DNA of 64,000 nt, taken from positions 248,001 to 312,000 of the forward strand of contig NZ_BCQT01000004.1 of assembly GCF_001552215.1 (NCBI RefSeq). The letters are read 5' to 3'. Source of the stretch: Actinomadura macra NBRC 14102. Its GTDB lineage: Bacteria; Actinomycetota; Actinomycetes; Streptosporangiales; Streptosporangiaceae. Shown here one piece after another: positions 1 to 64,000 of the stretch; position 1 is the first letter of the stretch, and every line of letters starts with the position of its first letter. The position numbers and the translations under genes were made by a program. The notes beneath the pieces were generated by a model that had not been told where the DNA came from, did no database searches, and saw nothing but the letters and a program-made list of their open reading frames with translations.

Positions 1-678
1 GGCGGTGAGCCGCGTGACGGTGCCGCCGCGGTCGGCCAGCGTCCCGGACAGGCCGTTGATGTCGTTCAGCAGCGCCTGGATCGCCTGCCGGTCGCGCCAC
101 GTCGCGTCCACGACCGTGGCACCGTTGTCCACGGTGCGGCGCAGCGCCGGCCCCTGCCCGGACAGGCCGGCGCCGAAGGTGTGCAGGATCGCGGCCACCT
201 CGTCGGGATTGATGGCCTTGGCCAGCCGGTAGGCGGGCCAGGCGGTGTCGGACAACTCCTGCGGGTCCTTCGTGCGGGGGACGTGGCCTCCGTCCTTGAG
301 GTACGGGCCGGTCAGCTCGTTCTTCCCGAGGTCCAGCGCGAGGTCCTTCGGCCCGAAGACCGACACCGGCTCGATCGTCGCGACCGTCGTGTCGGCAATC
401 CGCACGCCCTTGTCGAGCCGGATCCGGACGGTGACGCGGCCGTCCCGGTCGAGTCTGAGCGAGTCGACGGCGCCGACCGCGATGCCGCGGATCTTCACAT
501 CCGACTTGCCGGGGTCCAGGCCCTGGCCGGCCCGTCCGAACGTCGCACCGTAGTAGGTGGAGCCCGCGTGCGACGGCGTGGTGCCGACCACGACGAAGAT
601 CGCGGCGGCGGCGATGACCCCGGTGCCGACCAGCCCGAAGACCGTCCGGGATCGGGAGGAGATCGTCTCGTCGCTCAT
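1..678 (-). CDS. MCE family protein, C-terminus cut off by the window edge
   Basis: The first 226 residues are visible; the rest lies beyond position 1. A short N-terminal tail is followed by one membrane segment (about residues 13-30), then the MCE/MlaD domain (about 38-115, with VKIRGIAVGAV and ATIEPVSVFGPKDLAL) and the start of the helical region. MCE proteins form the periplasm-side channel or substrate-binding ring of Mce/Mla-type lipid importers, fed into YrbE permeases and powered by an MceG-type ATPase, which is not in this window. The start ATG overlaps the stop of the upstream yrbE gene (ATGA), so it belongs to the same operon. Actinobacterial mce operons normally carry six such genes, so more probably follow to the left. 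The substrate (sterol, fatty acid or other lipid) cannot be read from the sequence. Confidence 0.88.
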   Translation of the reverse strand, partial: MSDETISSRSRTVFGLVGTGVIAAAAIFVVVGTTPSHAGSTYYGATFGRAGQGLDPGKSDVKIRGIAVGAVDSLRLDRDGRVTVRIRLDKGVRIADTTVATIEPVSVFGPKDLALDLGKNELTGPYLKDGGHVPRTKDPQELSDTAWPAYRLAKAINPDEVAAILHTFGAGLSGQGPALRRTVDNGATVVDATWRDRQAIQALLNDINGLSGTLADRGGTVTRLTA

Positions 679-1529
679 CCGGTCAGCCTCACCGTGCTGC
701 CGTGCCCCCAGAAGATGTACGACAGGACGAGGTTCATCAGGATCATCAGGATGGTGGACTCCCGGATCGCGCGCCCGGCGGCGACGCCCACGCCGACCGG
801 CCCGCCCGAGGCGTAGTAGCCGCGGTAGCAGTGGACGAACATGACGATGAACGCGAACACCGCGACCTTGATGACGCTGTAGAACACGTCGATCGGCGGC
901 AGGTAGAGGTGGAAGTAGTAGTCGTAGATGCCAGGTGAGAGCCCGAAGTACTGGATCGTGATGAACCGGGTGGCGAAGAACGCCATGAACAGCGACACCA
1001 GGTACAGCGGCACCAGGGCGATCACGCCGGCGGCGACCCGTGTACACACCAGGTAGGCCAGCGAGTTGATCCCCATGACCTCCAGCGCGTCGATCTCCTC
1101 GGAGATCCGCATCGCGCCGATCTCGGCGGTGAAGCCGGTGCCGACCTGCGCGACCAGCGCCACCCCCGCGATGATCGGGGTGACCTCGCGGACGTTGGAA
1201 TAGCTCGCGACCAGCCCGGTGAACGCCTCCGCGCCGATGCGCTCCAGCCCGGGGTAGCCCTGGAGCCCCACCATCGCGCCGGTGGCCAGCGACATGGTGG
1301 CGATCACGAAGATCATGCCGCCGCCGATCACCAGCGCGCCGACACCCACGGTGATGTCGCTGACCTGCTTGGCGAGGGTCCTGGCGTACTTGCGCCGGAT
1401 GATGATGTCGAACAGCAGGTGGTACAGGACGCGGCCGAGGAACACCGGCAGGTCGGCCGACGCGGCGAGGCCCGCGGCCCGGCCCCGCAGGACCCGGCCC
1501 AGCCTGCGGACGGGGGTGAGCGCGACCAT
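675..1529 (-). CDS. YrbE-type (MlaE) permease, second of the pair
   Basis: 284 residues, polytopic, the second ABC-transporter permease of the mce operon. It carries the MlaE/YrbE hallmark (VGTGFTAEIGAMRI, then EEIDALEVMGI, about residues 135-165) and several hydrophobic segments. The ATG at 1529 is preferred because it overlaps the stop of the upstream permease (TGATG) and matches the family's usual length. An open frame runs much further upstream, but that extension is only a shadow of the first permease. The two YrbE proteins are expected to form the heterodimeric membrane core that receives lipid from the MCE proteins. Confidence 0.9.
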   Translation of the reverse strand: MVALTPVRRLGRVLRGRAAGLAASADLPVFLGRVLYHLLFDIIIRRKYARTLAKQVSDITVGVGALVIGGGMIFVIATMSLATGAMVGLQGYPGLERIGAEAFTGLVASYSNVREVTPIIAGVALVAQVGTGFTAEIGAMRISEEIDALEVMGINSLAYLVCTRVAAGVIALVPLYLVSLFMAFFATRFITIQYFGLSPGIYDYYFHLYLPPIDVFYSVIKVAVFAFIVMFVHCYRGYYASGGPVGVGVAAGRAIRESTILMILMNLVLSYIFWGHGSTVRLTG

Positions 1530-2332
1530 CAGAACCTCGGGGGGAACAGGACCTGGTAGATCATCGTGAGGACGTAGTTCGCGGCGAACACCACGATCGA
1601 GGTGACCACCACCGCCCGGTTGACCGCGCGTCCGACGCCGACCGGACCGTGATCGCAGTTCATGCCCATGTAGCAGGCGACGGCGGCGGCGATGAAGCCG
1701 AACACCCATGCCTTGAACAGCGTGATCACCAGGTCCGGGAACTGGAGCAGCGTCGTGGCGCCGTCGAAGAACGCGCCGGAGCTGACGCCCTGCTGGATGA
1801 CGTTGAAGTAGTAGCCGCCCAGGACGCCCGCGAAGATCACCACCGAGCACAGCAGCGCCGAGACCGTGCTCGCCGCCCACAACCGCGGCGTGACCAGCCG
1901 GTGGACCGGGTTGATGCCCATGACCTCCAGGGCCGCGAGCTCGTCGCGGATGTTGCGGGCACCCATGTCGGAGGTGATGGCCGAGCCGCCGACGCCGGAG
2001 ACCAGCAGGGCGGCGGCCAGCGGCGCCACCTGCTGGATCATCGCGGCGACCAGCAGGGCGCCGGTACCCGACTGCGCGCCGAGCTGCCGGGAGATGTCAC
2101 CGACCTGGAGGGAGATGGTGGCGCCGAGCGGGACCGCGATGAGCATCACCGGGATGCTGGTCACCCGGGCCAGGAACCAGCACTGCTCGATGAACTCGCC
2201 CCACCATTGGCGTACGTCCCAGGTACGGCGTAACCCTTCCAGCAGGGTCACGCACAACAGCCCGGTTTCGTCGAGTGAGCGCTCGACCCGTCTGCGTGCC
2301 AGGTCCGGGGCCTTGGTCAGGCTCAGGAGCAT
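1529..2332 (-). CDS. YrbE-type (MlaE) permease, first of the pair
   Basis: 267 residues, multi-pass membrane protein of the MlaE family, with the conserved loop GVGGSAITSDMGARNI and ELAALEVMGIN. It is the first gene of the mce operon seen here and is divergent from a MarR regulator. I start it at 2332 because a strong purine run (GGGGGAGG) lies about 10 bases upstream. An in-frame codon at 2404 would add 24 residues without a good ribosome site and with low family resemblance. The gene pair is a hallmark of actinobacterial Mce lipid importers. Confidence 0.9.
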   Translation of the reverse strand: MLLSLTKAPDLARRRVERSLDETGLLCVTLLEGLRRTWDVRQWWGEFIEQCWFLARVTSIPVMLIAVPLGATISLQVGDISRQLGAQSGTGALLVAAMIQQVAPLAAALLVSGVGGSAITSDMGARNIRDELAALEVMGINPVHRLVTPRLWAASTVSALLCSVVIFAGVLGGYYFNVIQQGVSSGAFFDGATTLLQFPDLVITLFKAWVFGFIAAAVACYMGMNCDHGPVGVGRAVNRAVVVTSIVVFAANYVLTMIYQVLFPPRF

Positions 2333-2536
2333 CAGCCGGTGACCTCCCCCGCGCGAGTGGGGTGAAGGGTCATTCCAGCCTCCTTCGTTCCCGGACGTCG
2401 GCACTCATCCGATGGATCACATGTGGCCCGGGGCGTTCTCCCGGACACACCGGTACCACCTGTGATCTGGAGCACTCTATTGGAAGAAGTTCTAAGAAGC
2501 GAGTACTTACATCTGGTTTTCCCCGAAGCTACGATC

Positions 2537-3079
2537 ATGGACGTGCACACCCAGGCGCGACGGGGCGCGGACGCGAACCCGCAGGACAGCGTGGACCCGC
2601 TGGTCACCGGCATCAAGGACCGCTGGGACGGGCAGGGCCTGCCGGGCGGGCCGTGGCCGTTCATGGCGATCTGCTCTGTCGGGCGGCTCCAGCAACTCCT
2701 CAAGAAGGGGCTGGACGTCGAGCTGAAACGGCTCGACCTCAGCCGCACCGGCTACTTCCTGCTCACCACGCTCGCCCTCACCAGCAGCGGGCACGCCCGG
2801 CTGAGCACCCTCGGCCGGATCCTGATGATGCATCCGACGACGGTGAAGCTGACCGTCGACCAGTTGGAGACGGCGGGGCTCGTCACCCGCACCCGGCACC
2901 CGCGTGACCGGCGCGCGACGCTCGTCGCCATCACCCCGGCGGGGCACGAGCGGGCCGGCGCGGCCAACCGGGCGCTCGAATCGCCGGACGGTGCGCTCGC
3001 GGGGCTCGGCGACACCTACCGCGCCCTGTTCGAGGCGTTGCAACCGGCACGGTTGGCAGCCGGCGATGTGGAGCTCTGA
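2537..3079 (+). CDS. MarR-family transcriptional regulator
   Basis: 180 residues. The central part is a MarR winged helix: recognition-helix region TLGRILMMHPTTVKLTVDQL and wing HPRDRRATLVAITPAGHE. MarR proteins bind DNA as dimers and usually release it on binding an aromatic or lipophilic ligand. It is transcribed away from the mce/yrbE operon, with about 200 bases between the two starts, so it is the natural candidate to control that operon and itself (inference). An in-frame start at 2423 exists, but ATG 2537 gives the normal MarR length; its ribosome site is weak. The stretch before it is unusually AT-rich for this genome, as expected for a promoter. Confidence 0.85.
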   Translation: MDVHTQARRGADANPQDSVDPLVTGIKDRWDGQGLPGGPWPFMAICSVGRLQQLLKKGLDVELKRLDLSRTGYFLLTTLALTSSGHARLSTLGRILMMHPTTVKLTVDQLETAGLVTRTRHPRDRRATLVAITPAGHERAGAANRALESPDGALAGLGDTYRALFEALQPARLAAGDVEL

Positions 3080-3172
3080 AACGGACATGCCGGAGCGTGA
3101 ACCACAGGTCACGTCGCGCACGTACATCGTCTAGGACGATACAAATCCCGGCCGATAAGGCAGTCTTCTCCT

Positions 3173-4060
3173 ATGCCACAGAGTCACGGCACGCGCGGGC
3201 GTCCCCCGGCCCCCGCACAGCGCACCCGTTCCGAACAGCGCGGATCCGGCCGCAGGCAGGGTGCTGAACGGGGACGGACGGGACGCGGCGACCGTCGGGT
3301 GCCGCCCCCGCGTCCCGCGCCGGACGCCGGTGAGCCACCTGATCCGTACGGCTCGCACGCCTACCACGATCCCTATGGGACGGGCCCCTCCCCGGTTCAG
3401 CCGCGCAAGCCGCGACGGCTGCGGCGGGTGCTGACGAGCAATGTCACCATCACCCTCGTCGCCATTTGCGGGCTGGCCGCAGCGCTCGTCCTCGTGGACC
3501 TGAACAAGATGGGCGGGACCAGCGAACCGCCGAAGATGGCCGCCGGCGGCCTGTCGACCAACGACATGCTCGCGCGGTTGACCGGCTCCGACATGGACCC
3601 GATCGCCGCCGACTCGATCGCCGCCGCCAAGAAGCGTGCCTATGAGCAGCACGTCCGCGAGCTGAAGGCACTGAAGGAGAAGGCGAAGCGCGACGCGGCG
3701 GCCCGCGCGAAGCTGAAGGCCGAGCAGGAGCGCGAGCGGCTCGCCAAGTCCAATCCCAGCGCCGGGCAGAACAAGGCGTACGGCAAGAAGATGAACGCGC
3801 TCAAGGGGTGGGGCCGCTGCTGGCCGTCCCTGCTGACGCTCTGGAACCATGAGAGCGGATGGAACGAGCGGGCCGAGAACCCCTCAAGCGGGGCGTACGG
3901 GATCCCGCAGGCGCTGCCCGGCTCCAAGCTCGCCAGCGCCGGCGCGGACTGGCGCACCAGCTCTCCCACCCAGATCGCGTGGGGTCTCGGCTACATCAAG
4001 GCCCGTTACAAGGACCCCTGCGGTGCCTGGTCCTGGTGGCAGGCGCATAACTGGTACTGA
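3173..4060 (+). CDS. Membrane-anchored lysozyme-like (aggregation-promoting-factor type) protein
   Basis: 295 residues. A basic, Pro/Arg-rich cytoplasmic N-terminus (1-88) is followed by one membrane segment (about 91-112). A charged Ala/Lys/Glu helical stretch (about 148-200) comes next, then a C-terminal lysozyme-like fold (about 212-295) with LWNHESGWNERAENPSSGAYG and GLGYIKARYKDPCGAW. The Glu of HESGW corresponds to the catalytic Glu of transglycosylase/Rpf-like folds. The two cysteines of the domain could form a disulphide outside the cell. It probably cleaves or remodels peptidoglycan. No partner genes are evident; the next gene, a TetR regulator, starts about 40 bases downstream. Confidence 0.8.
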   Translation: MPQSHGTRGRPPAPAQRTRSEQRGSGRRQGAERGRTGRGDRRVPPPRPAPDAGEPPDPYGSHAYHDPYGTGPSPVQPRKPRRLRRVLTSNVTITLVAICGLAAALVLVDLNKMGGTSEPPKMAAGGLSTNDMLARLTGSDMDPIAADSIAAAKKRAYEQHVRELKALKEKAKRDAAARAKLKAEQERERLAKSNPSAGQNKAYGKKMNALKGWGRCWPSLLTLWNHESGWNERAENPSSGAYGIPQALPGSKLASAGADWRTSSPTQIAWGLGYIKARYKDPCGAWSWWQAHNWY

Positions 4061-4102
4061 GGGGTACGCGTGGCACGGCGCGCGACCTGAGACGATGGCG
4101 GG

Positions 4103-4756
4103 ATGCGGACGAGCGGGCGCCCGGACGACGGCCAGGACGACGGCGCGGGTGAGGGGACCGGCGGCGGGCGCCAGTGGGCGCGGGCCGACGCCACCCGGCA
4201 GGCGCTGCTGACCGCCGCGCAGCGGGTCTTCGCCGACCGTGGGTACGACGGAGCGGGCATCGCCGAGATCGTCGAACGGTCCGGTATCAGCGTCGGCAGC
4301 CTCTACCACCACTACGGCGGCAAGGCCGGGCTGTACGTGGCGCTGTGGGAGGAGCTCACCACCGAGCAGGAGCGCAGCGCCGCGCAGGCCGTCGCCACCG
4401 CTCGCAAGACCGGCGAGACCGACCCGATCGCGTTGTTCATCGCGGGCGCTCGCGCGTACCTGCGGGTGTGCTGGGAGCGGCGGGAGGCGGCGCGGCTGTT
4501 CCATGGTGGGGAAGGTCCGTCCGGTTCGTCGCTCATGCGCCGCAGCCGCGCGCAGCGGTGGATCGCGCAGAACACCAAGCTGCTGCACGGCGCGTCCGAC
4601 CCGGCCCCGGCGGGACGCGCCGGTCAGGTGCTGAGCCTGGTGCTGACGACCGTGATCGGTGAGGCCGGGCGGGAGATCGCGACCGCCGAGAGCGAGACCG
4701 AGGCCGCCGAGATCATCGACGAGGTGTGCCGCATCCTCATCCGGCTGGCCCGCTAG
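4103..4756 (+). CDS. TetR-family transcriptional regulator
   Basis: 217 residues. A Gly/Asp-rich N-terminal tail precedes a TetR DNA-binding domain (about residues 28-75) with AAQRVFADRGYDGAGIAEI and the recognition helix ISVGSLYHHYGGKAGLY. The remaining helices form the ligand-binding/dimer region, which gives no ligand hint. It may be co-transcribed with the lysozyme-like gene upstream. It converges on the Pro/Thr-rich protein: the two stop codons share the bases CTAG at 4753-4756. Confidence 0.85.
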   Translation: MRTSGRPDDGQDDGAGEGTGGGRQWARADATRQALLTAAQRVFADRGYDGAGIAEIVERSGISVGSLYHHYGGKAGLYVALWEELTTEQERSAAQAVATARKTGETDPIALFIAGARAYLRVCWERREAARLFHGGEGPSGSSLMRRSRAQRWIAQNTKLLHGASDPAPAGRAGQVLSLVLTTVIGEAGREIATAESETEAAEIIDEVCRILIRLAR

Positions 4757-5436
4757 CGCCTACCGCGGCGGACCAGCCGCAACCGGAACAGCAGCAGCGT
4801 CACAGCGGACGCCAGGGCGGCCAGCATCCCGGCGTGGGGCGCGGTCAGGTCCTCGACCGTCGATTCGGCGCCGGGGCGCTCGCGCAGGTTGGACATCGGC
4901 ACCGGGGTCAACGGCATGGACGCGACGCGCGGCGCGGCGACCGGTGGCGCGACCTGGGGTCCCCGCAACCTGGGGAGGGCGCCGGTCCCGCTGATCCGCG
5001 AGGCGCCGGCCGGCGCGGAGCCCGCTTCCGTACCGGAAGGGAGCGCACGCGGCAGTGCCGGGGCGGACCGCTTGTTCGGCGCCTGCCCCTGGACCTTGCC
5101 GTGGGCCGTGCTCCGCGCTTTGCCCGGAGCCTTGCTGGGCTTGCTCGGGGTCTTGCTCGGGGTCTTGCTTGGCGCCTTGCTCGGAGGCTGTGTCTTCGTC
5201 TTCGTGGCCGTCGGGGTGGGCGTCGGCGTCGCGGTCTTGGTCTTGGTCGGGGTGGGCGTCGGGGTCGGAGTGGGGGTGGGCGTCGGCGTCGGCGTCGGGG
5301 TCGGGGTGGGCGAAGGGTCCGTGGGGCTCGCTGTGGGCGTGGGCTCGGCCACGACCGGAGTCGCCCCGGCCACGGCGAGAACGGCCGCCACGCCGGCCCC
5401 CGCCAGGAACTTTCCGCCGCCCGATCCTGATCGCAT
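4753..5436 (-). CDS. Secreted Pro/Thr-repeat protein with C-terminal membrane anchor
   Basis: About 227 residues. A signal peptide (MRSGSGGGK, then a hydrophobic Ala/Val run ending in a VVAEP-like site) is followed by a long low-complexity stalk of PT dipeptides. Next come KTKTATP-like and KAPSKTPSKTPSK repeats, a Pro/Ala-rich region, a C-terminal hydrophobic helix (LAALASAVTLLLF) and a basic RLRLVRRGRR tail. The layout is that of a wall-spanning, membrane-anchored surface protein; no LPXTG box is seen. ATG 5436 is chosen because GGGGGTGG lies just upstream; a GTG at 5445 is possible. The repetitive DNA also keeps the opposite strand open as a Gly-Val run, which is an artefact. No function can be named. 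Confidence 0.75.
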   Translation of the reverse strand: MRSGSGGGKFLAGAGVAAVLAVAGATPVVAEPTPTASPTDPSPTPTPTPTPTPTPTPTPTPTPTKTKTATPTPTPTATKTKTQPPSKAPSKTPSKTPSKPSKAPGKARSTAHGKVQGQAPNKRSAPALPRALPSGTEAGSAPAGASRISGTGALPRLRGPQVAPPVAAPRVASMPLTPVPMSNLRERPGAESTVEDLTAPHAGMLAALASAVTLLLFRLRLVRRGRR

Positions 5437-5581
5437 CGCCGCCACCCCCAGTTAGTCGACCAATCACAGAAAGGAAACATGCGTTGAATGACCGTTTCAA
5501 CCCCACGCAAACAGCTTGTCAGTGAAGACTCACCCCGCCGCCAACCCTGCCGGGAACGGCCGGATGCGAGAGACTCCGCCC

Positions 5582-6376
5582 ATGACCCTGGGGACCATCG
5601 TGCTCACCGGCGCCGCGGGCCGGGTCGGCACCGCACTGCGAACCCCGCTGCGCGACGCGGCGGCCAGGCTCGTGCTCGCCGACCGGGCGCCGCTGCACGT
5701 GGAGGCGCCGAACGAGGTCGTCCACCGGACCGACCTGGACCTGCCCGACGCCGTGCGCGTCGTCGAGGGCGCGGACGCGATCGTCCACCTGGCCGGGGTC
5801 CGCGACGAGGCGCCGTTCCCCGAACTGGTCGAGGGCAACATCCTCGGGACCCACCGCATCCTGGAGGCCGCCCGGCTCACCGGAGTGCCGCGCGTCGTCC
5901 TCGCCAGCAGCAACCGCCTCACCGGCTGCTACCCGTCCACCGAGACCGTGTCACCTGCCATGCCGCCGCGCCCGGACGGCCTGTACGGCGCCAGCAAGGT
6001 CGCCGTCGAGGCCCTTGGCCGGCTCTACGCCGACAAGTTCGGCCTGGACGTGGTGTGCCTGCGCATTGGCAGCCTCGAACTCCATCCGTCCGAGCCACGC
6101 CATCTGGCGACCTGGCTCAGCCACCGCGACTGCGCCGGGTTCGTCGAGGCGGCGTTGACCGTCCCGTCGCCGGGATTCCTCGCCGCCTACGCGGTGTCCG
6201 CCAACGCGCGCCGTTTCTGGGAACTGGACGAGCGGCTCGGCTACGAGCCCCGGGACGACGCCGCCTCCTACGGTGTCCCCGACACCTTCGTCGCCGAGGG
6301 CACGCCGCAGGGCGGCGATTTCGCGTCGGCGGAGTTCACGCTCCGGCACCTGCACGGCGGCGCCGGACGCGGGTGA
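5582..6376 (+). CDS. NAD-dependent epimerase/dehydratase-family oxidoreductase, uronate-dehydrogenase-like
   Basis: 264 residues, extended-SDR fold. It has the N-terminal nucleotide-binding GAAGRVG motif (about residues 9-15), ADAIVHLAG, the SSNRLTG catalytic-strand region and the active-site YGASK (Tyr/Lys). The LRIGSL segment followed by RHLATWLSHRDC resembles uronate dehydrogenases, which oxidise glucuronate or galacturonate to aldaro-lactones with NAD. Substrate assignment rests on this resemblance only. ATG 5582 fits the start of the Rossmann strand and has a GAGAGA ribosome site; an upstream in-frame ATG at 5516 would add an unstructured tail. A TetR gene follows after 80 bases and may regulate it. 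Confidence 0.72.
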   Translation: MTLGTIVLTGAAGRVGTALRTPLRDAAARLVLADRAPLHVEAPNEVVHRTDLDLPDAVRVVEGADAIVHLAGVRDEAPFPELVEGNILGTHRILEAARLTGVPRVVLASSNRLTGCYPSTETVSPAMPPRPDGLYGASKVAVEALGRLYADKFGLDVVCLRIGSLELHPSEPRHLATWLSHRDCAGFVEAALTVPSPGFLAAYAVSANARRFWELDERLGYEPRDDAASYGVPDTFVAEGTPQGGDFASAEFTLRHLHGGAGRG

Positions 6377-6456
6377 TGTTCAGGTCACATGGGATGCCCC
6401 GGACCGTTATCCTGACCCGTGGGTTACCGCTTCCTGACGGAAAGTCGAAGGGGTCC

Positions 6457-7104
6457 ATGCCAACGTCCACGTGGTTCCGGCTCAACGTCGCCAAGCGCGA
6501 GCGGGTGCTCGACGTGGCGATGCGCGAGTTCGGCGAGCACGGGTACTCCACAGGCAGCCTGAACACCATCGCCCGCGAGGCCGGCATCGCCAAGGGCTCG
6601 CTCTTCCAGTACTTCAGCGACAAGCTGGAGTTCTTCGCGTTCGTCTGCGACGAGGCGTCCCGCGGCATCCGCGAGGAGATGGAACGGCGGATCGCCCGGC
6701 TGGACTTCGACCAGCCCTTCGACGAGTGGCTGTTCGACGTCCTGTGCGACTGGACCGAGTACATGGCCGACCATCCGCTGGAGCGGGCCGTCACCGCCGC
6801 GACGAACTTCGAACTCGACAACAGCGTCCGCTCGGTCGTCCGCGACACCGCCAACCAGCATTACCTCCAGGTCATCCACCCGACGCTGCGGCTGTGGCAG
6901 GAGCATGGCGACATCCGCGACGACGCCGACCTCGACGTCCTCGCCACGCTGATCCTGACCCTTCTGCCGTTCCTGGCCCTCGCCCCCTACTATGACGGCC
7001 TCGACCCCATCCACGACCTGCGGGGACGCACCCCCGCCGAGCAGCGGCCCGTGATCCGCCAGCTCATCGCCGGCATCAAGCCGATGTTCGCCCCGGTCAA
7101 GTGA
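6457..7104 (+). CDS. TetR-family transcriptional regulator
   Basis: 215 residues. The N-terminal TetR helix-turn-helix shows REFGEHGYSTGSLNTIAREA and IAKGSLFQYFSDKLEFF (about residues 19-55). The C-terminal ligand domain is rich in aromatic residues (FDEWLFDVLCDWTEYMAD). ATG 6457 follows a GAAGGGG ribosome site; the frame is open much further upstream but only as a shadow of the preceding dehydrogenase gene. It lies directly downstream of the uronate-dehydrogenase-like gene in the same direction. Ligand unknown. Confidence 0.85.
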   Translation: MPTSTWFRLNVAKRERVLDVAMREFGEHGYSTGSLNTIAREAGIAKGSLFQYFSDKLEFFAFVCDEASRGIREEMERRIARLDFDQPFDEWLFDVLCDWTEYMADHPLERAVTAATNFELDNSVRSVVRDTANQHYLQVIHPTLRLWQEHGDIRDDADLDVLATLILTLLPFLALAPYYDGLDPIHDLRGRTPAEQRPVIRQLIAGIKPMFAPVK

Positions 7105-7118
7105 CGCGTGCCGCCCAT

Positions 7119-7253
7119 GTGCGACGAGATCCTCGGCTCCGGCACCCGTCGGTCATCACCGTGTACGACGTGGCCTGGTACGACAGGCGGCCGTGGATCA
7201 TGATGGAGTTCTCCCCTGGGACCTGGCGCCCTTCGCTTGAAGGGCGCGCCTGA
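7119..7253 (+). pseudogene. Remnant of a Ser/Thr protein kinase catalytic domain
   Basis: A 44-residue frame (GTG 7119 to TGA 7253) contains LRHPSVITVYDV, then RRPWIMMEFSPG. This matches kinase subdomains IV-V (the HPN-[IV]-V stretch, the strand before the hinge, and the MEY/MEF hinge) of actinobacterial Pkn-type kinases. Nothing corresponding to the glycine loop, catalytic HRD or DFG motifs is present on either side, so only about one sixth of a kinase domain survives. It lies between a TetR gene and the convergent monooxygenase. Probably a degraded fragment, not expressed. The call rests on motif recognition of a short peptide. Confidence 0.5.
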
Positions 7254-7278
7254 ACCAGTCGCCTGATCGTGGGCGGTC

Positions 7279-8742
7279 TCAGGACGAGAAGGCGTACTCG
7301 TCCGGGTTCGCCTTGCGTGAGGTGGCCCAGAACTCGAAGGTGTGGCCCGGCCAGAGGGTGCGGTTGACGCCCTGCTCGTCCAGGTACCAGCTCTGGCAGC
7401 CGCCCTCGCTCCAGACGGCGCGGCGCAGCCGCTTGTGCATCCGGTCGTTGAAGCGGCGGGACGCCTCGGGCCTCGGCTCCATCGCGTCGGCGCCGCGCTC
7501 CTGGAGGAGGCGCAGGCAGCTCAGGACGTGCTGGATCTGCACCTCGATCATGAAGACGACCGAGTTGTGACCGAGCCCGGTGTTGGGGCCGAGCAGCATG
7601 AAGAAGTTGGGCATCCCCGGAATGGTGGTGCCCCGGTGCGCCTCGATGCCGTCCGCCCAGATCTCCTGGAGTTTGACACCGCCCCGCCCTGTGACGCGCA
7701 GTTCGGCGAGGGCGTCGGTCACCTTGAAGCCGGTGCCGTAGATGATGCAGTCGACCTCGTACTCGCGTCCGTCCCGGGTGATGACCGACTGTTCGCGGAC
7801 CTCGGCGATGCCCGCGGTCTCCACCTCCACGTTGGGACGGGTGAGCGCCGGGTAGTAGTCGTTGGACAGCAGGACACGCTTGCAGCCGATCGTGTAGTCG
7901 GGCGTCACCTTGGCGCGCAGGCCCGGGTCGGCGATCTGGTTGCGGATGTGCCAGCGGGCGAGTTTCTCCTGTGGGAACGACAGGCGCGGGTCGATGGTGA
8001 AACCGACCGCGCGCGCCTCCAGTGCCCAGTAGATGCTGTTGCGGAATGCCCGCGCCGCGCCCGGGACCTTCTCGAACGCCTTGCGCATGGCCGCGGGGAA
8101 CGTCCGGTCGGGCTTGGGCTGGATCCACGGTGGAGTCCGCTGGAACAGGACGAGGTCGTCCACCTGTTCGGCGATCTGCGGGACGAACTGGATCGCGGAC
8201 GCGCCCGTCCCGATGACGGCGACGCGTTTGCCGGTGAGGTCGTAGGAGTGGTTCCACTCGGCGGAGTGGAAGGTGGTGCCCTGGAACCTCTCGATGCCGG
8301 GCAGGTCCGGGAACGCGGGGATGTGCAGCGCGCCGATACCGGACACGACGGCCTTGGGGGTGAGGACGGTCCCGTCCGCGAGGGTGATGTTCCAGTGCCT
8401 GGCGCCGTCGTCGTACTCCATGGTGTCGACGGTGCTGCCGAACCGGATGTGCTCGCGGACGCGGTACTTGTCGGCGGTGCGCTCCATGTAGGAGCGGATT
8501 TCCGGCTGTGGCGCGAACATCCGCGACCAGGCCGGGTTCAGCTCGAACGAGAAGGAGTACATGTGCGAGGGAACGTCGCAGGCACAGCCCGGATAGGTGT
8601 TGTCGTGCCATGTCCCGCCGAGGGCGTCGCTCTTCTCCAGGACGACGAAGTCGTGGAAGCCGGACTTCTTGAGCCGGATCGCCATGCCGAGCCCGGCGAA
8701 GCCGGAGCCGATGATCACGATCGACGGAGTGCGCTCGCTCAT
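7279..8742 (-). CDS. Flavin-containing monooxygenase, Baeyer-Villiger type
   Basis: 487 residues. Two dinucleotide-binding motifs are visible: GSGFAGLG near the N-terminus (FAD) and GTGASAIQ in the middle (NADPH). Between them lies FQGTTFHSAEWNH, a version of the FxGxxxHxxxW fingerprint of type I Baeyer-Villiger monooxygenases. The conserved TYPGCACDVPSH and the GTGFK and GLGHNS segments also fit. Such enzymes use NADPH and O2 to insert oxygen into ketones (or oxygenate heteroatoms); the substrate here is unknown. It is divergent from a TetR regulator, with a clear operator (8758-8794) in the 82-base gap. An SDR gene beyond the regulator could supply or remove the ketone (inference). Confidence 0.88.
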   Translation of the reverse strand: MSERTPSIVIIGSGFAGLGMAIRLKKSGFHDFVVLEKSDALGGTWHDNTYPGCACDVPSHMYSFSFELNPAWSRMFAPQPEIRSYMERTADKYRVREHIRFGSTVDTMEYDDGARHWNITLADGTVLTPKAVVSGIGALHIPAFPDLPGIERFQGTTFHSAEWNHSYDLTGKRVAVIGTGASAIQFVPQIAEQVDDLVLFQRTPPWIQPKPDRTFPAAMRKAFEKVPGAARAFRNSIYWALEARAVGFTIDPRLSFPQEKLARWHIRNQIADPGLRAKVTPDYTIGCKRVLLSNDYYPALTRPNVEVETAGIAEVREQSVITRDGREYEVDCIIYGTGFKVTDALAELRVTGRGGVKLQEIWADGIEAHRGTTIPGMPNFFMLLGPNTGLGHNSVVFMIEVQIQHVLSCLRLLQERGADAMEPRPEASRRFNDRMHKRLRRAVWSEGGCQSWYLDEQGVNRTLWPGHTFEFWATSRKANPDEYAFSS

Positions 8743-8757
8743 GCCCCATCCTTCCGC

Positions 8758-8794
8758 GTAACCTACTCCCAGTAAGTTACCGGCAGTAGGTTAC
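8758..8794. promoter_or_regulatory. TetR-type operator with three related half-sites
   Basis: Between the monooxygenase and the divergent TetR gene lie GTAACCTACT (8758-8767), AGTAAGTTAC (8771-8780) and AGTAGGTTAC (8785-8794). The first and third are a perfect 10-base inverted repeat. The first and second form an inverted repeat with one mismatch and a 3-base spacer. The second and third are near-identical direct copies, 14 bases apart. Its position suits repression of both promoters by the TetR protein encoded at 8825. Confidence 0.75.
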
Positions 8795-8824
8795 TGACGA
8801 TAGGTCCAACAGAGGGGATTTCCT

Positions 8825-9451
8825 GTGAGTGGCGCCACATCACGGCCACCGCCCCGCCGGCGGCGGATGTCCCGGGCCGAACGCGAGCGGCAGATGCTGG
8901 ACGTGGCGGAGGAGGTCTTCGGGGACCGCGGCTACCAGGCCACCTCGATGGACGAGATCGCCGAACGCTGCGGCGTGTCCAAGCCGATGCTGTACGAGTA
9001 CTTCGGTTCCAAGGACGGCCTGCTCCTGGCCTGCATCACCCGTTCCAAGGCCGAGTTGCTCGACGTCACCCAGAAGGCCATGGCCGGGGCGACCGCGCCC
9101 GAGGACATCCTGTGGCGCGGGATGGTCGCCTACTTCTCCTTCATCGACGCCCACAGCAAGTCGTTCGACATGCTGTTGCGCGAGCCGTTCGCCGCGTCGC
9201 CGCGGACGCTTGAGGCGGTCGAGGCGACGCGGCGGCAGCAGAGCACTCTGGTCGCCGGCATGCTGACCGCGTTCGCGCCGTCCGCCCCGCAGGACGCGGT
9301 CGACGCCTTCACCGAGATCATCATCGGCGGGAGCGAGCGGCTGGCGCAGTGGCGCACACGCCGCCCGGAGGTCACGGCCGAGGACGCGGCACGCTACATG
9401 ACCGACTTCTGCTGGAACGGCCTGAGCCTCTACGTCTCCGTACCGGACTGA
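8825..9451 (+). CDS. TetR-family regulator, divergent from the monooxygenase
   Basis: 208 residues, GTG start. A basic Pro/Arg N-terminus precedes the TetR helix-turn-helix (about residues 22-68) with AEEVFGDRGYQATSMDEI and CGVSKPMLYEYFGSKDGLL. The C-terminal part resembles the ligand domain of regulators that often control lipid or steroid catabolic enzymes. The palindromic operator at 8758-8794 lies just upstream, so autoregulation and control of the divergent monooxygenase are likely (inference). Confidence 0.88.
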   Translation: MSGATSRPPPRRRRMSRAERERQMLDVAEEVFGDRGYQATSMDEIAERCGVSKPMLYEYFGSKDGLLLACITRSKAELLDVTQKAMAGATAPEDILWRGMVAYFSFIDAHSKSFDMLLREPFAASPRTLEAVEATRRQQSTLVAGMLTAFAPSAPQDAVDAFTEIIIGGSERLAQWRTRRPEVTAEDAARYMTDFCWNGLSLYVSVPD

Positions 9452-9471
9452 ACAAGGATCGAGAAGATAGC

Positions 9472-9613
9472 CTCAGCCGTCACGCGAGCGCGCGACCTGA
9501 GCGGTGGAGCGAAGCCGAAGGCGAGCCCCACCGGGAAGATCGCGAAGCGATGGAGCGCTCGCCCAAGCACGGTCGAGGGGCGAGCCGCTAGGCGAGCCCC
9601 TCGGGCCGGGATT
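9472..9613 (+). repeat. Dispersed intergenic repeat, copy 1 (long form)
   Basis: This non-coding stretch between a TetR gene and an SDR matches, in reverse orientation, the stretch at 44693-44777. Shared blocks are CTCAgCCGTCACGCGA at one end, GCGAAGCGATG followed by GCGCTCGC in the middle, and GGTCrAGGGG, GCGAGCCGC.AGGCGAGCCC and GGGCCGGGATT at the other end. Positions 9577-9600 fold as GGGGC-GA-GCC-gcta-GGC-GA-GCCCC, a hairpin with symmetrical tandem G.A mismatches; the second copy keeps it. Copy 1 carries an extra inner block of about 55 bases that looks like a partial duplication. Confidence 0.6.
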
Positions 9614-9649
9614 GCGTTAGACACCGAATCCCACCAACGGAGGTCTCTC

Positions 9650-10513
9650 ATGCCCCTCGCGCACTTCGACGGCGCGCTCGCCGTCGTCACCGGTGCCGGC
9701 AGCGGACTCGGCCGGGCCACCGCGCTGGCGTTGGCCGAGCGCGGCGCGACGGTGATCGCGGCCGACATCGACCTGCCCGCCGCGGACCGTACCATCGCGC
9801 TCGCCAAGGCGCTCGGGCCCGGCGGCGCCGCCTACCGGGTGGACGTGTCGGACGCCGCCGCGATGGAGGCGTTCGCGGCCGAGGTGAAGGACACGCACCA
9901 CGTCCCCGACATCGTCGTCAACAACGCCGGGATCGCCGTCGCGGGGCCGTTCCTCGACACCGGGGTCACCGACTGGGAGCGCGTCCTCGGCGTGAACCTC
10001 TGGGGCGTCGTCCACGGCTCGCGCCTGTTCGGCAAGCAGATGGTGGACCGCGTGCAGGCACTGCCCAACAAGCCCGACAAGCCCAATCTCGGCGGCCACA
10101 TCGTTAACATCGCGTCCGCCGCCGCGTTCGCCCCCTGGCGCACCCTGCCCGCCTATTGCACCACCAAGGCCGCCGTCCTGATGCTGAGCCAGTGCCTGCG
10201 CGCGGAACTCGCCGGGTCACGCATCGGCGTCACCGCCGTCTGCCCCGGCTTCACCGGTACGAGCATCATCGAGAACGGGACCTTCGTCGGCCGGGACGAG
10301 GCCGTGCGCGAGCGGCTCCGCCGGCGCAGCCACAAGGCGCTGAGGCTGCGCAACTACCCGCCCGAGAGGGTCGCCGAGCACATCGTCGGCGCCATCATCA
10401 AGAACAGGGCCGTGGTTCCGGTCACCTTCGAGGGCCACCTGCTGCAGACGCTGTCGCGCGTCTCGCCATCTTCCCTGCGCCTGCTGGCCAGAATTCCCAC
10501 ACCTCAGGGCTAG
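9650..10513 (+). CDS. Short-chain dehydrogenase/reductase
   Basis: 287 residues, classical SDR. The cofactor-binding TGAGSGLGRA motif is near the N-terminus, with NNAGI in the middle. The catalytic set is present: Ser in IASAAAF, Tyr and Lys in YCTTK, and the CPGFTGT segment after it. An acidic residue at the end of strand 2 (ADIDL) suggests a preference for NAD(H). The ribosome site GGAGGT is 8 bases before ATG. The C-terminal extension after the fold (about residues 235-287) is typical of long-chain or steroid alcohol SDRs, but the substrate is not readable. It may work with the monooxygenase regulated by the neighbouring TetR. Confidence 0.87.
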   Translation: MPLAHFDGALAVVTGAGSGLGRATALALAERGATVIAADIDLPAADRTIALAKALGPGGAAYRVDVSDAAAMEAFAAEVKDTHHVPDIVVNNAGIAVAGPFLDTGVTDWERVLGVNLWGVVHGSRLFGKQMVDRVQALPNKPDKPNLGGHIVNIASAAAFAPWRTLPAYCTTKAAVLMLSQCLRAELAGSRIGVTAVCPGFTGTSIIENGTFVGRDEAVRERLRRRSHKALRLRNYPPERVAEHIVGAIIKNRAVVPVTFEGHLLQTLSRVSPSSLRLLARIPTPQG

Positions 10514-10933
10514 CCACTCGCCACCGGTCACCATCCCCACGGAACGGCGACCGACTTTACTCGCCACCTTTTGTCACGATGTCAAACTTCATATATACGA
10601 TCCTGCATACGCCTTTATGAAATTGACTTCGGGCCGCAGCACGGTAGGCCAGGTTCAATGGTCCACCGGAAGAGAATGAGAAGGGCCGCGAAGCGGGGTC
10701 CACTTCGCGGCCCGCAGGTGAGAGCCTGTTCTGACCTGGGCTTTACCTCACCCAGGACACTCCAACCGATGGCACGGTCACTGTGTCGACCTCCTCCTCC
10801 CAGGCACTCGCACGCCGGTCACCGATCATGGAGCGGGAGCATGACCGGCGCACTCCTCCCCTTTTTCCGTCATCACCTTAGGAGCTGTTGACAGAAATTA
10901 TGCCATGATCGGCCGATTCAGGTCAGAAATGAT
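10514..10933. other. 420-base intergenic stretch without a gene
   Basis: No convincing frame on either strand. The first part is AT-rich for this genome, around 10576-10625. It holds a strong hairpin at 10683-10713, annotated separately, and a weaker one at 10735-10756 (CCTGGG with CCCAGG). The stretch lies between the ends of two convergent genes, so it may be a terminator region or an old insertion scar. Confidence 0.5.
10683..10713. terminator. Strong hairpin, possible terminator
   Basis: GGGCCGCGAAG and CTTCGCGGCCC form a perfect 11-base stem with a 9-base loop. No T-run follows in either direction, so it may be a Rho-independent terminator of the GC-rich actinobacterial kind or another structured element. 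Confidence 0.45.
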
Positions 10934-11803
10934 TTAGCGCAGTGCGCCCAAAGCTTCCCTTGCCACCTGTGTCGCGTTGGCCAGGCACGATCGCTCCCGC
11001 TCAGCCTGCTTGCCCGCGGGCGCGTCCTCGCTGTAGCTGACCGTGACGACCGCGTTGCTGACCCGGGCCGTCACTTGACCGACGACCGTGGGCTGCCCCT
11101 TGTCAGCCTTGAACCAGCGGTACGCCTGGTCGCCGACACCCGGCTGCGGCTCCAGCCTGAGGGTCCGCACCAGAGGCGCATTGTGCGCCTGAGTCCACTG
11201 CGTCTCGTAGTAGCTCTGGGCGTCCTTGACCGGATCCTCCGTGTTCCCCGGGGCGTACAGGTGCGCCTCCACGCGCAGCCAGCGGAACGCCTGGCCCGTG
11301 GAGGAGTACGTGCACGTGGTCAGGGTCGAGTTGGCACTCTCCCGCGGCCGGGCGCCCGGGATGATCCGGCCGATCGTGCCCTTCGACACCGTCCCGCAGG
11401 GCTTGGGGAGCGAGGTGATCGGCTGAGCCGGCGTCGCGCTCGGGGTGGGCTTGGAGGTGGGCGCGGCCGTGGGCGAAGGCTGCGGCGACGACTCGGTCGT
11501 GGGGGCGGACGCCGGGTCCGACGACCCGCCGGACAGATCATCGGGCGGCGTGCGGGCCGCGTGCTCACCCCCGCCCGCGGGCATCACGAGGAACACCACG
11601 ACCGCCGCCACGGCGAACGAGACGAGCGCGACGAGCAGCGCCAGAAGCTTCGGCCGACGGGCGACCGACGGCGGATCCGGCGCCGAGTACAGGCGTTCGA
11701 ACGACTCCGATGGACGCGGAAGCCCCACACCCCGCTCCTCACTCCCCCGACCGTCCTTCGTGTCCCCCACGTCAAGGTAGTCAGGCGCGCCGTCATCGAC
11801 CAA
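10934..11803 (-). CDS. Membrane-anchored protein with extracellular DUF3558-like domain
   Basis: Up to 289 residues. An acidic cytoplasmic N-terminus (about 1-50), one membrane helix ([21 protein letters not shown], about 53-74), a Ser/Thr/Pro linker (about 80-130) and a C-terminal extracellular domain with paired cysteines ([23 protein letters not shown]). The Cys pattern and the G-x-x-A-Y segment ([10 protein letters not shown]) resemble actinobacterial DUF3558-type proteins; function unknown. The start is uncertain: the longest frame begins at TTG 11803 and a GTG at 11770 is also possible. It is divergent from ligB. Confidence 0.65.
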
Positions 11804-11849
11804 CCCCCCGGCGGGATCAATTGTCAGACCCGGTGGTCACAATGGGAGA

Positions 11850-13376
11850 GTGCGCATCGCCGAGCTCGCCGGGACGTCGGCGGCGGTGGCGGGTACCCCG
11901 GGCCGCAAGGCCAAGGTCACCGCCCTCGCCGAGTGCCTGCGCGCGGCGGAGCCGGGCGAGGCGGCCATCGTGGTCGCCTACCTGTCCGGTGAGCTGCCCC
12001 AGCGGCAGATCGGCGTGGGCTACGCGGCGCTGCGCGACGTCCCGCCCCCCGCGTCCGAGCCGTCGCTGACCGTCCCGGAGGTCGACGCGGCGTTCACCGA
12101 GATCGGCGGGGTGTCCGGGCCGGGATCGGTGGCCCGGCGACGCGAGCTCGTCGCCGCGCTGCTCGGCCGCGCCACCCGCGCCGAACAGGACTTCCTCATC
12201 CGGCTGCTGGCGGGCGAGCTGCGGCAGGGGGCGCTGGACGGCGTGATGGCCGAGGCGATAGCCGCCGCCGCGCAGGTCCCGGCGGCGCGGGTGCGGCGCG
12301 CGGTCATGCTGCGCGGTTCACTCGGCCCGGTCGCCACCGCGGCGCTGGCCGAGGGCACCGCCGGGCTGGCCGCCTTCACCCTGGAGGTCGGCCGCCCGAT
12401 CAAGCCGATGCTCGCGGCGGCGGCCCCGTCGTTGGACGAGGCGTTCGGCAAGCTCGCCGCCGACGCCGCCGTCGAGTGGAAGCTCGACGGCATCCGCGCG
12501 CAGGTGCACGTCTCCGGCGGCGAGGTCGCGGTGTTCACCCGGACGCTCGACGAGATCACCGCCCGGCTGCCCGAGGTGGTGGAGGCGGTGCGGGGGCTGC
12601 CCGTCCACGACGCGGTGTTCGACGGCGAGCTGATCGCGCTGCGCCCGGACGGGCGTCCGCATCCGTTCCAGGTCACCGCCGCCCGAACCGCCACCCGAAC
12701 CCCCAAAGGCGTCGCCCCGGTGCCGCTCGCGGTGTTCCTGTTCGACGTCCTGCACCTGGACGGCGCCGACCTCCTCGACGCGCCCGGCGCCGAACGCAAT
12801 GCCGCGCTGGCCCGTGTCGTCCCGGCTGAACTGCGCATGCCGCGTGTCGTCACCGGCGACCCGGCGCGCGCCAAGGAGGTCTTCGACGAGGCCGTCGCAC
12901 GCGGCCACGAGGGCGTCGTGGTCAAGTCCCTCGACACGCCCTACACGGCCGGGCGGCGCGGCGCGGGCTGGATCAAGGTCAAGCCCCGGCACAGCCTCGA
13001 CCTGGTCGTCCTCGCGGTCGAGTGGGGCCACGGCCGCCGCCAGGGTCTGCTGTCCAACCTCCACCTCGGCGCCCGCGACCCCGAGACCGGCGGCTTCGTC
13101 ATGCTCGGCAAGACCTTCAAGGGCCTCACCGACGAATTGCTGGCCTGGCAGACCGCCAAGCTCCGCGAGCTGGCCGTCCGCGAAGACTCCTGGACGGTGC
13201 ACGTCCGGCCCGAACTCGTCGTCGAGATCGCCTTCGACGGTGTCCAGCACAGCCCCCGCTACCCGGGGGGCATCGCCCTGCGCTTCGCCCGCGTCCTGCG
13301 TTACCGCCCCGACAAGTCCGCGTCCGAAGCCGACACGATCGATACCGTCCGTGCGGTCGCCCCCGTCCTGGACTGA
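11850..13376 (+). CDS. ligB: ATP-dependent DNA ligase (LigB type)
   Basis: 508 residues, GTG start. An N-terminal helical DNA-binding domain (about 1-190) precedes the nucleotidyltransferase core with the adenylation motif EWKLDGIR (Lys211). Also present are FDGELIAL (motif III region), [17 protein letters not shown] (motif IV) and GAGWIKVKP (motif V). A C-terminal OB-fold domain follows (about 390-508). It joins nicked DNA using ATP and is an accessory to the NAD-dependent LigA. The domain order matches mycobacterial LigB. It stands alone, divergent from a membrane protein and convergent with another. Confidence 0.92.
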
Positions 13377-13434
13377 CCCGCCGTGCCGAACGCAAGCCCG
13401 CTCGCGTGAAGGCTGAGGTCTCCGGTGGCCTTGA

Positions 13435-14331
13435 CTATTTTCGGCGGGTTCTGGGGCTGCGGCGGGTGCCGGAGACCGCGCGGCGGCGGGCGAGGGAGAC
13501 GGCCTTGCGCTGAGCGCGGGCCACCTTGCGGCGGCGGGTGCGCTCGGCGGCGGTGGCGCCGCGCTGGAGGAGCTCGGGTGGGATGAGGTCGTGGCGCCCG
13601 GCGATGAACTCCTGTACCCAGATCTTGGCGCGGATGAGAGGCCGCCGGAACCACTTCTCGTTGCGGACGGCACGGTTGTGCTTGCGCGAGCCCGGCGCGT
13701 ACCGCCAGCGCGCCCAGGGCGAGCCGGGGCGCGCCACCCGGATGGCACCGACGATCAGCAGGGCGGGGACGAACAGTCCGATCAGGCCCGTCCAGATCTT
13801 GCCCTTCAGCAGTGTGAGGACGGCGAGGGCGAGGTTGATGACGAGGGAGGCGACGTAGAGGCTCGTGAGCGCCGAGTCGCCGGGATCGGGATCGACGCCC
13901 TCGAAACCGAGCGGGCGGATGCCGAGCAGCAGCAGACCGGTGACGGCGATGGCGACGAAGACAGCGTCCAGGGAGGCGCGGCCCTTCTCCGTCCAGTAGA
14001 CGTCGCTGAGGTGCAGGATCAGCGCGAACTCGTCCAGGACGAGCGCGGATCCCATGCCGAACACCACGGCGGAGATCACGTGCAGGCCGACGTAGGGGTC
14101 GGGGACGGCGAGGCTCCCCACGCCTCCCATGAGCATCAGGACGACGCCGAACACCACATGGTGGATGTGCAGGTCCCCGGTGGTCACGTTGCGGAACCAC
14201 CACCGGACGTTCGCCCGGATGAGCCGCACGTTCACCCTCGTCAGGACGAACGTGACGATGAACGCGACGAAGAAACCGAACAGCGGCAGCCGTCCGGTGT
14301 CCACGATGCGCTGCTCGAACATCTCGATCAT
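13435..14331 (-). CDS. Polytopic membrane protein of unknown function
   Basis: 298 residues. About seven hydrophobic segments (for example LFGFFVAFIVTFVLTRV, LHIHHVVFGVVLMLMGG, AVFVAIAVTGLLLLGI) are followed by a strongly basic cytoplasmic tail (about 225-298) rich in Arg. The HIHH cluster in the second membrane region and the acidic EFALILHLSDVYW are the most distinctive motifs and could bind metal, but I do not recognise the family with confidence. ATG 14331 has a GGGGGGAAG leader like that of the metalloprotease gene at 62173; ATG 14322 is an alternative. It is divergent from the cysteine desulfhydrase-like gene. Confidence 0.75.
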   Translation of the reverse strand: MIEMFEQRIVDTGRLPLFGFFVAFIVTFVLTRVNVRLIRANVRWWFRNVTTGDLHIHHVVFGVVLMLMGGVGSLAVPDPYVGLHVISAVVFGMGSALVLDEFALILHLSDVYWTEKGRASLDAVFVAIAVTGLLLLGIRPLGFEGVDPDPGDSALTSLYVASLVINLALAVLTLLKGKIWTGLIGLFVPALLIVGAIRVARPGSPWARWRYAPGSRKHNRAVRNEKWFRRPLIRAKIWVQEFIAGRHDLIPPELLQRGATAAERTRRRKVARAQRKAVSLARRRAVSGTRRSPRTRRK

Positions 14332-14420
14332 CTTCCCCCCGTGGCCCCATCATGCCCTGTGACATGCGGGGATATCGTGGTGATACCGGTGATCAGTGAC
14401 GATCTAGGGGGAATGCCGCT

Positions 14421-15524
14421 GTGAGCCACACCGTGGACCACTGCGATCCTGTGTGCCGCGCATGGATCGCCGAGGCGATCCGCAAGGTCGAGGCCGACGC
14501 CAACCGCAGTGCCGACACGCATCTGCATGTGTTCCCGCTGCCCCCCGAATGGGGCATCGACCTGTACCTGAAGGACGAGTCGGTGCACCCGACCGGGTCG
14601 CTGAAGCACCGGCTCGCCCGGTCGCTGTTCCTGTACGCGCTGGCGAACGGCTGGATCCGCGAGGACACGACGATCATCGAGGCGTCCAGCGGCTCCACGG
14701 CGGTGTCGGAGGCGTACTTCGCGCGGCTGCTCGGCCTGCCCTTCGTCGCGGTGATGCCGGCGGCGACGAGCCCGGAGAAGATCGGGCTGATCGAGTTCCA
14801 CGGCGGGCGCTGCCACCTGGTGGACGACCCGTCCGCGATCTACGACGAGGCGCGGCGGCTCGCGGCCGGGTGCGGCGGGCACTTCATGGACCAGTTCACC
14901 TATGCCGAACGGGCGACGGACTGGCGCGGCAACAACAACATCGCCGAATCGATCTTCGAACAGCTGCGGTTGGAGCGCTTCCCCGAACCGTCCTGGATCG
15001 TGGTCGGCGCGGGCACCGGCGGCACCTCCGCGACGATCGGGCGCTATGCCCGGTACCAGCGGTTCCAGACGCGCCTCGCGGTGGTCGACCCGGAGGGTTC
15101 GGCGTTCTTCGGTTCGTTCGCCGACGGCGATCCGTCCCGGACGGCGGCGGGCTCGCGGATCGAGGGCATCGGGCGCCCGCGCGTCGAACCGTCCTTCCTG
15201 CCGACGGTGATCGACCGGATGATCCAGGTGCCGGACGCGGCGTCCATCGCGGCGATGCGCTGGACGAGCGAGGTCACCGGCCGCAGCGTGGGCGGTTCCA
15301 CCGGGACCGCGATGTGGGGCGCGGCGGAGTTGATCGCGCAGATGCGGGCGGACGGCGAGCGCGGCAGCGTGGTCACGCTGATCTGCGACGGCGGTGAGCG
15401 GTACGCGGGCACCTACGGTTCGGACGACTGGCTGGCCGCGCAGGGCCTGGAGATCCGGCCGTTCCTGGCCGTGCTGTCAGAATTCCTGAAGACCGGCGAG
15501 ATGCCGGACCCAGCTGGCCCGTGA
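14421..15524 (+). CDS. PLP-dependent cysteine desulfhydrase (Cds1-like)
   Basis: 367 residues, GTG start preceded by AGGGGG. Fold type II PLP enzyme of the cysteine-synthase family. [10 protein letters not shown] carries the Schiff-base lysine (Lys62), [14 protein letters not shown] binds substrate/phosphate, [10 protein letters not shown] is the phosphate-binding loop of PLP, and [10 protein letters not shown] lies near the C-terminus. The motifs match M. tuberculosis Rv3684/Cds1, which releases H2S from cysteine, better than CysK or CysM. Biosynthetic activity cannot be excluded from sequence alone. It is divergent from a membrane protein with no clear partner. Confidence 0.8.
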
Positions 15525-15567
15525 GCCGACCTGTAAGCCGACCTGTAAGTCTGCCTGTGAGCCGGCG
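15522..15567 (+). repeat. Short imperfect tandem repeat
   Basis: Three or four imperfect copies of a 12-base unit (GAGCCGACCTGT, aAGCCGACCTGT, aAGtCtGCCTGT, GAGCCGGC...) lie between the stop of the Cds1-like gene and the convergent protease gene. No role is evident. Confidence 0.5.
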
Positions 15568-15575
15568 CGGGAGCC

Positions 15576-16874
15576 TCAGCCGGAGAAGCGGATCGGGTTG
15601 ACGAGGTCGGCGTAGATCAGCAGGCCGCCCATGACGATCAGGACGGCGGCCATCACATAGGTGACGGGCAGGGCCTTGGCGACGTCCACGTAACCCGGGT
15701 CGGGGCGGCGGAACACCCGCGCGAACCCCTTCTTGATCGCCTCAAGCAGCGCGCCCGCGATGTGCCCGCCGTCCAGCGGCAGCAGCGGGACGAGGTTGAA
15801 CAGCCCGACCGCGAGGTTCAGCGAGCCGAGCAGCATCACGAAGTAGGAGACCTTCTCGCCGCCGGTGAGCTGGTCGGAGGCGGCCACGTCCCCGCCGATC
15901 CGGCTGACGCCGACGACGCCGATCGGGCCGTTCGGGTCGCGCTTTTCACCGCTGAACGCGGCGTTCCAGATGCCGACCATCTTCTGCGGCATCCGCAGCA
16001 GCGCGCCCGCGGTGTGCTTGGTGAGGTCGCCCATGGTGCTCGCGACGGCGCCGGGCCCCTGGCGCTCCATCTCGCTGGTGGGCGTGATGCCGAGGAACCC
16101 GACCTCGACGACCTTGTCCTCGTTGTCGAGGTCCCGCATCTTGTTGCGGGTGATCGGCACGTTCAGGGTGATCTGACGGCCTGCCCGGTCGACGATCATC
16201 GGGACGGTGCGTCCGGCGGAGTCGCGGATCTGCTTCTGCAACTGCGCGTAGTCGCCGACGCGCCTGCCGTCGTAGGAGACGATCCGGTCACCGGCCTTCA
16301 GCCCGACCTGCTGGGCGGGGGTCGGCGCGGCGTTCGCCGGGCAACTGTCGAGCCTGGCCTGGCTCGCCGGGACCATGCAGGGCGAGACCTCCTGGATCAC
16401 CGGCTGGGCCCGCTGGACGCCGAGGCCCATCAGCAGGATCGCGAAGAAGACCACGGCCAGGATCAGGTTCATGGCGGGGCCACCGAACATGATCAGCAGC
16501 TTCTGCCACCACTTCTTGGCATAGAACACGCGGTCCTCGTCGCCGGGCCTGACCTCCTCCAGCGCCGCGCCGCGCGCCGACTCGATGAGGCCCTGCCAGG
16601 GGCCGGTGCTGACCCGCCTGACCTGGCCGGGGGCGTCGCCCTTGCGGGGCGGCAGCATCCCGATCATCCGGATGTAGCCGCCGAGCGGGATCCACTTCAC
16701 CCCGTACTCGGTCTCGCCCTTGCGCCTGGACCACATCGTGGGCCCGAAGCCGACCATGAACTGCGTCGTCCGGACGCGAAAGAGCTTGGCGAACGAGAAG
16801 TGCCCGAGTTCATGCAGCGCGATGGACGCCAGCAGGCCGAAGAACAGGATCAGCACTCCCGCCAGCCAGCCCAT
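15576..16874 (-). CDS. rip1: Site-2 (M50) intramembrane metalloprotease, Rip1/RseP type
   Basis: 432 residues. HELGH at residues 21-25 in the first membrane helix supplies the zinc ligands and catalytic Glu, and LDGGH near the C-terminus supplies the third ligand. A PDZ domain lies between (about 190-290, with VGLKAGDRIVSYDG). The GFGPTMW and GGYIRMIGM segments are typical. Such proteases cut transmembrane anti-sigma factors and other single-pass proteins; in mycobacteria Rip1 controls several sigma factors. Here it stands alone, convergent with the desulfhydrase-like gene. The ECF sigma factor and its membrane partner at 44882-45896 are the only obvious candidate targets in the window (speculative). 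Confidence 0.92.
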   Translation of the reverse strand: MGWLAGVLILFFGLLASIALHELGHFSFAKLFRVRTTQFMVGFGPTMWSRRKGETEYGVKWIPLGGYIRMIGMLPPRKGDAPGQVRRVSTGPWQGLIESARGAALEEVRPGDEDRVFYAKKWWQKLLIMFGGPAMNLILAVVFFAILLMGLGVQRAQPVIQEVSPCMVPASQARLDSCPANAAPTPAQQVGLKAGDRIVSYDGRRVGDYAQLQKQIRDSAGRTVPMIVDRAGRQITLNVPITRNKMRDLDNEDKVVEVGFLGITPTSEMERQGPGAVASTMGDLTKHTAGALLRMPQKMVGIWNAAFSGEKRDPNGPIGVVGVSRIGGDVAASDQLTGGEKVSYFVMLLGSLNLAVGLFNLVPLLPLDGGHIAGALLEAIKKGFARVFRRPDPGYVDVAKALPVTYVMAAVLIVMGGLLIYADLVNPIRFSG

Positions 16875-17131
16875 GCATGCCCCTCCGGTCGTGCACCCCG
16901 CACACCGGGGGGTGGTCTTCAGCAGTCTCCAAAGGGTACGTCACCCGCCTGCGTTTCGTTGAGTCTTGACATGATCATGGGGCACGGCAGACCTTCCCTA
17001 CCGGACGGCCCGGAACCACCGGCAGGGCCATGATCACGCGACCGGACGGCACCCGCGGCCGGCGCCTCCGATCGACCGGCGGGCGCCGCCCCGCTGGTAG
17101 CGGGGCAGGGCCGCTGCTAGCCTGGCCGGAG

Positions 17132-17336
17132 CCGATGATCCCGTGCGGGAGAGTCCCCGGCCGCCAGCGGGGGACGCCGAAGGAGCAAATCCTCCCCGGA
17201 ACCTCTCAGGCCCACGGACCGCACGGACCAGGCGACCTCTGGAAAGCGGGGACCTCCGTCCCCCGCCGAAGGTGAAAGCCCGCCCTGCACGGCGCGGGTG
17301 AAGCTCTCAGGCGCCGATGACAGAGGGGGAGGCACC
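17132..17336 (+). ncRNA. Tandem glycine riboswitch upstream of gcvT
   Basis: Two glycine-aptamer cores are visible in series. The first has GCGGGAGAGTCC (about 17145), GCCGAAGGAGCAA (about 17176) and AACCTCTCAGG (about 17200). The second has the CGACCTCTGGAAAGC region (about 17231), GCCGAAGGTGAAAGC (about 17266) and GAAGCTCTCAGGC (about 17300), ending in the CAGAGGGGGA strand (17321-17330). These are the conserved cores of the cooperative glycine riboswitch, which turns on glycine-cleavage genes when glycine is abundant. It ends about 65 bases before the gcvT start. Confidence 0.93.
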
Positions 17337-17401
17337 GGAACGCCCGGTGCGCGAGTGGGACGATGGGTCCACGCGCGCCCGCGACGAAGGAGCCGAAGCC
17401 C

Positions 17402-18496
17402 ATGTCCGCCGATCCGAACGTCAAGAAGACGCCGCTGCACGACGTCCATCAGGATCTCGGGGCGAACCTCGTCGATTTCGCGGGCTACCTGATGCCGCTG
17501 CGCTACGCGAGCGAGACCGCCGAGCACCAGGCGGTCCGGCAGGGCGCCGGACTGTTCGACCTGTCCCATATGGGGGAGATCTTCCTCGCCGGGCCGGGGG
17601 CCGGGGCCGCGCTCGATCACGCGCTGGTCGGCAACCTGTCGCCGATGGCGATCGGCAAGGCCCGCTACACGATGATCTGCGCCCCCGACGGCGGCGTCCT
17701 GGACGACCTCATCGTCTACCGGCTGGCGGACGAGACGTGGATGGTCGTCGCGAACGCCGCCAACGCCGCGATCGTCCGCGACGCCCTGGTCGAGCGGGCC
17801 GCGGGCTTCGACGCCACCGTGCGGGACCGCTCCGGCGACTACGCGCTGATCGCCCTCCAGGGCCCCCGCTCCCAGGAGATCCTGGAAGGGTTCACCGGCG
17901 CCCCGCTGGCCGGCCTGAAGTACTACGCGATCCACGCCGACAAGGTCGCGGGCATCGACGCGCTGATCGCCCGCACCGGCTACACCGGCGAGGACGGTTT
18001 CGAGTTGTTCGTCGACTCCTCCGACGCCGTCCGGCTGTGGGAACAGCTCGCGAAGGTCGAGGGCGTCGTCCCCGCGGGCCTGTCGGCGCGCGACACCCTC
18101 CGGCTCGAAGCGGGCATGCCGCTGTACGGGAACGAACTGACCACCGAGACGACCCCCTTCGAGGCGGGTCTCGGCCGGGTCGTCAAGCTGGACAAGCCCG
18201 CTGACTTCGTCGGAAAGACCGCCCTGGCGGCGCAGGCGCAGACCCCGCCGGGCCGTAGGCTCGTGGGACTGGTGGCCCGGGGGCGTCGAGCGCCGCGTAA
18301 GGGGTACCAGGTCGTCGCGTCCGACGGCACGCCGTGCGGAGTCGTGACGAGCGGCGCCCCGTCACCCACACTGGGCAAGCCGATCGCCATGGCCTACCTC
18401 GACAGCGGTACCGAGGAGACCGGCCTTGCCGTGGACGTCCGCGGCAGACACGAGCCGGTCGACGTGATCGTCCTGCCGTTCTACAAGCGTTCCTGA
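17402..18496 (+). CDS. gcvT: Aminomethyltransferase (glycine cleavage T protein)
   Basis: 364 residues. T protein of the glycine cleavage system: it transfers the aminomethyl carbon from lipoylated H protein to tetrahydrofolate, releasing ammonia. Family signatures: [12 protein letters not shown] near the N-terminus, [34 protein letters not shown] and the C-terminal barrel domain ([14 protein letters not shown]). ATG 17402 is chosen because GGAG lies 9 bases before it; an in-frame start at 17363 would overlap the riboswitch expression region. It is followed by gcvH after 20 bases and then glyA. The P protein gene is not in this window. Confidence 0.96.
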
Positions 18497-18516
18497 AACC
18501 TGGAGAGAGAAGAAAC

Positions 18517-18921
18517 GTGAGCGTTCCCGAGCAGCTCCGCTACAGCGAAGAGCACGAGTGGGTCAACGGCCTCGGCCCCGCCCTGCACGTGCCCGAGGAC
18601 GGCATCGTCACCGTCGGCATCACCGCGCACGCCGCCGACGCCCTCGGCGAGATCGTCTACCTCGAACTGCACTCGTCCGAGGGCGACTCCGTCGAGGCGG
18701 GCGAGCCCTGCGGCGAGGTGGAGTCCACCAAGTCCGTCAGCGACCTGTACGCCCCGGTCAGCGGCGAGATCACCGCGATCAACACCGCCGTCGTGGACGA
18801 GCCGAAGATCATCAATGACGACCCGTACGGCGAAGGCTGGATCTTCAAGGTCCGCCTGTCCGGGGAGCCGGGCGACCTGCTCGACGCCGCGGAGTACGGC
18901 AAGCTGATCGAGGAGAGCTGA
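18517..18921 (+). CDS. gcvH: Glycine cleavage H protein
   Basis: 134 residues. The lipoyl carrier of the glycine cleavage system, shuttling the methylamine group from P to T protein. [16 protein letters not shown] contains the lipoylated lysine (Lys72), and YSEEHEWV at the N-terminus and [11 protein letters not shown] near the end are family signatures. The GTG start at 18517 follows a GGAGAGAGAAG ribosome site; the long upstream extension of the frame is only the shadow of gcvT. It is in an operon with gcvT and glyA; glyA starts 3 bases after its stop. Confidence 0.95.
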
Positions 18922-18923
18922 AC

Positions 18924-20180
18924 GTGGGCCTGCACGACCCGCTCGCCACGGCCGACCCCGAGGTCGCCGAGGCCGTCGGCGCCGAGCTGCGCCGCCAGCA
19001 GACCACCCTGGAGATGATCGCGTCGGAGAACTTCGCGCCCGTCTCCGTCCTGGAGGCCCAGGGCTCGGTCCTGACCAACAAGTACGCCGAGGGGTACCCC
19101 GGCCGCCGCTACTACGGCGGCTGCGAGTACGTGGACGTCACCGAGCAGCTCGCCATCGACCGGGCCAAGTCCCTGTTCGGCGCCGAGCACGCCAACGTCC
19201 AACCGCACAGCGGCGCCCAGGCCAACACCGCGGTTTACTTCGCCCTGCTCCAGCACGGCGACACGATCCTCGGCCTCGACCTGGCGCACGGCGGGCACCT
19301 CACCCATGGGATGCGGCTGAACTACTCGGGCAAGGTGCTGAACGTGGTGCCCTACCACGTCCGCGCCGAGGACGGCCTGGTCGACATGGACGAGGTCGCC
19401 GCCCTCGCCACCGAGCACCGCCCGAAGATGATCGTGGCGGGCTGGTCGGCGTACCCGCGCCAGCTCGACTTCCCGGCCTTCCGCAGGATCGCCGACTCGG
19501 TCGGGGCGCTGCTCATGGTCGACATGGCGCATTTCGCCGGCCTTGTCGCCGCCGGCCTGCACCCCTCCCCCGTGCCGCACGCGGACATCGTCACGACCAC
19601 CACGCACAAGACGCTCGGCGGTCCCCGCGGCGGCCTGATCCTCGCCCGCGAGGAGTACGGCAAGAAGATCAACTCGGCGGTGTTCCCCGGCATGCAGGGC
19701 GGCCCGCTGGAGCACGTGATCGCGGCCAAGGCGGTCGCACTCAAGATCGCCGCGTCCGACGAGTTCCGCGCGCGGCAGGCCGCCACCGTCGAGGGCGCCC
19801 GGATCCTTGCCGACCGCCTCCTCGCCGAGGACTCGGCCAAGGCCGGCGTCAGGGTGCTGACCGGCGGCACCGACGTGCACCTCGTCCTGGTCGACCTGGT
19901 CGGCTCCGATCTCACCGGGCGCGACGCCGAGGACCGGCTGCACGACATCGGCATCACCGTCAACCGCAACGCCGTCCCCAACGACCCGCGCCCGCCCATG
20001 GTCACCTCGGGTCTGCGGATCGGCACCCCCGCCCTCGCCACCCGCGGCTTCACCGCCGCGGACTTCACCGAGGTCGCGGACGTGATCGCGCTGGCCCTCC
20101 AGCCGTCCTTCGACCGGGACGCGCTCGCGGCCCGGGTGCGGGCGCTCGCGGACGCGCATCCCCTGTACCCGGACCTGTAA
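18924..20180 (+). CDS. glyA: Serine hydroxymethyltransferase
   Basis: 418 residues, GTG start 3 bases after gcvH. PLP enzyme (fold type I) that interconverts serine and glycine with tetrahydrofolate/methylene-THF. The Schiff-base lysine is Lys229 in [14 protein letters not shown]. Other signatures: [30 protein letters not shown] and VDMAHFAGL. Together with GcvT/GcvH it connects glycine, serine and one-carbon units, and the glycine riboswitch upstream probably controls all three. A clear hairpin terminator follows the stop. Confidence 0.96.
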
Positions 20181-20188
20181 GCGCCAGC

Positions 20189-20217
20189 CGCCCCCTCCGC
20201 ACCGCGCGGAGGGGGCG
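20189..20217 (+). terminator. Hairpin terminator after glyA
   Basis: CGCCCCCTCCGC and GCGGAGGGGGCG form a perfect 12-base stem with a 5-base loop between glyA and sdaA. Read-through into sdaA is possible because the gap is only 54 bases. Confidence 0.75.
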
Positions 20218-20234
20218 CTACAAAGAGGTAGCCC

Positions 20235-21608
<1,374 letters not shown>

Positions 21609-21643
21609 CCCCCAGTGGTCACCTCACTGCAATCAACACACCA

Positions 21644-21678
21644 CCCGGGGGCCGCGACGGTACGCCGCAGCCCCCGGG
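21644..21678. terminator. Hairpin terminator after sdaA
   Basis: CCCGGGGGC and GCCCCCGGG form a 9-base perfect stem around a 17-base loop that itself has complementarity. It lies 36 bases after the sdaA stop. The 205 bases beyond it, up to the alkaline-shock cluster, show no convincing gene. Confidence 0.65.
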
Positions 21679-21883
21679 CCATCGGGCCACTCTACGGAAG
21701 GGGCCCATGCCGTGGTGTGTCAGTTCCCTCCATGCGTCGAAAAGCCCCTCAGCGGAGCCGCCCGAACCTCATGGTCGGCCAACACCGCCTCCTTACCGGC
21801 TGTACGCCATCTCGACGTCACGGACACTTTGGACACTAGCCACATAGAGCGATATATGCCCCCAATAGGCTTCAAAGGTGTCG

Positions 21884-22444
21884 TCAAGCGTCCGAGACGA
21901 GGCGGAGCCGGACGACGGCCGGGACCTCCTCGCGCTCCAGGGCGAGGCACAGGCGGCGCAGCGCCTCGTCCGCTATGCGCTGCCGCAGTTCGGAGAGGTC
22001 GGCGCGCCTGCTGTACGCCACGTTGAGGCGCAGCTTCGGGTTCCTGGACGTGCCGAGCAGGCGTGCGCGCGCGCTTCGGACGCCCGGGTACTCCTCGATC
22101 TCCGCCTCCAGCGCGTCGGTCACCGCCTTGGCCGGCAGGTGCGTCGTGCCGTCGCCGCCTTTCGGCTCCAGCGTGAGAGCCGGCAACCTGGAGGAGCGTC
22201 CCTGGGCCAGCAACCAGGCCAACCCCAAGAGGGCGAGGACGACGCTCGCCACGGCTACGGCGGGCCAGAACCACGACTGGTCGTTCACGTAGTCGTGCAC
22301 CCGGGTGCTGAGCACCGGGGAGGACGCCCGGCCGTCGCCGAAGGCGCCGAGCCCTCGCGCGAGCGCCGCGGCGCCCGGGATCGCGAGGAGCAGGCCGAGC
22401 AGGATGAGGCCCGTCCGGTTGAGGTGGGCGGGACGGCGGTCCAT
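21884..22444 (-). CDS. AmaP-like alkaline-shock membrane anchor protein
   Basis: 186 residues, last gene of a six-gene operon. Two membrane helices (about 12-30 and 60-82) flank a short extracytoplasmic loop. The soluble C-terminal domain (about 95-186) has the beta-strand/helix pattern of the AmaP/Asp23-associated family. In Staphylococcus AmaP anchors Asp23 to the membrane; the actinobacterial role is envelope or alkaline stress by inference. Its start overlaps the stop of the preceding gene (TGATG). Confidence 0.75.
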   Translation of the reverse strand: MDRRPAHLNRTGLILLGLLLAIPGAAALARGLGAFGDGRASSPVLSTRVHDYVNDQSWFWPAVAVASVVLALLGLAWLLAQGRSSRLPALTLEPKGGDGTTHLPAKAVTDALEAEIEEYPGVRSARARLLGTSRNPKLRLNVAYSRRADLSELRQRIADEALRRLCLALEREEVPAVVRLRLVSDA

Positions 22445-23010
22445 CAGCCCTCCCGGAGCTTGACCCGTACCGACACCGACCGGTCGGGCACTGGCTGGAG
22501 CCGGTCGAGCCGGTCACCAACGGCGGCGCCGATGCGTTCGCCCAGATCCGCCGACTCGCGGACGGGCGTCTCGGCGACGACCCGCACACGGCGGCGGCGC
22601 AGCTTCACCCGGCGCACACCGGACACGCCCGGCGCCTCCTCCGCGGCCGAGGCGAGGGCGCCCTTCAGGCCGCGCCGGGTCACGCCCATCAGCAGCGCCG
22701 GGTCCTCGCCGTGCAGGGGGACGACGCGGGTCCGGCCCGGCAGCAGCCCGGCCAGCAGGAAGATCAGCCCGAGCAGCGTCAGCCCGCCCGCTGCCGCGAG
22801 AAAGGACAGGTCCTCCCACGCGGTGTCCTCCGCCCAGTCCCGGACGCGCTCGTAGGGGACGATGTGCGCGGCCTCCCCGGCCCAGGCGGTGATGATCTCC
22901 ACGGCGGTGATCACACCGGCGGCGGCGAGCAGCAGCGCGGCGAGCAGCCCGAGCCACACCCGGCGCGAACGGAACGCGTGCCGGGCCGCCCGGTCGGCGC
23001 GAGCGATCAT
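22444..23010 (-). CDS. DUF6286-type membrane protein of the Asp23 cluster
   Basis: 188 residues. Two membrane segments (about 17-40 and 70-92, with GLTLLGLIFLLAGLLPG) and a C-terminal soluble domain with RRGLKGALASAAEEAPGVSGV and VRVVAETPVRESADLGER. The pattern resembles the soluble domain of AmaP. ATG 23010 overlaps the stop of the Asp23-like gene upstream (ATGA); the frame is open further upstream only as a shadow. A paralogue is at 29311-29925. Confidence 0.72.
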   Translation of the reverse strand: MIARADRAARHAFRSRRVWLGLLAALLLAAAGVITAVEIITAWAGEAAHIVPYERVRDWAEDTAWEDLSFLAAAGGLTLLGLIFLLAGLLPGRTRVVPLHGEDPALLMGVTRRGLKGALASAAEEAPGVSGVRRVKLRRRRVRVVAETPVRESADLGERIGAAVGDRLDRLQPVPDRSVSVRVKLREG

Positions 23011-23411
23011 GACACGGTCCTCTCCACGACCGGGTGCCGCAGCTCGGCGACCTCGATGTCCACCTGCCGGACGGTCAGGCCGGTCAGATCCTCCACCCGT
23101 CCGCGCACGCTCTCCCGGACGCGGTGGGCGACCGTCCGCACCGGCCGCGGGTAGGCGACCGACAGCGCCATCCGGACGGTGACGATCCCGGCGTCCACCC
23201 GGACGTCGGTGTGGGCCGGGCGCCGCCCCGGCACGGGCACGCCGAGGACGGTCCGCGCGAGCCCGCCGGTGTCCTCGATCTCGTCCGCCACTTTCGCCAC
23301 GATCCGCGCCACGGCCCGGTCGCTGATGGTCGTCTTGCCGCGTTCGAGGGGGGCGGACGCTTCGGGATCGTCGTCGCCCGTGCTCGCGTCTGGGTGTTCG
23401 GGTCGCGTCAT
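23007..23411 (-). CDS. Asp23/Gls24-family protein
   Basis: 134 residues. An acidic N-terminal tail (PDASTGDDDPEAS) is followed by the Asp23 fold: KTTISDRAVARIVAKVADEI, then GIVTVRMALSVAYPRPV, VAHRVRESVRGRVEDLTG and VDIEVAEL. Asp23 proteins are abundant cytoplasmic, membrane-associated stress proteins recruited by AmaP. ATG overlaps at both ends place it inside a tightly coupled operon. Confidence 0.8.
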   Translation of the reverse strand: MTRPEHPDASTGDDDPEASAPLERGKTTISDRAVARIVAKVADEIEDTGGLARTVLGVPVPGRRPAHTDVRVDAGIVTVRMALSVAYPRPVRTVAHRVRESVRGRVEDLTGLTVRQVDIEVAELRHPVVERTVS

Positions 23412-23605
23412 CGTGGACGCTTGCCGGAGTTCCGGGACGACAGGAGCTGACCGATGTCGAGGTCGCCCTCCACGGCGCGGCCGACGAGGAAGCCGAGGGC
23501 GCCCAGGAAGAGGACGATGAAGAAGGCGCCGAAGCCGCCGAACGCACCCGCGAAGCCGAGGGCGGTACCGAAGGCCAGGCCGACCAGGGGCCACAGAACT
23601 CTCAT
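23408..23605 (-). CDS. Small two-helix membrane protein of the Asp23 cluster (DUF2273-like)
   Basis: 65 residues. Two hydrophobic helices (LVGLAFGTALGFAGAFGG, then FFIVLFLGALGFLVGRAV) are followed by a short basic tail ending GKRPR. Small proteins of this shape sit in most Asp23 operons. Its stop overlaps the next start (ATGA). The start may be ATG 23605 or ATG 23614 (three residues longer), both close behind the upstream stop. Confidence 0.72.
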   Translation of the reverse strand: MRVLWPLVGLAFGTALGFAGAFGGFGAFFIVLFLGALGFLVGRAVEGDLDIGQLLSSRNSGKRPR

Positions 23606-23615
23606 CGCGATCATC

Positions 23616-23924
23616 TCATTCCACATCGCCGACCAGGACGTCGACCGGACGGTCGCCGGCGAGGGGGCGGACGCGCCGGCGCACGTCGGCGGCCGTCTCG
23701 GGGAACGGACGTCGCCCGCGGGCGACGATGCCCACCTCGACGCGGTCCTGATGGACCGCCACACCGGCGAAGGGCAGACCGGCCCGGTAGGTCACGATGC
23801 GGGCGTGTGGGCCCGCGGTGAGGGACGGAACGTCCGGGCAGGTGAGCGCGGCGTCCGCGATCCGCTCGGCCTGCGTTCTGGCGGGCGCGGTCTCGGCGTC
23901 CGGGGTCGTCTCGGGCGTGATCAT
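23616..23924 (-). CDS. Small Asp23-cluster protein
   Basis: 102 residues, soluble. The core ARIVTYRAGLPFAGVAVHQD, then VEVGIVARGRRPFPETA and RRRVRPLAGDRPVDVLVGDV, has the strand-strand-helix-strand pattern of Asp23 domains in minimal form. It overlaps the stop of the first gene of the cluster (ATGA). Function within the cluster unknown; probably a partner of the other Asp23-like proteins. Confidence 0.68.
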   Translation of the reverse strand: MITPETTPDAETAPARTQAERIADAALTCPDVPSLTAGPHARIVTYRAGLPFAGVAVHQDRVEVGIVARGRRPFPETAADVRRRVRPLAGDRPVDVLVGDVE

Positions 23925-24379
23925 CGCACCCGGGGCTGGTCGGAGTCGGACTCGCGCTCGTTCTCGCCCTCGACGTAGATGTCCTCCACGTCGATGTTGA
24001 CCTCGACGACCTCCAGCCCGCACATGTGCTCGACCTCGCCGATGACGTTGTCGCGCACCGCGTTGGCCAGTTCGGGGATGGACACCCCGTAGTCCACGAC
24101 GAGGTCGAGGTCGACGGCGGCCTGCCGCTCGCCGACCTGGACGGACACGCCGCGGTTGGCGCTGGAACCGGGCAGCCGCTCCCGGACGTTGCCGAGCGCC
24201 CCGCCGTCGCCCATCGCGTGGACGCCGCCGACATCGCTCGCGGCCCGGCTCGCGATCTTGGCGACGACACCGTCGGCGATGTGCGTCTTGCCGCCGGACG
24301 TGACGAGACCGCCGCCCGAGTCGCCTCCCGAAGCCGCTACGGCGGCCCCGACTCCCGTGCTCTTCCGCTCCTCGCTCAC
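23921..24379 (-). CDS. Asp23/Gls24-family protein, first gene of the cluster
   Basis: 152 residues, GTG start behind GGGGGGTGCC. A Gly/Ser/Ala-rich tail (1-30) precedes a canonical Asp23 domain: KTHIADGVVAKIASRAASDV, GVSVQVGERQAAVDLDLVVD, VSIPELANAVRDNV, and VEVNIDVEDIYV. An acidic C-terminus (GENERESDSDQ) follows. This is the clearest Asp23 member, leading the operon 24379-21884. Expected role: envelope or alkaline stress, anchored to the membrane by the AmaP-like product. Confidence 0.85.
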   Translation of the reverse strand: MSEERKSTGVGAAVAASGGDSGGGLVTSGGKTHIADGVVAKIASRAASDVGGVHAMGDGGALGNVRERLPGSSANRGVSVQVGERQAAVDLDLVVDYGVSIPELANAVRDNVIGEVEHMCGLEVVEVNIDVEDIYVEGENERESDSDQPRVR

Positions 24380-24464
24380 GGCACCCCCCGATGCGTCTGC
24401 TATGTGCAGTTGATGCTCGCGGGGGATCGGGATAAAACCAAACGGCAGGTCAACGCCGCTTTAC

Positions 24465-24493
24465 CGGGGGCCCAGCGGCGCGCTGGACCCCCG
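24465..24493. terminator. Hairpin terminator after the small charged-protein gene
   Basis: CGGGGG-CCCAGCG and CGCTGG-ACCCCCG pair around a short GCG loop, with one bulge. It lies just beyond the stop of the 53-residue gene and before the Asp23 operon promoter. Confidence 0.6.
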
Positions 24494-24501
24494 GGTCGCC
24501 C

Positions 24502-24663
24502 CTACTTCTCGAACATCGCCCGCATCTTCTTGGCGGCGTCGCTCAGCTTCCTCTTCTCGGCGCCGGTGTCCTTCTTGGTGCGGGCTTCGCGCCGGTTCTC
24601 GTCCGCCGGCTCCGCAGCCTCGGTCCGAACCCGTTCCGTCTCGCGGCCAGCCTTGTCGTTCAC
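24502..24663 (-). CDS. Small highly charged protein (53 residues)
   Basis: GTG at 24663, TAG at 24504-24502. A strong ribosome site (GGGGGAG, 6 bases before the start) supports it. The product is almost all Lys, Glu, Arg, Asp and Ala (for example RETERVRTEAAEPAD and EKRKLSDAAKKMRAMFEK) and is predicted to be one long helix or disordered. No membrane segment, no cysteine. It sits between the Asp23 operon and the two-component genes, same strand. Function unknown. Confidence 0.6.
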   Translation of the reverse strand: MNDKAGRETERVRTEAAEPADENRREARTKKDTGAEKRKLSDAAKKMRAMFEK

Positions 24664-24724
24664 GACAACTCCCCCGTGTCACTGACGAATCGTTCGCCCT
24701 TTAAGTACCCCAGCCGGCGATCGT

Positions 24725-25396
24725 CTATCCGGGGTAGAAGCGGAGCTCGGGCCGTCCGATCTGGCCGTAGTGGGGACGGCGGCGCGCGAGCCCGTTCTCG
24801 GCGAGGTATTCCAGGTAGCGGCGGGCGGTGACGCGGGAGACGCCGGTGAGATCGGCGGCCGCGGCGGCCGACAGCCCGTCCGGCGCCCCGGCGAGGGCCT
24901 CGGTGACGGCCTGGAGCGTCTCGCTGCTCATCCCCTTGGGCAGCGAACGGTGGCCGGGGGTACGCAGCGTGGCGAGCATCCCGTCGACGTCGGCCTGCCC
25001 GGCGACCTCTCCCGCCCGTGCGGCCTGCTCGCGGAACCGCGCGTACTGGTCGAGCTTGTCGCGCAGTGACGCGAACGTGAACGGCTTCAGCAGGTACTGG
25101 ACGACCCCGACCGACACCGCCGTGCGGATCACCGCGAGGTCCCGCGCGGACGTCACGGCGATCACGTCCACGTCCCGTCCCCCGGCGCGCAGCGCGCGGC
25201 AGACCGTGAGGCCGTGGGTGTCGGGCAGGTAGAAGTCGAGCAGGACGACATCGACCTTGGTCCGCTCGCAGAACCGCAGCGCGTCCGCGCCGGAGTGCAC
25301 GACGCCCGCGACCGTGAACCCGGCGACGCGCTCGACGTAGGTGCGGTGCGCCTCGGCGGCCACCGGGTCGTCCTCCACCACCAGGACCCTGATCAT
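24725..25396 (-). CDS. Response regulator, CitB/DcuR type (C4-dicarboxylate)
   Basis: 223 residues. Receiver domain at the N-terminus: VVEDDP (acidic pocket), VVLLDFYLPD (phosphoacceptor Asp about residue 55), VTSARD (Thr/Ser) and LLKPF (Lys). The C-terminal part ends in a helix-turn-helix with TGVSRVTARRYLEYLAENG, the layout of the CitB/DcuR/DctR group. Its ATG overlaps the stop of the sensor kinase gene (ATGA). The adjacent divergent dicarboxylate transporter gene is the likely target. Confidence 0.9.
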   Translation of the reverse strand: MIRVLVVEDDPVAAEAHRTYVERVAGFTVAGVVHSGADALRFCERTKVDVVLLDFYLPDTHGLTVCRALRAGGRDVDVIAVTSARDLAVIRTAVSVGVVQYLLKPFTFASLRDKLDQYARFREQAARAGEVAGQADVDGMLATLRTPGHRSLPKGMSSETLQAVTEALAGAPDGLSAAAAADLTGVSRVTARRYLEYLAENGLARRRPHYGQIGRPELRFYPG

Positions 25397-27006
25397 CGCG
25401 GATCCAGGGGCAGCCGGACGCTGAACACCGCGCCCGTGCCGGAGCCCGTGCCGGAGCCCACCTGGATGGTGCCGCCGTGCCGCCGGACGGCCTGCCCGGC
25501 CAGCGCGAGCCCGAGCCCGTGGCCGACCGGCCCGCCGGACGACTTGGTCGTCCAGCCGCGCCGGAACATCTCCGGGACGGCGTCGGGGTCCACCCCCCGC
25601 CCGCTGTCGGACACCTCCAGCACGAGCTCCGATCCTTCCGTACGGGCGGTGACGGTGACGCGCGGAGGACGGACGTTCCCGCCCTCGATGGCGGCGTCCA
25701 CCGCGTTGTCGATGAGGTTGCCGAGGATGGTGACGAGGTCGCGGGCCTCGACGGCGTTCTCGACCGCGGTGTCCTCGGTGATCACGAACTCGACGCCGCG
25801 CTCGGCGGCCTCGGCGGACTTGCCGAGCAGCAACGCGGCCAGCACCGGCTCGGTCACCGACCCGACGACGCGGTCGGTGAGCCGCTGCGCGGTCTCCAGT
25901 TCGGCGGTCGCGAAGCCGACGGCCTGCTCGGGGCGTCCGAGCTCCACCAGGGACACGACGGTGTGCAGCCGGTTGGCGGCCTCGTGCGCGTGGGAGCGCA
26001 GCGACTCGGCAAAGCCGCGGACGGTGTCGAGTTCGCCGGTCAGGCCTTGCAGCTCGGTGTGGTCGCGCAAGGTCACCACGTTGCCCATCGCCCGGTCCCT
26101 CGACCGGACGGGCGAGGTATTGACCACCAGGATGCGCGTGTCGCCGATATGGATCTCGTCCGGTCTCGGCTCCGCGGAGGCGAGCGCGGCGGCCAGCTCG
26201 TTCGGCAGGCCGAGCGTGGCGACCGGGCGCCCGCGCGGGTCGGCGGGCAGGCCGAGCAGGTCGCGGGCGGCGTCGTTGCACAGCACGACCCGTCCGGAGC
26301 GGTCGAGCAGCAGGAGTCCCTCGCGGACCGAATGCAGGATCGCCTCGTAGTACTCGAACATCTCGCGCAGCTCGCCGGGTGCGACGCCCCGCGTCTGGCG
26401 GCGCAGGCGCGCGGACACCAGGTAGGTGCCCGCCATGCCCGCGCCCAGCACCGCCAGGGCGATCGCGACCAGCAGGACGAGGCGCTGGCGCAGTTCCGCC
26501 GACATCGCCTCGATCGTGATGCCGACCGCGACCAGCGCCACGACCCGCCGCCCCTTCCCGAAGACGGGTGTGACCGTGCGCACGGACGGCCCCAGCGTGC
26601 CGGTGTAGGTCTCGGTGAACGGGCGCCCGGCGAGCGCGGGGGCCGTGTTGCCGATGAACCGCTGACCGATTCTGGCCGGGTTCGGGTGGGTGTAACGAAT
26701 CCCCGCAGGGCTCATGATCGTAATGAAGTCGACGCCTGTGTCGCGGCGGACGCGCTCCGCATACGGCTGGAGGGTCCGGCTGGGGGAGGACGTGGTGAGC
26801 GCGCGGCGGATATCGGGCGCGTCGGCGATGGTCGCGGCGACCACCGTCACCGTCTGCGTGGCGCGGTCGTCGACGGTCCGGCCCGCGTCGAGATAGGCGA
26901 GCGTCACGCCGACCACCACGAGCAGCCCGACGATGACCGCCTGCAGCGCGAGAAGCTGCCGCGCCAGGCTCCAGCGGTCGGGCACCGTCCATGCGGGACG
27001 CCGCAC
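25393..27006 (-). CDS. Sensor histidine kinase, CitA/DcuS type
   Basis: About 537 residues. First membrane helix (about 20-40), extracytoplasmic Cache-like sensor domain (about 41-175, with TGVDFITIMSPAGIRYTHPNP), second membrane helix (about 177-200), PAS domain (about 220-320), phosphoacceptor region SLRSHAHEAANRLHTVV and a C-terminal ATPase (NLIDNAVDAA, DSGRGVDPD, GHGLGLAL). The sensor segment and the H-x-x-x-N-x-L-H box are typical of CitA/DcuS kinases that sense citrate or C4-dicarboxylates outside the cell. GTG 27006 follows an AGAGGTG ribosome site; GTG 27030 is an alternative. Divergent from dctA. Confidence 0.9.
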   Translation of the reverse strand: MRRPAWTVPDRWSLARQLLALQAVIVGLLVVVGVTLAYLDAGRTVDDRATQTVTVVAATIADAPDIRRALTTSSPSRTLQPYAERVRRDTGVDFITIMSPAGIRYTHPNPARIGQRFIGNTAPALAGRPFTETYTGTLGPSVRTVTPVFGKGRRVVALVAVGITIEAMSAELRQRLVLLVAIALAVLGAGMAGTYLVSARLRRQTRGVAPGELREMFEYYEAILHSVREGLLLLDRSGRVVLCNDAARDLLGLPADPRGRPVATLGLPNELAAALASAEPRPDEIHIGDTRILVVNTSPVRSRDRAMGNVVTLRDHTELQGLTGELDTVRGFAESLRSHAHEAANRLHTVVSLVELGRPEQAVGFATAELETAQRLTDRVVGSVTEPVLAALLLGKSAEAAERGVEFVITEDTAVENAVEARDLVTILGNLIDNAVDAAIEGGNVRPPRVTVTARTEGSELVLEVSDSGRGVDPDAVPEMFRRGWTTKSSGGPVGHGLGLALAGQAVRRHGGTIQVGSGTGSGTGAVFSVRLPLDPR

Positions 27007-27277
27007 TCTCGCACCTCTCGTCTCGTCCACACCGTGAACGAAATGTACACAAGCGTGACCACGGTCACAGGACCGCGCATAGTCACGAGTGCACAGACCC
27101 AGCCACCGACCATGCTCCCACCCCTGCGCGGCCTCCACTGGCGCAGGCGCCCGAAGTGTGCATGCGCTAGTCCCCCGCCGGCGCATGGGCGTCTGCCAAG
27201 CCGCAGGCCCGTTTGGGATCCGCGCCCCGCCCCGGGCGCGGGTCCCAAGCGGGTGGCCCGAGCACAGGGAGACAGCT

Positions 27278-28672
27278 TTGCCCGATGTGTCCGACAGTGC
27301 CGCCGCACCGGACCGCTCCCGCCCTGATCGCTCCCGCCCTGATCGCGTCCACTACCTGTATCTCGCGGTTGTCGTGGCCGTCGTGCTCGGCGTGGCGATG
27401 GGCGTTGCCGCACCGGACGTCGCGGTCGAACTCAAGCCGCTCGGCACCGCGTTCGTCAACCTGATCAAGATGATGATCTCGCCGATCATCTTCTGCACGA
27501 TCGTGCTCGGCATCGGCTCGGTGGCGCAGGCGGCGAAGGTCGGCAAGGTCGGCTTGGTCACGATCGGCTATTTCCTGGTGATGTCGACCTTCGCGCTCGC
27601 CATCGGGCTCGCGGTCGGCAACCTGCTGCACCCCGGCGAGGGCGTCCACCTGGACCCGTCCGCGGTGGCGACCGCCCACGAGCAGGCGGAGGACGCCGAG
27701 GGCACCACCGACTTCCTGCTCGGGATCATCCCGTCCACGCTGGTGTCGGCGCTGACCGGCGGTCAGGTGCTCCAGACCCTGCTCGTCGCGCTGCTCGTCG
27801 GGTTCGGGCTCCAGGGTCTCGGACCCGCGGGCGAGCCGATCCTGCGCGCCGTCGAGCACGCGCAGCGGCTGGTGTTCCGAATCCTGGCCATGATCATGTG
27901 GGCGGCGCCGGTCGGAGCGTTCGGTGCCATCGCCGCCGTGGTCGGCGCGAGCGGGTGGTCCGCGCTGCGCAGCCTCGCGGTGATCATGCTGGGCTTCTAC
28001 ATCACCTGCGTGGTCTTCGTGTTCGTCGTACTCGGTGCGGTGCTGTGGCTGACCACCCGGGTGAACATCCTGTCGCTGCTGCGCTATCTCGCCCGCGAGT
28101 TCCTGCTGATCCTGTCGACCTCGTCGTCGGAGTCGGCGCTGCCCAGGCTGATCGCCAAGATGGAGCACCTCGGGGTGAGCCGCCCGGTCGTCGGGATCAC
28201 CGTCCCGACCGGGTACTCCTTCAACCTGGACGGCACCGCCATCTACCTGACGATGGCGACGCTGTTCATCGCGTCCGCGCAGGACGAGCCGCTGTCGGTC
28301 GGCGCGCAGATCCCGCTGCTGCTGTTCATGATCGTCGCGTCCAAGGGCGCGGCGGGCGTCAGCGGCGCCGGGCTCGCCACCCTCGCGGGCGGCCTCCAGT
28401 CACACAAGCCCGCGCTGGTGGACGGCGTCGGGTTCATCGTCGGCATCGACCGGTTCATGTCGGAGGCGCGCGCGCTGACCAACTTCGCGGGAAACGCCGT
28501 CGCGACCGTTGTGATCGGTCAATGGACGGGCGAGTTCGATGCCGTGAAGGCCGGGCACGTCCTCGGCGGCGCGGATCCGTTCAACGAGGCCACCTTGCTG
28601 GACGACGCCCCCGCCGCGCACGACCCCGTGTACGGGCCTCAGACGGACGGGCGGACCACCGCGGCCGCCTGA
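27278..28672 (+). CDS. dctA: C4-dicarboxylate:cation symporter
   Basis: 464 residues, DAACS (glutamate/C4-dicarboxylate) family with about eight membrane segments and two re-entrant loops. Signatures: LIKMMISPIIFCTIVLGI, the serine-rich loop LSTSSSESALPRLI, VPTGYSFNLDGTAIYL and SKGAAGVSGAGLATLAG (cation/substrate site). It imports succinate, fumarate and malate with protons or sodium. TTG 27278 is chosen because GGGAG lies 7 bases before it and the length then equals that of known DctA proteins. An extended frame from 27089 is only a shadow. Probably switched on by the divergent two-component pair. Confidence 0.9.
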   Translation: MPDVSDSAAAPDRSRPDRSRPDRVHYLYLAVVVAVVLGVAMGVAAPDVAVELKPLGTAFVNLIKMMISPIIFCTIVLGIGSVAQAAKVGKVGLVTIGYFLVMSTFALAIGLAVGNLLHPGEGVHLDPSAVATAHEQAEDAEGTTDFLLGIIPSTLVSALTGGQVLQTLLVALLVGFGLQGLGPAGEPILRAVEHAQRLVFRILAMIMWAAPVGAFGAIAAVVGASGWSALRSLAVIMLGFYITCVVFVFVVLGAVLWLTTRVNILSLLRYLAREFLLILSTSSSESALPRLIAKMEHLGVSRPVVGITVPTGYSFNLDGTAIYLTMATLFIASAQDEPLSVGAQIPLLLFMIVASKGAAGVSGAGLATLAGGLQSHKPALVDGVGFIVGIDRFMSEARALTNFAGNAVATVVIGQWTGEFDAVKAGHVLGGADPFNEATLLDDAPAAHDPVYGPQTDGRTTAAA

Positions 28673-28683
28673 CCGCACAGACG

Positions 28684-28725
28684 ACCGCCTAGCGCCGGCG
28701 CCCCCCGCTCCCGGCGCTAGGCGGT
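28684..28725. terminator. Bidirectional hairpin terminator between convergent genes
   Basis: ACCGCCTAGCGCCGG and CCGGCGCTAGGCGGT form a perfect 15-base stem with a 12-base loop. It follows the dctA stop by 12 bases. Its right arm contains the stop codon and last codons of the convergent gene at 28717-29289, so the hairpin is partly coding. Confidence 0.85.
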
Positions 28726-29289
28726 CTCCATCCGCGGCCCCCGCCGCGGCCGGGAGAACGCCGGGCGGAGCCTGACCAGCACCGGCAGATCAGGCATTCC
28801 GACCGTCCGCCGATACCGCTCGACCGGGCCCGCGCCCAGTTCGCCGTACACCTCGCCGAGGACGGAGTCGCCCTCGCACGTCACGGTCACCACGAGCCGC
28901 GGCCGGGTGAGAGTGCCGGTGAGGCGGATGCGCGGGTCGCTGACGCCGGGCAGCGCCGCGGCGTCCCGCGCCAGGTCGGCGGCGGCGGAGCGAGCGAGAT
29001 CGCGGGTTCTCGGGTCGAGGTCCGGCCGCCACTGCTGGACGAGGGCGCGGCCCTGGACGACCAGCCAGAGCTGCCCGGCCAGCGACAGCAGTTCGGTGAC
29101 GGCCGCGGCGGCCGGCAGGAACCATTCGCTGCCGCCCGCGAACCGGACCAGCGCCGGGTCGAGCGGCGGCCGGGCCGCGAGGCCGCCCGGCCCTGCGGAC
29201 AGGCCGTCCAGTCCCCCGAGCCCGAGCACCAGGGCGGCGGCTCCGCAGCTGAACAGCACCGCTCCGGTCACCGCCAGTGCGGCCCTCAT
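28717..29289 (-). CDS. AmaP-like membrane protein (second cluster)
   Basis: 190 residues. Two hydrophobic segments (about 4-27 and 55-80) and a soluble C-terminal domain with [21 protein letters not shown] and RLVVTVTCEGDSVLGEVY, patterned like the AmaP relative at 21884-22444. The TAG stop lies inside the terminator stem. GGAGG precedes ATG 29289. It forms a two-gene unit with the DUF6286-like gene just upstream. Confidence 0.65.
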   Translation of the reverse strand: MRAALAVTGAVLFSCGAAALVLGLGGLDGLSAGPGGLAARPPLDPALVRFAGGSEWFLPAAAAVTELLSLAGQLWLVVQGRALVQQWRPDLDPRTRDLARSAAADLARDAAALPGVSDPRIRLTGTLTRPRLVVTVTCEGDSVLGEVYGELGAGPVERYRRTVGMPDLPVLVRLRPAFSRPRRGPRMETA

Positions 29290-29310
29290 GTCAGTTCCTC
29301 CGCCGGCATG

Positions 29311-29925
29311 TCAGTCCTTCCGCCAGCTCAGCCGGACATCCACGGGCGGCCGGTACATCGGCTCGATGCCGTCCAGCCGGTCGTCGACCGCGCAATGGAC
29401 GAGCTCCTCCAGGTTCGCGGGGTTGCGGTAGCGGGTCGCGGCGCGGACGACGACCCGCCTGCGGAACACGCCCGCTCCCCGGACCCGGGCGCGCTCGATC
29501 CCCGGGACGCCCAGCGCCGCGTCCGCGAGGGAGCGGCGGAGCGCGGTACGGCCGAGGACGCCGGCGAGCCGCGGGTCCGAGCCGTCCAGCGGCACGCCGC
29601 GCAACCGGCCGGGCACCGCCGCCAGCAGCAGGGCGAGCCCGATGATCGTGAGCACCCCCGCACCGACCCGCACCCCGGGATGCCGCCAGGGCAGCCGCCC
29701 GAGAACGTCCACCACGCGGCCCGCGCCCGGTACGGGGTGGACGCCGGAGCCGAGCGCGGCGGCCAGCAACTCGATCGCGGCGGCCCCGCCGACGACGGTC
29801 ACCAGCAGCGCGGCGACCAGCCCGGCGAACGCCCGGCGCGGCCGGAGCTCCCGTGTGGCGAGCCGCCGCGCCTGCTGCCTGCTCTGCGTTTCGTGGATCA
29901 GGTCCCTGACCAGAGATTCGGCCAT
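29311..29925 (-). CDS. DUF6286-like membrane protein (second cluster)
   Basis: 204 residues from ATG 29925 (GGGGG just upstream); an in-frame start 14 codons earlier is less likely. Two membrane segments (about 33-56 and 88-107, GVLTIIGLALLLAAVPG) and a C-terminal domain with RTALRRSLADAALGVPGIERA and RRVVVRAATRYRNPANLEEL. It is a paralogue of 22444-23010. No Asp23-fold gene accompanies this second pair, so it may use the Asp23 proteins of the first cluster. Confidence 0.65.
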   Translation of the reverse strand: MAESLVRDLIHETQSRQQARRLATRELRPRRAFAGLVAALLVTVVGGAAAIELLAAALGSGVHPVPGAGRVVDVLGRLPWRHPGVRVGAGVLTIIGLALLLAAVPGRLRGVPLDGSDPRLAGVLGRTALRRSLADAALGVPGIERARVRGAGVFRRRVVVRAATRYRNPANLEELVHCAVDDRLDGIEPMYRPPVDVRLSWRKD

Positions 29926-30064
29926 CGCCACCCCCGTGAGCCATTGGCACGTTCGGACATCTGGCACGTCCGGACATCGCTACCCATGGTGAGGCAATGT
30001 CACGCGGAGTGAAACTCGCCATGCCGACATCCCGCACATCCGCCGTGGATTTCACGTGCGGGGC

Positions 30065-31081
30065 TCAGGGGGCATAGGCATTGCCGGGGCCGACCTTGAT
30101 CGGGTCCGGGGTGCAGGCGCCCCGCTTGCCGCGCTTGTCCCAGTCCACGGGCCGGCCCTTGAAGCTCTTGACGCGCCCCGGCCGCGGATACACCGTGCCG
30201 TAGGTGTTCCCGGCGAAGTAGTTGTCCTTCCCGCAGACGGGGTCGCGGGGGAACATGAAGTAGGAGAACAGCCCGTACCAGCCGGTGGTGCGGAACCGGT
30301 TGCCGATCACCCGGTTGCCGCTCGCCCCGTCGCTCGCCCGGACGGGATCGCCGCTGATCTTGAAGAACGTGTTGCCGGACACGGTGTTCCGGCTCGCGCC
30401 GTTGGAGAAGTAGACGCCGTGGATGCGGCTGTAGCTCGCCGGCTTCCTGTTCTCCAGCTCCCGGAAGTCGTTGCCCTGGATCGTCATGTTCCACGAGTTG
30501 TACATGTGGACGGCGCCGTACCCCTCGGCACCGTCCGCGTGGCGGGTGCCGAGCCTGCGGAAGACCATGTTCCGGACCGAACCGCCCGTGATCCTCTTCC
30601 CGGACGCCTTGTCGCCTCTGAACAGGATCCCGCCGGCGGTGTAGTTCTGGACGGTGATACCGCTGACGTGCGTCTTCGCGCTCCCGGCACGCACCGTCAG
30701 CCAGTAGCCGTCACGGCCGCCCCCGTCGTAGACGACCCGGCCCGTCCCCTTCTCCGGCCGGATCACGATGTCGCCGCCCGCCGGCGAGTACGTCCATTCG
30801 ACTGACTCGTCCCGATACGTTCCACCCTGGACGAGGACCGTCCCGGTGGACGCGCCCTTCTCCTCCAGCACCTGCTGGGCCTCCGCCAATGACGAGACCG
30901 TGAGCCCCGCCTTCTGCCGGGCACCGCCGTCCGGGGCCACGTGGACGACGACCTTCCCGCCCTCGCCCGCGCCGGTCGGTGCAGCCCGGTGAGGGGCGGG
31001 CTCCAAGGCCACCGCGCCCAGCGCTCCAACGGCCACCGCGGCGGTGGTGGCCGAGCCGATCAGCATCCCGCGCCTGCGCAT
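30065..31081 (-). CDS. Secreted right-handed beta-helix protein
   Basis: 338 residues. The N-terminus MRRRGMLIG plus a hydrophobic stretch looks like a signal peptide, possibly Tat-dependent. The body (about 100-320) is a parallel beta-helix with repeated G-N-x-F-type rungs: SGITVQNYTAGGILFRGD, MTIQGNDFREL, NTVSGNTFFKISG, NRVIGNRF and NYFAGNTYG. This fold is shared by polysaccharide lyases, pectate-lyase-like proteins and carbohydrate-binding surface proteins. No catalytic triad can be assigned. Target glycan unknown. Confidence 0.78.
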   Translation of the reverse strand: MRRRGMLIGSATTAAVAVGALGAVALEPAPHRAAPTGAGEGGKVVVHVAPDGGARQKAGLTVSSLAEAQQVLEEKGASTGTVLVQGGTYRDESVEWTYSPAGGDIVIRPEKGTGRVVYDGGGRDGYWLTVRAGSAKTHVSGITVQNYTAGGILFRGDKASGKRITGGSVRNMVFRRLGTRHADGAEGYGAVHMYNSWNMTIQGNDFRELENRKPASYSRIHGVYFSNGASRNTVSGNTFFKISGDPVRASDGASGNRVIGNRFRTTGWYGLFSYFMFPRDPVCGKDNYFAGNTYGTVYPRPGRVKSFKGRPVDWDKRGKRGACTPDPIKVGPGNAYAP

Positions 31082-31195
31082 AGTCCGACTCCTCGCTCCA
31101 TCGACTGATCGGCAAGGACGCTACGGAGCAGGAATGCGCCGCCCTAGGGCCCTAGGACCCCGGGTGGCGCGGGCGAAGACCCCAAGCGGGACGGT

Positions 31196-32056
31196 TCAGC
31201 GGAAGACGACCGTCCGGTCACCGTTGAGCAGGACGCGGTGCTCGGCGTGCCAGCGGACGGCGCGGGCCAAGGCCAGGCATTCAACGTCGCGCCCTACGGC
31301 CACCAGTTCCTCGGGACTGTGGGTGTGGTCGACACGCGCGACTTCCTGCTCGATGATCGGCCCCTCGTCCAGGTCAGCGGTGACGTAGTGGGCGGTCGCG
31401 CCGATCACCTTGACGCCGCGGGCGTGCGCCTGGTGGTAGGGGCGGGCGCCCTTGAAGCTCGGCAGGAACGAGTGGTGGATATTGATGATCATGCCGGGGA
31501 GTTTGGCGCAGAAGTCGTCCGACAGGATCTGCATATAGCGGGCGAGGACCACCAGGTCGACGCGGTAGTGCTCGACCAGGGTGAGGACCTCGGCCTCCTG
31601 CGCCGCCTTGCCGCCCGTGCCGACCGGCAGATGGTGGTAGTCGATCCCGTACGACTGGGTGAGCGGCCGCAGGTCCGGATGGTTGGACGCGACGGCGGCG
31701 ATGTCGATGTCGAGCAGCCCGGACCGCTGCCGGTAGAGCAGGTCGTTCAGGCAGTGCCCGCCCTTCGACACCATGATCAGCACGCGCGGGCGGAACGCGA
31801 GGTCGTGCAGGTGCCACTGCAGACCGAGCTCGGAGGCCAGGGACGCGAACGCGCCGCGCAGCTCGTCGGCGTCCGCGCCCGGGGTGGCGCCGGGCGTCCC
31901 CGCGAACTGCACCCGCATGAAGAACGTGTCGGACTCGCGGTCGCTGAACTGCTGGCACTCCAGGATGTTGCACCCGCGCTCGGCCAGCAGCCCCGAGACG
32001 GCGGCGACGATTCCCGGCCGGTCGGGGCACGACAGGGTCAGCACATATTCGGTCAC
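31196..32056 (-). CDS. purU: Formyltetrahydrofolate deformylase
   Basis: 286 residues. N-terminal ACT domain (about 1-85, YVLTLSCPDRPGIVAAVSG), then a formyltransferase-fold catalytic domain: MVSKGGHCLNDLLYR, INIHHSFLPSFKGARPYHQA (Asn/His catalytic region) and GATAHYVTADLDEGPIIEQ. It hydrolyses 10-formyl-THF to formate and THF, balancing one-carbon pools; this complements the gcvT-gcvH-glyA genes earlier in the window. The gene stands alone. Confidence 0.95.
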   Translation of the reverse strand: MTEYVLTLSCPDRPGIVAAVSGLLAERGCNILECQQFSDRESDTFFMRVQFAGTPGATPGADADELRGAFASLASELGLQWHLHDLAFRPRVLIMVSKGGHCLNDLLYRQRSGLLDIDIAAVASNHPDLRPLTQSYGIDYHHLPVGTGGKAAQEAEVLTLVEHYRVDLVVLARYMQILSDDFCAKLPGMIINIHHSFLPSFKGARPYHQAHARGVKVIGATAHYVTADLDEGPIIEQEVARVDHTHSPEELVAVGRDVECLALARAVRWHAEHRVLLNGDRTVVFR

Positions 32057-32230
32057 GGTGTCTCTCTAGCCGCGGTCAATGGTGAACCTGGGCCGCTGGG
32101 CACGGAACCGCAGCTCAGAGCCCGAAAGAGCCCAGGACGATTGGTACGAGCTTACGTGCCGCCGCACCGTCCTGCTCCCGTTCCCGACCGAGCTGTATCT
32201 CAAAGTAACCAAGCCGTCACGCAAACACGC

Positions 32231-32836
32231 TCAGGTAGATATCAACCCAGCCAGCTGGGTGAGGGCGGTGGTGATCTCCGCGGGGGTGCGGCCTTGGGCG
32301 CGCTGGTGGGCGTAGAGCTCGGACGCAAGGGGCGCGAGGAGCACGTCGGCGAGCGCGTCCGGGCCGGGGACGCCGGCGGTGGCCAGCAGCATCCGGACGT
32401 GGGCGCGCCAGAACCCGTACGCACCGGTGGTCAGCCGCGTGCCGCCGGCCTCGGCGCCGAGGACGAGGTCGATGTGCGCTTCGAGCAACTCGACCATGGC
32501 GGCGTAGAAGGCGGCGAGGCGCTCGGCAGGCGGGGCGCCGGGGCCGAGGGGCGGGTCACCGCGCAGCAGCCGCTCCTGGAGGCGGCGCTCGTGCTCGTCC
32601 AGTAGCGCGAGGGCGATGGAGGTCGTGTCGGGGTAGCGGCGGTAGAGCGTGCCGCGCCCGACGCCCGCGGCCTTGGCGATGTCGTCCATGGTGACGGCGC
32701 GCGGATCGCCGGCGGCGAACAGGCCGGCCGCGGCATCGAGGACCCGCGTCCGGTTGCGGGCGGCGTCGGCGCGTTCGCGGGGGCGGGCGTCCCCGCCCGC
32801 CGGACGGCCGGTGAGCAGGTCGGTGCGGCGTTCCAT
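32231..32836 (-). CDS. TetR-family regulator of the azoreductase/SMR operon
   Basis: 201 residues from ATG 32836. TetR helix-turn-helix: AAAGLFAAGDPRAVTMDDI and AGVGRGTLYRRYPDTTSI (about residues 34-75), with a helical ligand domain behind. It is divergent from azoR. Two inverted repeats of the form GGACA-N3-TGTCC lie between the starts (32866-32882 and 32913-32929), the expected operator. Ligand unknown; quinone-, dye- or biocide-like compounds are plausible from the target genes. Confidence 0.87.
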   Translation of the reverse strand: MERRTDLLTGRPAGGDARPRERADAARNRTRVLDAAAGLFAAGDPRAVTMDDIAKAAGVGRGTLYRRYPDTTSIALALLDEHERRLQERLLRGDPPLGPGAPPAERLAAFYAAMVELLEAHIDLVLGAEAGGTRLTTGAYGFWRAHVRMLLATAGVPGPDALADVLLAPLASELYAHQRAQGRTPAEITTALTQLAGLIST

Positions 32837-32865
32837 CCCGCCGACTGTAACCGACGAAACAAGAA

Positions 32866-32929
32866 GTGGACAAGGTGTCCACATTCGGGTTAGAGTCAGC
32901 GCCGGGAATCAACCGGACATGCTGTCCAC
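32866..32929. promoter_or_regulatory. Two TetR operator copies (GGACA-N3-TGTCC)
   Basis: GTGGACA-agg-TGTCCAC at 32866-32882 is a perfect 7-base inverted repeat. CCGGACA-tgc-TGTCCAC at 32913-32929 repeats the core. They are 47 bases apart, and the second ends 13 bases before the azoR start, directly ahead of its AAAGGAG ribosome site. This arrangement fits repression of both divergent genes. Confidence 0.75.
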
Positions 32930-32942
32930 TTAAAGGAGAATC

Positions 32943-33590
32943 ATGACCACGCTGCTGCACCTGGACTCCAGCGCCCGGCGCCGCTCCGTCAGCCGGGAGG
33001 TCGGGGACGCGTTCGCCGCCGCCTGGCGGGAGGCGAACCCGGACGGCCACTACGTCCACCGCGACCTGGCGGCCGATCCCGTGCCCTTCATCGGCGAGGC
33101 GTGGACGGACCTGTGCGACTACGTCCTGGCCAACGGGATCACCGAGATCGCCCGCTACAAGGAGGCCGTCCGGACGCCGGACCAGGCCGCGGCGTGGGCG
33201 GTCCTTGAGCCGCTGCTGGACGAACTGGTCGCCGCCGACGTCGTCCTGATCGCCACGCCCATGTACAACTTCTCCGTCCCGGCCTCCCTCAAGGCGTGGA
33301 TCGACCAGGTCACGTTCCCGCGGATGTCGCTGGCCGGGCGGCGGTTCGTGATCGCCTCGGCGCGCGGCGGCTCGTACGCGCCCGGCGCGCCCCGCGAACC
33401 GTATGACCACCAGGAGCGGTTCCTCCGCGACTTCATCGCCGGGCACTTCGGGGTGGAGGACGTGGCGGGGGTGGCCGCCGAACTGGTGAACAGCCGCCTC
33501 GACCCGGCGCTGGAGCGGCTGCGCGCCGTCCACGAGCAGTCGTACGCGGACGCGCTGCGGACGGCCCGCACACTCGGGGCGGAGTACTGA
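32943..33590 (+). CDS. azoR: FMN-dependent NADH:quinone oxidoreductase / azoreductase
   Basis: 215 residues, flavodoxin-like fold. LHLDSSARRRSVSREV is the FMN phosphate loop, ATPMYNFSVPASLKAWIDQV the FMN/dimer segment and ASARGGSY the isoalloxazine-side loop. The family reduces quinones and azo compounds with NADH. It shares an operon with an SMR exporter (stop and start overlap as TGATG) and is preceded by a tandem TetR operator, so it looks like an inducible detoxification unit. Confidence 0.92.
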   Translation: MTTLLHLDSSARRRSVSREVGDAFAAAWREANPDGHYVHRDLAADPVPFIGEAWTDLCDYVLANGITEIARYKEAVRTPDQAAAWAVLEPLLDELVAADVVLIATPMYNFSVPASLKAWIDQVTFPRMSLAGRRFVIASARGGSYAPGAPREPYDHQERFLRDFIAGHFGVEDVAGVAAELVNSRLDPALERLRAVHEQSYADALRTARTLGAEY

Positions 33591-33922
33591 TGGGCTGGAT
33601 TCTGCTCGGGCTGGCCGGGCTCGTCGAGATCGCCTTCTCGCAGAGCATCCGCCCGACGGAGAGCTTCACGCGTCCGCTGCCCACGCTCGTGTGCTTCGCG
33701 CTCGGCGCCTTCTCGATCTATCTGCTGTCGCACGCGATGCGCACGCTGCCGGTCGGCACCTCGTACGCGGTGTTCACCGGGATCGGCGCGGTCGGCGCCA
33801 TCGCGCTCGGCATCGTCGTCCAGAAGGACCCGGTCAGCGCCGGACGGGCGGCGGCGCTCAGCCTGATCATCGCCGGGATCGTCCTCGCCCGCGCCACCAC
33901 CCCGGAGACCGGGTCGTCGTAG
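33590..33922 (+). CDS. Small multidrug resistance (SMR) family transporter, Gdx/SugE-like
   Basis: 110 residues, four membrane helices. The membrane-embedded Glu is in LAGLVEIAFS (about residue 13), and LPVGTSYAVFTGIGAVGA is closer to Gdx/SugE than to EmrE. Gdx members export guanidinium, other SMR proteins cationic biocides. Since it is translationally coupled to an azoreductase under a TetR and no guanidine riboswitch is seen, export of a quaternary or aromatic cation is at least as likely as guanidinium. Confidence 0.85.
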   Translation: MGWILLGLAGLVEIAFSQSIRPTESFTRPLPTLVCFALGAFSIYLLSHAMRTLPVGTSYAVFTGIGAVGAIALGIVVQKDPVSAGRAAALSLIIAGIVLARATTPETGSS

Positions 33923-33984
33923 TGCCGGCACTTTCGTCTACTGGTGAGTAGTTTGTGGGACGGCGTCGAGGTTACCTTGCCTCC

Positions 33985-34914
33985 ATGCGGCGATTCGTGT
34001 GCCTGGCGATGGCGGTCACCCTCGTCCTTGCGGGATGCACCGAATCCAAGGGCGCCAAGGGACGCGACGACGCACGCCCTACCGAGATCGACGGGATTCC
34101 GACCAGTGCGGGCACGCACAAGCGGAAGCTGGACGTCGGCACCATCGGACACCGCGAATACCTGCTGCACGTCCCGTCCAAAATAGCGCGAGGCACCTGG
34201 CGGGACGGCCGGCCGGCCGACCCGCCCGCGCTCGTCATCGCGCTGCACGGCGGGCTCGCCACCATGGGGCGAATGCGGACGCTGACCGGGTTCGACGGCC
34301 TGGCCGACGAGAAGGGCTTCCTCGTCGCCTACCCCGACGGGTTCATGACGACGTGGAACGCCGGGGACTGCTGTGGCCCGGCCAAGCTCGCGCACACCGA
34401 CGACGTCGGGTTCCTGAGCAAGCTGATCGGCGAGTTGACCGGCGCCGGGCTCGCCGATCCGGACCGCGTCTACGTCACCGGCTTCTCCAACGGCGCGGGG
34501 ATGGCCTACCGGCTGGCCTGCGAGAAGCCCGCCGAGGTCGCGGCGATCGGGGTGGTCGAGGGGGCGCTGGTGACCCGTTGCGACCCGAACCGTGCGGTCT
34601 CAGCGATGATCTTCCATGGAACGGCCGACCGGAGCGTCCCGTTCCACGGTGGGGGCCGGCGCGACATCAACGACGGGCGGCCGTTTCCGCCCGTCTCGTC
34701 CGCGGTGGACTTCTGGCGCAAGGTCGATGGCCTGCCAGAACTCGGCGCGCGGGTGCGCACCCCGGGCCGCGGCACGGAGTGCGCGAGCACCGGCAAGGGA
34801 CGGGGCGGCGCCGAGGTGACCTTCTGCAAGATCGATGGCGGGACGCACGCATGGCCGTCTGGAGCGACCGCCATGCTGTGGGACTTCTTCGCCGCGCACC
34901 CGCGTGCCCGGTGA
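33985..34914 (+). CDS. Lipoprotein esterase of the PHB-depolymerase/LpqC family
   Basis: 309 residues. A lipoprotein signal peptide ends LVLAGC with the lipidated Cys at residue 18. The alpha/beta-hydrolase domain carries LVIALHGGL (oxyanion region), GFSNGAGM with the nucleophile Ser168, and a C-terminal DGGTHAWPS with the catalytic His. This matches the mycobacterial LpqC/feruloyl-esterase/PHB-depolymerase group of extracellular esterases. Substrate unknown. ATG 33985 is used because it starts the signal peptide; the frame opens 10 codons earlier. Confidence 0.87.
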   Translation: MRRFVCLAMAVTLVLAGCTESKGAKGRDDARPTEIDGIPTSAGTHKRKLDVGTIGHREYLLHVPSKIARGTWRDGRPADPPALVIALHGGLATMGRMRTLTGFDGLADEKGFLVAYPDGFMTTWNAGDCCGPAKLAHTDDVGFLSKLIGELTGAGLADPDRVYVTGFSNGAGMAYRLACEKPAEVAAIGVVEGALVTRCDPNRAVSAMIFHGTADRSVPFHGGGRRDINDGRPFPPVSSAVDFWRKVDGLPELGARVRTPGRGTECASTGKGRGGAEVTFCKIDGGTHAWPSGATAMLWDFFAAHPRAR

Positions 34915-34922
34915 GCGGGCAT

Positions 34923-34941
34923 ATATGAGATCTTTTCATAT
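34923..34941. promoter_or_regulatory. AT-rich inverted repeat before the aldolase-like gene
   Basis: ATATGA and TCATAT flank a 7-base centre in an AT-rich island just upstream of the gene starting at 34971. It could be an operator or part of the promoter. Confidence 0.35.
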
Positions 34942-34970
34942 TAGGACGGTAGGCTGGCGGGGTGACCGCC

Positions 34971-36155
34971 ATGAACCTCCGGGACCGCTACGACGCCGCG
35001 ACCTCCGGTCTTGAGGCGCCGCTCGCCGTCGTCGATCTCACCGCCCTGCGCGCGAACGCCGCCGCTCTCGTCCGCCGCGCCGCCGGCAAGCCCATCCGGG
35101 TGGCGAGCAAGTCGGTGCGCTGCCGTGCCGTCCTGGAGGAGGTCCTCGCCATGGACGGGTTCGCCGGGATCATGGCGTTCACCCTCCCCGAGGCCCTCTG
35201 GCTGGTGCGGGAGGGAGTGAGCGACGACGTCCTCGTCGCCTACCCGACCACCGACCGCACCGCGCTGTCGGCCCTCGCCGCCGACCCCGCAGCGGCCCAG
35301 AAGATCACGTTGATGACCGACTCCCCCGCGCATCTGGACCTGATCGAGGACGCGACGGACGGCCGCCGGATCCGGGTGTGCATCGATATCGACGCCTCGT
35401 ACCGCCCGCTCGGCGGCCGGGTCAGGATCGGCGCCCTGAGGTCGCCGCTGCACACGCCCGCGCAGGTGGGCGCGCTCGTTGAGCTGATCCTCAAGCGTCC
35501 CTCCCTCGCCCTCGTCGGGCTGATGGCCTACGAGTCGCAGATCGCCGGCGTCGGGGACCTCCCACCTGGACGGCCCGCCCGCGCGCGCGCCATCCGCGCC
35601 ATGCAGCGCCGGTCCAGGATCGAGCTGGCCCGGCGCCGCGCCACGATCGTCCGCGCCGTCCTCGACCTCACCGAACTGGAGTTCGTCAACGGCGGCGGCA
35701 CCGGCAGCGTCGAGTCGACCGCGGCCGAGCGCGCCGTCACCGAGGTCGCCGCCGGGTCCGGGCTCTACCATCCGCACCTGTTCGACCAGTACTCCGGCTT
35801 CACCGGACGGCCCGCCGCGCTGTTCGCGCTGCCCGTCGTCCGCCGGCCCCGCCCCGGCGCCGTCACCTGTCTCGGCGGCGGCTACCTCGCCTCCGGCCCC
35901 GCCGACCACCTCCGCCTGCCCCAGCCCTACCTGCCGAGCGGGCTGTCCTACAACCCCGACGAAGGCGCTGGCGAGGTGCAGACCCCGCTGCTCGGCCGCG
36001 CCGCCGACCTGCTCGACATCGGCGATCGGGTCTGGTTCCGGCACACCAAGGCCGGCGAGCTGTGCGAGCGGTTCGCCGCCCTGCACCTCATCGAGGGCGA
36101 CCGGTTCGTCCGGACCGTCCCCACCTACCGGGGCGAGGGACACACCTTCCTCTGA
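34971..36155 (+). CDS. D-threonine-aldolase-like PLP enzyme (alanine-racemase fold)
   Basis: 394 residues. The N-terminal PLP barrel has VASKSVRCRAVLEEVL, with the Schiff-base lysine in ASKS. FAGIMAFTLPEALWL, VCIDIDASYRP and LEFVNGGGTGSVESTA (phosphate-binding glycines) follow. The C-terminal beta domain ends WFRHTKAGELCERF, typical of metal-dependent D-threonine aldolase-like enzymes with His and Cys metal ligands. It is often annotated as amino-acid deaminase/aldolase. ATG 34971 is preferred (GGGG 6-8 bases upstream); GTG 34962 is possible. Confidence 0.75.
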   Translation: MNLRDRYDAATSGLEAPLAVVDLTALRANAAALVRRAAGKPIRVASKSVRCRAVLEEVLAMDGFAGIMAFTLPEALWLVREGVSDDVLVAYPTTDRTALSALAADPAAAQKITLMTDSPAHLDLIEDATDGRRIRVCIDIDASYRPLGGRVRIGALRSPLHTPAQVGALVELILKRPSLALVGLMAYESQIAGVGDLPPGRPARARAIRAMQRRSRIELARRRATIVRAVLDLTELEFVNGGGTGSVESTAAERAVTEVAAGSGLYHPHLFDQYSGFTGRPAALFALPVVRRPRPGAVTCLGGGYLASGPADHLRLPQPYLPSGLSYNPDEGAGEVQTPLLGRAADLLDIGDRVWFRHTKAGELCERFAALHLIEGDRFVRTVPTYRGEGHTFL

Positions 36156-36180
36156 CCAACGGCCGGATAGGTTGGGCGAT

Positions 36181-36849
36181 ATGAGCGACGCTCCCCTGAT
36201 CAGTGTCCGCGGCGAGGCCGTGCTGGAGGTCGAGCCCGAGATCGCCCGGCTGTCGGTGTACGTCCAGTCGCACGAGAACGACCGGCGCACCGCGCTCGAC
36301 CGCCTCGTCGAGCGCAACCAGCAGTGCCTCGACCTCGTCAAGTCCTACGGCGACGCGGTGGAGAAGCTGGAGACCGGTGGCCTGTCCATCACCCCGTTGC
36401 TGCGCCACCGGCGCCGTGAGGGCGACATCCGCGCCTACCAGGGCACCAGCTGGATCAAGATCACCGTGTGTGACTTCGCGGTGCTCGGCGAGCTCGTGAC
36501 GCGCCTCGGCGATCTGGAGCGCACCGCCGTCAACGGCCCCGACTGGGCGCTGCGGCGCGACAGCGAGGTCTACGCGCGGGCCGCCCGGCAGGCCGCGCAC
36601 GAGGCCGTCGCCCGCGCCCGCAGCTACGCCGAGGCGCTCGGTGCCCGGCTCACCGGCCTCGTCGAGCTGGCGGACGAGGGGCTCACCAGCAACGACGCCG
36701 GCGGCGGCCCGGTCACGCTGGCCGCCGCGTACGGGGCCGCGCCCGGCTCCCAGGATCAGCCCGAGGCGATCGACCTGGAACCGGCCTCGCAGATCGTCCG
36801 CGCCGCCGTGGAGGCCCGCTTCACCGCCACGGCCCCCACCCTGGACTGA
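36181..36849 (+). CDS. SIMPL (DUF541) domain protein
   Basis: 222 residues, no signal peptide, so probably cytoplasmic. ISVRGEAVLEVEPEIARLSVYVQ is the family's first strand pair in this form. The middle has YQGTSWIKITV and the C-terminal half AAHEAVARARSYAEALGARL. SIMPL proteins form oligomeric beta/alpha assemblies; the function in actinobacteria is unknown. It lies 25 bases after the aldolase-like gene and may be co-transcribed. Confidence 0.8.
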   Translation: MSDAPLISVRGEAVLEVEPEIARLSVYVQSHENDRRTALDRLVERNQQCLDLVKSYGDAVEKLETGGLSITPLLRHRRREGDIRAYQGTSWIKITVCDFAVLGELVTRLGDLERTAVNGPDWALRRDSEVYARAARQAAHEAVARARSYAEALGARLTGLVELADEGLTSNDAGGGPVTLAAAYGAAPGSQDQPEAIDLEPASQIVRAAVEARFTATAPTLD

Positions 36850-36880
36850 ACGGGGCCGCGCCCGTCCCCGTACTGAGGGC

Positions 36881-37156
36881 GTGGGACTAACGAACTGCGG
36901 CGCGTACCGTCTCGGCCTCGGCGTCTACGCCCTCGGGCGGCTCGTCGGCGCGGAGGCCGACGCGCTGTCGACCCACCTGGCCGGCTGCCCGCGGTGCCGC
37001 GCCGAACTGGCCGAGCTGCGCGGCGTCGCCGACGTGCTCGCCAGGACGCTCCCGGCACGGCGAGGCGCCGGCCGCGGACCGCGCACCGGCGCCCGGGCGA
37101 CCAGGCTCAGCGGCGTCTGCGCCTACGGCGCCACAGGACGAGGGCGGTCACGGTGA
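36881..37156 (+). CDS. Small zinc-finger (anti-sigma-type) protein
   Basis: 91 residues, GTG start with GAGGG upstream. LGVYALGRLVGAEADALSTHLAGCPRC contains the H-x3-C-x2-C zinc site of anti-sigma factors (zf-HC2), followed by RAELAELRGVADVLART. The membrane helix and sensor domain of ordinary anti-sigma factors are missing, and no sigma factor gene is adjacent, so it is an orphan or truncated form. Its last 50 bases overlap the convergent DUF3618 gene. Confidence 0.6.
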   Translation: MGLTNCGAYRLGLGVYALGRLVGAEADALSTHLAGCPRCRAELAELRGVADVLARTLPARRGAGRGPRTGARATRLSGVCAYGATGRGRSR

Positions 37157-37418
37157 CCGCCGCCCCGACCCCCGCCAGCACGAGCCGCTTGTCGAGCTGA
37201 CCTGGCCCGCCGTCGTCGTCCTCGCCGTCCGACCGCACGATCGACCGGGCCGCCTGCACGACCTGGGCGGCCTCCTCCTTGAGCCGCTCGGCGCCCCGAT
37301 GCGCGACGTTCCTCGGGTTGACCCGGTCGGCGAGCTCGTCGATCGTGCGGGCGAGCTCCAGCCGGGTCCGCTCGATCTCCCGCTCCAGCGCCTCCGGGTC
37401 GCGGGCCCTGTCAGCCAT
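37107..37418 (-). CDS. DUF3618 protein (membrane-associated)
   Basis: 103 residues from ATG 37418. The N-terminal helix REIERTRLELARTIDELADRV and NPRNVAHRGAERLKEEA are the DUF3618 signature. It continues to a single C-terminal membrane helix (LVLAGVGAAVTVTALVLW) and an Arg-only tail. Such proteins usually accompany phage-holin-like DUF1469 membrane proteins; none is adjacent here. Role unknown. Confidence 0.78.
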   Translation of the reverse strand: MADRARDPEALEREIERTRLELARTIDELADRVNPRNVAHRGAERLKEEAAQVVQAARSIVRSDGEDDDGGPGQLDKRLVLAGVGAAVTVTALVLWRRRRRRR

Positions 37419-37551
37419 GCCGTGTCCTATCGTCTCGGGCGACGCATGATCCGAACAGTCTTGCAGGTCTTCCCCCGCGGCGCCCGCCCGCACCCGTGCC
37501 GGTCTTGAGCGGTACCGTTGCATCCACCAACCGAGCGAAAGGCGGAACAGG

Positions 37552-38019
37552 GTGTCCGAGCGGCTGCAGCCGGGCGACGTCGCCCCCGATTTCGAGCTTC
37601 CCGACGCGGACGCCTCCCCGGTGTCGCTGGCCTCACTGCGCGGGAGGCGCGTGATCCTCTACTTCTACCCGGCCGCCATGACGCCCGGCTGCACGAAGGA
37701 GTCGGTCGACTTCCAGAGCAGCCTCGCCGACCTGGACTCCGCTGGCGTCACCGTCGTCGGTGTCTCCCCGGACGACCCCGCCAAGCTCGCCAAGTTCCGT
37801 GAGAAGGAGGGCCTGACCTTCCCCCTCCTGTCCGACCCCGACACGAAGGTCCTGCGGGCCTACGGCGCGTACGGCGAGAAGAAGCTGTACGGCAAGACGG
37901 TCGTGGGTGTGATCCGCTCCACCTTCATCATCGATCCCGAGGGCAAGGTCGAGAAGGCGTACTACAACGTGAAGGCCACCGGCCACGTCGAGCGCCTCCG
38001 CCGCGACCTCAACGTCTGA
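37552..38019 (+). CDS. bcp: Thiol peroxidase of the BCP/PrxQ type
   Basis: 155 residues, GTG start. Thioredoxin fold peroxiredoxin; the peroxidatic Cys47 is in MTPGCTKES. It is the only cysteine in the protein, so it acts as a 1-Cys enzyme needing an external thiol. Other signatures: VAPDFELPDADA, VILYFYPAAMT and VIRSTFIIDPEGKV. It reduces hydrogen peroxide and organic hydroperoxides. Confidence 0.93.
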   Translation: MSERLQPGDVAPDFELPDADASPVSLASLRGRRVILYFYPAAMTPGCTKESVDFQSSLADLDSAGVTVVGVSPDDPAKLAKFREKEGLTFPLLSDPDTKVLRAYGAYGEKKLYGKTVVGVIRSTFIIDPEGKVEKAYYNVKATGHVERLRRDLNV

Positions 38020-38072
38020 GGGGCCGCAAGAGGACACGTCCCTCCGGAGTGCGCACTTCTCCCGCTCGTCCA

Positions 38073-38441
38073 TCATGTTCGCCTCAGCCAGATCCGGACT
38101 CGGCTGAGGGGACAGCGCGAGGGCGTGTCCCGCTGTGCGGTGGTGGCCGCTCGTCGGACGGTCGCGGCCATGGCGTGCGGGGTGAGCCGCGCGCCGATCC
38201 GCGCGACCGCTCCGGGGAGGTCGTGACAGGGGGCGAGCGGGTCGCCGGTGGAGGCGATGAACCAGGGCACCCCGCCCTCGTCCACCTGGACAAGGACGCT
38301 CTCCCCGATCGTGGGGAGGCTGGGACAAAGGACATGCAGCCGCGGGGGAGGTTGATCGTAGCGGCGGCGCACCGTCCACCCCTCGGTGGCCAAGACCCGC
38401 GCGAGCAGATCGAGATACGGAGCAGCGATTCCTGCGGTCAT
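38073..38441 (-). CDS. Hypothetical protein, second of a small pair
   Basis: 122 residues from ATG 38441, which overlaps the stop of the upstream small gene (ATGA). The first 95 residues look like a compact alpha/beta domain (YLDLLARVLATEGWTVRRRY, then VLVQVDEGGVPWFIAS). The tail is basic and Arg/Thr-rich. Codon and base use are less GC-skewed than in flanking genes. No family recognised; likely works with the adjacent small protein and the XRE regulator. Confidence 0.6.
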   Translation of the reverse strand: MTAGIAAPYLDLLARVLATEGWTVRRRYDQPPPRLHVLCPSLPTIGESVLVQVDEGGVPWFIASTGDPLAPCHDLPGAVARIGARLTPHAMAATVRRAATTAQRDTPSRCPLSRVRIWLRRT

Positions 38442-38734
38442 GGCGCGGGAGTCAGGTGCCCCGCGACGATCACGGCGGCGTCGACGATGTGCTCGGCCTC
38501 GGCGATCGGCTCCCCGTTCACGTCGAAGAACCACATCCGGTCTTGATCGGTGACCCGCGGCTTGCACGTGATCGTCTGAGTCGCGCCCGTGGGATCGTCC
38601 GGCCTGGTCACGATGATGGCCAGCGGGCTGGCGCGCAGTTCCGTAGCGAACCCGCGCCCCTGCAAGGCGTTCATCAGCATGTGAAGCCGCGGATAGGAAT
38701 GCCGGTGTTCCGTCCCGTCAAAGGTGCCTGCCAT
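38438..38734 (-). CDS. Hypothetical protein, first of a small pair
   Basis: 98 residues from ATG 38734 with a good ribosome site (AGGAG, 8 bases upstream). It looks soluble, with strands LAIIVTRPDD, TQTITCKPRV and MWFFDVNGEPI and a C-terminal helix. It is divergent from the XRE/TPR regulator, with three nested palindromes in the 139-base gap, so coordinated control is likely. No family recognised. Confidence 0.6.
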   Translation of the reverse strand: MAGTFDGTEHRHSYPRLHMLMNALQGRGFATELRASPLAIIVTRPDDPTGATQTITCKPRVTDQDRMWFFDVNGEPIAEAEHIVDAAVIVAGHLTPAP

Positions 38735-38770
38735 GGCCCGTCTCCTGACGTGATTCACGTGGTGTTTCGG

Positions 38771-38849
38771 TCACTGTCAGTGAACATGTGGCGCGTGCCA
38801 CATCGGGAGATGGATGATTAGGGGTGGCAGGGGGCGCGCGCCCCCTGCC
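38771..38849. promoter_or_regulatory. Cluster of three perfect palindromes in a divergent promoter
   Basis: TCACTG-t-CAGTGA at 38771-38783, ATGTGGC-gcgt-GCCACAT at 38786-38803, and the perfect 24-base palindrome at 38826-38849 (GGCAGGGGGCGC, then its exact complement). They lie between the small-protein pair and the XRE/TPR regulator. The first two are operator-like; the last is very GC-rich and may be an operator or a cruciform/RNA hairpin. Confidence 0.65.
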
Positions 38850-38873
38850 TTCGACGATCGGAGGGTGCCTCGC

Positions 38874-40154
38874 ATGTCCCCGGACAAGAAGGCCATCGGC
38901 GCACATCTGCGCGAGGTCCGCGAAGCACCGCCGTACTGGTCACGCGCCGACCTGGCGCGGCTCTTGCGTCAGGCGTCCGACCCGCTCGATCGGCCGAATC
39001 TGCCGCACGTCAAGACGCTCGCCGAGATGATCAAAAACTGGGAGTACGGGAAGTACACGCCCAACCCTCGGTACCGGGTCCTGTACTGCCGCGTCACGGG
39101 GAAGAATGAGGACGAGCTGTTCGGCGCTGACGTGGACGGACGGATTTCCCGTCGTGACGGCCTGTTACGGGAACCCGCTGCCGATATAGCGCTTCCCCAG
39201 CGGCTTTCCGACCCAATTGCCCCGGAGCTGGCGGACTACTTTGTCGAGCAGCTCGCCGGGCACTACCGCGCTGATCGCTATCTTGGTGCCCTACGGCTCA
39301 TCCCTACCGGCATGGCTCAGTACGAACTGCTATGTGACCTGGCGAATGCCGCGCGAGGGACGCTCCGGCCGCGACTATGGTCCCTGGCCACCGGCTATGC
39401 CGCGTTCCTCGGCTGGACCTACCAGGACGGCGGCGACATCGACCGGTCCGCGTACTGGCACGACGTGATGCTTGAGCGCTCACATCGATCCCACGATCTA
39501 AATCTCGTGGCGTTCGCGCTGCACAACAAAGCGATGCTGCATGCCGACCTCCTCGACGGCCCCGGCGCCCTCGATCTCGCTCGCGCCGCCCTGGTGAAAC
39601 AAGACACGCTTACGCCCAAGGTCCGGGTTCTGGCGTTGCAACAGGCGGCGCATGCCATGTCTTTGATCGGCGGGCAAGGCGCACGCGACGAGTGTGCCCG
39701 CCTGCTCGATGAGGCTGCCGCATTGGTCGATCAAGTGGATGACCCTTATCCGTGGGGCGGCGCCTGTCTCACTTCGCACTACCTTGACATCCAGCGGGCG
39801 ACCTGCCTGGTACGGCTCGCGGCGCCCGCTGAGGCATCGGCGAATCCGTCGGCCGCCGCTGAGGCTCTGGCAATCTGGGAGCGGATCATGCCCGACCTGT
39901 TGACCGCCGACGCACGCCGGGACGTGGGCGTATTCCGTGCGCGGCAGGCACAGGCGTACGCCCTCCAGGGCGAGCCCAGGCAGGCCGTGCGCCTTGCTCG
40001 CGAAGTCGTCCAGGCCGCTGATGAGACGGGCTCAGGCCGGATGCGGAGCGAACTTCGAGGGCTCGCGGCGTACATGAGACCGTGGGCGCTGGAGCAATCG
40101 GGACAACAGCTCTCGGAGATGCTCGCCCCCATGGGAGGAAGCACGTGGCTCTGA
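38874..40154 (+). CDS. XRE-type regulator with TPR-like sensor region
   Basis: 426 residues from ATG 38874 (GGAGG upstream). A helix-turn-helix-like N-terminal region (about 5-70, with IGAHLREVREAPPYWSRADLA and IKNWEYGKYTPNPRY) is followed by a long, alpha-helical, TPR-like region (about 130-420: AMLHADLLDGPGALDLARAAL, RARQAQAYALQGEPRQAVRL). The layout resembles actinomycete and Gram-positive regulators in which a TPR domain binds a peptide or protein signal. Base use is less GC-biased than in neighbours, suggesting transfer. The next gene starts 10 bases inside its 3' end. Confidence 0.8.
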   Translation: MSPDKKAIGAHLREVREAPPYWSRADLARLLRQASDPLDRPNLPHVKTLAEMIKNWEYGKYTPNPRYRVLYCRVTGKNEDELFGADVDGRISRRDGLLREPAADIALPQRLSDPIAPELADYFVEQLAGHYRADRYLGALRLIPTGMAQYELLCDLANAARGTLRPRLWSLATGYAAFLGWTYQDGGDIDRSAYWHDVMLERSHRSHDLNLVAFALHNKAMLHADLLDGPGALDLARAALVKQDTLTPKVRVLALQQAAHAMSLIGGQGARDECARLLDEAAALVDQVDDPYPWGGACLTSHYLDIQRATCLVRLAAPAEASANPSAAAEALAIWERIMPDLLTADARRDVGVFRARQAQAYALQGEPRQAVRLAREVVQAADETGSGRMRSELRGLAAYMRPWALEQSGQQLSEMLAPMGGSTWL

Positions 40155-40453
40155 GGACGCCCCTGCCCGCGGACCAGGTCGCCGAGCGGCTCGGCCAGAC
40201 CGGGTGGTCGGGAGACACCACCGAGATCCACCGAACATTCGCAGTTGAATACGACATCGCGATGAGGATCGTCGCCGAGGTCGCCGAAGCCGCGGTGGAG
40301 TTGGAGCACCGACCCGACATCGATATCAGGTGGGATCGGCTGCACTTCGCGATGACCACTCACACGGCGGGCGATGTGGTCACTGAACTCGACTTCAAAA
40401 CGGCGGAACGGATCAACGAGATCGCTCGGCGCCATGGGGCCGCCCCGGCCTAG
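40145..40453 (+). CDS. Pterin-4a-carbinolamine dehydratase-like protein
   Basis: 102 residues, GTG start behind GGGAGGAAGCAC. The C-terminal half ELEHRPDIDIRWDRLHFAM, then TTHTAGDVVTELDF, carries the PCD/DCoH signature (H-x-P-D, W-D, T-H). The N-terminal half is shorter and less typical. PCDs recycle oxidised tetrahydropterin and some act as protein-binding regulators. No aromatic amino acid hydroxylase is nearby, and it is translationally coupled to the regulator (10-base overlap), so a regulatory or moonlighting role is plausible. Confidence 0.75.
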   Translation: MALRTPLPADQVAERLGQTGWSGDTTEIHRTFAVEYDIAMRIVAEVAEAAVELEHRPDIDIRWDRLHFAMTTHTAGDVVTELDFKTAERINEIARRHGAAPA

Positions 40454-40470
40454 GCATCGCCAAGCGATGC

Positions 40471-40515
40471 ACCGGCGCCCAGCCACCCTCCAGCGCGAGG
40501 AGACGGGGCGCCGGT
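40471..40515 (+). terminator. Hairpin terminator after the pterin dehydratase gene
   Basis: ACCGGCGCC and GGCGCCGGT form a 9-base perfect stem, followed by TTTCGTT. It lies 17 bases after the stop, facing the tRNA-Leu gene on the other strand. Confidence 0.65.
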
Positions 40516-40617
40516 TTCGTTCAAGGGCTTAGCCCGTGAAGTATCAGTGGGCTTCTACGCGACTCGCCGCGGCATGGATTCGCGTCTACGACAAGCCCCG
40601 CAGCATGATCGGCCGAG

Positions 40618-40701
40618 TGCGGGCGGGGGGACTCGAACCCCCACGGTGTCGCCACCAACAGGACCTAAACCTGCCGCGTATACCTACTTCGCCACGCCCG
40701 C
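40618..40701 (-). tRNA. tRNA-Leu, anticodon TAG
   Basis: 84 bases. The acceptor stem GCGGGCG pairs with CGCCCGC, discriminator A at 40618. The anticodon stem GCAGG/CCTGT encloses the loop TTTAGGT with TAG at the middle. A long variable arm (TGGTGGCGACACCG) and the T-arm GGGGGTTCGAGTCCCCC are present. The long variable arm and the anticodon identify leucine (codon CUA). CCA is not encoded. The 3' end faces the atypical module at 38073-40453. Confidence 0.95.
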
Positions 40702-40894
40702 CGGCGCTCCGCGAGGGAGCCGGTCCAGCTTAGCGTCCCGGCCCGTCCGGACGTGGAGCGATTTTCGGTCCGGGCCCGAACCGCGGTATTTGAAAAATGA
40801 CGCCTGCGGCGCCGGGGGGCGGCGTCCTACCCTGGGTTGGTCCGTCCGTGCCGGGGCGGGCGGTGTCGCCATGATCGAATCCAGGTGAGCCACC

Positions 40895-41872
40895 GTGAGC
40901 CAGTCCTTCACCCATCGCGTACTGCCGTACGACGGGGTGGACGAGTTCCTCGACGGCGCGCTGCCGTTCCTGCGGGACGGGGTGGACGCCGGCGACCGGG
41001 TGCTCGCGGTAGGCGGCATGGCACGCGAGATGCTGCTGCGGGACGCGCTCGGACCGGCGGCGGCCGGCGTCGAGTTCGCCGATGCCGCCACCTGGTACGT
41101 GCATCCGTGCCGGACGCTCGCCGACTGCCTGAGCGACGCCGACAACACCGCGTGGCAGGGACGGCGGCTGCGCGTCCTCGGCGAGCCGGTGTGGGCAACG
41201 CGCTCGCCGCTGGAGGTCCTGGAGTGGCAGCGGGCCGAGGCGATCCTCAACGTGGCGTTCCGCGACACCGAAGCCGCCTTCCTGTGCACCTACGCGTCGT
41301 CGCTCCCCGCGGGCGTCGTCGCGTCCTCACGTCAGACCCACCCCGAGACGGTCCGCGGCGTCACGGCGCTCCCGAACCCGGGCTACATGGACCCCTGGGC
41401 CTACAGCGCGCAATGCGACCGTGAGCCGCTGCCGGCGCCCCCGCCCGGTGCCGAGTCACTGAAGGTCGACCGTCCCGACCTGTACTGGCTGCGCGCCTAT
41501 GTCAGCGAGTACGCGCGGCAGACCCGGCTGCCCGAGGAGAGTTTGCAGCGCCTCCTCGTCGCTGTCACCGAGATCGTCACCAACGCGCTGCGGCACGGCG
41601 AGCCGCCGATCGTCCTGCGGATGTGGATCGAGGCGTCCGACGATGAGCCCGCCCTCGCGTGCGAGGTCGCCGACGAGGGACGGTGGGACCCCGGGACCGG
41701 CTTCGGGCTCATCCCCCCGCGTCCGGCCGACACCGGCGGCGGCCGGTTCGGGCTGTGGGCGGTCCGGCTGCTGTGCGCAAGCGTCCAGATCCGGTCGGGT
41801 GAAGGGGGCACGACCGTGCGGCTCAGGCTGCGCCTGCCCGCAGTGCCCGCCGCGTCCATCAACGGAGCGTGA
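40895..41872 (+). CDS. RsbA-type anti-sigma regulator: MEDS domain + RsbW-like ATPase (MEDS-A)
   Basis: 325 residues, GTG start. N-terminal MEDS (DcmR-type sensory) domain (about 5-175: FLDGALPFLRDGVDAGDRVLAVG, LGEPVWATRSPLEVLEWQRAEAILN). C-terminal HATPase_c domain (about 195-315) with the N-box AVTEIVTNALRHG, the G1-like CEVADEGRWDP and RFGLWAVRLL. The fold is that of anti-sigma kinases such as RsbW; the MEDS fusion matches Streptomyces RsbA-type proteins. It is the first gene of a four-gene series in which MEDS-ATPase and MEDS-STAS genes alternate. Confidence 0.83.
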   Translation: MSQSFTHRVLPYDGVDEFLDGALPFLRDGVDAGDRVLAVGGMAREMLLRDALGPAAAGVEFADAATWYVHPCRTLADCLSDADNTAWQGRRLRVLGEPVWATRSPLEVLEWQRAEAILNVAFRDTEAAFLCTYASSLPAGVVASSRQTHPETVRGVTALPNPGYMDPWAYSAQCDREPLPAPPPGAESLKVDRPDLYWLRAYVSEYARQTRLPEESLQRLLVAVTEIVTNALRHGEPPIVLRMWIEASDDEPALACEVADEGRWDPGTGFGLIPPRPADTGGGRFGLWAVRLLCASVQIRSGEGGTTVRLRLRLPAVPAASINGA

Positions 41873-41952
41873 GCGAACCCATGCGTTGGGCTTCCAAAAC
41901 ACCGGGATCGGCGTACGCTGGACGGATCCGCGACAACCTCGATGGGCAGGCC

Positions 41953-42870
41953 ATGGAGACACCCTGGTTCGCCAAACGACCCGTCAGCGCCGTACGGCCG
42001 GGAGATCACGGCTGGCTGGCCTACTCCTGCACCGAGGAGCGCGATCGTGTCATCGGCACCTTCGTCCGGGAGGGCCTGCTCACCAACGAGAAGGTCGTCT
42101 ACGTGACGGACGCGCCGGCCGAATTGCTGCCCGGGTTCGACCCGCGGCATCCGATCGACATCGGCACCTACACCAGGACGGGCCAGCTGCGGGTCATCCC
42201 GCGGCGGGACGCCTGCCTCGATCGGCACGGCGCGTTCGCACCCGCGATGATGCTCGAAACGCTGGGCAAGGAGGTCGAGGAGGCGTTCGGCCAGGGCTTC
42301 CGTGCCGTCCGGCTGACGACCGACCACAGCTGGGTGCTCCACGGCCCCGGGCGTGCCGGCCTGCACCAGATGCTCGGTTGCGAGCATCGCGTCGGCGACG
42401 CCGTCTCGCCCAGCACCATGGCGATGGCGATCTGCCAGGTCGACAAACACGCCCTCACACATGACGAACTGGTCGCCCTACGGGATACCCATGAGGTCCT
42501 GGTGGAAGTGAACCCCGAATTCGACGACGGGATCTTGAAGATCGTGCGCACTTTCAAGCCCGACGGGCTGCGCGTCGAGGGCGAGTTGGACGCCGCCCGG
42601 CACGCCGTGTTCGCCGAGAAGCTGACCCAGGTGGGCAAGGGCCGACGGCGCGTCCACCTCGACTTCTCCCGGCTCGGCTTCATCGACCTCGGCGGGCTCA
42701 ACCTGCTGGCGCAGCACGCCACCGGGCTGCCCGCCGACGACGCCCTGGTGCTCGACCACCTCCCAGCCGACGTGGAGAACGTCATCGAGCTGGTGGGCTG
42801 GCACCGGCTGCCCGGCCTGGCCCGGGGAAGCGAGGGCACCCTCCCGAAGACGGAGGGCATCGGCCGATGA
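41953..42870 (+). CDS. MEDS + STAS protein (MEDS-B), putative anti-anti-sigma factor
   Basis: 305 residues. MEDS domain (about 8-185: KRPVSAVRPGDHGWLAYS, VREGLLTNEKVVYVTD, MAMAICQVDKHALT), then a STAS domain (about 205-300: DGLRVEGELDAAR, HLDFSRLGFIDLGGLNLL). ATG 41953 is chosen because the product then begins METPWFAKRP, closely matching METLWSVRRP of the paralogue at 43874; a GTG at 41869 would couple it to the previous gene. In SpoIIAA the equivalent of DLGG is DSSG, with the second Ser phosphorylated; here it is Gly. Confidence 0.82.
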   Translation: METPWFAKRPVSAVRPGDHGWLAYSCTEERDRVIGTFVREGLLTNEKVVYVTDAPAELLPGFDPRHPIDIGTYTRTGQLRVIPRRDACLDRHGAFAPAMMLETLGKEVEEAFGQGFRAVRLTTDHSWVLHGPGRAGLHQMLGCEHRVGDAVSPSTMAMAICQVDKHALTHDELVALRDTHEVLVEVNPEFDDGILKIVRTFKPDGLRVEGELDAARHAVFAEKLTQVGKGRRRVHLDFSRLGFIDLGGLNLLAQHATGLPADDALVLDHLPADVENVIELVGWHRLPGLARGSEGTLPKTEGIGR

Positions 42871-43784
42871 CGCTGGAGCACAGAGCGTTCCTGTACAAGG
42901 GCACCGACGAGTTCCTGTCCGTCGCCGTCCCGTACCTGGAGTCGGGGCTGGAGAAGGACCAGGCCGTCGTCGCCGTGGTGCGCGAACCCCACCTGTCCGC
43001 GCTGCGCGACGTCCTCACCGTGCACGGGGAGACGATCCAGTACTTCGACTCGGCGGTGTTCTACCAGCATCCCGTCCACACTCTGCGCGACTACCAGACG
43101 ATCGTCTCGACGAGCATGCCGCGCACCGTGTGCGCGCTCGCCGAACCCGTCTGGGACGGGTGGGACGAGCAGCAGACACAGGAATGGATCCGCTACGAGT
43201 CGCTGATCAACGTCGTGTTCGCGGGGTCGGGCGCGCGGGCGCTGTGCCCCTACGACAGCGGCGAGCTGACCCCGCACGTGCTGGACGAGGCGCGGCGGAC
43301 GCATCCGCTGCTCCTGCACGACGGCCGCAACGGCGTCAACGAGGAGTACGTCGACCCGGCGACGTTCGGGGCGGGCTGCGACCGCGCCCGCCGTCCGGGA
43401 CGCCCGGACGGCGCGGAGTACCTGCCGATCAAAGGCACCGACCTGCACGAGTTGCGCGCGTTCGTCGCCGAGCGGGCGCTGACGCACGGGCTGGCCAGGC
43501 AACCCGCGCAAAACTTCATCACCGCCGTCAACGAGGTCGCGGCGAACGCCCTCCAGCACGGCATCCCGCCGATGGGCCTGTGGACGTGGCGCGACGACGC
43601 CGACCTCGTCTGCGAGATCGGCGACAACGGCTTCTGGCAGCCCAGCCCGCTCACCGGATTCATCCCTCCCGACTCGGCACTACAACGCGGCTTCGGCCTG
43701 TGGACCGTCCGGCTCCTGGTCGACCTCATGGAACTGCGCGCGGGGTGGGACGGCACCTTCGTACGCCTGCGCGTCCGACGGTGA
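42867..43784 (+). CDS. RsbA-type anti-sigma regulator: MEDS domain + RsbW-like ATPase (MEDS-C)
   Basis: 305 residues, overlapping the stop of MEDS-B (ATGA). MEDS domain (about 1-170: FLSVAVPYLESGLEKDQAVVAVV, LAEPVWDGWDEQQTQEWIRYE). HATPase_c domain (about 190-300) with N-box AVNEVAANALQHG, G1-like CEIGDNGFW and QRGFGLWTVRLL. The ATP-binding residues look intact. Probable anti-sigma or switch kinase paired with the flanking MEDS-STAS proteins. Confidence 0.83.
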   Translation: MTLEHRAFLYKGTDEFLSVAVPYLESGLEKDQAVVAVVREPHLSALRDVLTVHGETIQYFDSAVFYQHPVHTLRDYQTIVSTSMPRTVCALAEPVWDGWDEQQTQEWIRYESLINVVFAGSGARALCPYDSGELTPHVLDEARRTHPLLLHDGRNGVNEEYVDPATFGAGCDRARRPGRPDGAEYLPIKGTDLHELRAFVAERALTHGLARQPAQNFITAVNEVAANALQHGIPPMGLWTWRDDADLVCEIGDNGFWQPSPLTGFIPPDSALQRGFGLWTVRLLVDLMELRAGWDGTFVRLRVRR

Positions 43785-43873
43785 CCTGTTTCGCGCTAAG
43801 TCTCAGATACTGGAAAACCCTGGCGGAAAGCTCACCGCATCGCTCGGCTCACCCGTCGTAACCTGGACACGTC

Positions 43874-44692
43874 ATGGAGACGCTCTGGTCCGTCCGCAGG
43901 CCGGTCCGCGATCTGCGGCCCGGCGACCACGCATGGCTCGCCTACGCCAACGAGGAGGAGCAGCGTCACGTCGCCGGGGCCTTCGTCCGGGACGGGCTCC
44001 TCGCCCGCGAGAAGGTCGTCTACATGGCGGCCTCGGTGAAGGACGCCGTTCCCGGCGTGCCGCCGGACGCGCCCGCCGGGCTCCTGACGTTCCTGCCGAT
44101 CGGCAGTCCGTTCGACCCACGCGCGGCGGCCGGGGCGCTGGCCGCCGAGATCGCGCAGGCGAAACGGCGGGGCCTGCGCGCCGTCCGGATCGCCGCCGAC
44201 CTGACCTCGGCCCTGCGCGCCCCCGACGGCCTGGAACGCACGCTCGTCTTCGAACGGCACCTGGAGCGGACGGTGCCGCCGAGCACGCACATCACGGCAG
44301 TCTGCCAGGTCGACCGGCGCCGCTGCCGCCGCAGCGACCTGGAGGCGCTGTGCGCGAGCCACGCCGTGCTGGCCGCGCCGGACCCCGAGTTCGAGGACGC
44401 CGTACTGAAGATCGTTCGAACGTTCCAGCCCGCCGGGCTGTCACTGTCGGGCGAGCTCGACGCGTCCCGGCACGCGGTCCTCGACCAGGCGCTGGCCTCG
44501 GTGCTGTCCCCCGACAACACCCGCGAGATCCACCTGGACCTCGCGGGTCTCGGCTTCATCGACCTCGGCGCGATCAACATCCTCGCCGACATCGCCGTCC
44601 GCCGCACCGGCCCCGGCCGCCTCGTCCTGGACCGTATGTCGCCGCAGCTCCGCGCCGTCCTGGAAACCGTCGGCTGGACGATGTTGTTTTGA
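43874..44692 (+). CDS. MEDS + STAS protein (MEDS-D)
   Basis: 272 residues, ATG 43874. MEDS domain (about 1-160: RRPVRDLRPGDHAWLAYAN, VRDGLLAREKVVYMAA, HITAVCQVDRRRCR), then STAS (about 175-270: AGLSLSGELDASRHAVLD, HLDLAGLGFIDLGAINIL). The phosphoserine position of SpoIIAA-like proteins reads DLGA, so no Ser or Thr. Nearest relative in the window is MEDS-B. About 90 bases separate it from MEDS-C. A repeat element starts directly at its stop codon. Confidence 0.82.
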   Translation: METLWSVRRPVRDLRPGDHAWLAYANEEEQRHVAGAFVRDGLLAREKVVYMAASVKDAVPGVPPDAPAGLLTFLPIGSPFDPRAAAGALAAEIAQAKRRGLRAVRIAADLTSALRAPDGLERTLVFERHLERTVPPSTHITAVCQVDRRRCRRSDLEALCASHAVLAAPDPEFEDAVLKIVRTFQPAGLSLSGELDASRHAVLDQALASVLSPDNTREIHLDLAGLGFIDLGAINILADIAVRRTGPGRLVLDRMSPQLRAVLETVGWTMLF

Positions 44693-44777
44693 ATCCCGGC
44701 CCAAGCGGGCTCGCCTGGCGGCTCGCCCCCTTGACCATGATTTGCGAGCGCGACATCGCTTCGCGTGACGGTTGAGG
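44693..44777 (-). repeat. Dispersed intergenic repeat, copy 2 (short form)
   Basis: Reverse-oriented match to 9472-9613. The ends (CTCAaCCGTCACGCGA and GGGCCGGGATT), the GCGAAGCGATG...GCGCTCGC block and the G.A-mismatch hairpin (GGGC-GA-GCC-gcca-GGC-GA-GCCC) are conserved, but the inner duplication of copy 1 is missing. It abuts the stop codon of MEDS-D, so it may act as its 3' end. Confidence 0.6.
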
Positions 44778-44780
44778 TTG

Positions 44781-44802
44781 CCGCAGGGTTCTGAACCTGC
44801 GG
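44781..44802 (+). terminator. Hairpin terminator after the first MEDS cluster
   Basis: CCGCAGG and CCTGCGG form a 7-base stem with an 8-base loop, followed by a T-rich GTCTCTTGCTCT. It would end transcripts of the 40895-44692 operon. Confidence 0.5.
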
Positions 44803-44881
44803 GTCTCTTGCTCTCGGACGGGCGTATCCAACGGCCTCTGTCCTGCTGGGCGGGGTGGCGCGCTTGTTAGGCGGGCTCGGC

Positions 44882-45385
44882 CTATGGGGTTCTCGTCGCG
44901 GACGGGCGTGCGTCTGGTGGATGTGAGCCTGACGGCGTCGGCTTGGAGTTCCCCGTTTTGGACGGCGTCGGTTTGGGGGCCGCTGGTGTGGACGGCGTCA
45001 CGGTTTGCGGCGGTGGGGCGGCGGTCGGCCTCGGGTCCGGTGTGTGCGACGGTTCGCTCGTCGGACCGCTGGGCTCCGGCGGCGAGGAGGGCGTGACCGG
45101 GGGGCGCGGCGTGGTGGTCGAGGCCGGCGGGCCGAGGGGGCTTGGCGACTCCTGTCGTCCGGTCCCTCGGCCCGGCCACAGGAGCACGGCCGCCACGATG
45201 ACGACCGCGGCCGTGACGGCCGCCGCGAGGATCGGGAACGTCCAGCGCCGGACGCCGCGGACCGGCGAGGCCGCCGCCGCCCGTCCCGCCTTCTGGAAGC
45301 GGCGGACGGTCTCCGGGCCGGCGTGGATCTCGTCGGCCGCCGCGCGGTAGTGCGCGCGCAGCAGGGCATCGAGCTCATCGCTCAT
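44882..45385 (-). CDS. Membrane protein with Pro/Ser/Thr-rich extracellular tail, partner of the ECF sigma factor
   Basis: 167 residues. A cytoplasmic N-terminal region (about 1-47, DELDALLRAHYRAAADEIHAG, with no zinc site), one membrane helix (about 49-70, FPILAAAVTAAVVIVAAVLLW), then a disordered extracellular stretch rich in Pro, Ser and Thr. Its ATG overlaps the end of the sigma-factor gene by 11 bases. Position and topology suggest an anti-sigma factor, but no recognised anti-sigma domain is visible. Confidence 0.7.
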   Translation of the reverse strand: MSDELDALLRAHYRAAADEIHAGPETVRRFQKAGRAAAASPVRGVRRWTFPILAAAVTAAVVIVAAVLLWPGRGTGRQESPSPLGPPASTTTPRPPVTPSSPPEPSGPTSEPSHTPDPRPTAAPPPQTVTPSTPAAPKPTPSKTGNSKPTPSGSHPPDARPSATRTP

Positions 45386-45896
45386 GGGCCCGGCCCTCCC
45401 TCATGTGCTCCCGCAGCGCCGCCATGGCGCGCGCGGTGTGGCTCTTCACCGTTCCCCGGGAGATCCCGAGCGTCTCGGCGATCTCGTGTTCGCTCAGGTC
45501 GCACCAGTACCGCAGTACGACCACGGCACGCTGCTTGGCGGGCAGCGCGCGGAGCACCTCGTCCAGGTCGCCCCCGGGGATTCCCGCGACCGGGGGCGCC
45601 GCGGCGAGGCGTTCCACGTCCATCACCGAACCGACCGGTGTGTCCCGGCGGCGGGCCCGCCGCTTGTTCTCGTCGATCGCGAGGTTGACCAGTACCCGGC
45701 GCGTGTACGCCTCGGGGTTGCCCGACGCGACGCGACGCCATCGCCGCGCGACCCGCTCGTAGGCGATCTGCAGCAGGTCCTCCGCGAGGTGCCGGTCGTA
45801 GACCATGAACACGGCGGTGCGCAGCAGGCGGCCCGCGGTGGCGGTCACGAACTCCTCGAACGTGACCTCCGCACCGCGGGGCTCCTGGGTGCTCAA
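45375..45896 (-). CDS. ECF sigma factor (SigE-like family)
   Basis: 173 residues. Region 2 (FVTATAGRLLRTAVFMVYDRHLAEDLLQ, then AYERVARRWRRV) and region 4 (LPAKQRAVVVLRYWCDLSEHEI and LGISRGTVKSHTARAMAALRE), a minimal ECF sigma factor. The start is uncertain; TTG 45896 gives the usual N-terminus (LSTQEPRG...). The gene downstream encodes a membrane protein that is probably its regulator. Convergent with the first MEDS cluster, so a functional link is possible but unproved. Confidence 0.85.
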   Translation of the reverse strand: MSTQEPRGAEVTFEEFVTATAGRLLRTAVFMVYDRHLAEDLLQIAYERVARRWRRVASGNPEAYTRRVLVNLAIDENKRRARRRDTPVGSVMDVERLAAAPPVAGIPGGDLDEVLRALPAKQRAVVVLRYWCDLSEHEIAETLGISRGTVKSHTARAMAALREHMREGRAHER

Positions 45897-45912
45897 CGTG
45901 GACAGACCGCAC

Positions 45913-46482
45913 CTACCCCCGGCTGGGCGGCATCGCGTTCGGGGTGCCGCGCGGAGGCGTCGGCGTGGGCGACAGCCGGGACGGACTCGGCCGCACCGTC
46001 GGCGGGGCGGTCGGCGTCGGCTTCCCCGTCGGCGGGGCGGTCGGGGTCGGCGTCGGCTCCGCGGACGGTGGAGCGGTCGGCTCCGGCGCGCAGGTCGGCT
46101 TGCCCCCGGGCGGCCTGGTGGCCGTGGGCCGGGGCTTGGGCGGGCGCGACGCAGTCGCCGTCGGTCGGGGCTTGGGCGGGCGCGACGGAGTGGCCGTCGG
46201 TCGGGGCTTGGGCGGGTGCGACGGGGTGGCCTTCGGCTCGGCGAAGCCGGCCTTCTTGGTCGGCCGCGGCGGTGCCGAGGGTGACGGGCAGCCCGGGTCG
46301 GTCGGCGAGGGGCTGGGCTTGGGTGGGCGCGTCGCCACCGCACCCTGCGCGGCGACCGGCCTCACCTCCGGCGATCCGCCCGGCCCCGCGGCCAGCCAGA
46401 TCCCGGCGGCCAGGAGACCCGTCCCGCTGAATCCGGCCAGGACGACCGCCGGCCAGCGGCGGATGCGACCCTTGTCGATCAT
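45913..46482 (-). CDS. Pro/Thr-repeat single-pass membrane protein
   Basis: 189 residues. Short basic N-terminus, one membrane helix (about 12-32), then an extracellular low-complexity region. It contains a 12-residue unit, RPPKPRPTAT plus two, repeated about three times (about 88-125), followed by PTPTAPP-type repeats. The repeat is visible in the DNA as a near-identical unit at about 46138-46232. Two cysteines flank the repeats. It lies 17 bases before the sigma-factor start and could be in the same unit. Function unknown, wall-spanning stalk likely. Confidence 0.65.
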   Translation of the reverse strand: MIDKGRIRRWPAVVLAGFSGTGLLAAGIWLAAGPGGSPEVRPVAAQGAVATRPPKPSPSPTDPGCPSPSAPPRPTKKAGFAEPKATPSHPPKPRPTATPSRPPKPRPTATASRPPKPRPTATRPPGGKPTCAPEPTAPPSAEPTPTPTAPPTGKPTPTAPPTVRPSPSRLSPTPTPPRGTPNAMPPSRG

Positions 46483-46571
46483 GATGCTCCTCGAGGCGAA
46501 GTTTCCTTACACCCCGATAAACCCCCGCTCGCCGTGCCGCGGTTGTCACGCCTGCCGGTTTTCTCCTCGGG

Positions 46572-47192
46572 TCAGGTCAGTCCGGCGGCGGACAGGGCTT
46601 CGGGGAGCAGCTCCGCGAGGGTGCGGAAGGCACGGCCCCGGTGGCTGATCGCGTCCTTGTCGGCCGGGGACATCTCGGCGGTCGTGCGGGACTCACCGTC
46701 CGGGAGGAAGACCGGGTCGTAGCCGAAACCTCCGGTTCCGCGCGGGGTCCGCACGATCGTGCCGCGCATCCGCGCCTCGACGCAGTGCTCCACGCCGCCC
46801 GGCAGGACGAGCGCGGCGGCGCAGACGAAATGGCCGCCGCGCAGGCCGTCGGGGACGTCGGCGATCTGGTCGAGGAGCAGCTGGAGGTTGGCGGCGTCCT
46901 TGTCACCGGTCGCCGCGCCGAACCGGCCCGACCAGCGGGCCGACAGCACGCCCGGCATGCCGTTCAGCGCGTCCACGCACAGGCCCGAGTCGTCGGCGAC
47001 GGCGGGCAGGCCGGTGTGCGCGGTGATCGCGCGGGCCTTGAGCAGCGCGTTGCCCTCGAAGGTCAGCTCGGTCTCGGGCACGTCGGGGGCATCGGCGAAG
47101 GCATCGAGCCCGGCGACCTCGATGTCGGTCAGGATGCGGTGCAGCTCGGCGACCTTGCCCCTGTTACGGGTCGCCAGGACGATCCGGGTCAC
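46572..47192 (-). CDS. rdgB: XTP/dITP pyrophosphatase (RdgB/HAM1)
   Basis: 206 residues, GTG start overlapping the rph stop. [16 protein letters not shown] at the N-terminus binds the triphosphate; [26 protein letters not shown] (catalytic Asp/Ser) and [15 protein letters not shown] are the family motifs; SHRGRAF is at the C-terminus. It removes deaminated purine triphosphates from the nucleotide pool. Part of the rph-rdgB pair conserved across actinobacteria (Rv1340-Rv1341 in M. tuberculosis). Confidence 0.95.
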
Positions 47193-47908
47193 GTGGCGAG
47201 CGCCGCGGCCTGGAGGCGGGTGAGTTCGGCGCAGCCGCCGGCCGCGAGGTCGAGCAGCGCGTCCAGCTCGGCGCGGTCGAACGGGGTGCCCTCGGCGGTG
47301 CCCTGCACCTCCACGAAGCGGCCGTCACCGGTGCAGACGACGTTCATGTCGGTCTCGGCGGCCGAATCCTCCTCGTAGCACAGATCGAGGCGGGCCTCGC
47401 CGGCGACCACACCGACGCTGACCGCCGCCACCGAGGTGATCAGCGGGTCGCCCCGCAGCAGCCGGCGGCCCCGCATCCACGACACCGCGTCGGCGAGCGC
47501 GATGTAGGCGCCGGTGATCGCGGCGGTGCGGGTGCCGCCGTCGGCCTGGAGGACGTCGCAGTCGAGCTGGACGGTGTTCTCGCCGAGCGCCTTGAAGTCC
47601 AGGCAGGCGCGGATGGAACGGCCGATGAGCCGGGAGATCTCGTGGGTGCGTCCGCCGACCCGGCCCCGGATGGACTCGCGGTCGTTGCGGGTGTTGGTGG
47701 CGCGCGGCAGCATCGCGTACTCGGCGGTGACCCAGCCGAGGCCGCTCTCGCGCCGCCAGCGGGGCACCGACTCCTGGACGGAGGCGGCGCACAGCACCCG
47801 GGTGCCGCCGAACTCGATCAGCGCCGACCCCTCCGCGTGGTCGAGCCAGCCACGCTGGACGCGGACGGGACGGAGCTGGTCGGATGCGCGATCATCGGGG
47901 CGAGCCAT
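47189..47908 (-). CDS. rph: Ribonuclease PH
   Basis: 239 residues from ATG 47908. Phosphorolytic 3'-5' exoribonuclease that trims the 3' ends of tRNA precursors. Motifs: [50 protein letters not shown] and [15 protein letters not shown]. The open frame extends 189 codons further upstream only as a shadow of the MBL gene. Its stop overlaps the rdgB start (GTGA). Confidence 0.95.
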
Positions 47909-47928
47909 GCGCCCCACCTTAACGGCAC

Positions 47929-48684
47929 TCAGAGGTCGTACTCGGCGCCCACGTACGCGAGTTCGACGTCGCCGTCGTAGTGGCTCGCCTTCGCCTCCTT
48001 GAGGGAGACGTCCCGGTCGTTCCACGGCACGAGGTGCGTGAGAACAAGCCTTCCGACACCGGCGGCGGCGGCGTGCTCGCCGGCCTCCCGCGCGGTCAGG
48101 TGCAGCTCCGACGGGAGCCCGGGGCCGTCCAGGAAGGACGCCTCGCACAGGAACAGGTCGGCGCCGCGGGCCAGGTCGACCAGCGTCTCGGACGCGCCGG
48201 TGTCGCCGGAGTAGGCGAGGGCCTTGCCGCCGTGCTCGATGCGGAACGCGTACGCCTCGACCGGGTGCGGCATCAGCGCGGTCGTCACCCGGAACGGGCC
48301 GATGTCGTACGGTCCGCGGCGCAGCGTCTCGAAGTCGAACGTCCCGGTCATACCGGGGTCGGGATCGAGATCGTATGCCTTCGCCAGGCGGACGGCGGTG
48401 CCCTCGGGCCCGTGCACCGGGATCCGCGGCGGCGGGCCGCTCGGGCGGTAGGTCCGGGCGACCCAGTAGCCGCACAGGTCGAGGCAGTGGTCGGCGTGCA
48501 GGTGCGAGATGCAGACGGAGTCGATCTCGTACAGCGGGTGGAAGCGCTGCAGCGTCCCGAGCGCGCCGTTGCCGAGGTCGAGCAGCATGGCGTAGCCGTC
48601 CGCCTCGATCAGGTAGCTGGACGCGGGGCTATCCGGCCCCGGAAAGCTGCCGGAGCAGCCGATCACAGTGACCCGCACGCTCAC
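47929..48684 (-). CDS. MBL-fold hydrolase, Rv1339-like (probable cyclic-nucleotide phosphodiesterase)
   Basis: 251 residues, GTG start. Metallo-beta-lactamase fold with [11 protein letters not shown] (first metal motif), [20 protein letters not shown] (bridging Asp) and LTHLVPW near the C-terminus. Order and likeness match M. tuberculosis Rv1339, reported as an atypical class II cAMP phosphodiesterase, in the murI-Rv1339-rph-rdgB string. Some relatives resemble RNase Z, so the substrate is not settled by sequence. Confidence 0.83.
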
Positions 48685-48708
48685 TCCTCCTCTTGTGTCC
48701 CCGAGGAA

Positions 48709-49536
48709 TCAGGTGGTCAGAGCCTTGGTCAGGGTGGTCTCCACCGACCCGATCTCCGGCCCCAGGAACCGGCGGCCGAGCGTGGCGAACACCTCGGGGT
48801 CCCCGGTCGCGCGGAAGCGGTGACACGGCTCTGGCATCGACTCCGCCCGTGCGAGCCCACGGTCGTGCAGCACTCGATACACGTCCTTGGCGGTCTCGTC
48901 GGCACTTGACACCAGTGTGACCCCGTCCCCGACGACATACGAGATGACCCCGGTCAGATGTGGGTAGTGCGTACAGCCGAGAATGAGGGTGTCGCATCCG
49001 GCGTCCACGATCGGCTGGAGGTAGACGCGGGCGACGTCCAGCAGTTCCTCGCTCATCGTCACGCCCGACTCGACGAACTCGACGAACCGCGGGCAGGCGG
49101 TGCTGACCAGCTCGATGTGCGGCGCGGCGGCGAACGCGTCCTCGTAGGCCCGGCTGTTGACGGTGGCCTCGGTGGCGATCAGGCCGACCCGCCCGTTGCC
49201 GGTGGCGCGTGCGGCGCGCCGGGTGGCGGGGTTGATGACCTCGATCACCGGGACGTCGTAGCGTTCCCGGGCGTCGCGCAGCATCGCCGAGCTGGCGCTG
49301 TTACAGGCGATCACCAGCATCTTCACGCCCTCGTCGACGAGCTGGTCGAGCATCTCCAGCGCGAACGCGCGCACCTGCGCGATGGGACGGGGCCCGTACG
49401 GCTGGCGCGCGGAGTCACCGAGGTAGACGATCGGCTCGTTCGGCAGCTGGTCGAGGATCGCCCGTGCGACGGTGAGCCCGCCGAATCCGCTGTCGAAGAT
49501 GCCGATCGGCGAATCGTTGCCTGGTGAATCTGACAT
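48709..49536 (-). CDS. murI: Glutamate racemase
   Basis: 275 residues. Cofactor-independent racemase making D-glutamate for peptidoglycan. [16 protein letters not shown] at the N-terminus, [12 protein letters not shown] (first catalytic Cys), and [11 protein letters not shown] (second Cys) are all intact. [12 protein letters not shown] is also typical. Lies in the conserved cysM-murI-MBL-rph-rdgB block. Confidence 0.95.
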
Positions 49537-49727
49537 GGTGCATAAGGCTAGGCGAGTTCCTCGCGGGTAGGCGCGTCATGCGTCGTACATCACATGGCCA
49601 CGCGTCGGCAATAGGCGCAGTTCACGGGTGCTGCGGGCGATGCGGTCGCCGTACGGGGCGAAACGCCGGTGAAACGCTTCACGAGTGATCCGTCCGTGCG
49701 GGGCCGGATCGAGGCTCGGTGGGACGG

Positions 49728-50516
49728 TCAGCGCCCCTCGCGGGCGATCTGGCGGCTCTGCGCGACGAGGCGTCCGGTGGAGTCCCAGACCTCGACCTCC
49801 TCGTCGAACCAGCCGCCGGACAGGAGCCGTCCGGTGCCGTGGAGGCTGAGCCAGCCCGGGGCGGGGACGGCCCGCATGTGCCAGGTGAGCTCGACGGTGG
49901 GCGCCCATCCCTTGGCGCCGAGGTTGAGGGCGACGGGCGGCAGCGCGTCCACGGCGAGGGCCAGCGCGAACGCGTCGGGCTCGTGGGGGTCGCGGAGGCG
50001 GAACCAGGCGCGGATCTCGGGGCTGCCACTCGGGTGCCCGCCCATCCAGCCCATCGTGGCGGCGTCGAAACGCATGTCGATCTGGCCGGCGAAGCCCTGC
50101 TCGCCCGCCGTGGTGAGGAAGTCGGTGCACTCCTCCAGCGGCGGGATCGACGGGACGGGGTGGGGCCCGGCCCAGGACGCCTCGGTGCCCGCGTCGAGCG
50201 TGCCGGTGGTGATCAGCGCGTCCACGACGCGCCGGCCGTCCTGGACGAGGGTGACCAGGGACGTGGCGGCGGTGCGGCCGGTCTTCCGCGGCTCGACGAT
50301 CACCTCGGCGGGGCCGGGACCGGCCACGCGCAGGAACGTCGCCGCGGTCGAGACGGGGTGGGCGTGCGGGGAGGCATCGATGGCGGCGCGGTCGAGGACG
50401 GCCATGAGGTAGCCGCCGTTGATCGCCTCGGCGAACCCGTAGTCCCCGTGGAGGACGGTCTTGTAGCGGCCCTCACCGGTCCGCTCGACGGCGGTGGCGT
50501 CGCCGAACCCGCTCAT
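49728..50516 (-). CDS. Acyl-CoA thioesterase, TesB-like double hotdog
   Basis: 262 residues from ATG 50516 (GGGAG upstream); a GTG six codons earlier is possible. Two hotdog repeats: N-terminal DYGFAEAINGGYLMAVLDRAA and C-terminal LTWHMRAVPAPGWLSLHGTGRL, with VWDSTGRLVAQSRQIAR closing the second. It hydrolyses acyl-CoA thioesters; chain length unknown. Its place between murI and cysM is where M. tuberculosis has a rhomboid protease (Rv1337), so this is a local replacement. Confidence 0.8.
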   Translation of the reverse strand: MSGFGDATAVERTGEGRYKTVLHGDYGFAEAINGGYLMAVLDRAAIDASPHAHPVSTAATFLRVAGPGPAEVIVEPRKTGRTAATSLVTLVQDGRRVVDALITTGTLDAGTEASWAGPHPVPSIPPLEECTDFLTTAGEQGFAGQIDMRFDAATMGWMGGHPSGSPEIRAWFRLRDPHEPDAFALALAVDALPPVALNLGAKGWAPTVELTWHMRAVPAPGWLSLHGTGRLLSGGWFDEEVEVWDSTGRLVAQSRQIAREGR

Positions 50517-50653
50517 GCGCGCTCCCGTCTCCACGGCGGCGGCCCGCCGACCCGATTCTAGAATCCTGTTCGAATACGGACTCTACCGCGCCATCCGAGC
50601 GGTCCCCGGCCCGGGGGTGCCGTCGGGGGCGGGAGTGGCGTCGTGGGCGGGGG

Positions 50654-51896
<1,243 letters not shown>

Positions 51897-51985
51897 CGCG
51901 ATGATCTCCTTAGGTCGTACGGGGCTTCCCGCCCCAGCGTGACAACCGGGCGGGGCGCGGGGGAATTCCGGGCGTGTACCGCGCG

Positions 51986-52105
51986 TCAGAGACAGTCGTA
52001 GACGACCGCGGCGCGCGAGTGCCCGAACAGATAGCTCTGCACGGGTGGCACGACGGCGGAACGGATGCGGCGCCGTGCGCCCGCCCTGTGCCCGCTCGTC
52101 CCCAT
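51986..52105 (-). CDS. Possible 39-residue leader peptide before cysO
   Basis: A short frame between mec and cysO begins MGTSGHRAGARRRIR and ends VVYDCL, with its single Cys codon two codons before the stop. Actinobacterial sulfur-metabolism genes are often preceded by short Arg-rich leader peptides. A hairpin is possible between its stop and cysO (CGCCCC and GGGGCG, about 51931-51956). Its ribosome site is weak. Attenuation by cysteine supply is speculation. Confidence 0.3.
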   Translation of the reverse strand: MGTSGHRAGARRRIRSAVVPPVQSYLFGHSRAAVVYDCL

Positions 52106-52149
52106 GACGACCAGTTTACCGGCCGCCGTCCGGCCCTTCCCCGCCACGG

Positions 52150-52566
52150 TCAGGCGTACGACTCGACGACCGTGACCTCTTCCTCGGTCACCTCGCCGTC
52201 CACGATCCGGTACGACCGGAACTCGGTCTCGTCCGCCTCGCGCGTGGAGACGAGAACGTAGTGGGCGTTCGGCTCGGACGCGTACGAGATGTCGGTCCGG
52301 GACGGGTACGCCTCGGTGGAGGTGTGCGAGTGGTAGATCACGACGGGCTCCTCGTCCCGGTCGTCCATCTCGCGCCACACCTTGAGCTGCTCAAGGGAGT
52401 CGAAGCGGTAGAACGTCGGGGAGCGCTCGGCGTTGGTCATCGGGACGTACCGGGCGGGGCGGTCGGACCCGATCGGGCCGGCGACGACGCCGCAGGCCTC
52501 GTCGGGGTGGTCCGCGCGCGCATGCGCGACGATCCGGTCAACCAGGGCACGCTCGATCGTCAGCAT
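52150..52566 (-). CDS. mec: JAMM peptidase Mec (CysO-cysteine peptidase)
   Basis: 138 residues from ATG 52566. MPN+/JAMM zinc peptidase: H79, H81, S89 and D92 in IYHSHTSTEAYPSRTD, with DEACGVVAG near the N-terminus. In M. tuberculosis Mec (Rv1334) frees cysteine from the CysO-cysteine adduct. It precedes cysO and cysM on the same strand, giving a complete thiocarboxylate cysteine-synthesis set. Confidence 0.93.
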   Translation of the reverse strand: MLTIERALVDRIVAHARADHPDEACGVVAGPIGSDRPARYVPMTNAERSPTFYRFDSLEQLKVWREMDDRDEEPVVIYHSHTSTEAYPSRTDISYASEPNAHYVLVSTREADETEFRSYRIVDGEVTEEEVTVVESYA

Positions 52567-52621
52567 GACGTGAAGGCTACCGGGCGTCGGCGGGGCGCTC
52601 TGCACCCTGCTCGCACGCCGC

Positions 52622-53632
52622 TCACCCGAGCTTGACGTGCATGCGGATGCGCGTGCCGTCCATGCCGGAGCGGATCTCCACGATGTGGCACAGCCGCCGG
52701 ACGGCCCACATCGCGGCCTCGCCGCCGCGCTGCCCGCGCGGCGGCGCGTAGCCCAGGAACCGGTCGGTGAGGGCCCGCCCCGGGTCGCTGACGTCGCAGA
52801 CGAGCGCGCCCTCCTCGGCCCACAGCCACAGCGCGCCCCGGCCGCCTCCCTCGCGGATGATGTTCGTGGCGACCTCGTTCACGGCGAGGACGAACGGGAG
52901 CGAGCGCTCCTTCGGGAGCCCGAGCCGGCGGGCTTCGGCGCCGAGGAAGTCGCGCACGCCGGGCAACTCCCCGGCGGCGAACGGCCTGCGGGCCGCGATC
53001 GACGGTGGTGGCGGCAGCGGGACGGCGTTGCACTCGGCGTAGAACGCGGCCGGGTCGGTGAAGCCCTCGCTCGGCCGCTCCCCGTCCGGCCCGGCGATCT
53101 CGGGGTGGGTGCGGGCCGCGTCCGCCAGGACGTGCCCGGGCAGCGCCGACGCGTCGTAGGCGCACATGATCGAGGTCGGCGTGCCGGCGAACGCCACGTT
53201 CAGGATCGCCTCGTGCCGCTTCCACTCGCGGGTCTCCAGCGGCGTGAGCCCGTCCCAGACCGGCTCGGTGAGCAGCCGGAGCCGCCCGCGCGGCCACCAG
53301 TCGGCGCGCGTCCGGTCGTAGTAGGAGGCCAGGGCGTGCATCGGGCCCTGGAACCAGTCGGCGGAGTCGATGAACTCGACCGGCGCGGCCGTCCCGGTGC
53401 CGAGCCGCTCGCGCAGGAGGGCGGCCGTGTCGGGCGCGGCGATGACGACCACCGCGTCGCCGGCGCGGCACCCCGCCCGCAGGAAGGGGACGGCGGTGAG
53501 CGCGAACTCGCCGCGCGTCGGGTACGGCAGCGCCCGGTGCACGAGCACGTCACGGCCCTGCTCGCCGAGGGCCGGACCGGGGTCGGCGGCCTGCCGGGCG
53601 GGCGGCTCCGCGGAGAAGGAGAAGGCGATCAT
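52622..53632 (-). CDS. RsbA-type regulator with MEDS domain and atypical ATPase domain (MEDS-E)
   Basis: 336 residues from ATG 53632, overlapping the stop of MEDS-F (ATGA). MEDS domain (about 30-205: FALTAVPFLRAGCRAGDAVVVIA, LTEPVWDGLTPLETREWKRHE). HATPase-like domain (about 225-333) keeps the N-box Glu and Asn in AVNEVATNIIREG but reads CDVSDPGRALT at G1 and GGEAAMWAVRRL where MEDS-A and MEDS-C have a glycine loop (GRFGLW, RGFGLW). ATP binding may be weakened or lost. Third gene of a minus-strand MEDS trio. Confidence 0.82.
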   Translation of the reverse strand: MIAFSFSAEPPARQAADPGPALGEQGRDVLVHRALPYPTRGEFALTAVPFLRAGCRAGDAVVVIAAPDTAALLRERLGTGTAAPVEFIDSADWFQGPMHALASYYDRTRADWWPRGRLRLLTEPVWDGLTPLETREWKRHEAILNVAFAGTPTSIMCAYDASALPGHVLADAARTHPEIAGPDGERPSEGFTDPAAFYAECNAVPLPPPPSIAARRPFAAGELPGVRDFLGAEARRLGLPKERSLPFVLAVNEVATNIIREGGGRGALWLWAEEGALVCDVSDPGRALTDRFLGYAPPRGQRGGEAAMWAVRRLCHIVEIRSGMDGTRIRMHVKLG

Positions 53633-54477
53633 CGGACCGCCTCCCGGACGACACCGGGCGCGGTGTCCCAGCCGGACACGCGCAGCATCAGTTCCACGCA
53701 GCCGGGCATCGAACGCAAGATCACCTGCCGGTCGAGGACGGTGCTGGTCCGGTTGGCCTCGATCAGGGTCCGCAGCCCGTCCAGGTCGCAGAAGTCGAGC
53801 CGGGACAGGTCGAGGCAGAGGTGCGCGCCGCCCGGCCCGGCGGACGCGTCGAAGTCGCGCAGCGCCGCGACCAGGGCGGGCAGGGTGGACTCGTCGATCG
53901 CCCCGGACAGCCGCAGCCCGGGCGGCGCGAACAGCGGGGTGATCGTCAGAACGCCGTCGTCGAACACGTCGTCGGCGCGGACGCGCGTGCCGTGGTGCTG
54001 GTCCACCAGGCGCAGGTGCCCGGTGCCGAACCAGCGCCGGTCGTACTGGCACAGCGCCATGACCCGCGACCCGGGCGCGGTGACCGCGCTGTGGAGTGCG
54101 TCCTCGAACGCGGCGAACGGTTCCGTGCCGGGCCAGCCGCGCGGGGACGGCGACGCCTCCGCCGTGACGCGCACACCCGGGACACGCGCGCCCGCACCGT
54201 CAGCGCGCGTCACGGCCCTGATCGCGTCCGCGATGTCCGCGTCCGCAGGCAGAACGATCAGCCGGTCGGCACCGGCGCCCGCGCCGGCCTCGGCGAGCAG
54301 CCGGCCGGCCGCGGACTCCGCCGGATCGCCGTCGACCAGGCAGACGACGGCGTGCCCGGCGCGCAGCCCGCCCCGGACGTACGCCGCCATGATCGCGTCG
54401 CGTTCAGCGTCGGTGTCGTAGGCGAGGCATGCGTGATCGCCTGGCAGCATCTCGCCGACCGCCTTGGAGTGCGCCAT
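53629..54477 (-). CDS. MEDS + STAS protein with Asp at the phosphoserine position (MEDS-F)
   Basis: 282 residues. MEDS domain (about 1-180: SKAVGEMLPGDHACLAYD, YVRGGLRAGHAVVCLVD, VMALCQYDRRWF), then STAS (about 190-280: GLRLSGAIDESTLPALV, CLDLSRLDFCDLDGLRTL). The position that is phosphorylated Ser in SpoIIAA (DSSG) is Asp (DLDG), a constitutive negative charge. Directly coupled to MEDS-E by ATGA overlap. Confidence 0.82.
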   Translation of the reverse strand: MAHSKAVGEMLPGDHACLAYDTDAERDAIMAAYVRGGLRAGHAVVCLVDGDPAESAAGRLLAEAGAGAGADRLIVLPADADIADAIRAVTRADGAGARVPGVRVTAEASPSPRGWPGTEPFAAFEDALHSAVTAPGSRVMALCQYDRRWFGTGHLRLVDQHHGTRVRADDVFDDGVLTITPLFAPPGLRLSGAIDESTLPALVAALRDFDASAGPGGAHLCLDLSRLDFCDLDGLRTLIEANRTSTVLDRQVILRSMPGCVELMLRVSGWDTAPGVVREAVR

Positions 54478-54621
54478 GCGACCTCCTCGGGAGCCGGTCA
54501 GTGGTCAACGTATCAAGGCGGGACGGACAGGTCGACGGAGGACGAACAGGACGAGAGCGGCGGGCGAGGGTGGCGGGCGAGGGCGGCCACGCCGGAGCGG
54601 GTGGCGGCGGGTCCGCGTCGT

Positions 54622-55536
54622 TCAGCCCGGCCCGTCCTCGATCGCCACGCCAGGCCGCGCGACCAGCCCGGACGAGCGGAGCCGCTCACCGAGCCCCGGC
54701 GGGACGCCGCGCAGCAGCAACCCCCGGTTCGGGCCGAGGTCGGGACGGTCGGCGCGGGTCAGCAGGCGCAGCCCGTCGTCGTCGCAGCCGGTGACGCCGC
54801 CGAGATCCAGACAGAGCAGGCCGGTACGGGTCGAGATCGACGCGAGGACCTTCTCGGCCGCCGGCCGGGTCGCCCCGTCGATCACACCCGACAGTTCCAC
54901 GCCCGGCGGGCTGAAGATCGGCGTGATCCGCAGCGTCCCGTCGTCGTAGTAGTCGTTCACCCGCACCCGCCCCATGTGGCAGGACTCCAGCTCCTCCAGG
55001 TAGGCGGCGTTGAACCAGCGCCGGTCGAACTGGCAGATCGCCATCGCCTTGATGTCGGTGGTCATGAAGACCTCATCGAGCATCCGCTCGAAGTCGCCGT
55101 GCTGGTCGGTGCCGGGCCAGCGGCGCAGCGAGAACCGCGCCTCGCCGGCGATGCGCACCCCGGAGTAGCCCTGGACGAGCGCGAGATCGATCTCGGTCGC
55201 CATCAGCTCGATGCTCTCCTGCGGGTCGAACCGCCCGCTGGCGAGGAAGGTCTCCTCCGCGGTCCGGACGACGAAGTGTCCCGCCTCCATCGCCTCGGCC
55301 AGGTCGACCCGCTCGCCCTCCGCGGGCATCACGGCGTCCTTCTCGTCGCCGGTCAGCCAGTCGAGCACGTCCCCGGAGCGGACGGCGTCGGAGATGTAGA
55401 TGATCTTGTGCCCGGCGCGGACGCCGTCCCGGACGTAGGCGGCCATGATCGACCGCCGTTCCTCGTCGTTGTCGAAGAGCAGGCACAGATGATCGCCGAG
55501 CTTCATCTCGCGGACGGCCTTCCGGTGGGCGGTCAT
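54622..55536 (-). CDS. MEDS + STAS protein with Asp at the phosphoserine position (MEDS-G)
   Basis: 304 residues. ATG 55536 has an excellent ribosome site (CGGAGG, 5 bases before) and gives MTAHRKAVREMKLGDH, matching the start of MEDS-F; ATG 55557 is an alternative. MEDS domain (about 5-200: LCLLFDNDEERRSIMAAYVRDG, IKAMAICQFDRRWFNAAYL), STAS (about 215-300: GVELSGVIDGATRPAAEKVL, CLDLGGVTGCDDDGLRLL). The phosphosite reads DDDG. First gene of the MEDS trio. Confidence 0.82.
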   Translation of the reverse strand: MTAHRKAVREMKLGDHLCLLFDNDEERRSIMAAYVRDGVRAGHKIIYISDAVRSGDVLDWLTGDEKDAVMPAEGERVDLAEAMEAGHFVVRTAEETFLASGRFDPQESIELMATEIDLALVQGYSGVRIAGEARFSLRRWPGTDQHGDFERMLDEVFMTTDIKAMAICQFDRRWFNAAYLEELESCHMGRVRVNDYYDDGTLRITPIFSPPGVELSGVIDGATRPAAEKVLASISTRTGLLCLDLGGVTGCDDDGLRLLTRADRPDLGPNRGLLLRGVPPGLGERLRSSGLVARPGVAIEDGPG

Positions 55537-55700
55537 CGCGGCCTCCGAGTGTGTCATCGGCCCGTCCAGGCGGGCGCCGGCTTCCCTCGCGGACAACGGT
55601 AGCCACGGACCGCACAGCCGTCTCGACAATCCGTAATGAGGGCAGTGGCCGAGTGTGGACGGGCGCAGGGCGCCCCACCCAACGGCTGTCCAGAGGACGG

Positions 55701-56240
55701 CTACCAGAGGACGCGGACGAGGCTCTCCTGAAGCATCGTGAGCCAGTCGTAGGCGGCGAACATGGGCGTACGGGGATCACGCGGGTCGAGCCGCGACGCC
55801 TCGTCGTACCACTCCTCGCCGATGTCCAGCCGGGTGCCCAGCGCCAGGCGCACGTCGTTCAGCGCGCGCAGCCACGCCTGCGCCTGCTCCTGGTCGAGGA
55901 TGATGTCGGCGCGGGGCTCCTTGAGCGAGCTCAGGACCGTGTTGGCGGCCTCGCGCTTGCCGTCGCGCAGCCCCATCTCGGTGTAGCGGCGGAACTCCCC
56001 CGCCGCCTCGCCGTCGTCCCGGTAGGCATCCGGGAAGAGCCGGGCCAGGACGGGATCGTCGGACTTGGTGGCGTCCTCGGCGATGCCCATCGACGCGAGC
56101 TCGTCCGCGAGCCCCTCCTCGGCGCCGGGCCCGTCCCCCAGCAGCGCGATGAGCTGCTCCATCAGTGCCCGGACGAGCGCCGTCTCCTCGGCCTCCAGCC
56201 GAACCCTGACACCCTGGCGGGTCTTCTTCACATCACTCAT
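55701..56240 (-). CDS. DUF2017 protein
   Basis: 179 residues, mostly helical. VRVRLEAEETALVRALMEQLIALL at the N-terminus, LARLFPDAYRDD in the middle and WLRALNDVRLALGTRLDI near the end are DUF2017 signatures. The gene follows clpS by 7 bases, the same order as Rv1331-Rv1332 in M. tuberculosis. A role with ClpS in protein turnover is only suggested by this linkage. Confidence 0.88.
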   Translation of the reverse strand: MSDVKKTRQGVRVRLEAEETALVRALMEQLIALLGDGPGAEEGLADELASMGIAEDATKSDDPVLARLFPDAYRDDGEAAGEFRRYTEMGLRDGKREAANTVLSSLKEPRADIILDQEQAQAWLRALNDVRLALGTRLDIGEEWYDEASRLDPRDPRTPMFAAYDWLTMLQESLVRVLW

Positions 56241-56247
56241 GAGTGGC

Positions 56248-56553
56248 TCAGTCGTCCCGCTTCACGGTGGCCCACAACCCGTAGGAGTGAAGGATCTCCA
56301 CGTCGCGTTCCATCTCCTCGCGGGTGCCGTTGGCCACGACGGCCCGGCCCTTGTGGTGGACGTCCAGCATCAGTTTCTCGGCCTTGGACTTGCCGTAGCC
56401 GAACACGGTCTGGAACACGTACGTGACGTAGGACATCAGGTTGATCGGGTCGTTCCAGACGATCGCCAGCCAGGGCCGATCGGCGCTCACGTCCTCCGCG
56501 ACGTCCGGTCGTTCCAGCTCGACCGGCGCGGGCGCCGTGCTCATGGCGCTCAT
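56248..56553 (-). CDS. clpS: ClpS adaptor (N-end rule)
   Basis: 101 residues. ClpS core: AIVWNDPINLMSYVTYVFQ and FGYGKSKAEKLMLDVHHKG, the segments that bind N-degrons and contact ClpA/ClpC. It delivers proteins with destabilising N-termini to ClpCP. ATG 56553 has GGGGAG about 10 bases upstream. Divergent from pncB, in operon with the DUF2017 gene. Confidence 0.94.
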   Translation of the reverse strand: MSAMSTAPAPVELERPDVAEDVSADRPWLAIVWNDPINLMSYVTYVFQTVFGYGKSKAEKLMLDVHHKGRAVVANGTREEMERDVEILHSYGLWATVKRDD

Positions 56554-56678
56554 TGGCCGTGTCTCCCCTTTCCCCGGTAGGTCGGTCCACCCGACCCCCG
56601 ATGCTATGCGTCCCGGCCTGGCGGGGTGTGATGGCCTGCACGTCCATGGTGCACACAGTGGGCCGTAAGGTGCCAGTT

Positions 56679-57986
56679 GTGGACCTTGGCGCCGGCACTG
56701 CCCTGCTCACCGACCAGTACGAACTCACCATGTTGCAGGCCGCGCTCCGCGGCGGGACGGCCGGCCGGCGGGCCGTCTTCGAGGTGTTCGCCCGGAGCCT
56801 GCCCGCCGGCCGAAGGTACGGCGTCGTCGCGGGCACCGGGAGGCTGCTGGACGCGATCGAGGCGTTCCGGTTCGAGCAGGCGGAGCTTGAGTTCCTGACG
56901 GCGAACGGCATCGTGGACGAGCCCACCGCGCAATGGCTGGAAAAATACCGCTTCTCGGGGAACATTTGGGGATATTCGGAAGGCGACTGTTTCTTCCCGG
57001 AATCGCCGATCTTGGTGGTCGAGGGGACGTTCGCGGAGGCGGTCCTGCTGGAGACCCTCGCGCTGTCGATCCTCAACCACGACTGCGCCATCGCCTCGGC
57101 AGCCTCCCGGATGACGCAGGCCGCCCACGGCCGTCCGATCATCGAGATGGGGTCGCGGCGGGCGCATGAGCGGGCCGCCGTGGCGTCGGCGCGCGCCGCC
57201 TACGTCGCCGGGTTCGCCACCACGTCCAACCTGGAGGCGGGCCGCCTCTACGGGGTGCCCACGGCGGGGACGGCCGCACACTCGTTCACGCTCCTGCACG
57301 ACAGCGAGAGGCACGCCTTCAAGGAACAGCTTGCCGCACTGGGCGAGGGCACCACGCTTCTGATCGACACCTATGACGTCGAACGGGCCGTCACGACGGC
57401 GGTGGACCTGGCCGGGCCGTCCCTGGGGGCCGTCCGGATCGACAGCGGCGACCTGGGCGTGATGGCACGTCGCGTGCGGGATCAGCTCGACTCCCTCGGC
57501 GCACGCGACACGCGCATCGTGGTGACCGGTGATCTTGACGAGTTCGGTATAGCGGCCCTCGGCGCGGCCCCCGTGGACGGCTACGGCGTGGGGACGTCCC
57601 TGGTGACCGGCTCCGGCGCGCCCACGGCGTCCCTGGTCTACAAGCTGGTCGCCCGGTCGGACTCCCCCGATCCCGGCGCCCCGATGCGTCCGGTGGCCAA
57701 GCGTTCCCCGGGCAAGCCGAGCCGGGGCGGCCGCAAGACGGCCGTCCGGCGCATCGACGGGCGTGGCACCGCCTACGCCGAGACGGTCTCGACGGGAGAA
57801 CCCACTCCCGGCCCCCGTGATCGTGTCCTCCAGGTTCCGCTGGTGCGGGACGGTGAGATCGTCGGCCGGGAGACGCTCGGCGAGGCCCGGGAACACCACG
57901 CGCGGTCGGTGGCGGAACTGCCACCGACGGCGCTCCAGCTCTCCAAGGGCGAGCCGGCCGTCCCCACCGAGTTCGTCGACGCCTGA
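56679..57986 (+). CDS. pncB: Nicotinate phosphoribosyltransferase
   Basis: 435 residues from GTG 56679 (AAGGTG upstream); longer starts exist but add no family sequence. LLTDQYELTMLQAAL at the N-terminus, GSRRAHERAAVAS, AGTAAHSFTLLH and IDSGDLGVMARRVR (phosphoribosyl-binding) are typical. It makes nicotinate mononucleotide from nicotinate, PRPP and ATP, feeding NAD synthesis. pncA follows 119 bases downstream, so the two form a nicotinamide salvage route. Confidence 0.94.
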   Translation: MDLGAGTALLTDQYELTMLQAALRGGTAGRRAVFEVFARSLPAGRRYGVVAGTGRLLDAIEAFRFEQAELEFLTANGIVDEPTAQWLEKYRFSGNIWGYSEGDCFFPESPILVVEGTFAEAVLLETLALSILNHDCAIASAASRMTQAAHGRPIIEMGSRRAHERAAVASARAAYVAGFATTSNLEAGRLYGVPTAGTAAHSFTLLHDSERHAFKEQLAALGEGTTLLIDTYDVERAVTTAVDLAGPSLGAVRIDSGDLGVMARRVRDQLDSLGARDTRIVVTGDLDEFGIAALGAAPVDGYGVGTSLVTGSGAPTASLVYKLVARSDSPDPGAPMRPVAKRSPGKPSRGGRKTAVRRIDGRGTAYAETVSTGEPTPGPRDRVLQVPLVRDGEIVGRETLGEAREHHARSVAELPPTALQLSKGEPAVPTEFVDA

Positions 57987-58105
57987 CCGCGCCGCCGCCC
58001 CTGTCCGGGCGAAAGCCGGAACACGCAGGCAGAAGTGCGGGTGTACTGGGGTAGCGTCCCCGTGTTGGGGGACACCTGGAGGAGACACCGGTACAAGGAG
58101 CGGTC

Positions 58106-58687
58106 ATGGGCAAGAAGGCTCTGATCATCGTGGACGTGCAGAACGACTTCTGCGAAGGCGGCTCGCTCGCCGTGGACGGCGGCGCGGGCGTGGCCACGGC
58201 GATCTCCGAGTACATGGCCGCGCACCGGCCGGAGTACGCGCACATCGTGGCGACCCGCGACTTCCACCTGGACCCCGGCGCCCACTTCTCCGAGACCCCC
58301 GACTTCGTCGACTCGTGGCCGCCGCACTGCGTGATCGGCACGCCGGGCGCCGACTTCCACCAGAACCTGGCCCTCGCCCCCATCGAAGCGGTGTTCAGCA
58401 AGGGCCGCGAGACCGCCGCCTACAGCGGCTTTGAAGGCGCGTCCGATGACGACGTGCTCCTCGCCGACTGGCTGGGCGCGCGCGGGGTGGACGCCGTGGA
58501 CGTCGTCGGGATCGCCACCGACCACTGCGTCCGGGCCACCGCCGTGGACGCCGTCCACGCCGGCCTGCGGACGGCCGTCCTGCTGGACCTCACCGCCGGC
58601 GTCGGCAGGCCCACCACGGACCGCGCCCTGGCGGAGCTCAAGGACGAGGGTGTCGCCCTCTCCGGCGACCCGGTGGTGAGCGCCTGA
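58106..58687 (+). CDS. pncA: Nicotinamidase
   Basis: 193 residues. Cysteine hydrolase: Asp10 in IVDVQNDF, Lys in VFSKGRE, nucleophile Cys141 in GIATDHCVRAT, and the metal site TRDFHLDPGAHF. Converts nicotinamide to nicotinate for PncB. It has its own AAGGAG ribosome site and a gluconokinase follows 2 bases after its stop. Confidence 0.95.
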   Translation: MGKKALIIVDVQNDFCEGGSLAVDGGAGVATAISEYMAAHRPEYAHIVATRDFHLDPGAHFSETPDFVDSWPPHCVIGTPGADFHQNLALAPIEAVFSKGRETAAYSGFEGASDDDVLLADWLGARGVDAVDVVGIATDHCVRATAVDAVHAGLRTAVLLDLTAGVGRPTTDRALAELKDEGVALSGDPVVSA

Positions 58688-58689
58688 CC

Positions 58690-59283
58690 ATGTCAGCCAC
58701 CACACCGGACACCGGCACGCCAGACGCCGGCACTCCAGACACCGGCGCTCCGGACACCACCAGAGACGGACCTCGCGTGATCCTGGTCGCGGGCGTGTCG
58801 GGCAGCGGCAAGTCCACCATCGGGATCATGCTCGCCGAGAGCCTCGGCTGGGACTACGCGGAAGGCGACGCGTTCCACTCGCCCGCCAACATCGCCAAGA
58901 TGAGCGCCGGGCAGCCCCTCGACGACGCCGACCGCCTTCCGTGGCTCCGCTCGATCGCCGCCTGGATCGACCAGCGCCTCGCCGAGGGCGACCCCGGAGT
59001 CGTCACCTGCTCCGCGCTCAAGCGTTCCTACCGCGAACTGCTCACGCGGGGGCGCCCCGAAGTGAGCATCGTGCTCCTGGACGGCGACCGCGACACCATC
59101 GCCGCGCGCATGAGGGAGCGCAGCGGCCACTTCTTCAGCGCCGGCCTGCTGGACTCCCAGTTCGCCGATCTGGAGCTCCCGTCCCCCAACGAGAACGTCC
59201 TCACCGCCCACATCACAGGTACCCCCGGCGAGACCGTCGCCCGCATCCGGGAGGCCCTGGACCTCACGTCCGCCTGCCGCTGA
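58690..59283 (+). CDS. gntK: Gluconokinase
   Basis: 197 residues. An N-terminal tail of imperfect TPDTG/TPDAG repeats (about 4-24), then the kinase: Walker A GVSGSGKST (35-43), EGDAFHSPANIAKMSAG (substrate lid), LDDADRLPWL and CSALKRSYRELL. It phosphorylates D-gluconate to 6-phosphogluconate. The repeat tail is unusual for the family and probably disordered; a GTG at codon 30 could be a second start. Nearly overlaps pncA. Confidence 0.92.
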   Translation: MSATTPDTGTPDAGTPDTGAPDTTRDGPRVILVAGVSGSGKSTIGIMLAESLGWDYAEGDAFHSPANIAKMSAGQPLDDADRLPWLRSIAAWIDQRLAEGDPGVVTCSALKRSYRELLTRGRPEVSIVLLDGDRDTIAARMRERSGHFFSAGLLDSQFADLELPSPNENVLTAHITGTPGETVARIREALDLTSACR

Positions 59284-59305
59284 CGCGGCCCAGGTCGACC
59301 GTGGG

Positions 59306-61114
59306 TCACGAGCGCCGTTTGGCGGCCCACTCGCGGATCTTGGAGATTCGCTTGCGGATGTCCTCGCCGCTCGCCTGGGGGACGGCGGGGCCACCGCAGG
59401 CGTCGCGCAGCTGCTTGTGGATGACGCCCTGCGGCTGCCCGGTGCGGTGGTTCCAGGCGTTGACGAGACCGTTCAGCTCGCGGCGGAGGGCGGCGAGGTC
59501 CTCGGCGGCCGTCCGGTCGGTGCGCGGATCGCCGGTCTTCTTGCGGCGCTCCCCCGCGATCTGCTCCGCCTGCCGCTTGCGCAGCAGCGCCGTCACCTGC
59601 TCGGGTTCCAGCAGGCCGGGGATGCCGAGGAACTCCTCCTCCTCGGCCGAACCGGGCTGGGCCTGCATGCCGAACTCGCCGCCGTCGTACAGGACCCGGT
59701 CGAACGTGGCGGACGCCTCCACCGTCTCGAACGGCAGCTCCTCGCCGACGTCGGGGCTGTCCTGCTGCCGGTTGGCCTCGGCGATCAGATCGTCGTCCAG
59801 GCCGTCCTCGCGGACGGGACGGTCGAGCACGTGGTCGCGTTCGGTCTCCATCTCGGCGGCGTGCCCCATCAGCGTCGGCACCGACGGCAGGAACACCGAC
59901 GCGGTCTCCCCTCGCCGGCGGGCCCGGACGAAGCGCCCGATGGCCTGCGCGAAGAACAGCGGCGTGCTGGTGGACGTGGCGTACACGCCGACCGCGAGGC
60001 GCGGGATGTCCACGCCCTCGGACACCATCCGGACCGCGACCATCCAGCGGTCCTCGGTCTCGCCGAACGCTTTGATCTTCTTGGACGCGGACGGGTCGTC
60101 CGACAGCACGATCGTCGCGCCCTGCCCGGTGACGGCGCGCAGCATCTTGGCGTAGGCGCGGGCCGCCTCGTGGTCGGTGGCGATCACCAGGCCGCCCGCG
60201 TCCGGGATCGCGCGCCGCAGCTCGGTCAGCCGGCGGTCGGCGGCGGCCAGCACCTGCCTGATCCAGTCGCCCTTCGGGTCGAGCGCGGCACGCCACGCCT
60301 GGGAGGTCTGGTCCTGGGTGAGGGGTTCGCCGAGGGTCGCGGTGATCTCGTCACCGGCGCGGGTGCGCCACCGCATCTCGCCCGCGTACGCCAGGAAGAT
60401 GACCGGCCGGACCACACCGTCGGCCAGAGCGGGCCCGTAGCCGTAGGTGTAGTCGGCCTGGCTGCGCCTGACGCCGTCCGGGCCCTCCTCGTACTGGACG
60501 AACGGGATCGGGTTGATGTCGGTGCGGAACGGCGTGCCGGACAGCGCGAGACGGCGTGTCGCGGGCTCGAACGCCTCCCGGACGGCGTCGCCCCAGGACA
60601 GGCCGTCGCCGGCGTGGTGGACCTCGTCGAAGATGACCAGCGACTTGCGGGACTCGGTGCGGTTGCGGTGCAGCGCCGGGCGCGCGGCGACGGTCGCGTA
60701 CGTGACGGCGACGCCGTCGAAGTCCTTGCCGACCGGGCCGTCCCCGTTCTGGTACTCGGGGTTGATCTTGATGCCGACGCGGGCCGCCGACTCGGCCCAC
60801 TGGCGCTTGAGGTGCTCGGTGGGGCAGACGATGGTGATCGCGCCGATGATGCGGCGCTCCATCAGCTCACGCGCGAGTCGCAGCGCGAAGGTCGTCTTGC
60901 CGGCACCGGGCGTCGCGACGGTCAGGAAGTCGCGCGGCCCCGACCGCCGGGTGTCGGTCTCGCCCTGCCCGTCGGCGGCGCGCTCCGGCGGGCCTCCGAA
61001 GTAGGCCTCGAGCGCCTGCTGCTGCCAGGCACGCAGGGACGACGCGGTCCCCCAGGCGGCCCGCTCGGGGAATGCGGGGGGCATGCTCGATGCGGCGAAG
61101 GTGCTCACGGTCAT
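59306..61114 (-). CDS. SF2 DEAD/DEAH-box helicase of the type III restriction/RAD25 group
   Basis: 602 residues. WQQQALEAYF (Q-like motif), Walker A TPGAGKTT (68-75), FDEVHHAGD (motif II), LSGTPFRTD (motif III), VSEGVDIPRL (motif V) and QAIGRFVRAR (motif VI), then a C-terminal helical region with EEEEFLGIPGLLEPEQV and a basic end. The closest layout is the actinobacterial ResIII/RAD25-like stand-alone helicase. No methylase or specificity subunit lies nearby, so it is probably a repair or housekeeping helicase. Convergent with gntK. Confidence 0.88.
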   Translation of the reverse strand: MTVSTFAASSMPPAFPERAAWGTASSLRAWQQQALEAYFGGPPERAADGQGETDTRRSGPRDFLTVATPGAGKTTFALRLARELMERRIIGAITIVCPTEHLKRQWAESAARVGIKINPEYQNGDGPVGKDFDGVAVTYATVAARPALHRNRTESRKSLVIFDEVHHAGDGLSWGDAVREAFEPATRRLALSGTPFRTDINPIPFVQYEEGPDGVRRSQADYTYGYGPALADGVVRPVIFLAYAGEMRWRTRAGDEITATLGEPLTQDQTSQAWRAALDPKGDWIRQVLAAADRRLTELRRAIPDAGGLVIATDHEAARAYAKMLRAVTGQGATIVLSDDPSASKKIKAFGETEDRWMVAVRMVSEGVDIPRLAVGVYATSTSTPLFFAQAIGRFVRARRRGETASVFLPSVPTLMGHAAEMETERDHVLDRPVREDGLDDDLIAEANRQQDSPDVGEELPFETVEASATFDRVLYDGGEFGMQAQPGSAEEEEFLGIPGLLEPEQVTALLRKRQAEQIAGERRKKTGDPRTDRTAAEDLAALRRELNGLVNAWNHRTGQPQGVIHKQLRDACGGPAVPQASGEDIRKRISKIREWAAKRRS

Positions 61115-61120
61115 TGAAGG

Positions 61121-62173
61121 CTACCGAGCCTCACCGACAAATCGCGCCGCGGTGGCAGTTCCCGTGGCGGAACCCACACCCCACCGGGCCGCGTCCGGCC
61201 CGCCGGTCGCGCGCCGGCCGGTGTCGCGGTAGGCGGCCCACGAGGCCCGCATCCGACGCCCCTGACCTGCGGTGAATCCCCGCATGCAGGAGTCGAAGGC
61301 GTAGTTCATGAAGTTGTGCACCGGGTCGGTACCGTCCTGCGGACAGGTGTCCCTGACGCCCGGACAACCCGCTACAGGCTCCGCCTCGTACGGAGTGTCG
61401 GCCACCCCGTCGCCCGGCGGCACACATCCGTTCTCGAACGTGTGCAGCAGCCCGAGCCAGTGACCGACCTCATGGACGGCCGTGTAGCCGCGGTTGAAAC
61501 GCTTGTAGGGGCCGCCGGGAAGGCTCCTGTAGTCGATGACGACACCGTCCATGCGCGGCTTGCCGCCGTACCACTGGGGGAACGTGGAAAAGCCGAGGAC
61601 GTCCCTGCCCACCGCGGCGGTGAAGATGTTCAGCGTCCTCGGGCCGCCCTTGCGCAGGCGCTTCTTCATCTGGCCCTCGTACCGCCGCGGTTGCTGGAAC
61701 CATGCGCGGTTGTTCGTGACGTCGTATCCGACGAGGCGGAACCTGATTCCCGTGTCGGCGCCACCCCTTCCGCCCCCGTACGCGGCGTTCAGCGTGGATA
61801 TCTGCCGCCGAACCGTCGAGGCGGGCACCCGACCCCGCCGCCCCCCGGCGACCGTATGGAAGCGCACCGGGACGACCAGGCGTCCTCTTCTCCGGAAGCC
61901 GGCGTCGATCCGGTCCTCGTCGGAGGTGCCGAACCGGTGCAGGAGCGTGCGGCGCAGATCGGCGAGCAAGGCGTCCACCTGGCGCGGATCCAGGTCGTCC
62001 CCGTCCTTCCTGGTCGCCCCCGGACGCGAGGCCAGACGCGCGGCCGGCGTCGCACAATCCGCGCGCTGAGCGGCCGGCGCGAACCGTCTCAGCCGACCAT
62101 CACCCATCGAACTCGATCCAGCACACACTGTGACCATCACTGCGCATAGCGAACCCACGGCAAGCCGCCGCAT
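61121..62173 (-). CDS. Secreted zinc metalloprotease (M43/pappalysin-like)
   Basis: 350 residues. Signal peptide (MRRLAVGSLCAVMVTVCAG). A prodomain-like region (about 30-95) precedes a metzincin domain: VHEVGHWLGLLHTF with H234, E235, H238 and H244, and the Met-turn NFMNYAFDSCM. Paired cysteines in ENGCVPPGDGVADTP and GCPGVRDTCPQDG match M43B pappalysin-type proteases. The gene lies 7 bases beyond the helicase start, same strand. Confidence 0.9.
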   Translation of the reverse strand: MRRLAVGSLCAVMVTVCAGSSSMGDGRLRRFAPAAQRADCATPAARLASRPGATRKDGDDLDPRQVDALLADLRRTLLHRFGTSDEDRIDAGFRRRGRLVVPVRFHTVAGGRRGRVPASTVRRQISTLNAAYGGGRGGADTGIRFRLVGYDVTNNRAWFQQPRRYEGQMKKRLRKGGPRTLNIFTAAVGRDVLGFSTFPQWYGGKPRMDGVVIDYRSLPGGPYKRFNRGYTAVHEVGHWLGLLHTFENGCVPPGDGVADTPYEAEPVAGCPGVRDTCPQDGTDPVHNFMNYAFDSCMRGFTAGQGRRMRASWAAYRDTGRRATGGPDAARWGVGSATGTATAARFVGEAR

Positions 62174-62308
62174 CTTCCCCCCGTACGTCCTTCGCGGAAA
62201 CGCGAAGATCCCGCGGCCGGCCGTCAGCCGCCGACCGCGGGATCATCCAGGCATGTCAGACGCGCTGCGCCCGTACGGGACGCGGCGCCTCCGGTCGTCA
62301 GTCGGCCG

Positions 62309-62569
62309 TCACTCGTCGCCCTGCTTGCCCGGCTGCATGGATTCGTAGATCTCCTTGCACTCCGGACAGACGGGGTACTTCTTCGGATCCCGGTTGGGCA
62401 CCCAGACCTTGCCGCACAGCGCGATCACCGGCGTACCGGCCACCGCACTCTCGGTGATCTTGGCCTTCTTCACGTAGTGCGCGAACCGCTCGTGGTCGCC
62501 GTCGCCATGCGAGAGGTCAGGCCTGACATCGCTCTGGGTGTCACTGTCGGGCAGGATCTTCGTGCTCAC
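62309..62569 (-). CDS. DUF3039 zinc-ribbon protein
   Basis: 86 residues from GTG 62569 (AAGGTG 6 bases upstream). HGDGDHERFAHYVKKAKI, LCGKVWVPNRDPKKYPVC and PECKEIYE form the family signature; three cysteines plus His could bind zinc. Conserved in actinobacteria, function unknown. It follows the YqgE-family gene by 10 bases. Confidence 0.85.
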   Translation of the reverse strand: MSTKILPDSDTQSDVRPDLSHGDGDHERFAHYVKKAKITESAVAGTPVIALCGKVWVPNRDPKKYPVCPECKEIYESMQPGKQGDE

Positions 62570-62579
62570 GGGATACACC

Positions 62580-63155
62580 TTAGTTCAGCGTCGGGTCCTC
62601 GGGAAAAGTGGAGACGAACGCCAGATCGCCGCCCTGCCGGCGCAGCACCGTCTGCCACAGCCGGTCGGGGTCGCCGGCGAACACGTCCCCGGCCTCGGCC
62701 GGCACCAGGTACCAGGCGCCCTCCTCGATCTCCGAGCGGAGCTGCCCGGACGACCATCCGGCGTACCCGGCGAACACTCGCAACTGCAGCAGCTCGGGCG
62801 CCAGCAGCGCGGGCGGCGCGTCCAGATCCACGAGGCCGACCCTGGACACCTCCGCCCCGCCGTCGAGCGCGCGCCAGCCGAGCGGCTCGTCCTCGCCGGG
62901 CAGGCGGGCCAGGGCGAGCGCGTTGTCGAGCGCCACCGGTCCGCCCTGGAACACCACGGACGGGCCCGTCACCAACTCCGCCCAGGGAGGCAGCACCTGA
63001 TCGACCGGAACCTCCGTCGGCCGGTTGAGGACAACCCCCAACGTTCCCCCCTCCATGTCATGCTCGACCACCAGGACGACACTGCGTCTGAAGTTGGGAT
63101 CGTCGAGCTGGGGGGTCGCGACCAGCAGGAGACCCACCCGGATGCCGTCTTCCAT
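62580..63155 (-). CDS. YqgE/AlgH family protein
   Basis: 191 residues from ATG 63155, the usual family length. LLLVATPQLDDPNFRRSVVLVVEHD, GVVLNRPTEVPV, FQGGPVALDNAL and RVFAGYAGWSSGQLRSEIEEG are the YqgE signatures. Function not established. An earlier start at 63245 would add 30 non-family residues. Confidence 0.9.
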   Translation of the reverse strand: MEDGIRVGLLLVATPQLDDPNFRRSVVLVVEHDMEGGTLGVVLNRPTEVPVDQVLPPWAELVTGPSVVFQGGPVALDNALALARLPGEDEPLGWRALDGGAEVSRVGLVDLDAPPALLAPELLQLRVFAGYAGWSSGQLRSEIEEGAWYLVPAEAGDVFAGDPDRLWQTVLRRQGGDLAFVSTFPEDPTLN

Positions 63156-63325
63156 GGGCTCCATCATGCGTTGCGCAGACCCCCGGCGGCACGTCCCCCC
63201 GCTCGTTAGCCTGTTACGCATTCCTATCGATGGGGATATCGGCACGACAAGGACCTAGGTTAAGAATGATCTAGGATCATCGGCCACCCGCTTGGCCAGT
63301 GCCAGGCGGGCCGGGGAGGAACGCG

Positions 63326-64000
63326 ATGCAGTTGCCCAGGGTCGTCATCGCCGCCGTGTTCTTCGTCATCGCGGCGCTCATCGCCGTCCCCGCGCTGTGG
63401 AAGGCCACGTCGTCAGACTCCAGGGCGTCCACGTCCGCGACGCCGTCCGCCAGCCCGACACCGTCCGGCTCAAGCGCCTCGCCGTCGCCGTCGACGTCGA
63501 AGGGCAAACAGTCCAAGTCGCCCAAGCCGTCCACGTCCACCAAGCCGCCCACGTCCACGCGGCCGCTCTCGGCCGACATCGGAGCGGTGAGCTGTCCCGG
63601 ACGTGAGGCGAAGGTCACCATCCGCAACACCGGGGCGCAGCGCGAGGACTACAGCATCGAGAAGAACGACGACACCGCCGCGATCCCCGGCCAGATCGCC
63701 GCGAACTCCTCCAGGACGGTCACCGTCACGCTCCGCGAGGACCGCCGCACCCGCGTCACGGTCACCTGGGAGAACAAGCCAATCGAGACCCGGACGCTGC
63801 GGGCCGACTGCAAGAAGTCGGGCGCCGCGCCACCCGCCACACCCCCGAACAAGCTGCCCCACACCGGCCCCGACAACGACGTCCTCTGGGCACGTGCCGC
63901 GACCGGCGGCGCCTTCCTGCTCACCGGTCTGATCATCTTCTGGTACGGCGGCATCTGGCCCCGCCGCCGCGAGCAGATCTTCACGAAGAAGGCCGACTAG
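63326..64000 (+). CDS. LPXTG-type sortase-anchored surface protein
   Basis: 224 residues. Signal peptide (VVIAAVFFVIAALIAV), Ser/Pro/Thr stalk (about 30-80), a beta-sandwich-like domain (about 82-165: VSCPGREAKVTIRNTG, NSSRTVTVTLRE), then the sorting signal LPHTG (177-181), a membrane helix and the positive tail RRREQIFTKKAD. ATG 63326 follows GGGGAGG. The domain with two cysteines is unassigned. The gene ends on the last base of the window. Confidence 0.83.
   Translation: MQLPRVVIAAVFFVIAALIAVPALWKATSSDSRASTSATPSASPTPSGSSASPSPSTSKGKQSKSPKPSTSTKPPTSTRPLSADIGAVSCPGREAKVTIRNTGAQREDYSIEKNDDTAAIPGQIAANSSRTVTVTLREDRRTRVTVTWENKPIETRTLRADCKKSGAAPPATPPNKLPHTGPDNDVLWARAATGGAFLLTGLIIFWYGGIWPRRREQIFTKKAD

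What the first reader, a model, noticed from the sequence alone, without database searches (positions are those of the whole stretch)
40895..55536. Seven MEDS-domain signalling proteins in two clusters: a candidate multi-component partner-switch
Three MEDS+ATPase proteins (40895, 42867, 52622) and four MEDS+STAS proteins (41953, 43874, 53629, 54622) are encoded within 15 kb. The first cluster alternates ATPase, STAS, ATPase, STAS; the second is STAS, STAS, ATPase. ATGA overlaps couple members in both clusters. RsbA-type MEDS-ATPases are known as anti-sigma factors, but fusing the same sensor to both the kinase and the antagonist class, and repeating the set, suggests a network in which one ligand type is sensed by both partners. 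The function is inferred.
Basis: partly seen in the sequence, partly recalled or inferred. Interest (0 to 1): 0.75.

Follow-up and report, generated by a model that had tools for sequence, protein, structure and literature searches.

The report
Sensor-linked anti-sigma partner switch genes
Two gene clusters in an Actinomadura-like bacterium encode matched protein pairs that probably hold and release a stress-response sigma factor; both partners carry the same kind of sensor domain, and the releasing partner lacks the amino acid through which such switches are normally turned off, so the sensor may have taken over that job.

Summary
Three MEDS-HATPase (A) and four MEDS-STAS (S) genes lie in 15 kb, all over Pfam's MEDS cut-off; A1-A3 belong to NCBIfam's RsbA anti-sigma family. 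The pairing recurs elsewhere: cluster 1 is a vertically kept operon (A-S-A core in 50 of 71 named loci) beside rdgB; cluster 2 is accessory (A3 in 31 of 65 genus genomes). In a few relatives the module stands beside SigB-type sigma genes, once as STAS - MEDS-ATPase - SigB on one strand. New here: the STAS domains lack the phosphorylatable Ser/Thr. It is present in 1 of 131 MEDS-STAS (without a MEDS-ATPase neighbour), 0 of 112 with such a neighbour, 0 of 16 STAS-only neighbours of MEDS-ATPases; other STAS have it in 9 of 10 (same loci) and 10 of 17 (own genome). A proteins mostly keep their ATP-binding residues, and both MEDS classes keep a His-Glu-Cys-His set. Best reading: an RsbW/RsbV-like partner switch in which MEDS sensing, not antagonist phosphorylation, selects the partner. 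Sigma target, ligand and binding are untested, and a trans-kinase role for A is the main rival. MEDS-ATPase anti-sigma factors were proposed before; this is a new variant of a known kind.

The parts
40895..41872 (+). A1: MEDS + HATPase_c_2, RsbA family, first gene of cluster 1
   Evidence: HATPase N-box Glu and Asn kept
41953..42870 (+). S1: MEDS + STAS_2; STAS site reads FIDLGG (Leu where SpoIIAA has Ser)
42867..43784 (+). A2: MEDS + HATPase_c_2, RsbA family; start overlaps S1 stop (ATGA)
43874..44692 (+). S2: MEDS + STAS_2; site FIDLGA; gene optional in relatives
52622..53632 (-). A3: MEDS + HATPase_c_2, RsbA family; G2 box reads GEAAMW; start overlaps S3 stop (ATGA)
53629..54477 (-). S3: MEDS + STAS_2; site FCDLDG (Leu in 10 of 10 copies seen)
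54622..55536 (-). S4: MEDS + STAS_2; site GCDDDG (acidic in 6, Ala in 4 of 10 copies seen)

Best explanation
The clusters encode anti-sigma / anti-anti-sigma partner switches of the RsbW/RsbV kind. A proteins (RsbA family) hold a SigB/F-type sigma factor; the S protein encoded just upstream is the cognate antagonist that draws A off the sigma. Because S has no phosphorylatable Ser/Thr at the canonical place, the usual off-switch (A phosphorylates its antagonist, a phosphatase resets it) cannot act there; the MEDS domains on both partners are the likely input that makes or breaks the S-A contact. In cluster 1 S1 stands between A1 and A2, with S2 optional; in cluster 2 S3 pairs with A3, and S4, with an acidic or Ala site, may be a weaker or regulatory companion. 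Shown: domain make-up, recurrent pairing, co-divergence, absent phosphosite, kept MEDS residues, sigma linkage in a few relatives. Inferred: binding, ligand control, sigma target.
For: RsbA-family membership. A-S-A core in 50 of 71 loci found by an S1-like query; outside the near relatives 10 of 14 stretches picked by a MEDS-STAS hit have a MEDS-ATPase next to it and 3 more a plain HATPase. S and A distances correlate: r 0.78 (21 pairs), 0.91 (13 pairs away from the cluster-1 site), 0 of 2000 permutations as high; cognate beats swapped partner in 7 of 8 tests. Phosphosite Ser/Thr in 0 of 112 MEDS-STAS with a MEDS-ATPase neighbour and 0 of 16 STAS-only neighbours. H, E, C, H kept in 153, 152, 155, 155 of 155 A and 115, 115, 116, 117 of 117 S. 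SigB-type sigma beside MEDS-ATPases in L049, L053, L252, L256 and an annotated SigF in L260.
Against: No interaction, ligand or sigma contact measured. Sigma linkage is rare: 2 of 112 loci and 2 of 50; none in the window. Most A proteins keep the N-box (Glu 153, Asn 149 of 155), which suggests that ATP binding or kinase activity still matters. In S. coelicolor, SigB control by RsbA was reported to use RsbV (SCO7325) in a phosphorylation mechanism and not RsbB (PMC8346170, passages), which favours the trans-kinase rival if RsbA there is of this family. Other STAS of the own genome also lack Ser in 7 of 17, so loss of the site is not unique. Part of the co-divergence may be plain linkage.
Confidence: 0.55

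Rival explanations
1. Trans-kinase: A proteins are ordinary kinases that phosphorylate Ser-bearing antagonists (RsbV/BldG type) encoded elsewhere; S proteins are phosphorylation-proof competitors or adaptors, so the switch still runs on phosphorylation.
For: N-box Glu and Asn kept in 153 and 149 of 155 A; 10 of 17 other scored STAS of the own genome carry Ser; in L053 a Ser-bearing STAS and a SpoIIE phosphatase stand beside the module; S. coelicolor RsbA works with RsbV SCO7325 (PMC8346170, passages).
Against: S and A, not A and a Ser-bearing STAS, are the kept neighbours and diverge together; 4 of 24 aligned A proteins lack the N-box Asn, among them those of L049 and L053.
Confidence: 0.25
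2. The module is a partner switch but its client is not a sigma factor, as with RsbT, which acts on a phosphatase.
For: No SigB-type sigma near the module in 110 of 112 loci; one MEDS-STAS (L065) lies among stressosome-like genes.
Against: RsbA-family membership and sigma neighbours in L049, L053, L252, L256, L260.
Confidence: 0.13
3. S is phosphorylated by A at another Ser/Thr, so a classical switch operates at a shifted site.
For: A minority of S have Ser or Thr one or two places later, e.g. FIDLSG, FIDLTG, FIDVSG.
Against: The usual S motifs FIDLGA and FIDLGG (82 of 124) have none in that loop.
Confidence: 0.05
4. Neighbouring MEDS genes are family expansion without partnership.
For: MEDS hits occur in 55 of 61 family genomes.
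Against: Kept order, overlaps, fixed synteny and co-divergence.
Confidence: 0.02

Closest known systems
RsbA-family anti-sigma factors (NCBIfam NF041045); rsbB-rsbA-sigB operon of Streptomyces coelicolor
   Same: A1-A3 pass the family cut-off. A Streptomyces stretch (L252) has STAS, RsbA-family MEDS-ATPase and SigBFG sigma in a row on one strand, the layout reported for rsbB-rsbA-sigB (PMC8346170, passages).
   Different: Here the antagonist carries MEDS too, clusters have two ATPases or two antagonists, and no sigma gene is near. That S. coelicolor RsbA itself is a MEDS-ATPase was not checked.
SpoIIAB-SpoIIAA / RsbW-RsbV partner switches
   Same: HATPase_c_2 and STAS_2 output domains as neighbours; STAS aligns with SpoIIAA and RsbV chains.
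   Different: Sensor domain on both partners; no Ser/Thr at the antagonist phosphosite.
Stressosome RsbR (sensor + STAS) with RsbS and RsbT
   Same: Sensor fused to STAS, kinase-type ATPase as partner.
   Different: The sensor is MEDS; the ATPase carries it too; the phosphosite is absent; no RsbS/RsbT-like genes among the window genes looked at.
MEDS sensors such as DcmR and MEDS regulators of epoxide pathways
   Same: H, E, C, H of MEDS shared with haloarchaeal, mycobacterial and Nocardioides MEDS.
   Different: Output is an anti-sigma-type ATPase or STAS, not a DNA-binding or histidine-kinase part.

Membership tests
RsbA-family anti-sigma factor (NF041045), A1-A3 | Whole-protein score over the curated cut-off of 210 bits | tested here: met
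   296.8, 286.6, 314.8 bits
RsbA-family anti-sigma factor (NF041045), A1-A3 | Binds and inhibits a SigB-type sigma factor | not testable with these tools
   only gene linkage in a few relatives
MEDS domain (PF14417), all seven | Score over Pfam cut-off and the shared H, E, C, H residues | tested here: met
   66.2-105.4 bits, cut-off 29.8; residues invariant in the 11-row alignment
Canonical SpoIIAA/RsbV antagonist, S1-S4 | STAS domain | tested here: met
   STAS_2 34.4-45.9 bits, cut-off 29.2
Canonical SpoIIAA/RsbV antagonist, S1-S4 | Phosphorylatable Ser/Thr after the Asp of the site loop | tested here: not met
   Leu, Leu, Leu, Asp in S1, S2, S3, S4
Canonical SpoIIAB/RsbW kinase, A1-A3 | N-box Glu/Asn and G1/G2 ATP-binding motifs | tested here: inconclusive
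   A1 and A2 keep them; A3 keeps N-box and G1 Asp/Gly but has Ala and Met for the usual G2 Gly and Leu; activity untested
Stressosome RsbR | RsbS and RsbT partners encoded nearby | tested here: not met
   none recognised among window genes read or scanned near the clusters; not every window gene was scanned

The most novel reading that the evidence does not exclude
A class of actinobacterial partner switches runs without antagonist phosphorylation: the STAS partner of MEDS-ATPases has lost the phosphosite, and a small molecule, metal or redox state read by MEDS (on both partners here, on the ATPase alone in the Streptomyces cases) decides whether the ATPase holds the sigma factor or the antagonist.
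Probability: 0.33. Interest if true: 0.75.

Novelty: new variant of a known kind. Interest (0 to 1): 0.55.

Why it matters
RsbA-family proteins pass their cut-off in 34 of 396 genomes drawn from the phylum, yet I found no description of their input. If their linked antagonist cannot be phosphorylated, textbook partner-switch logic does not apply to it, and MEDS becomes a testable direct input to a SigB-type response. It might also explain why RsbB was reported not to be involved in SigB control in S. coelicolor (PMC8346170, passages), if RsbB is of this kind, which was not checked.

Tried and rejected
ECF target: the sigma factor beside cluster 1 (ORF 45375-46343, -) has ECF-type regions 2 and 4. 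Rejected as main target: ECF factors are not usual clients of HATPase anti-sigma factors (recalled), and an ECF/anti-ECF match showed up in only some of the 71 loci.

Recent local array: rejected, cluster 1 is syntenic in named genomes. A and S as recent domain swaps: rejected, MEDS of A and S separate with one change among rows labelled A or S (quick tree, SH-aLRT 85 on that branch; with unlabelled rows counted A needs 3 changes and S 5).

MEDS as KaiC-like fold: weak support here (KaiC chains at E 0.015-0.23 with the MEDS-STAS profile; nothing at E <= 1 with a MEDS-only profile); PMC5847659 lists MEDS as inactivated KaiC-like (passage). Promoter/terminator scan of 40.5-45.5 kb: no promoter-like site, 2 terminator-like against 1.3 expected; repeats showed S1/S2 similarity (172 nt at 71%).

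Limits of the counts: the 40 stretches were picked partly because MEDS hits lay close together, so their pairing rate is biased; the 71 loci (S1-like query) and the 14 outside stretches picked by MEDS-STAS hits are not. Dropped: six loci of genomes seen twice, judged by equal contig lengths (L146, L162, L167, L179, L183, L190); one STAS with a gap at the site (L178). Identical sequences removed. Own-genome hits L111 and L113 were not scored. L060 has a Ser-bearing STAS 0.8 kb upstream of a MEDS gene cut by a contig end; counted as unlinked, it could be a counter-example. Rows are related and the unlinked control is small. Some of the 71 loci end before the fourth gene. A wrong-frame ORF slipped in with the two sigma queries; its matches were ignored.
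Full report
What is there. The window is C4:248001-312000 of a 9.04 Mb genome. Its genus includes G037, whose contig C9 (204,005 bases) has the length of the Spirillospora albida contig of locus L146; the organism is thus an Actinomadura/Spirillospora relative (inference). Seven genes carry MEDS: A1, S1, A2, S2 on + (40895-44692) and, in order of transcription, S4, S3, A3 on - (55536-52622). Scans confirm MEDS + HATPase_c_2 in A (RsbA family, 287-315 bits, cut-off 210) and MEDS + STAS_2 in S. S1/A2 and S3/A3 overlap by ATGA. Of 10 MEDS hits in the genome 7 are here.

Recurrence. MEDS hits occur in 55 of 61 genomes of the family. In 40 stretches from them, chosen partly because MEDS hits lay close together, 21 of 25 genes scored MEDS+STAS stand beside a MEDS-HATPase gene (my count). 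A scan of named genomes with S1-like sequences, blind to the ATPase, gave 71 loci, mostly Actinomadura, also Thermomonospora, Actinocorallia and Actinoallomurus. An A-S-A core is present in 50 of 71, followed in 26 of these by a second MEDS-STAS or a STAS-only gene (L178, with broken-up domains, is counted in both). bcp lies upstream and rdgB downstream wherever seen (rdgB in reach in 57 of 71). Ten loci have S-A only; some loci end at contig ends. Cluster 1 is thus a vertically kept operon. Cluster 2 lies between mec-cysO-cysM and DUF2017-clpS (mec, cysO, cysM and clpS named from memory of the actinobacterial gene order). Of 65 genomes of the genus, 31 have an A3 match at E <= 1e-60 (one in two pieces) and 31 an S4 match at E < 1e-59; by my reading of the tables S4, a second S and A3 stand together on one contig in 18, S-A in 9, A3 without S nearby in 3, and in one A3 is on another contig.

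Pairing. Among 117 distinct S sequences 82 have an A directly downstream on the same strand. In the later set of 131 MEDS-STAS, 91 are S-then-A, 21 A-then-S, 19 have no MEDS-ATPase beside them. In 14 stretches from outside the near relatives picked by a MEDS-STAS hit, 10 have a MEDS-ATPase next to it, 3 a plain HATPase, 1 neither; of 4 Streptomyces RsbA hits picked without regard to STAS, 3 have a STAS gene just upstream. Distances between S proteins and between their A partners correlate (r 0.78, 21 pairs; 0.91, 13 pairs away from the cluster-1 site; 0 of 2000 permutations as high). Where a genome has two pairs, the cognate A fits better than the other in 7 of 8 tests; the exception is in L041. 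Linkage alone could give part of this.

The missing phosphosite. A profile of 19 MEDS-STAS aligns with SpoIIAA; the Ser of 1th8 (Ala in 1tid) falls on Leu of the profile (that this is the phosphorylated Ser58 is recalled). In the first 111 loci and the window 124 MEDS-STAS have Leu 103, Val 8, Ile 6, Ala 4, Met 1, Asp 1, Pro 1. With 20 outside stretches and L027 added and six duplicate genomes removed, 1 of 131 MEDS-STAS has Thr (L242, no MEDS-ATPase beside it); 0 of 112 with a MEDS-ATPase neighbour and 0 of 16 STAS-only neighbours have Ser/Thr, one more being unscorable; of other STAS in these loci 9 of 10 have it. After thinning at 60% identity it is 1 of 50 against 8 of 8. The contrast is weaker in the own genome: of 17 other scored STAS, 10 have Ser and 7 Ala, Cys, Leu or Val (my reading). 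Of 10 S4 copies (own included) 6 have Asp/Glu and 4 Ala; of 10 S3 copies all have Leu.

ATPase and sensor. Of 155 A sequences 153 keep the N-box Glu, 149 the Asn, 151 the G1 Asp, 151 the G2 Gly. Four of 24 aligned A proteins lack the Asn (L045, L049, L053, L056); A3 and two kin have GEAAMW or GEAGMW in the G2 box. Most A proteins thus look able to bind ATP although the linked antagonist has no canonical target. MEDS keeps His, Glu, Cys, His in both classes (153, 152, 155, 155 of 155; 115, 115, 116, 117 of 117), invariant also across the seven window domains and four MEDS of haloarchaea, Mycolicibacterium and Nocardioides. The sensor looks intact on both partners; what it reads is unknown.

Link to sigma factors. 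The own genome has two sigma factors over the SigBFG cut-off, on other contigs. With these as queries SigB-type genes were found in 2 of 112 sequences (L049, L053) and 2 of 50 further loci (L252, L256). In L252 STAS, MEDS-ATPase (412.6 bits, NF041045) and a SigBFG sigma (295.9 bits) follow each other on one strand, the layout given for rsbB-rsbA-sigB of S. coelicolor (PMC8346170, passages). In L053 a SigB-type sigma and an RsbW-like gene, a STAS with Ser, a GAF-ANTAR gene and a PAS-GAF-SpoIIE phosphatase precede S-A. A Streptomyces plasmid has a gene annotated SigF beside a MEDS-ATPase relative; another has STAS and RsbA overlapping by one base.

Mechanism. Most likely A holds a SigB/F-type sigma and S releases it, with MEDS as the input instead of phosphorylation of S. 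Against it: kept N-boxes, rare sigma linkage, and the report that S. coelicolor RsbA works with RsbV SCO7325 in a phosphorylation mechanism and not with RsbB (PMC8346170, passages). The trans-kinase rival therefore stays serious.

Literature. PMC11507031 (passages) says that MEDS was hypothesised to act as a negative regulator of SigB in actinobacteria, citing Anantharaman and Aravind 2005, not held; that paper may also mention MEDS-STAS. Searches of the held open-access papers listed no paper that I recognised as describing the pairing or the lost phosphosite; I read only passages of a few of them. A review of STAS-only proteins (PMC8256260, passages) gives the conserved Ser as the canonical feature.

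Verdict. Observation confirmed, interpretation partly supported, new variant of a known kind. On re-check the own-genome control was corrected from 10 of 16 to 10 of 17 and the selection of the first stretches is now stated; confidence in the main reading was lowered from 0.60 to 0.55 because of the S. coelicolor report.

Noticed in passing
window 38814-40154 (+) and 40617-40701 (-): Between bcp and A1 the window has a 446-aa ORF without a Pfam match at E 0.001 (by eye an Xre-like regulator) and a tRNA-Leu gene.
   Followed up: partly
window 44882-46343 (-): ECF-type sigma factor with a small Pro/Ser-rich neighbour ORF, convergent with S2.
   Followed up: partly
L065 5998-11664: A MEDS-STAS gene lies 2-5 kb from RsbRD_N-STAS, a second STAS, a HATPase and a HATPase-SpoIIE gene: MEDS-STAS in a stressosome-like locus.
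   Followed up: partly
L075 7298-8131: HATPase and STAS domains in one ORF next to a MEDS-STAS gene; its STAS keeps the Ser (FWDSSG).
   Followed up: no
   Followed up: no
L124, L126, L134, L137, L189: The fourth gene of cluster 1 shows STAS but no MEDS match, suggesting loss or divergence of its sensor.
   Followed up: no
G000:C4:197344-197586 (L093) and G000:C30:224-454 (L098): Two STAS genes of MEDS-STAS type without MEDS, both with Val at the site; the second lies directly before a MEDS-ATPase.
   Followed up: partly
L060 11703-13277 (own genome C29): A Ser-bearing STAS 0.8 kb upstream of a MEDS gene cut by the contig end; a possible exception to the rule.
   Followed up: no
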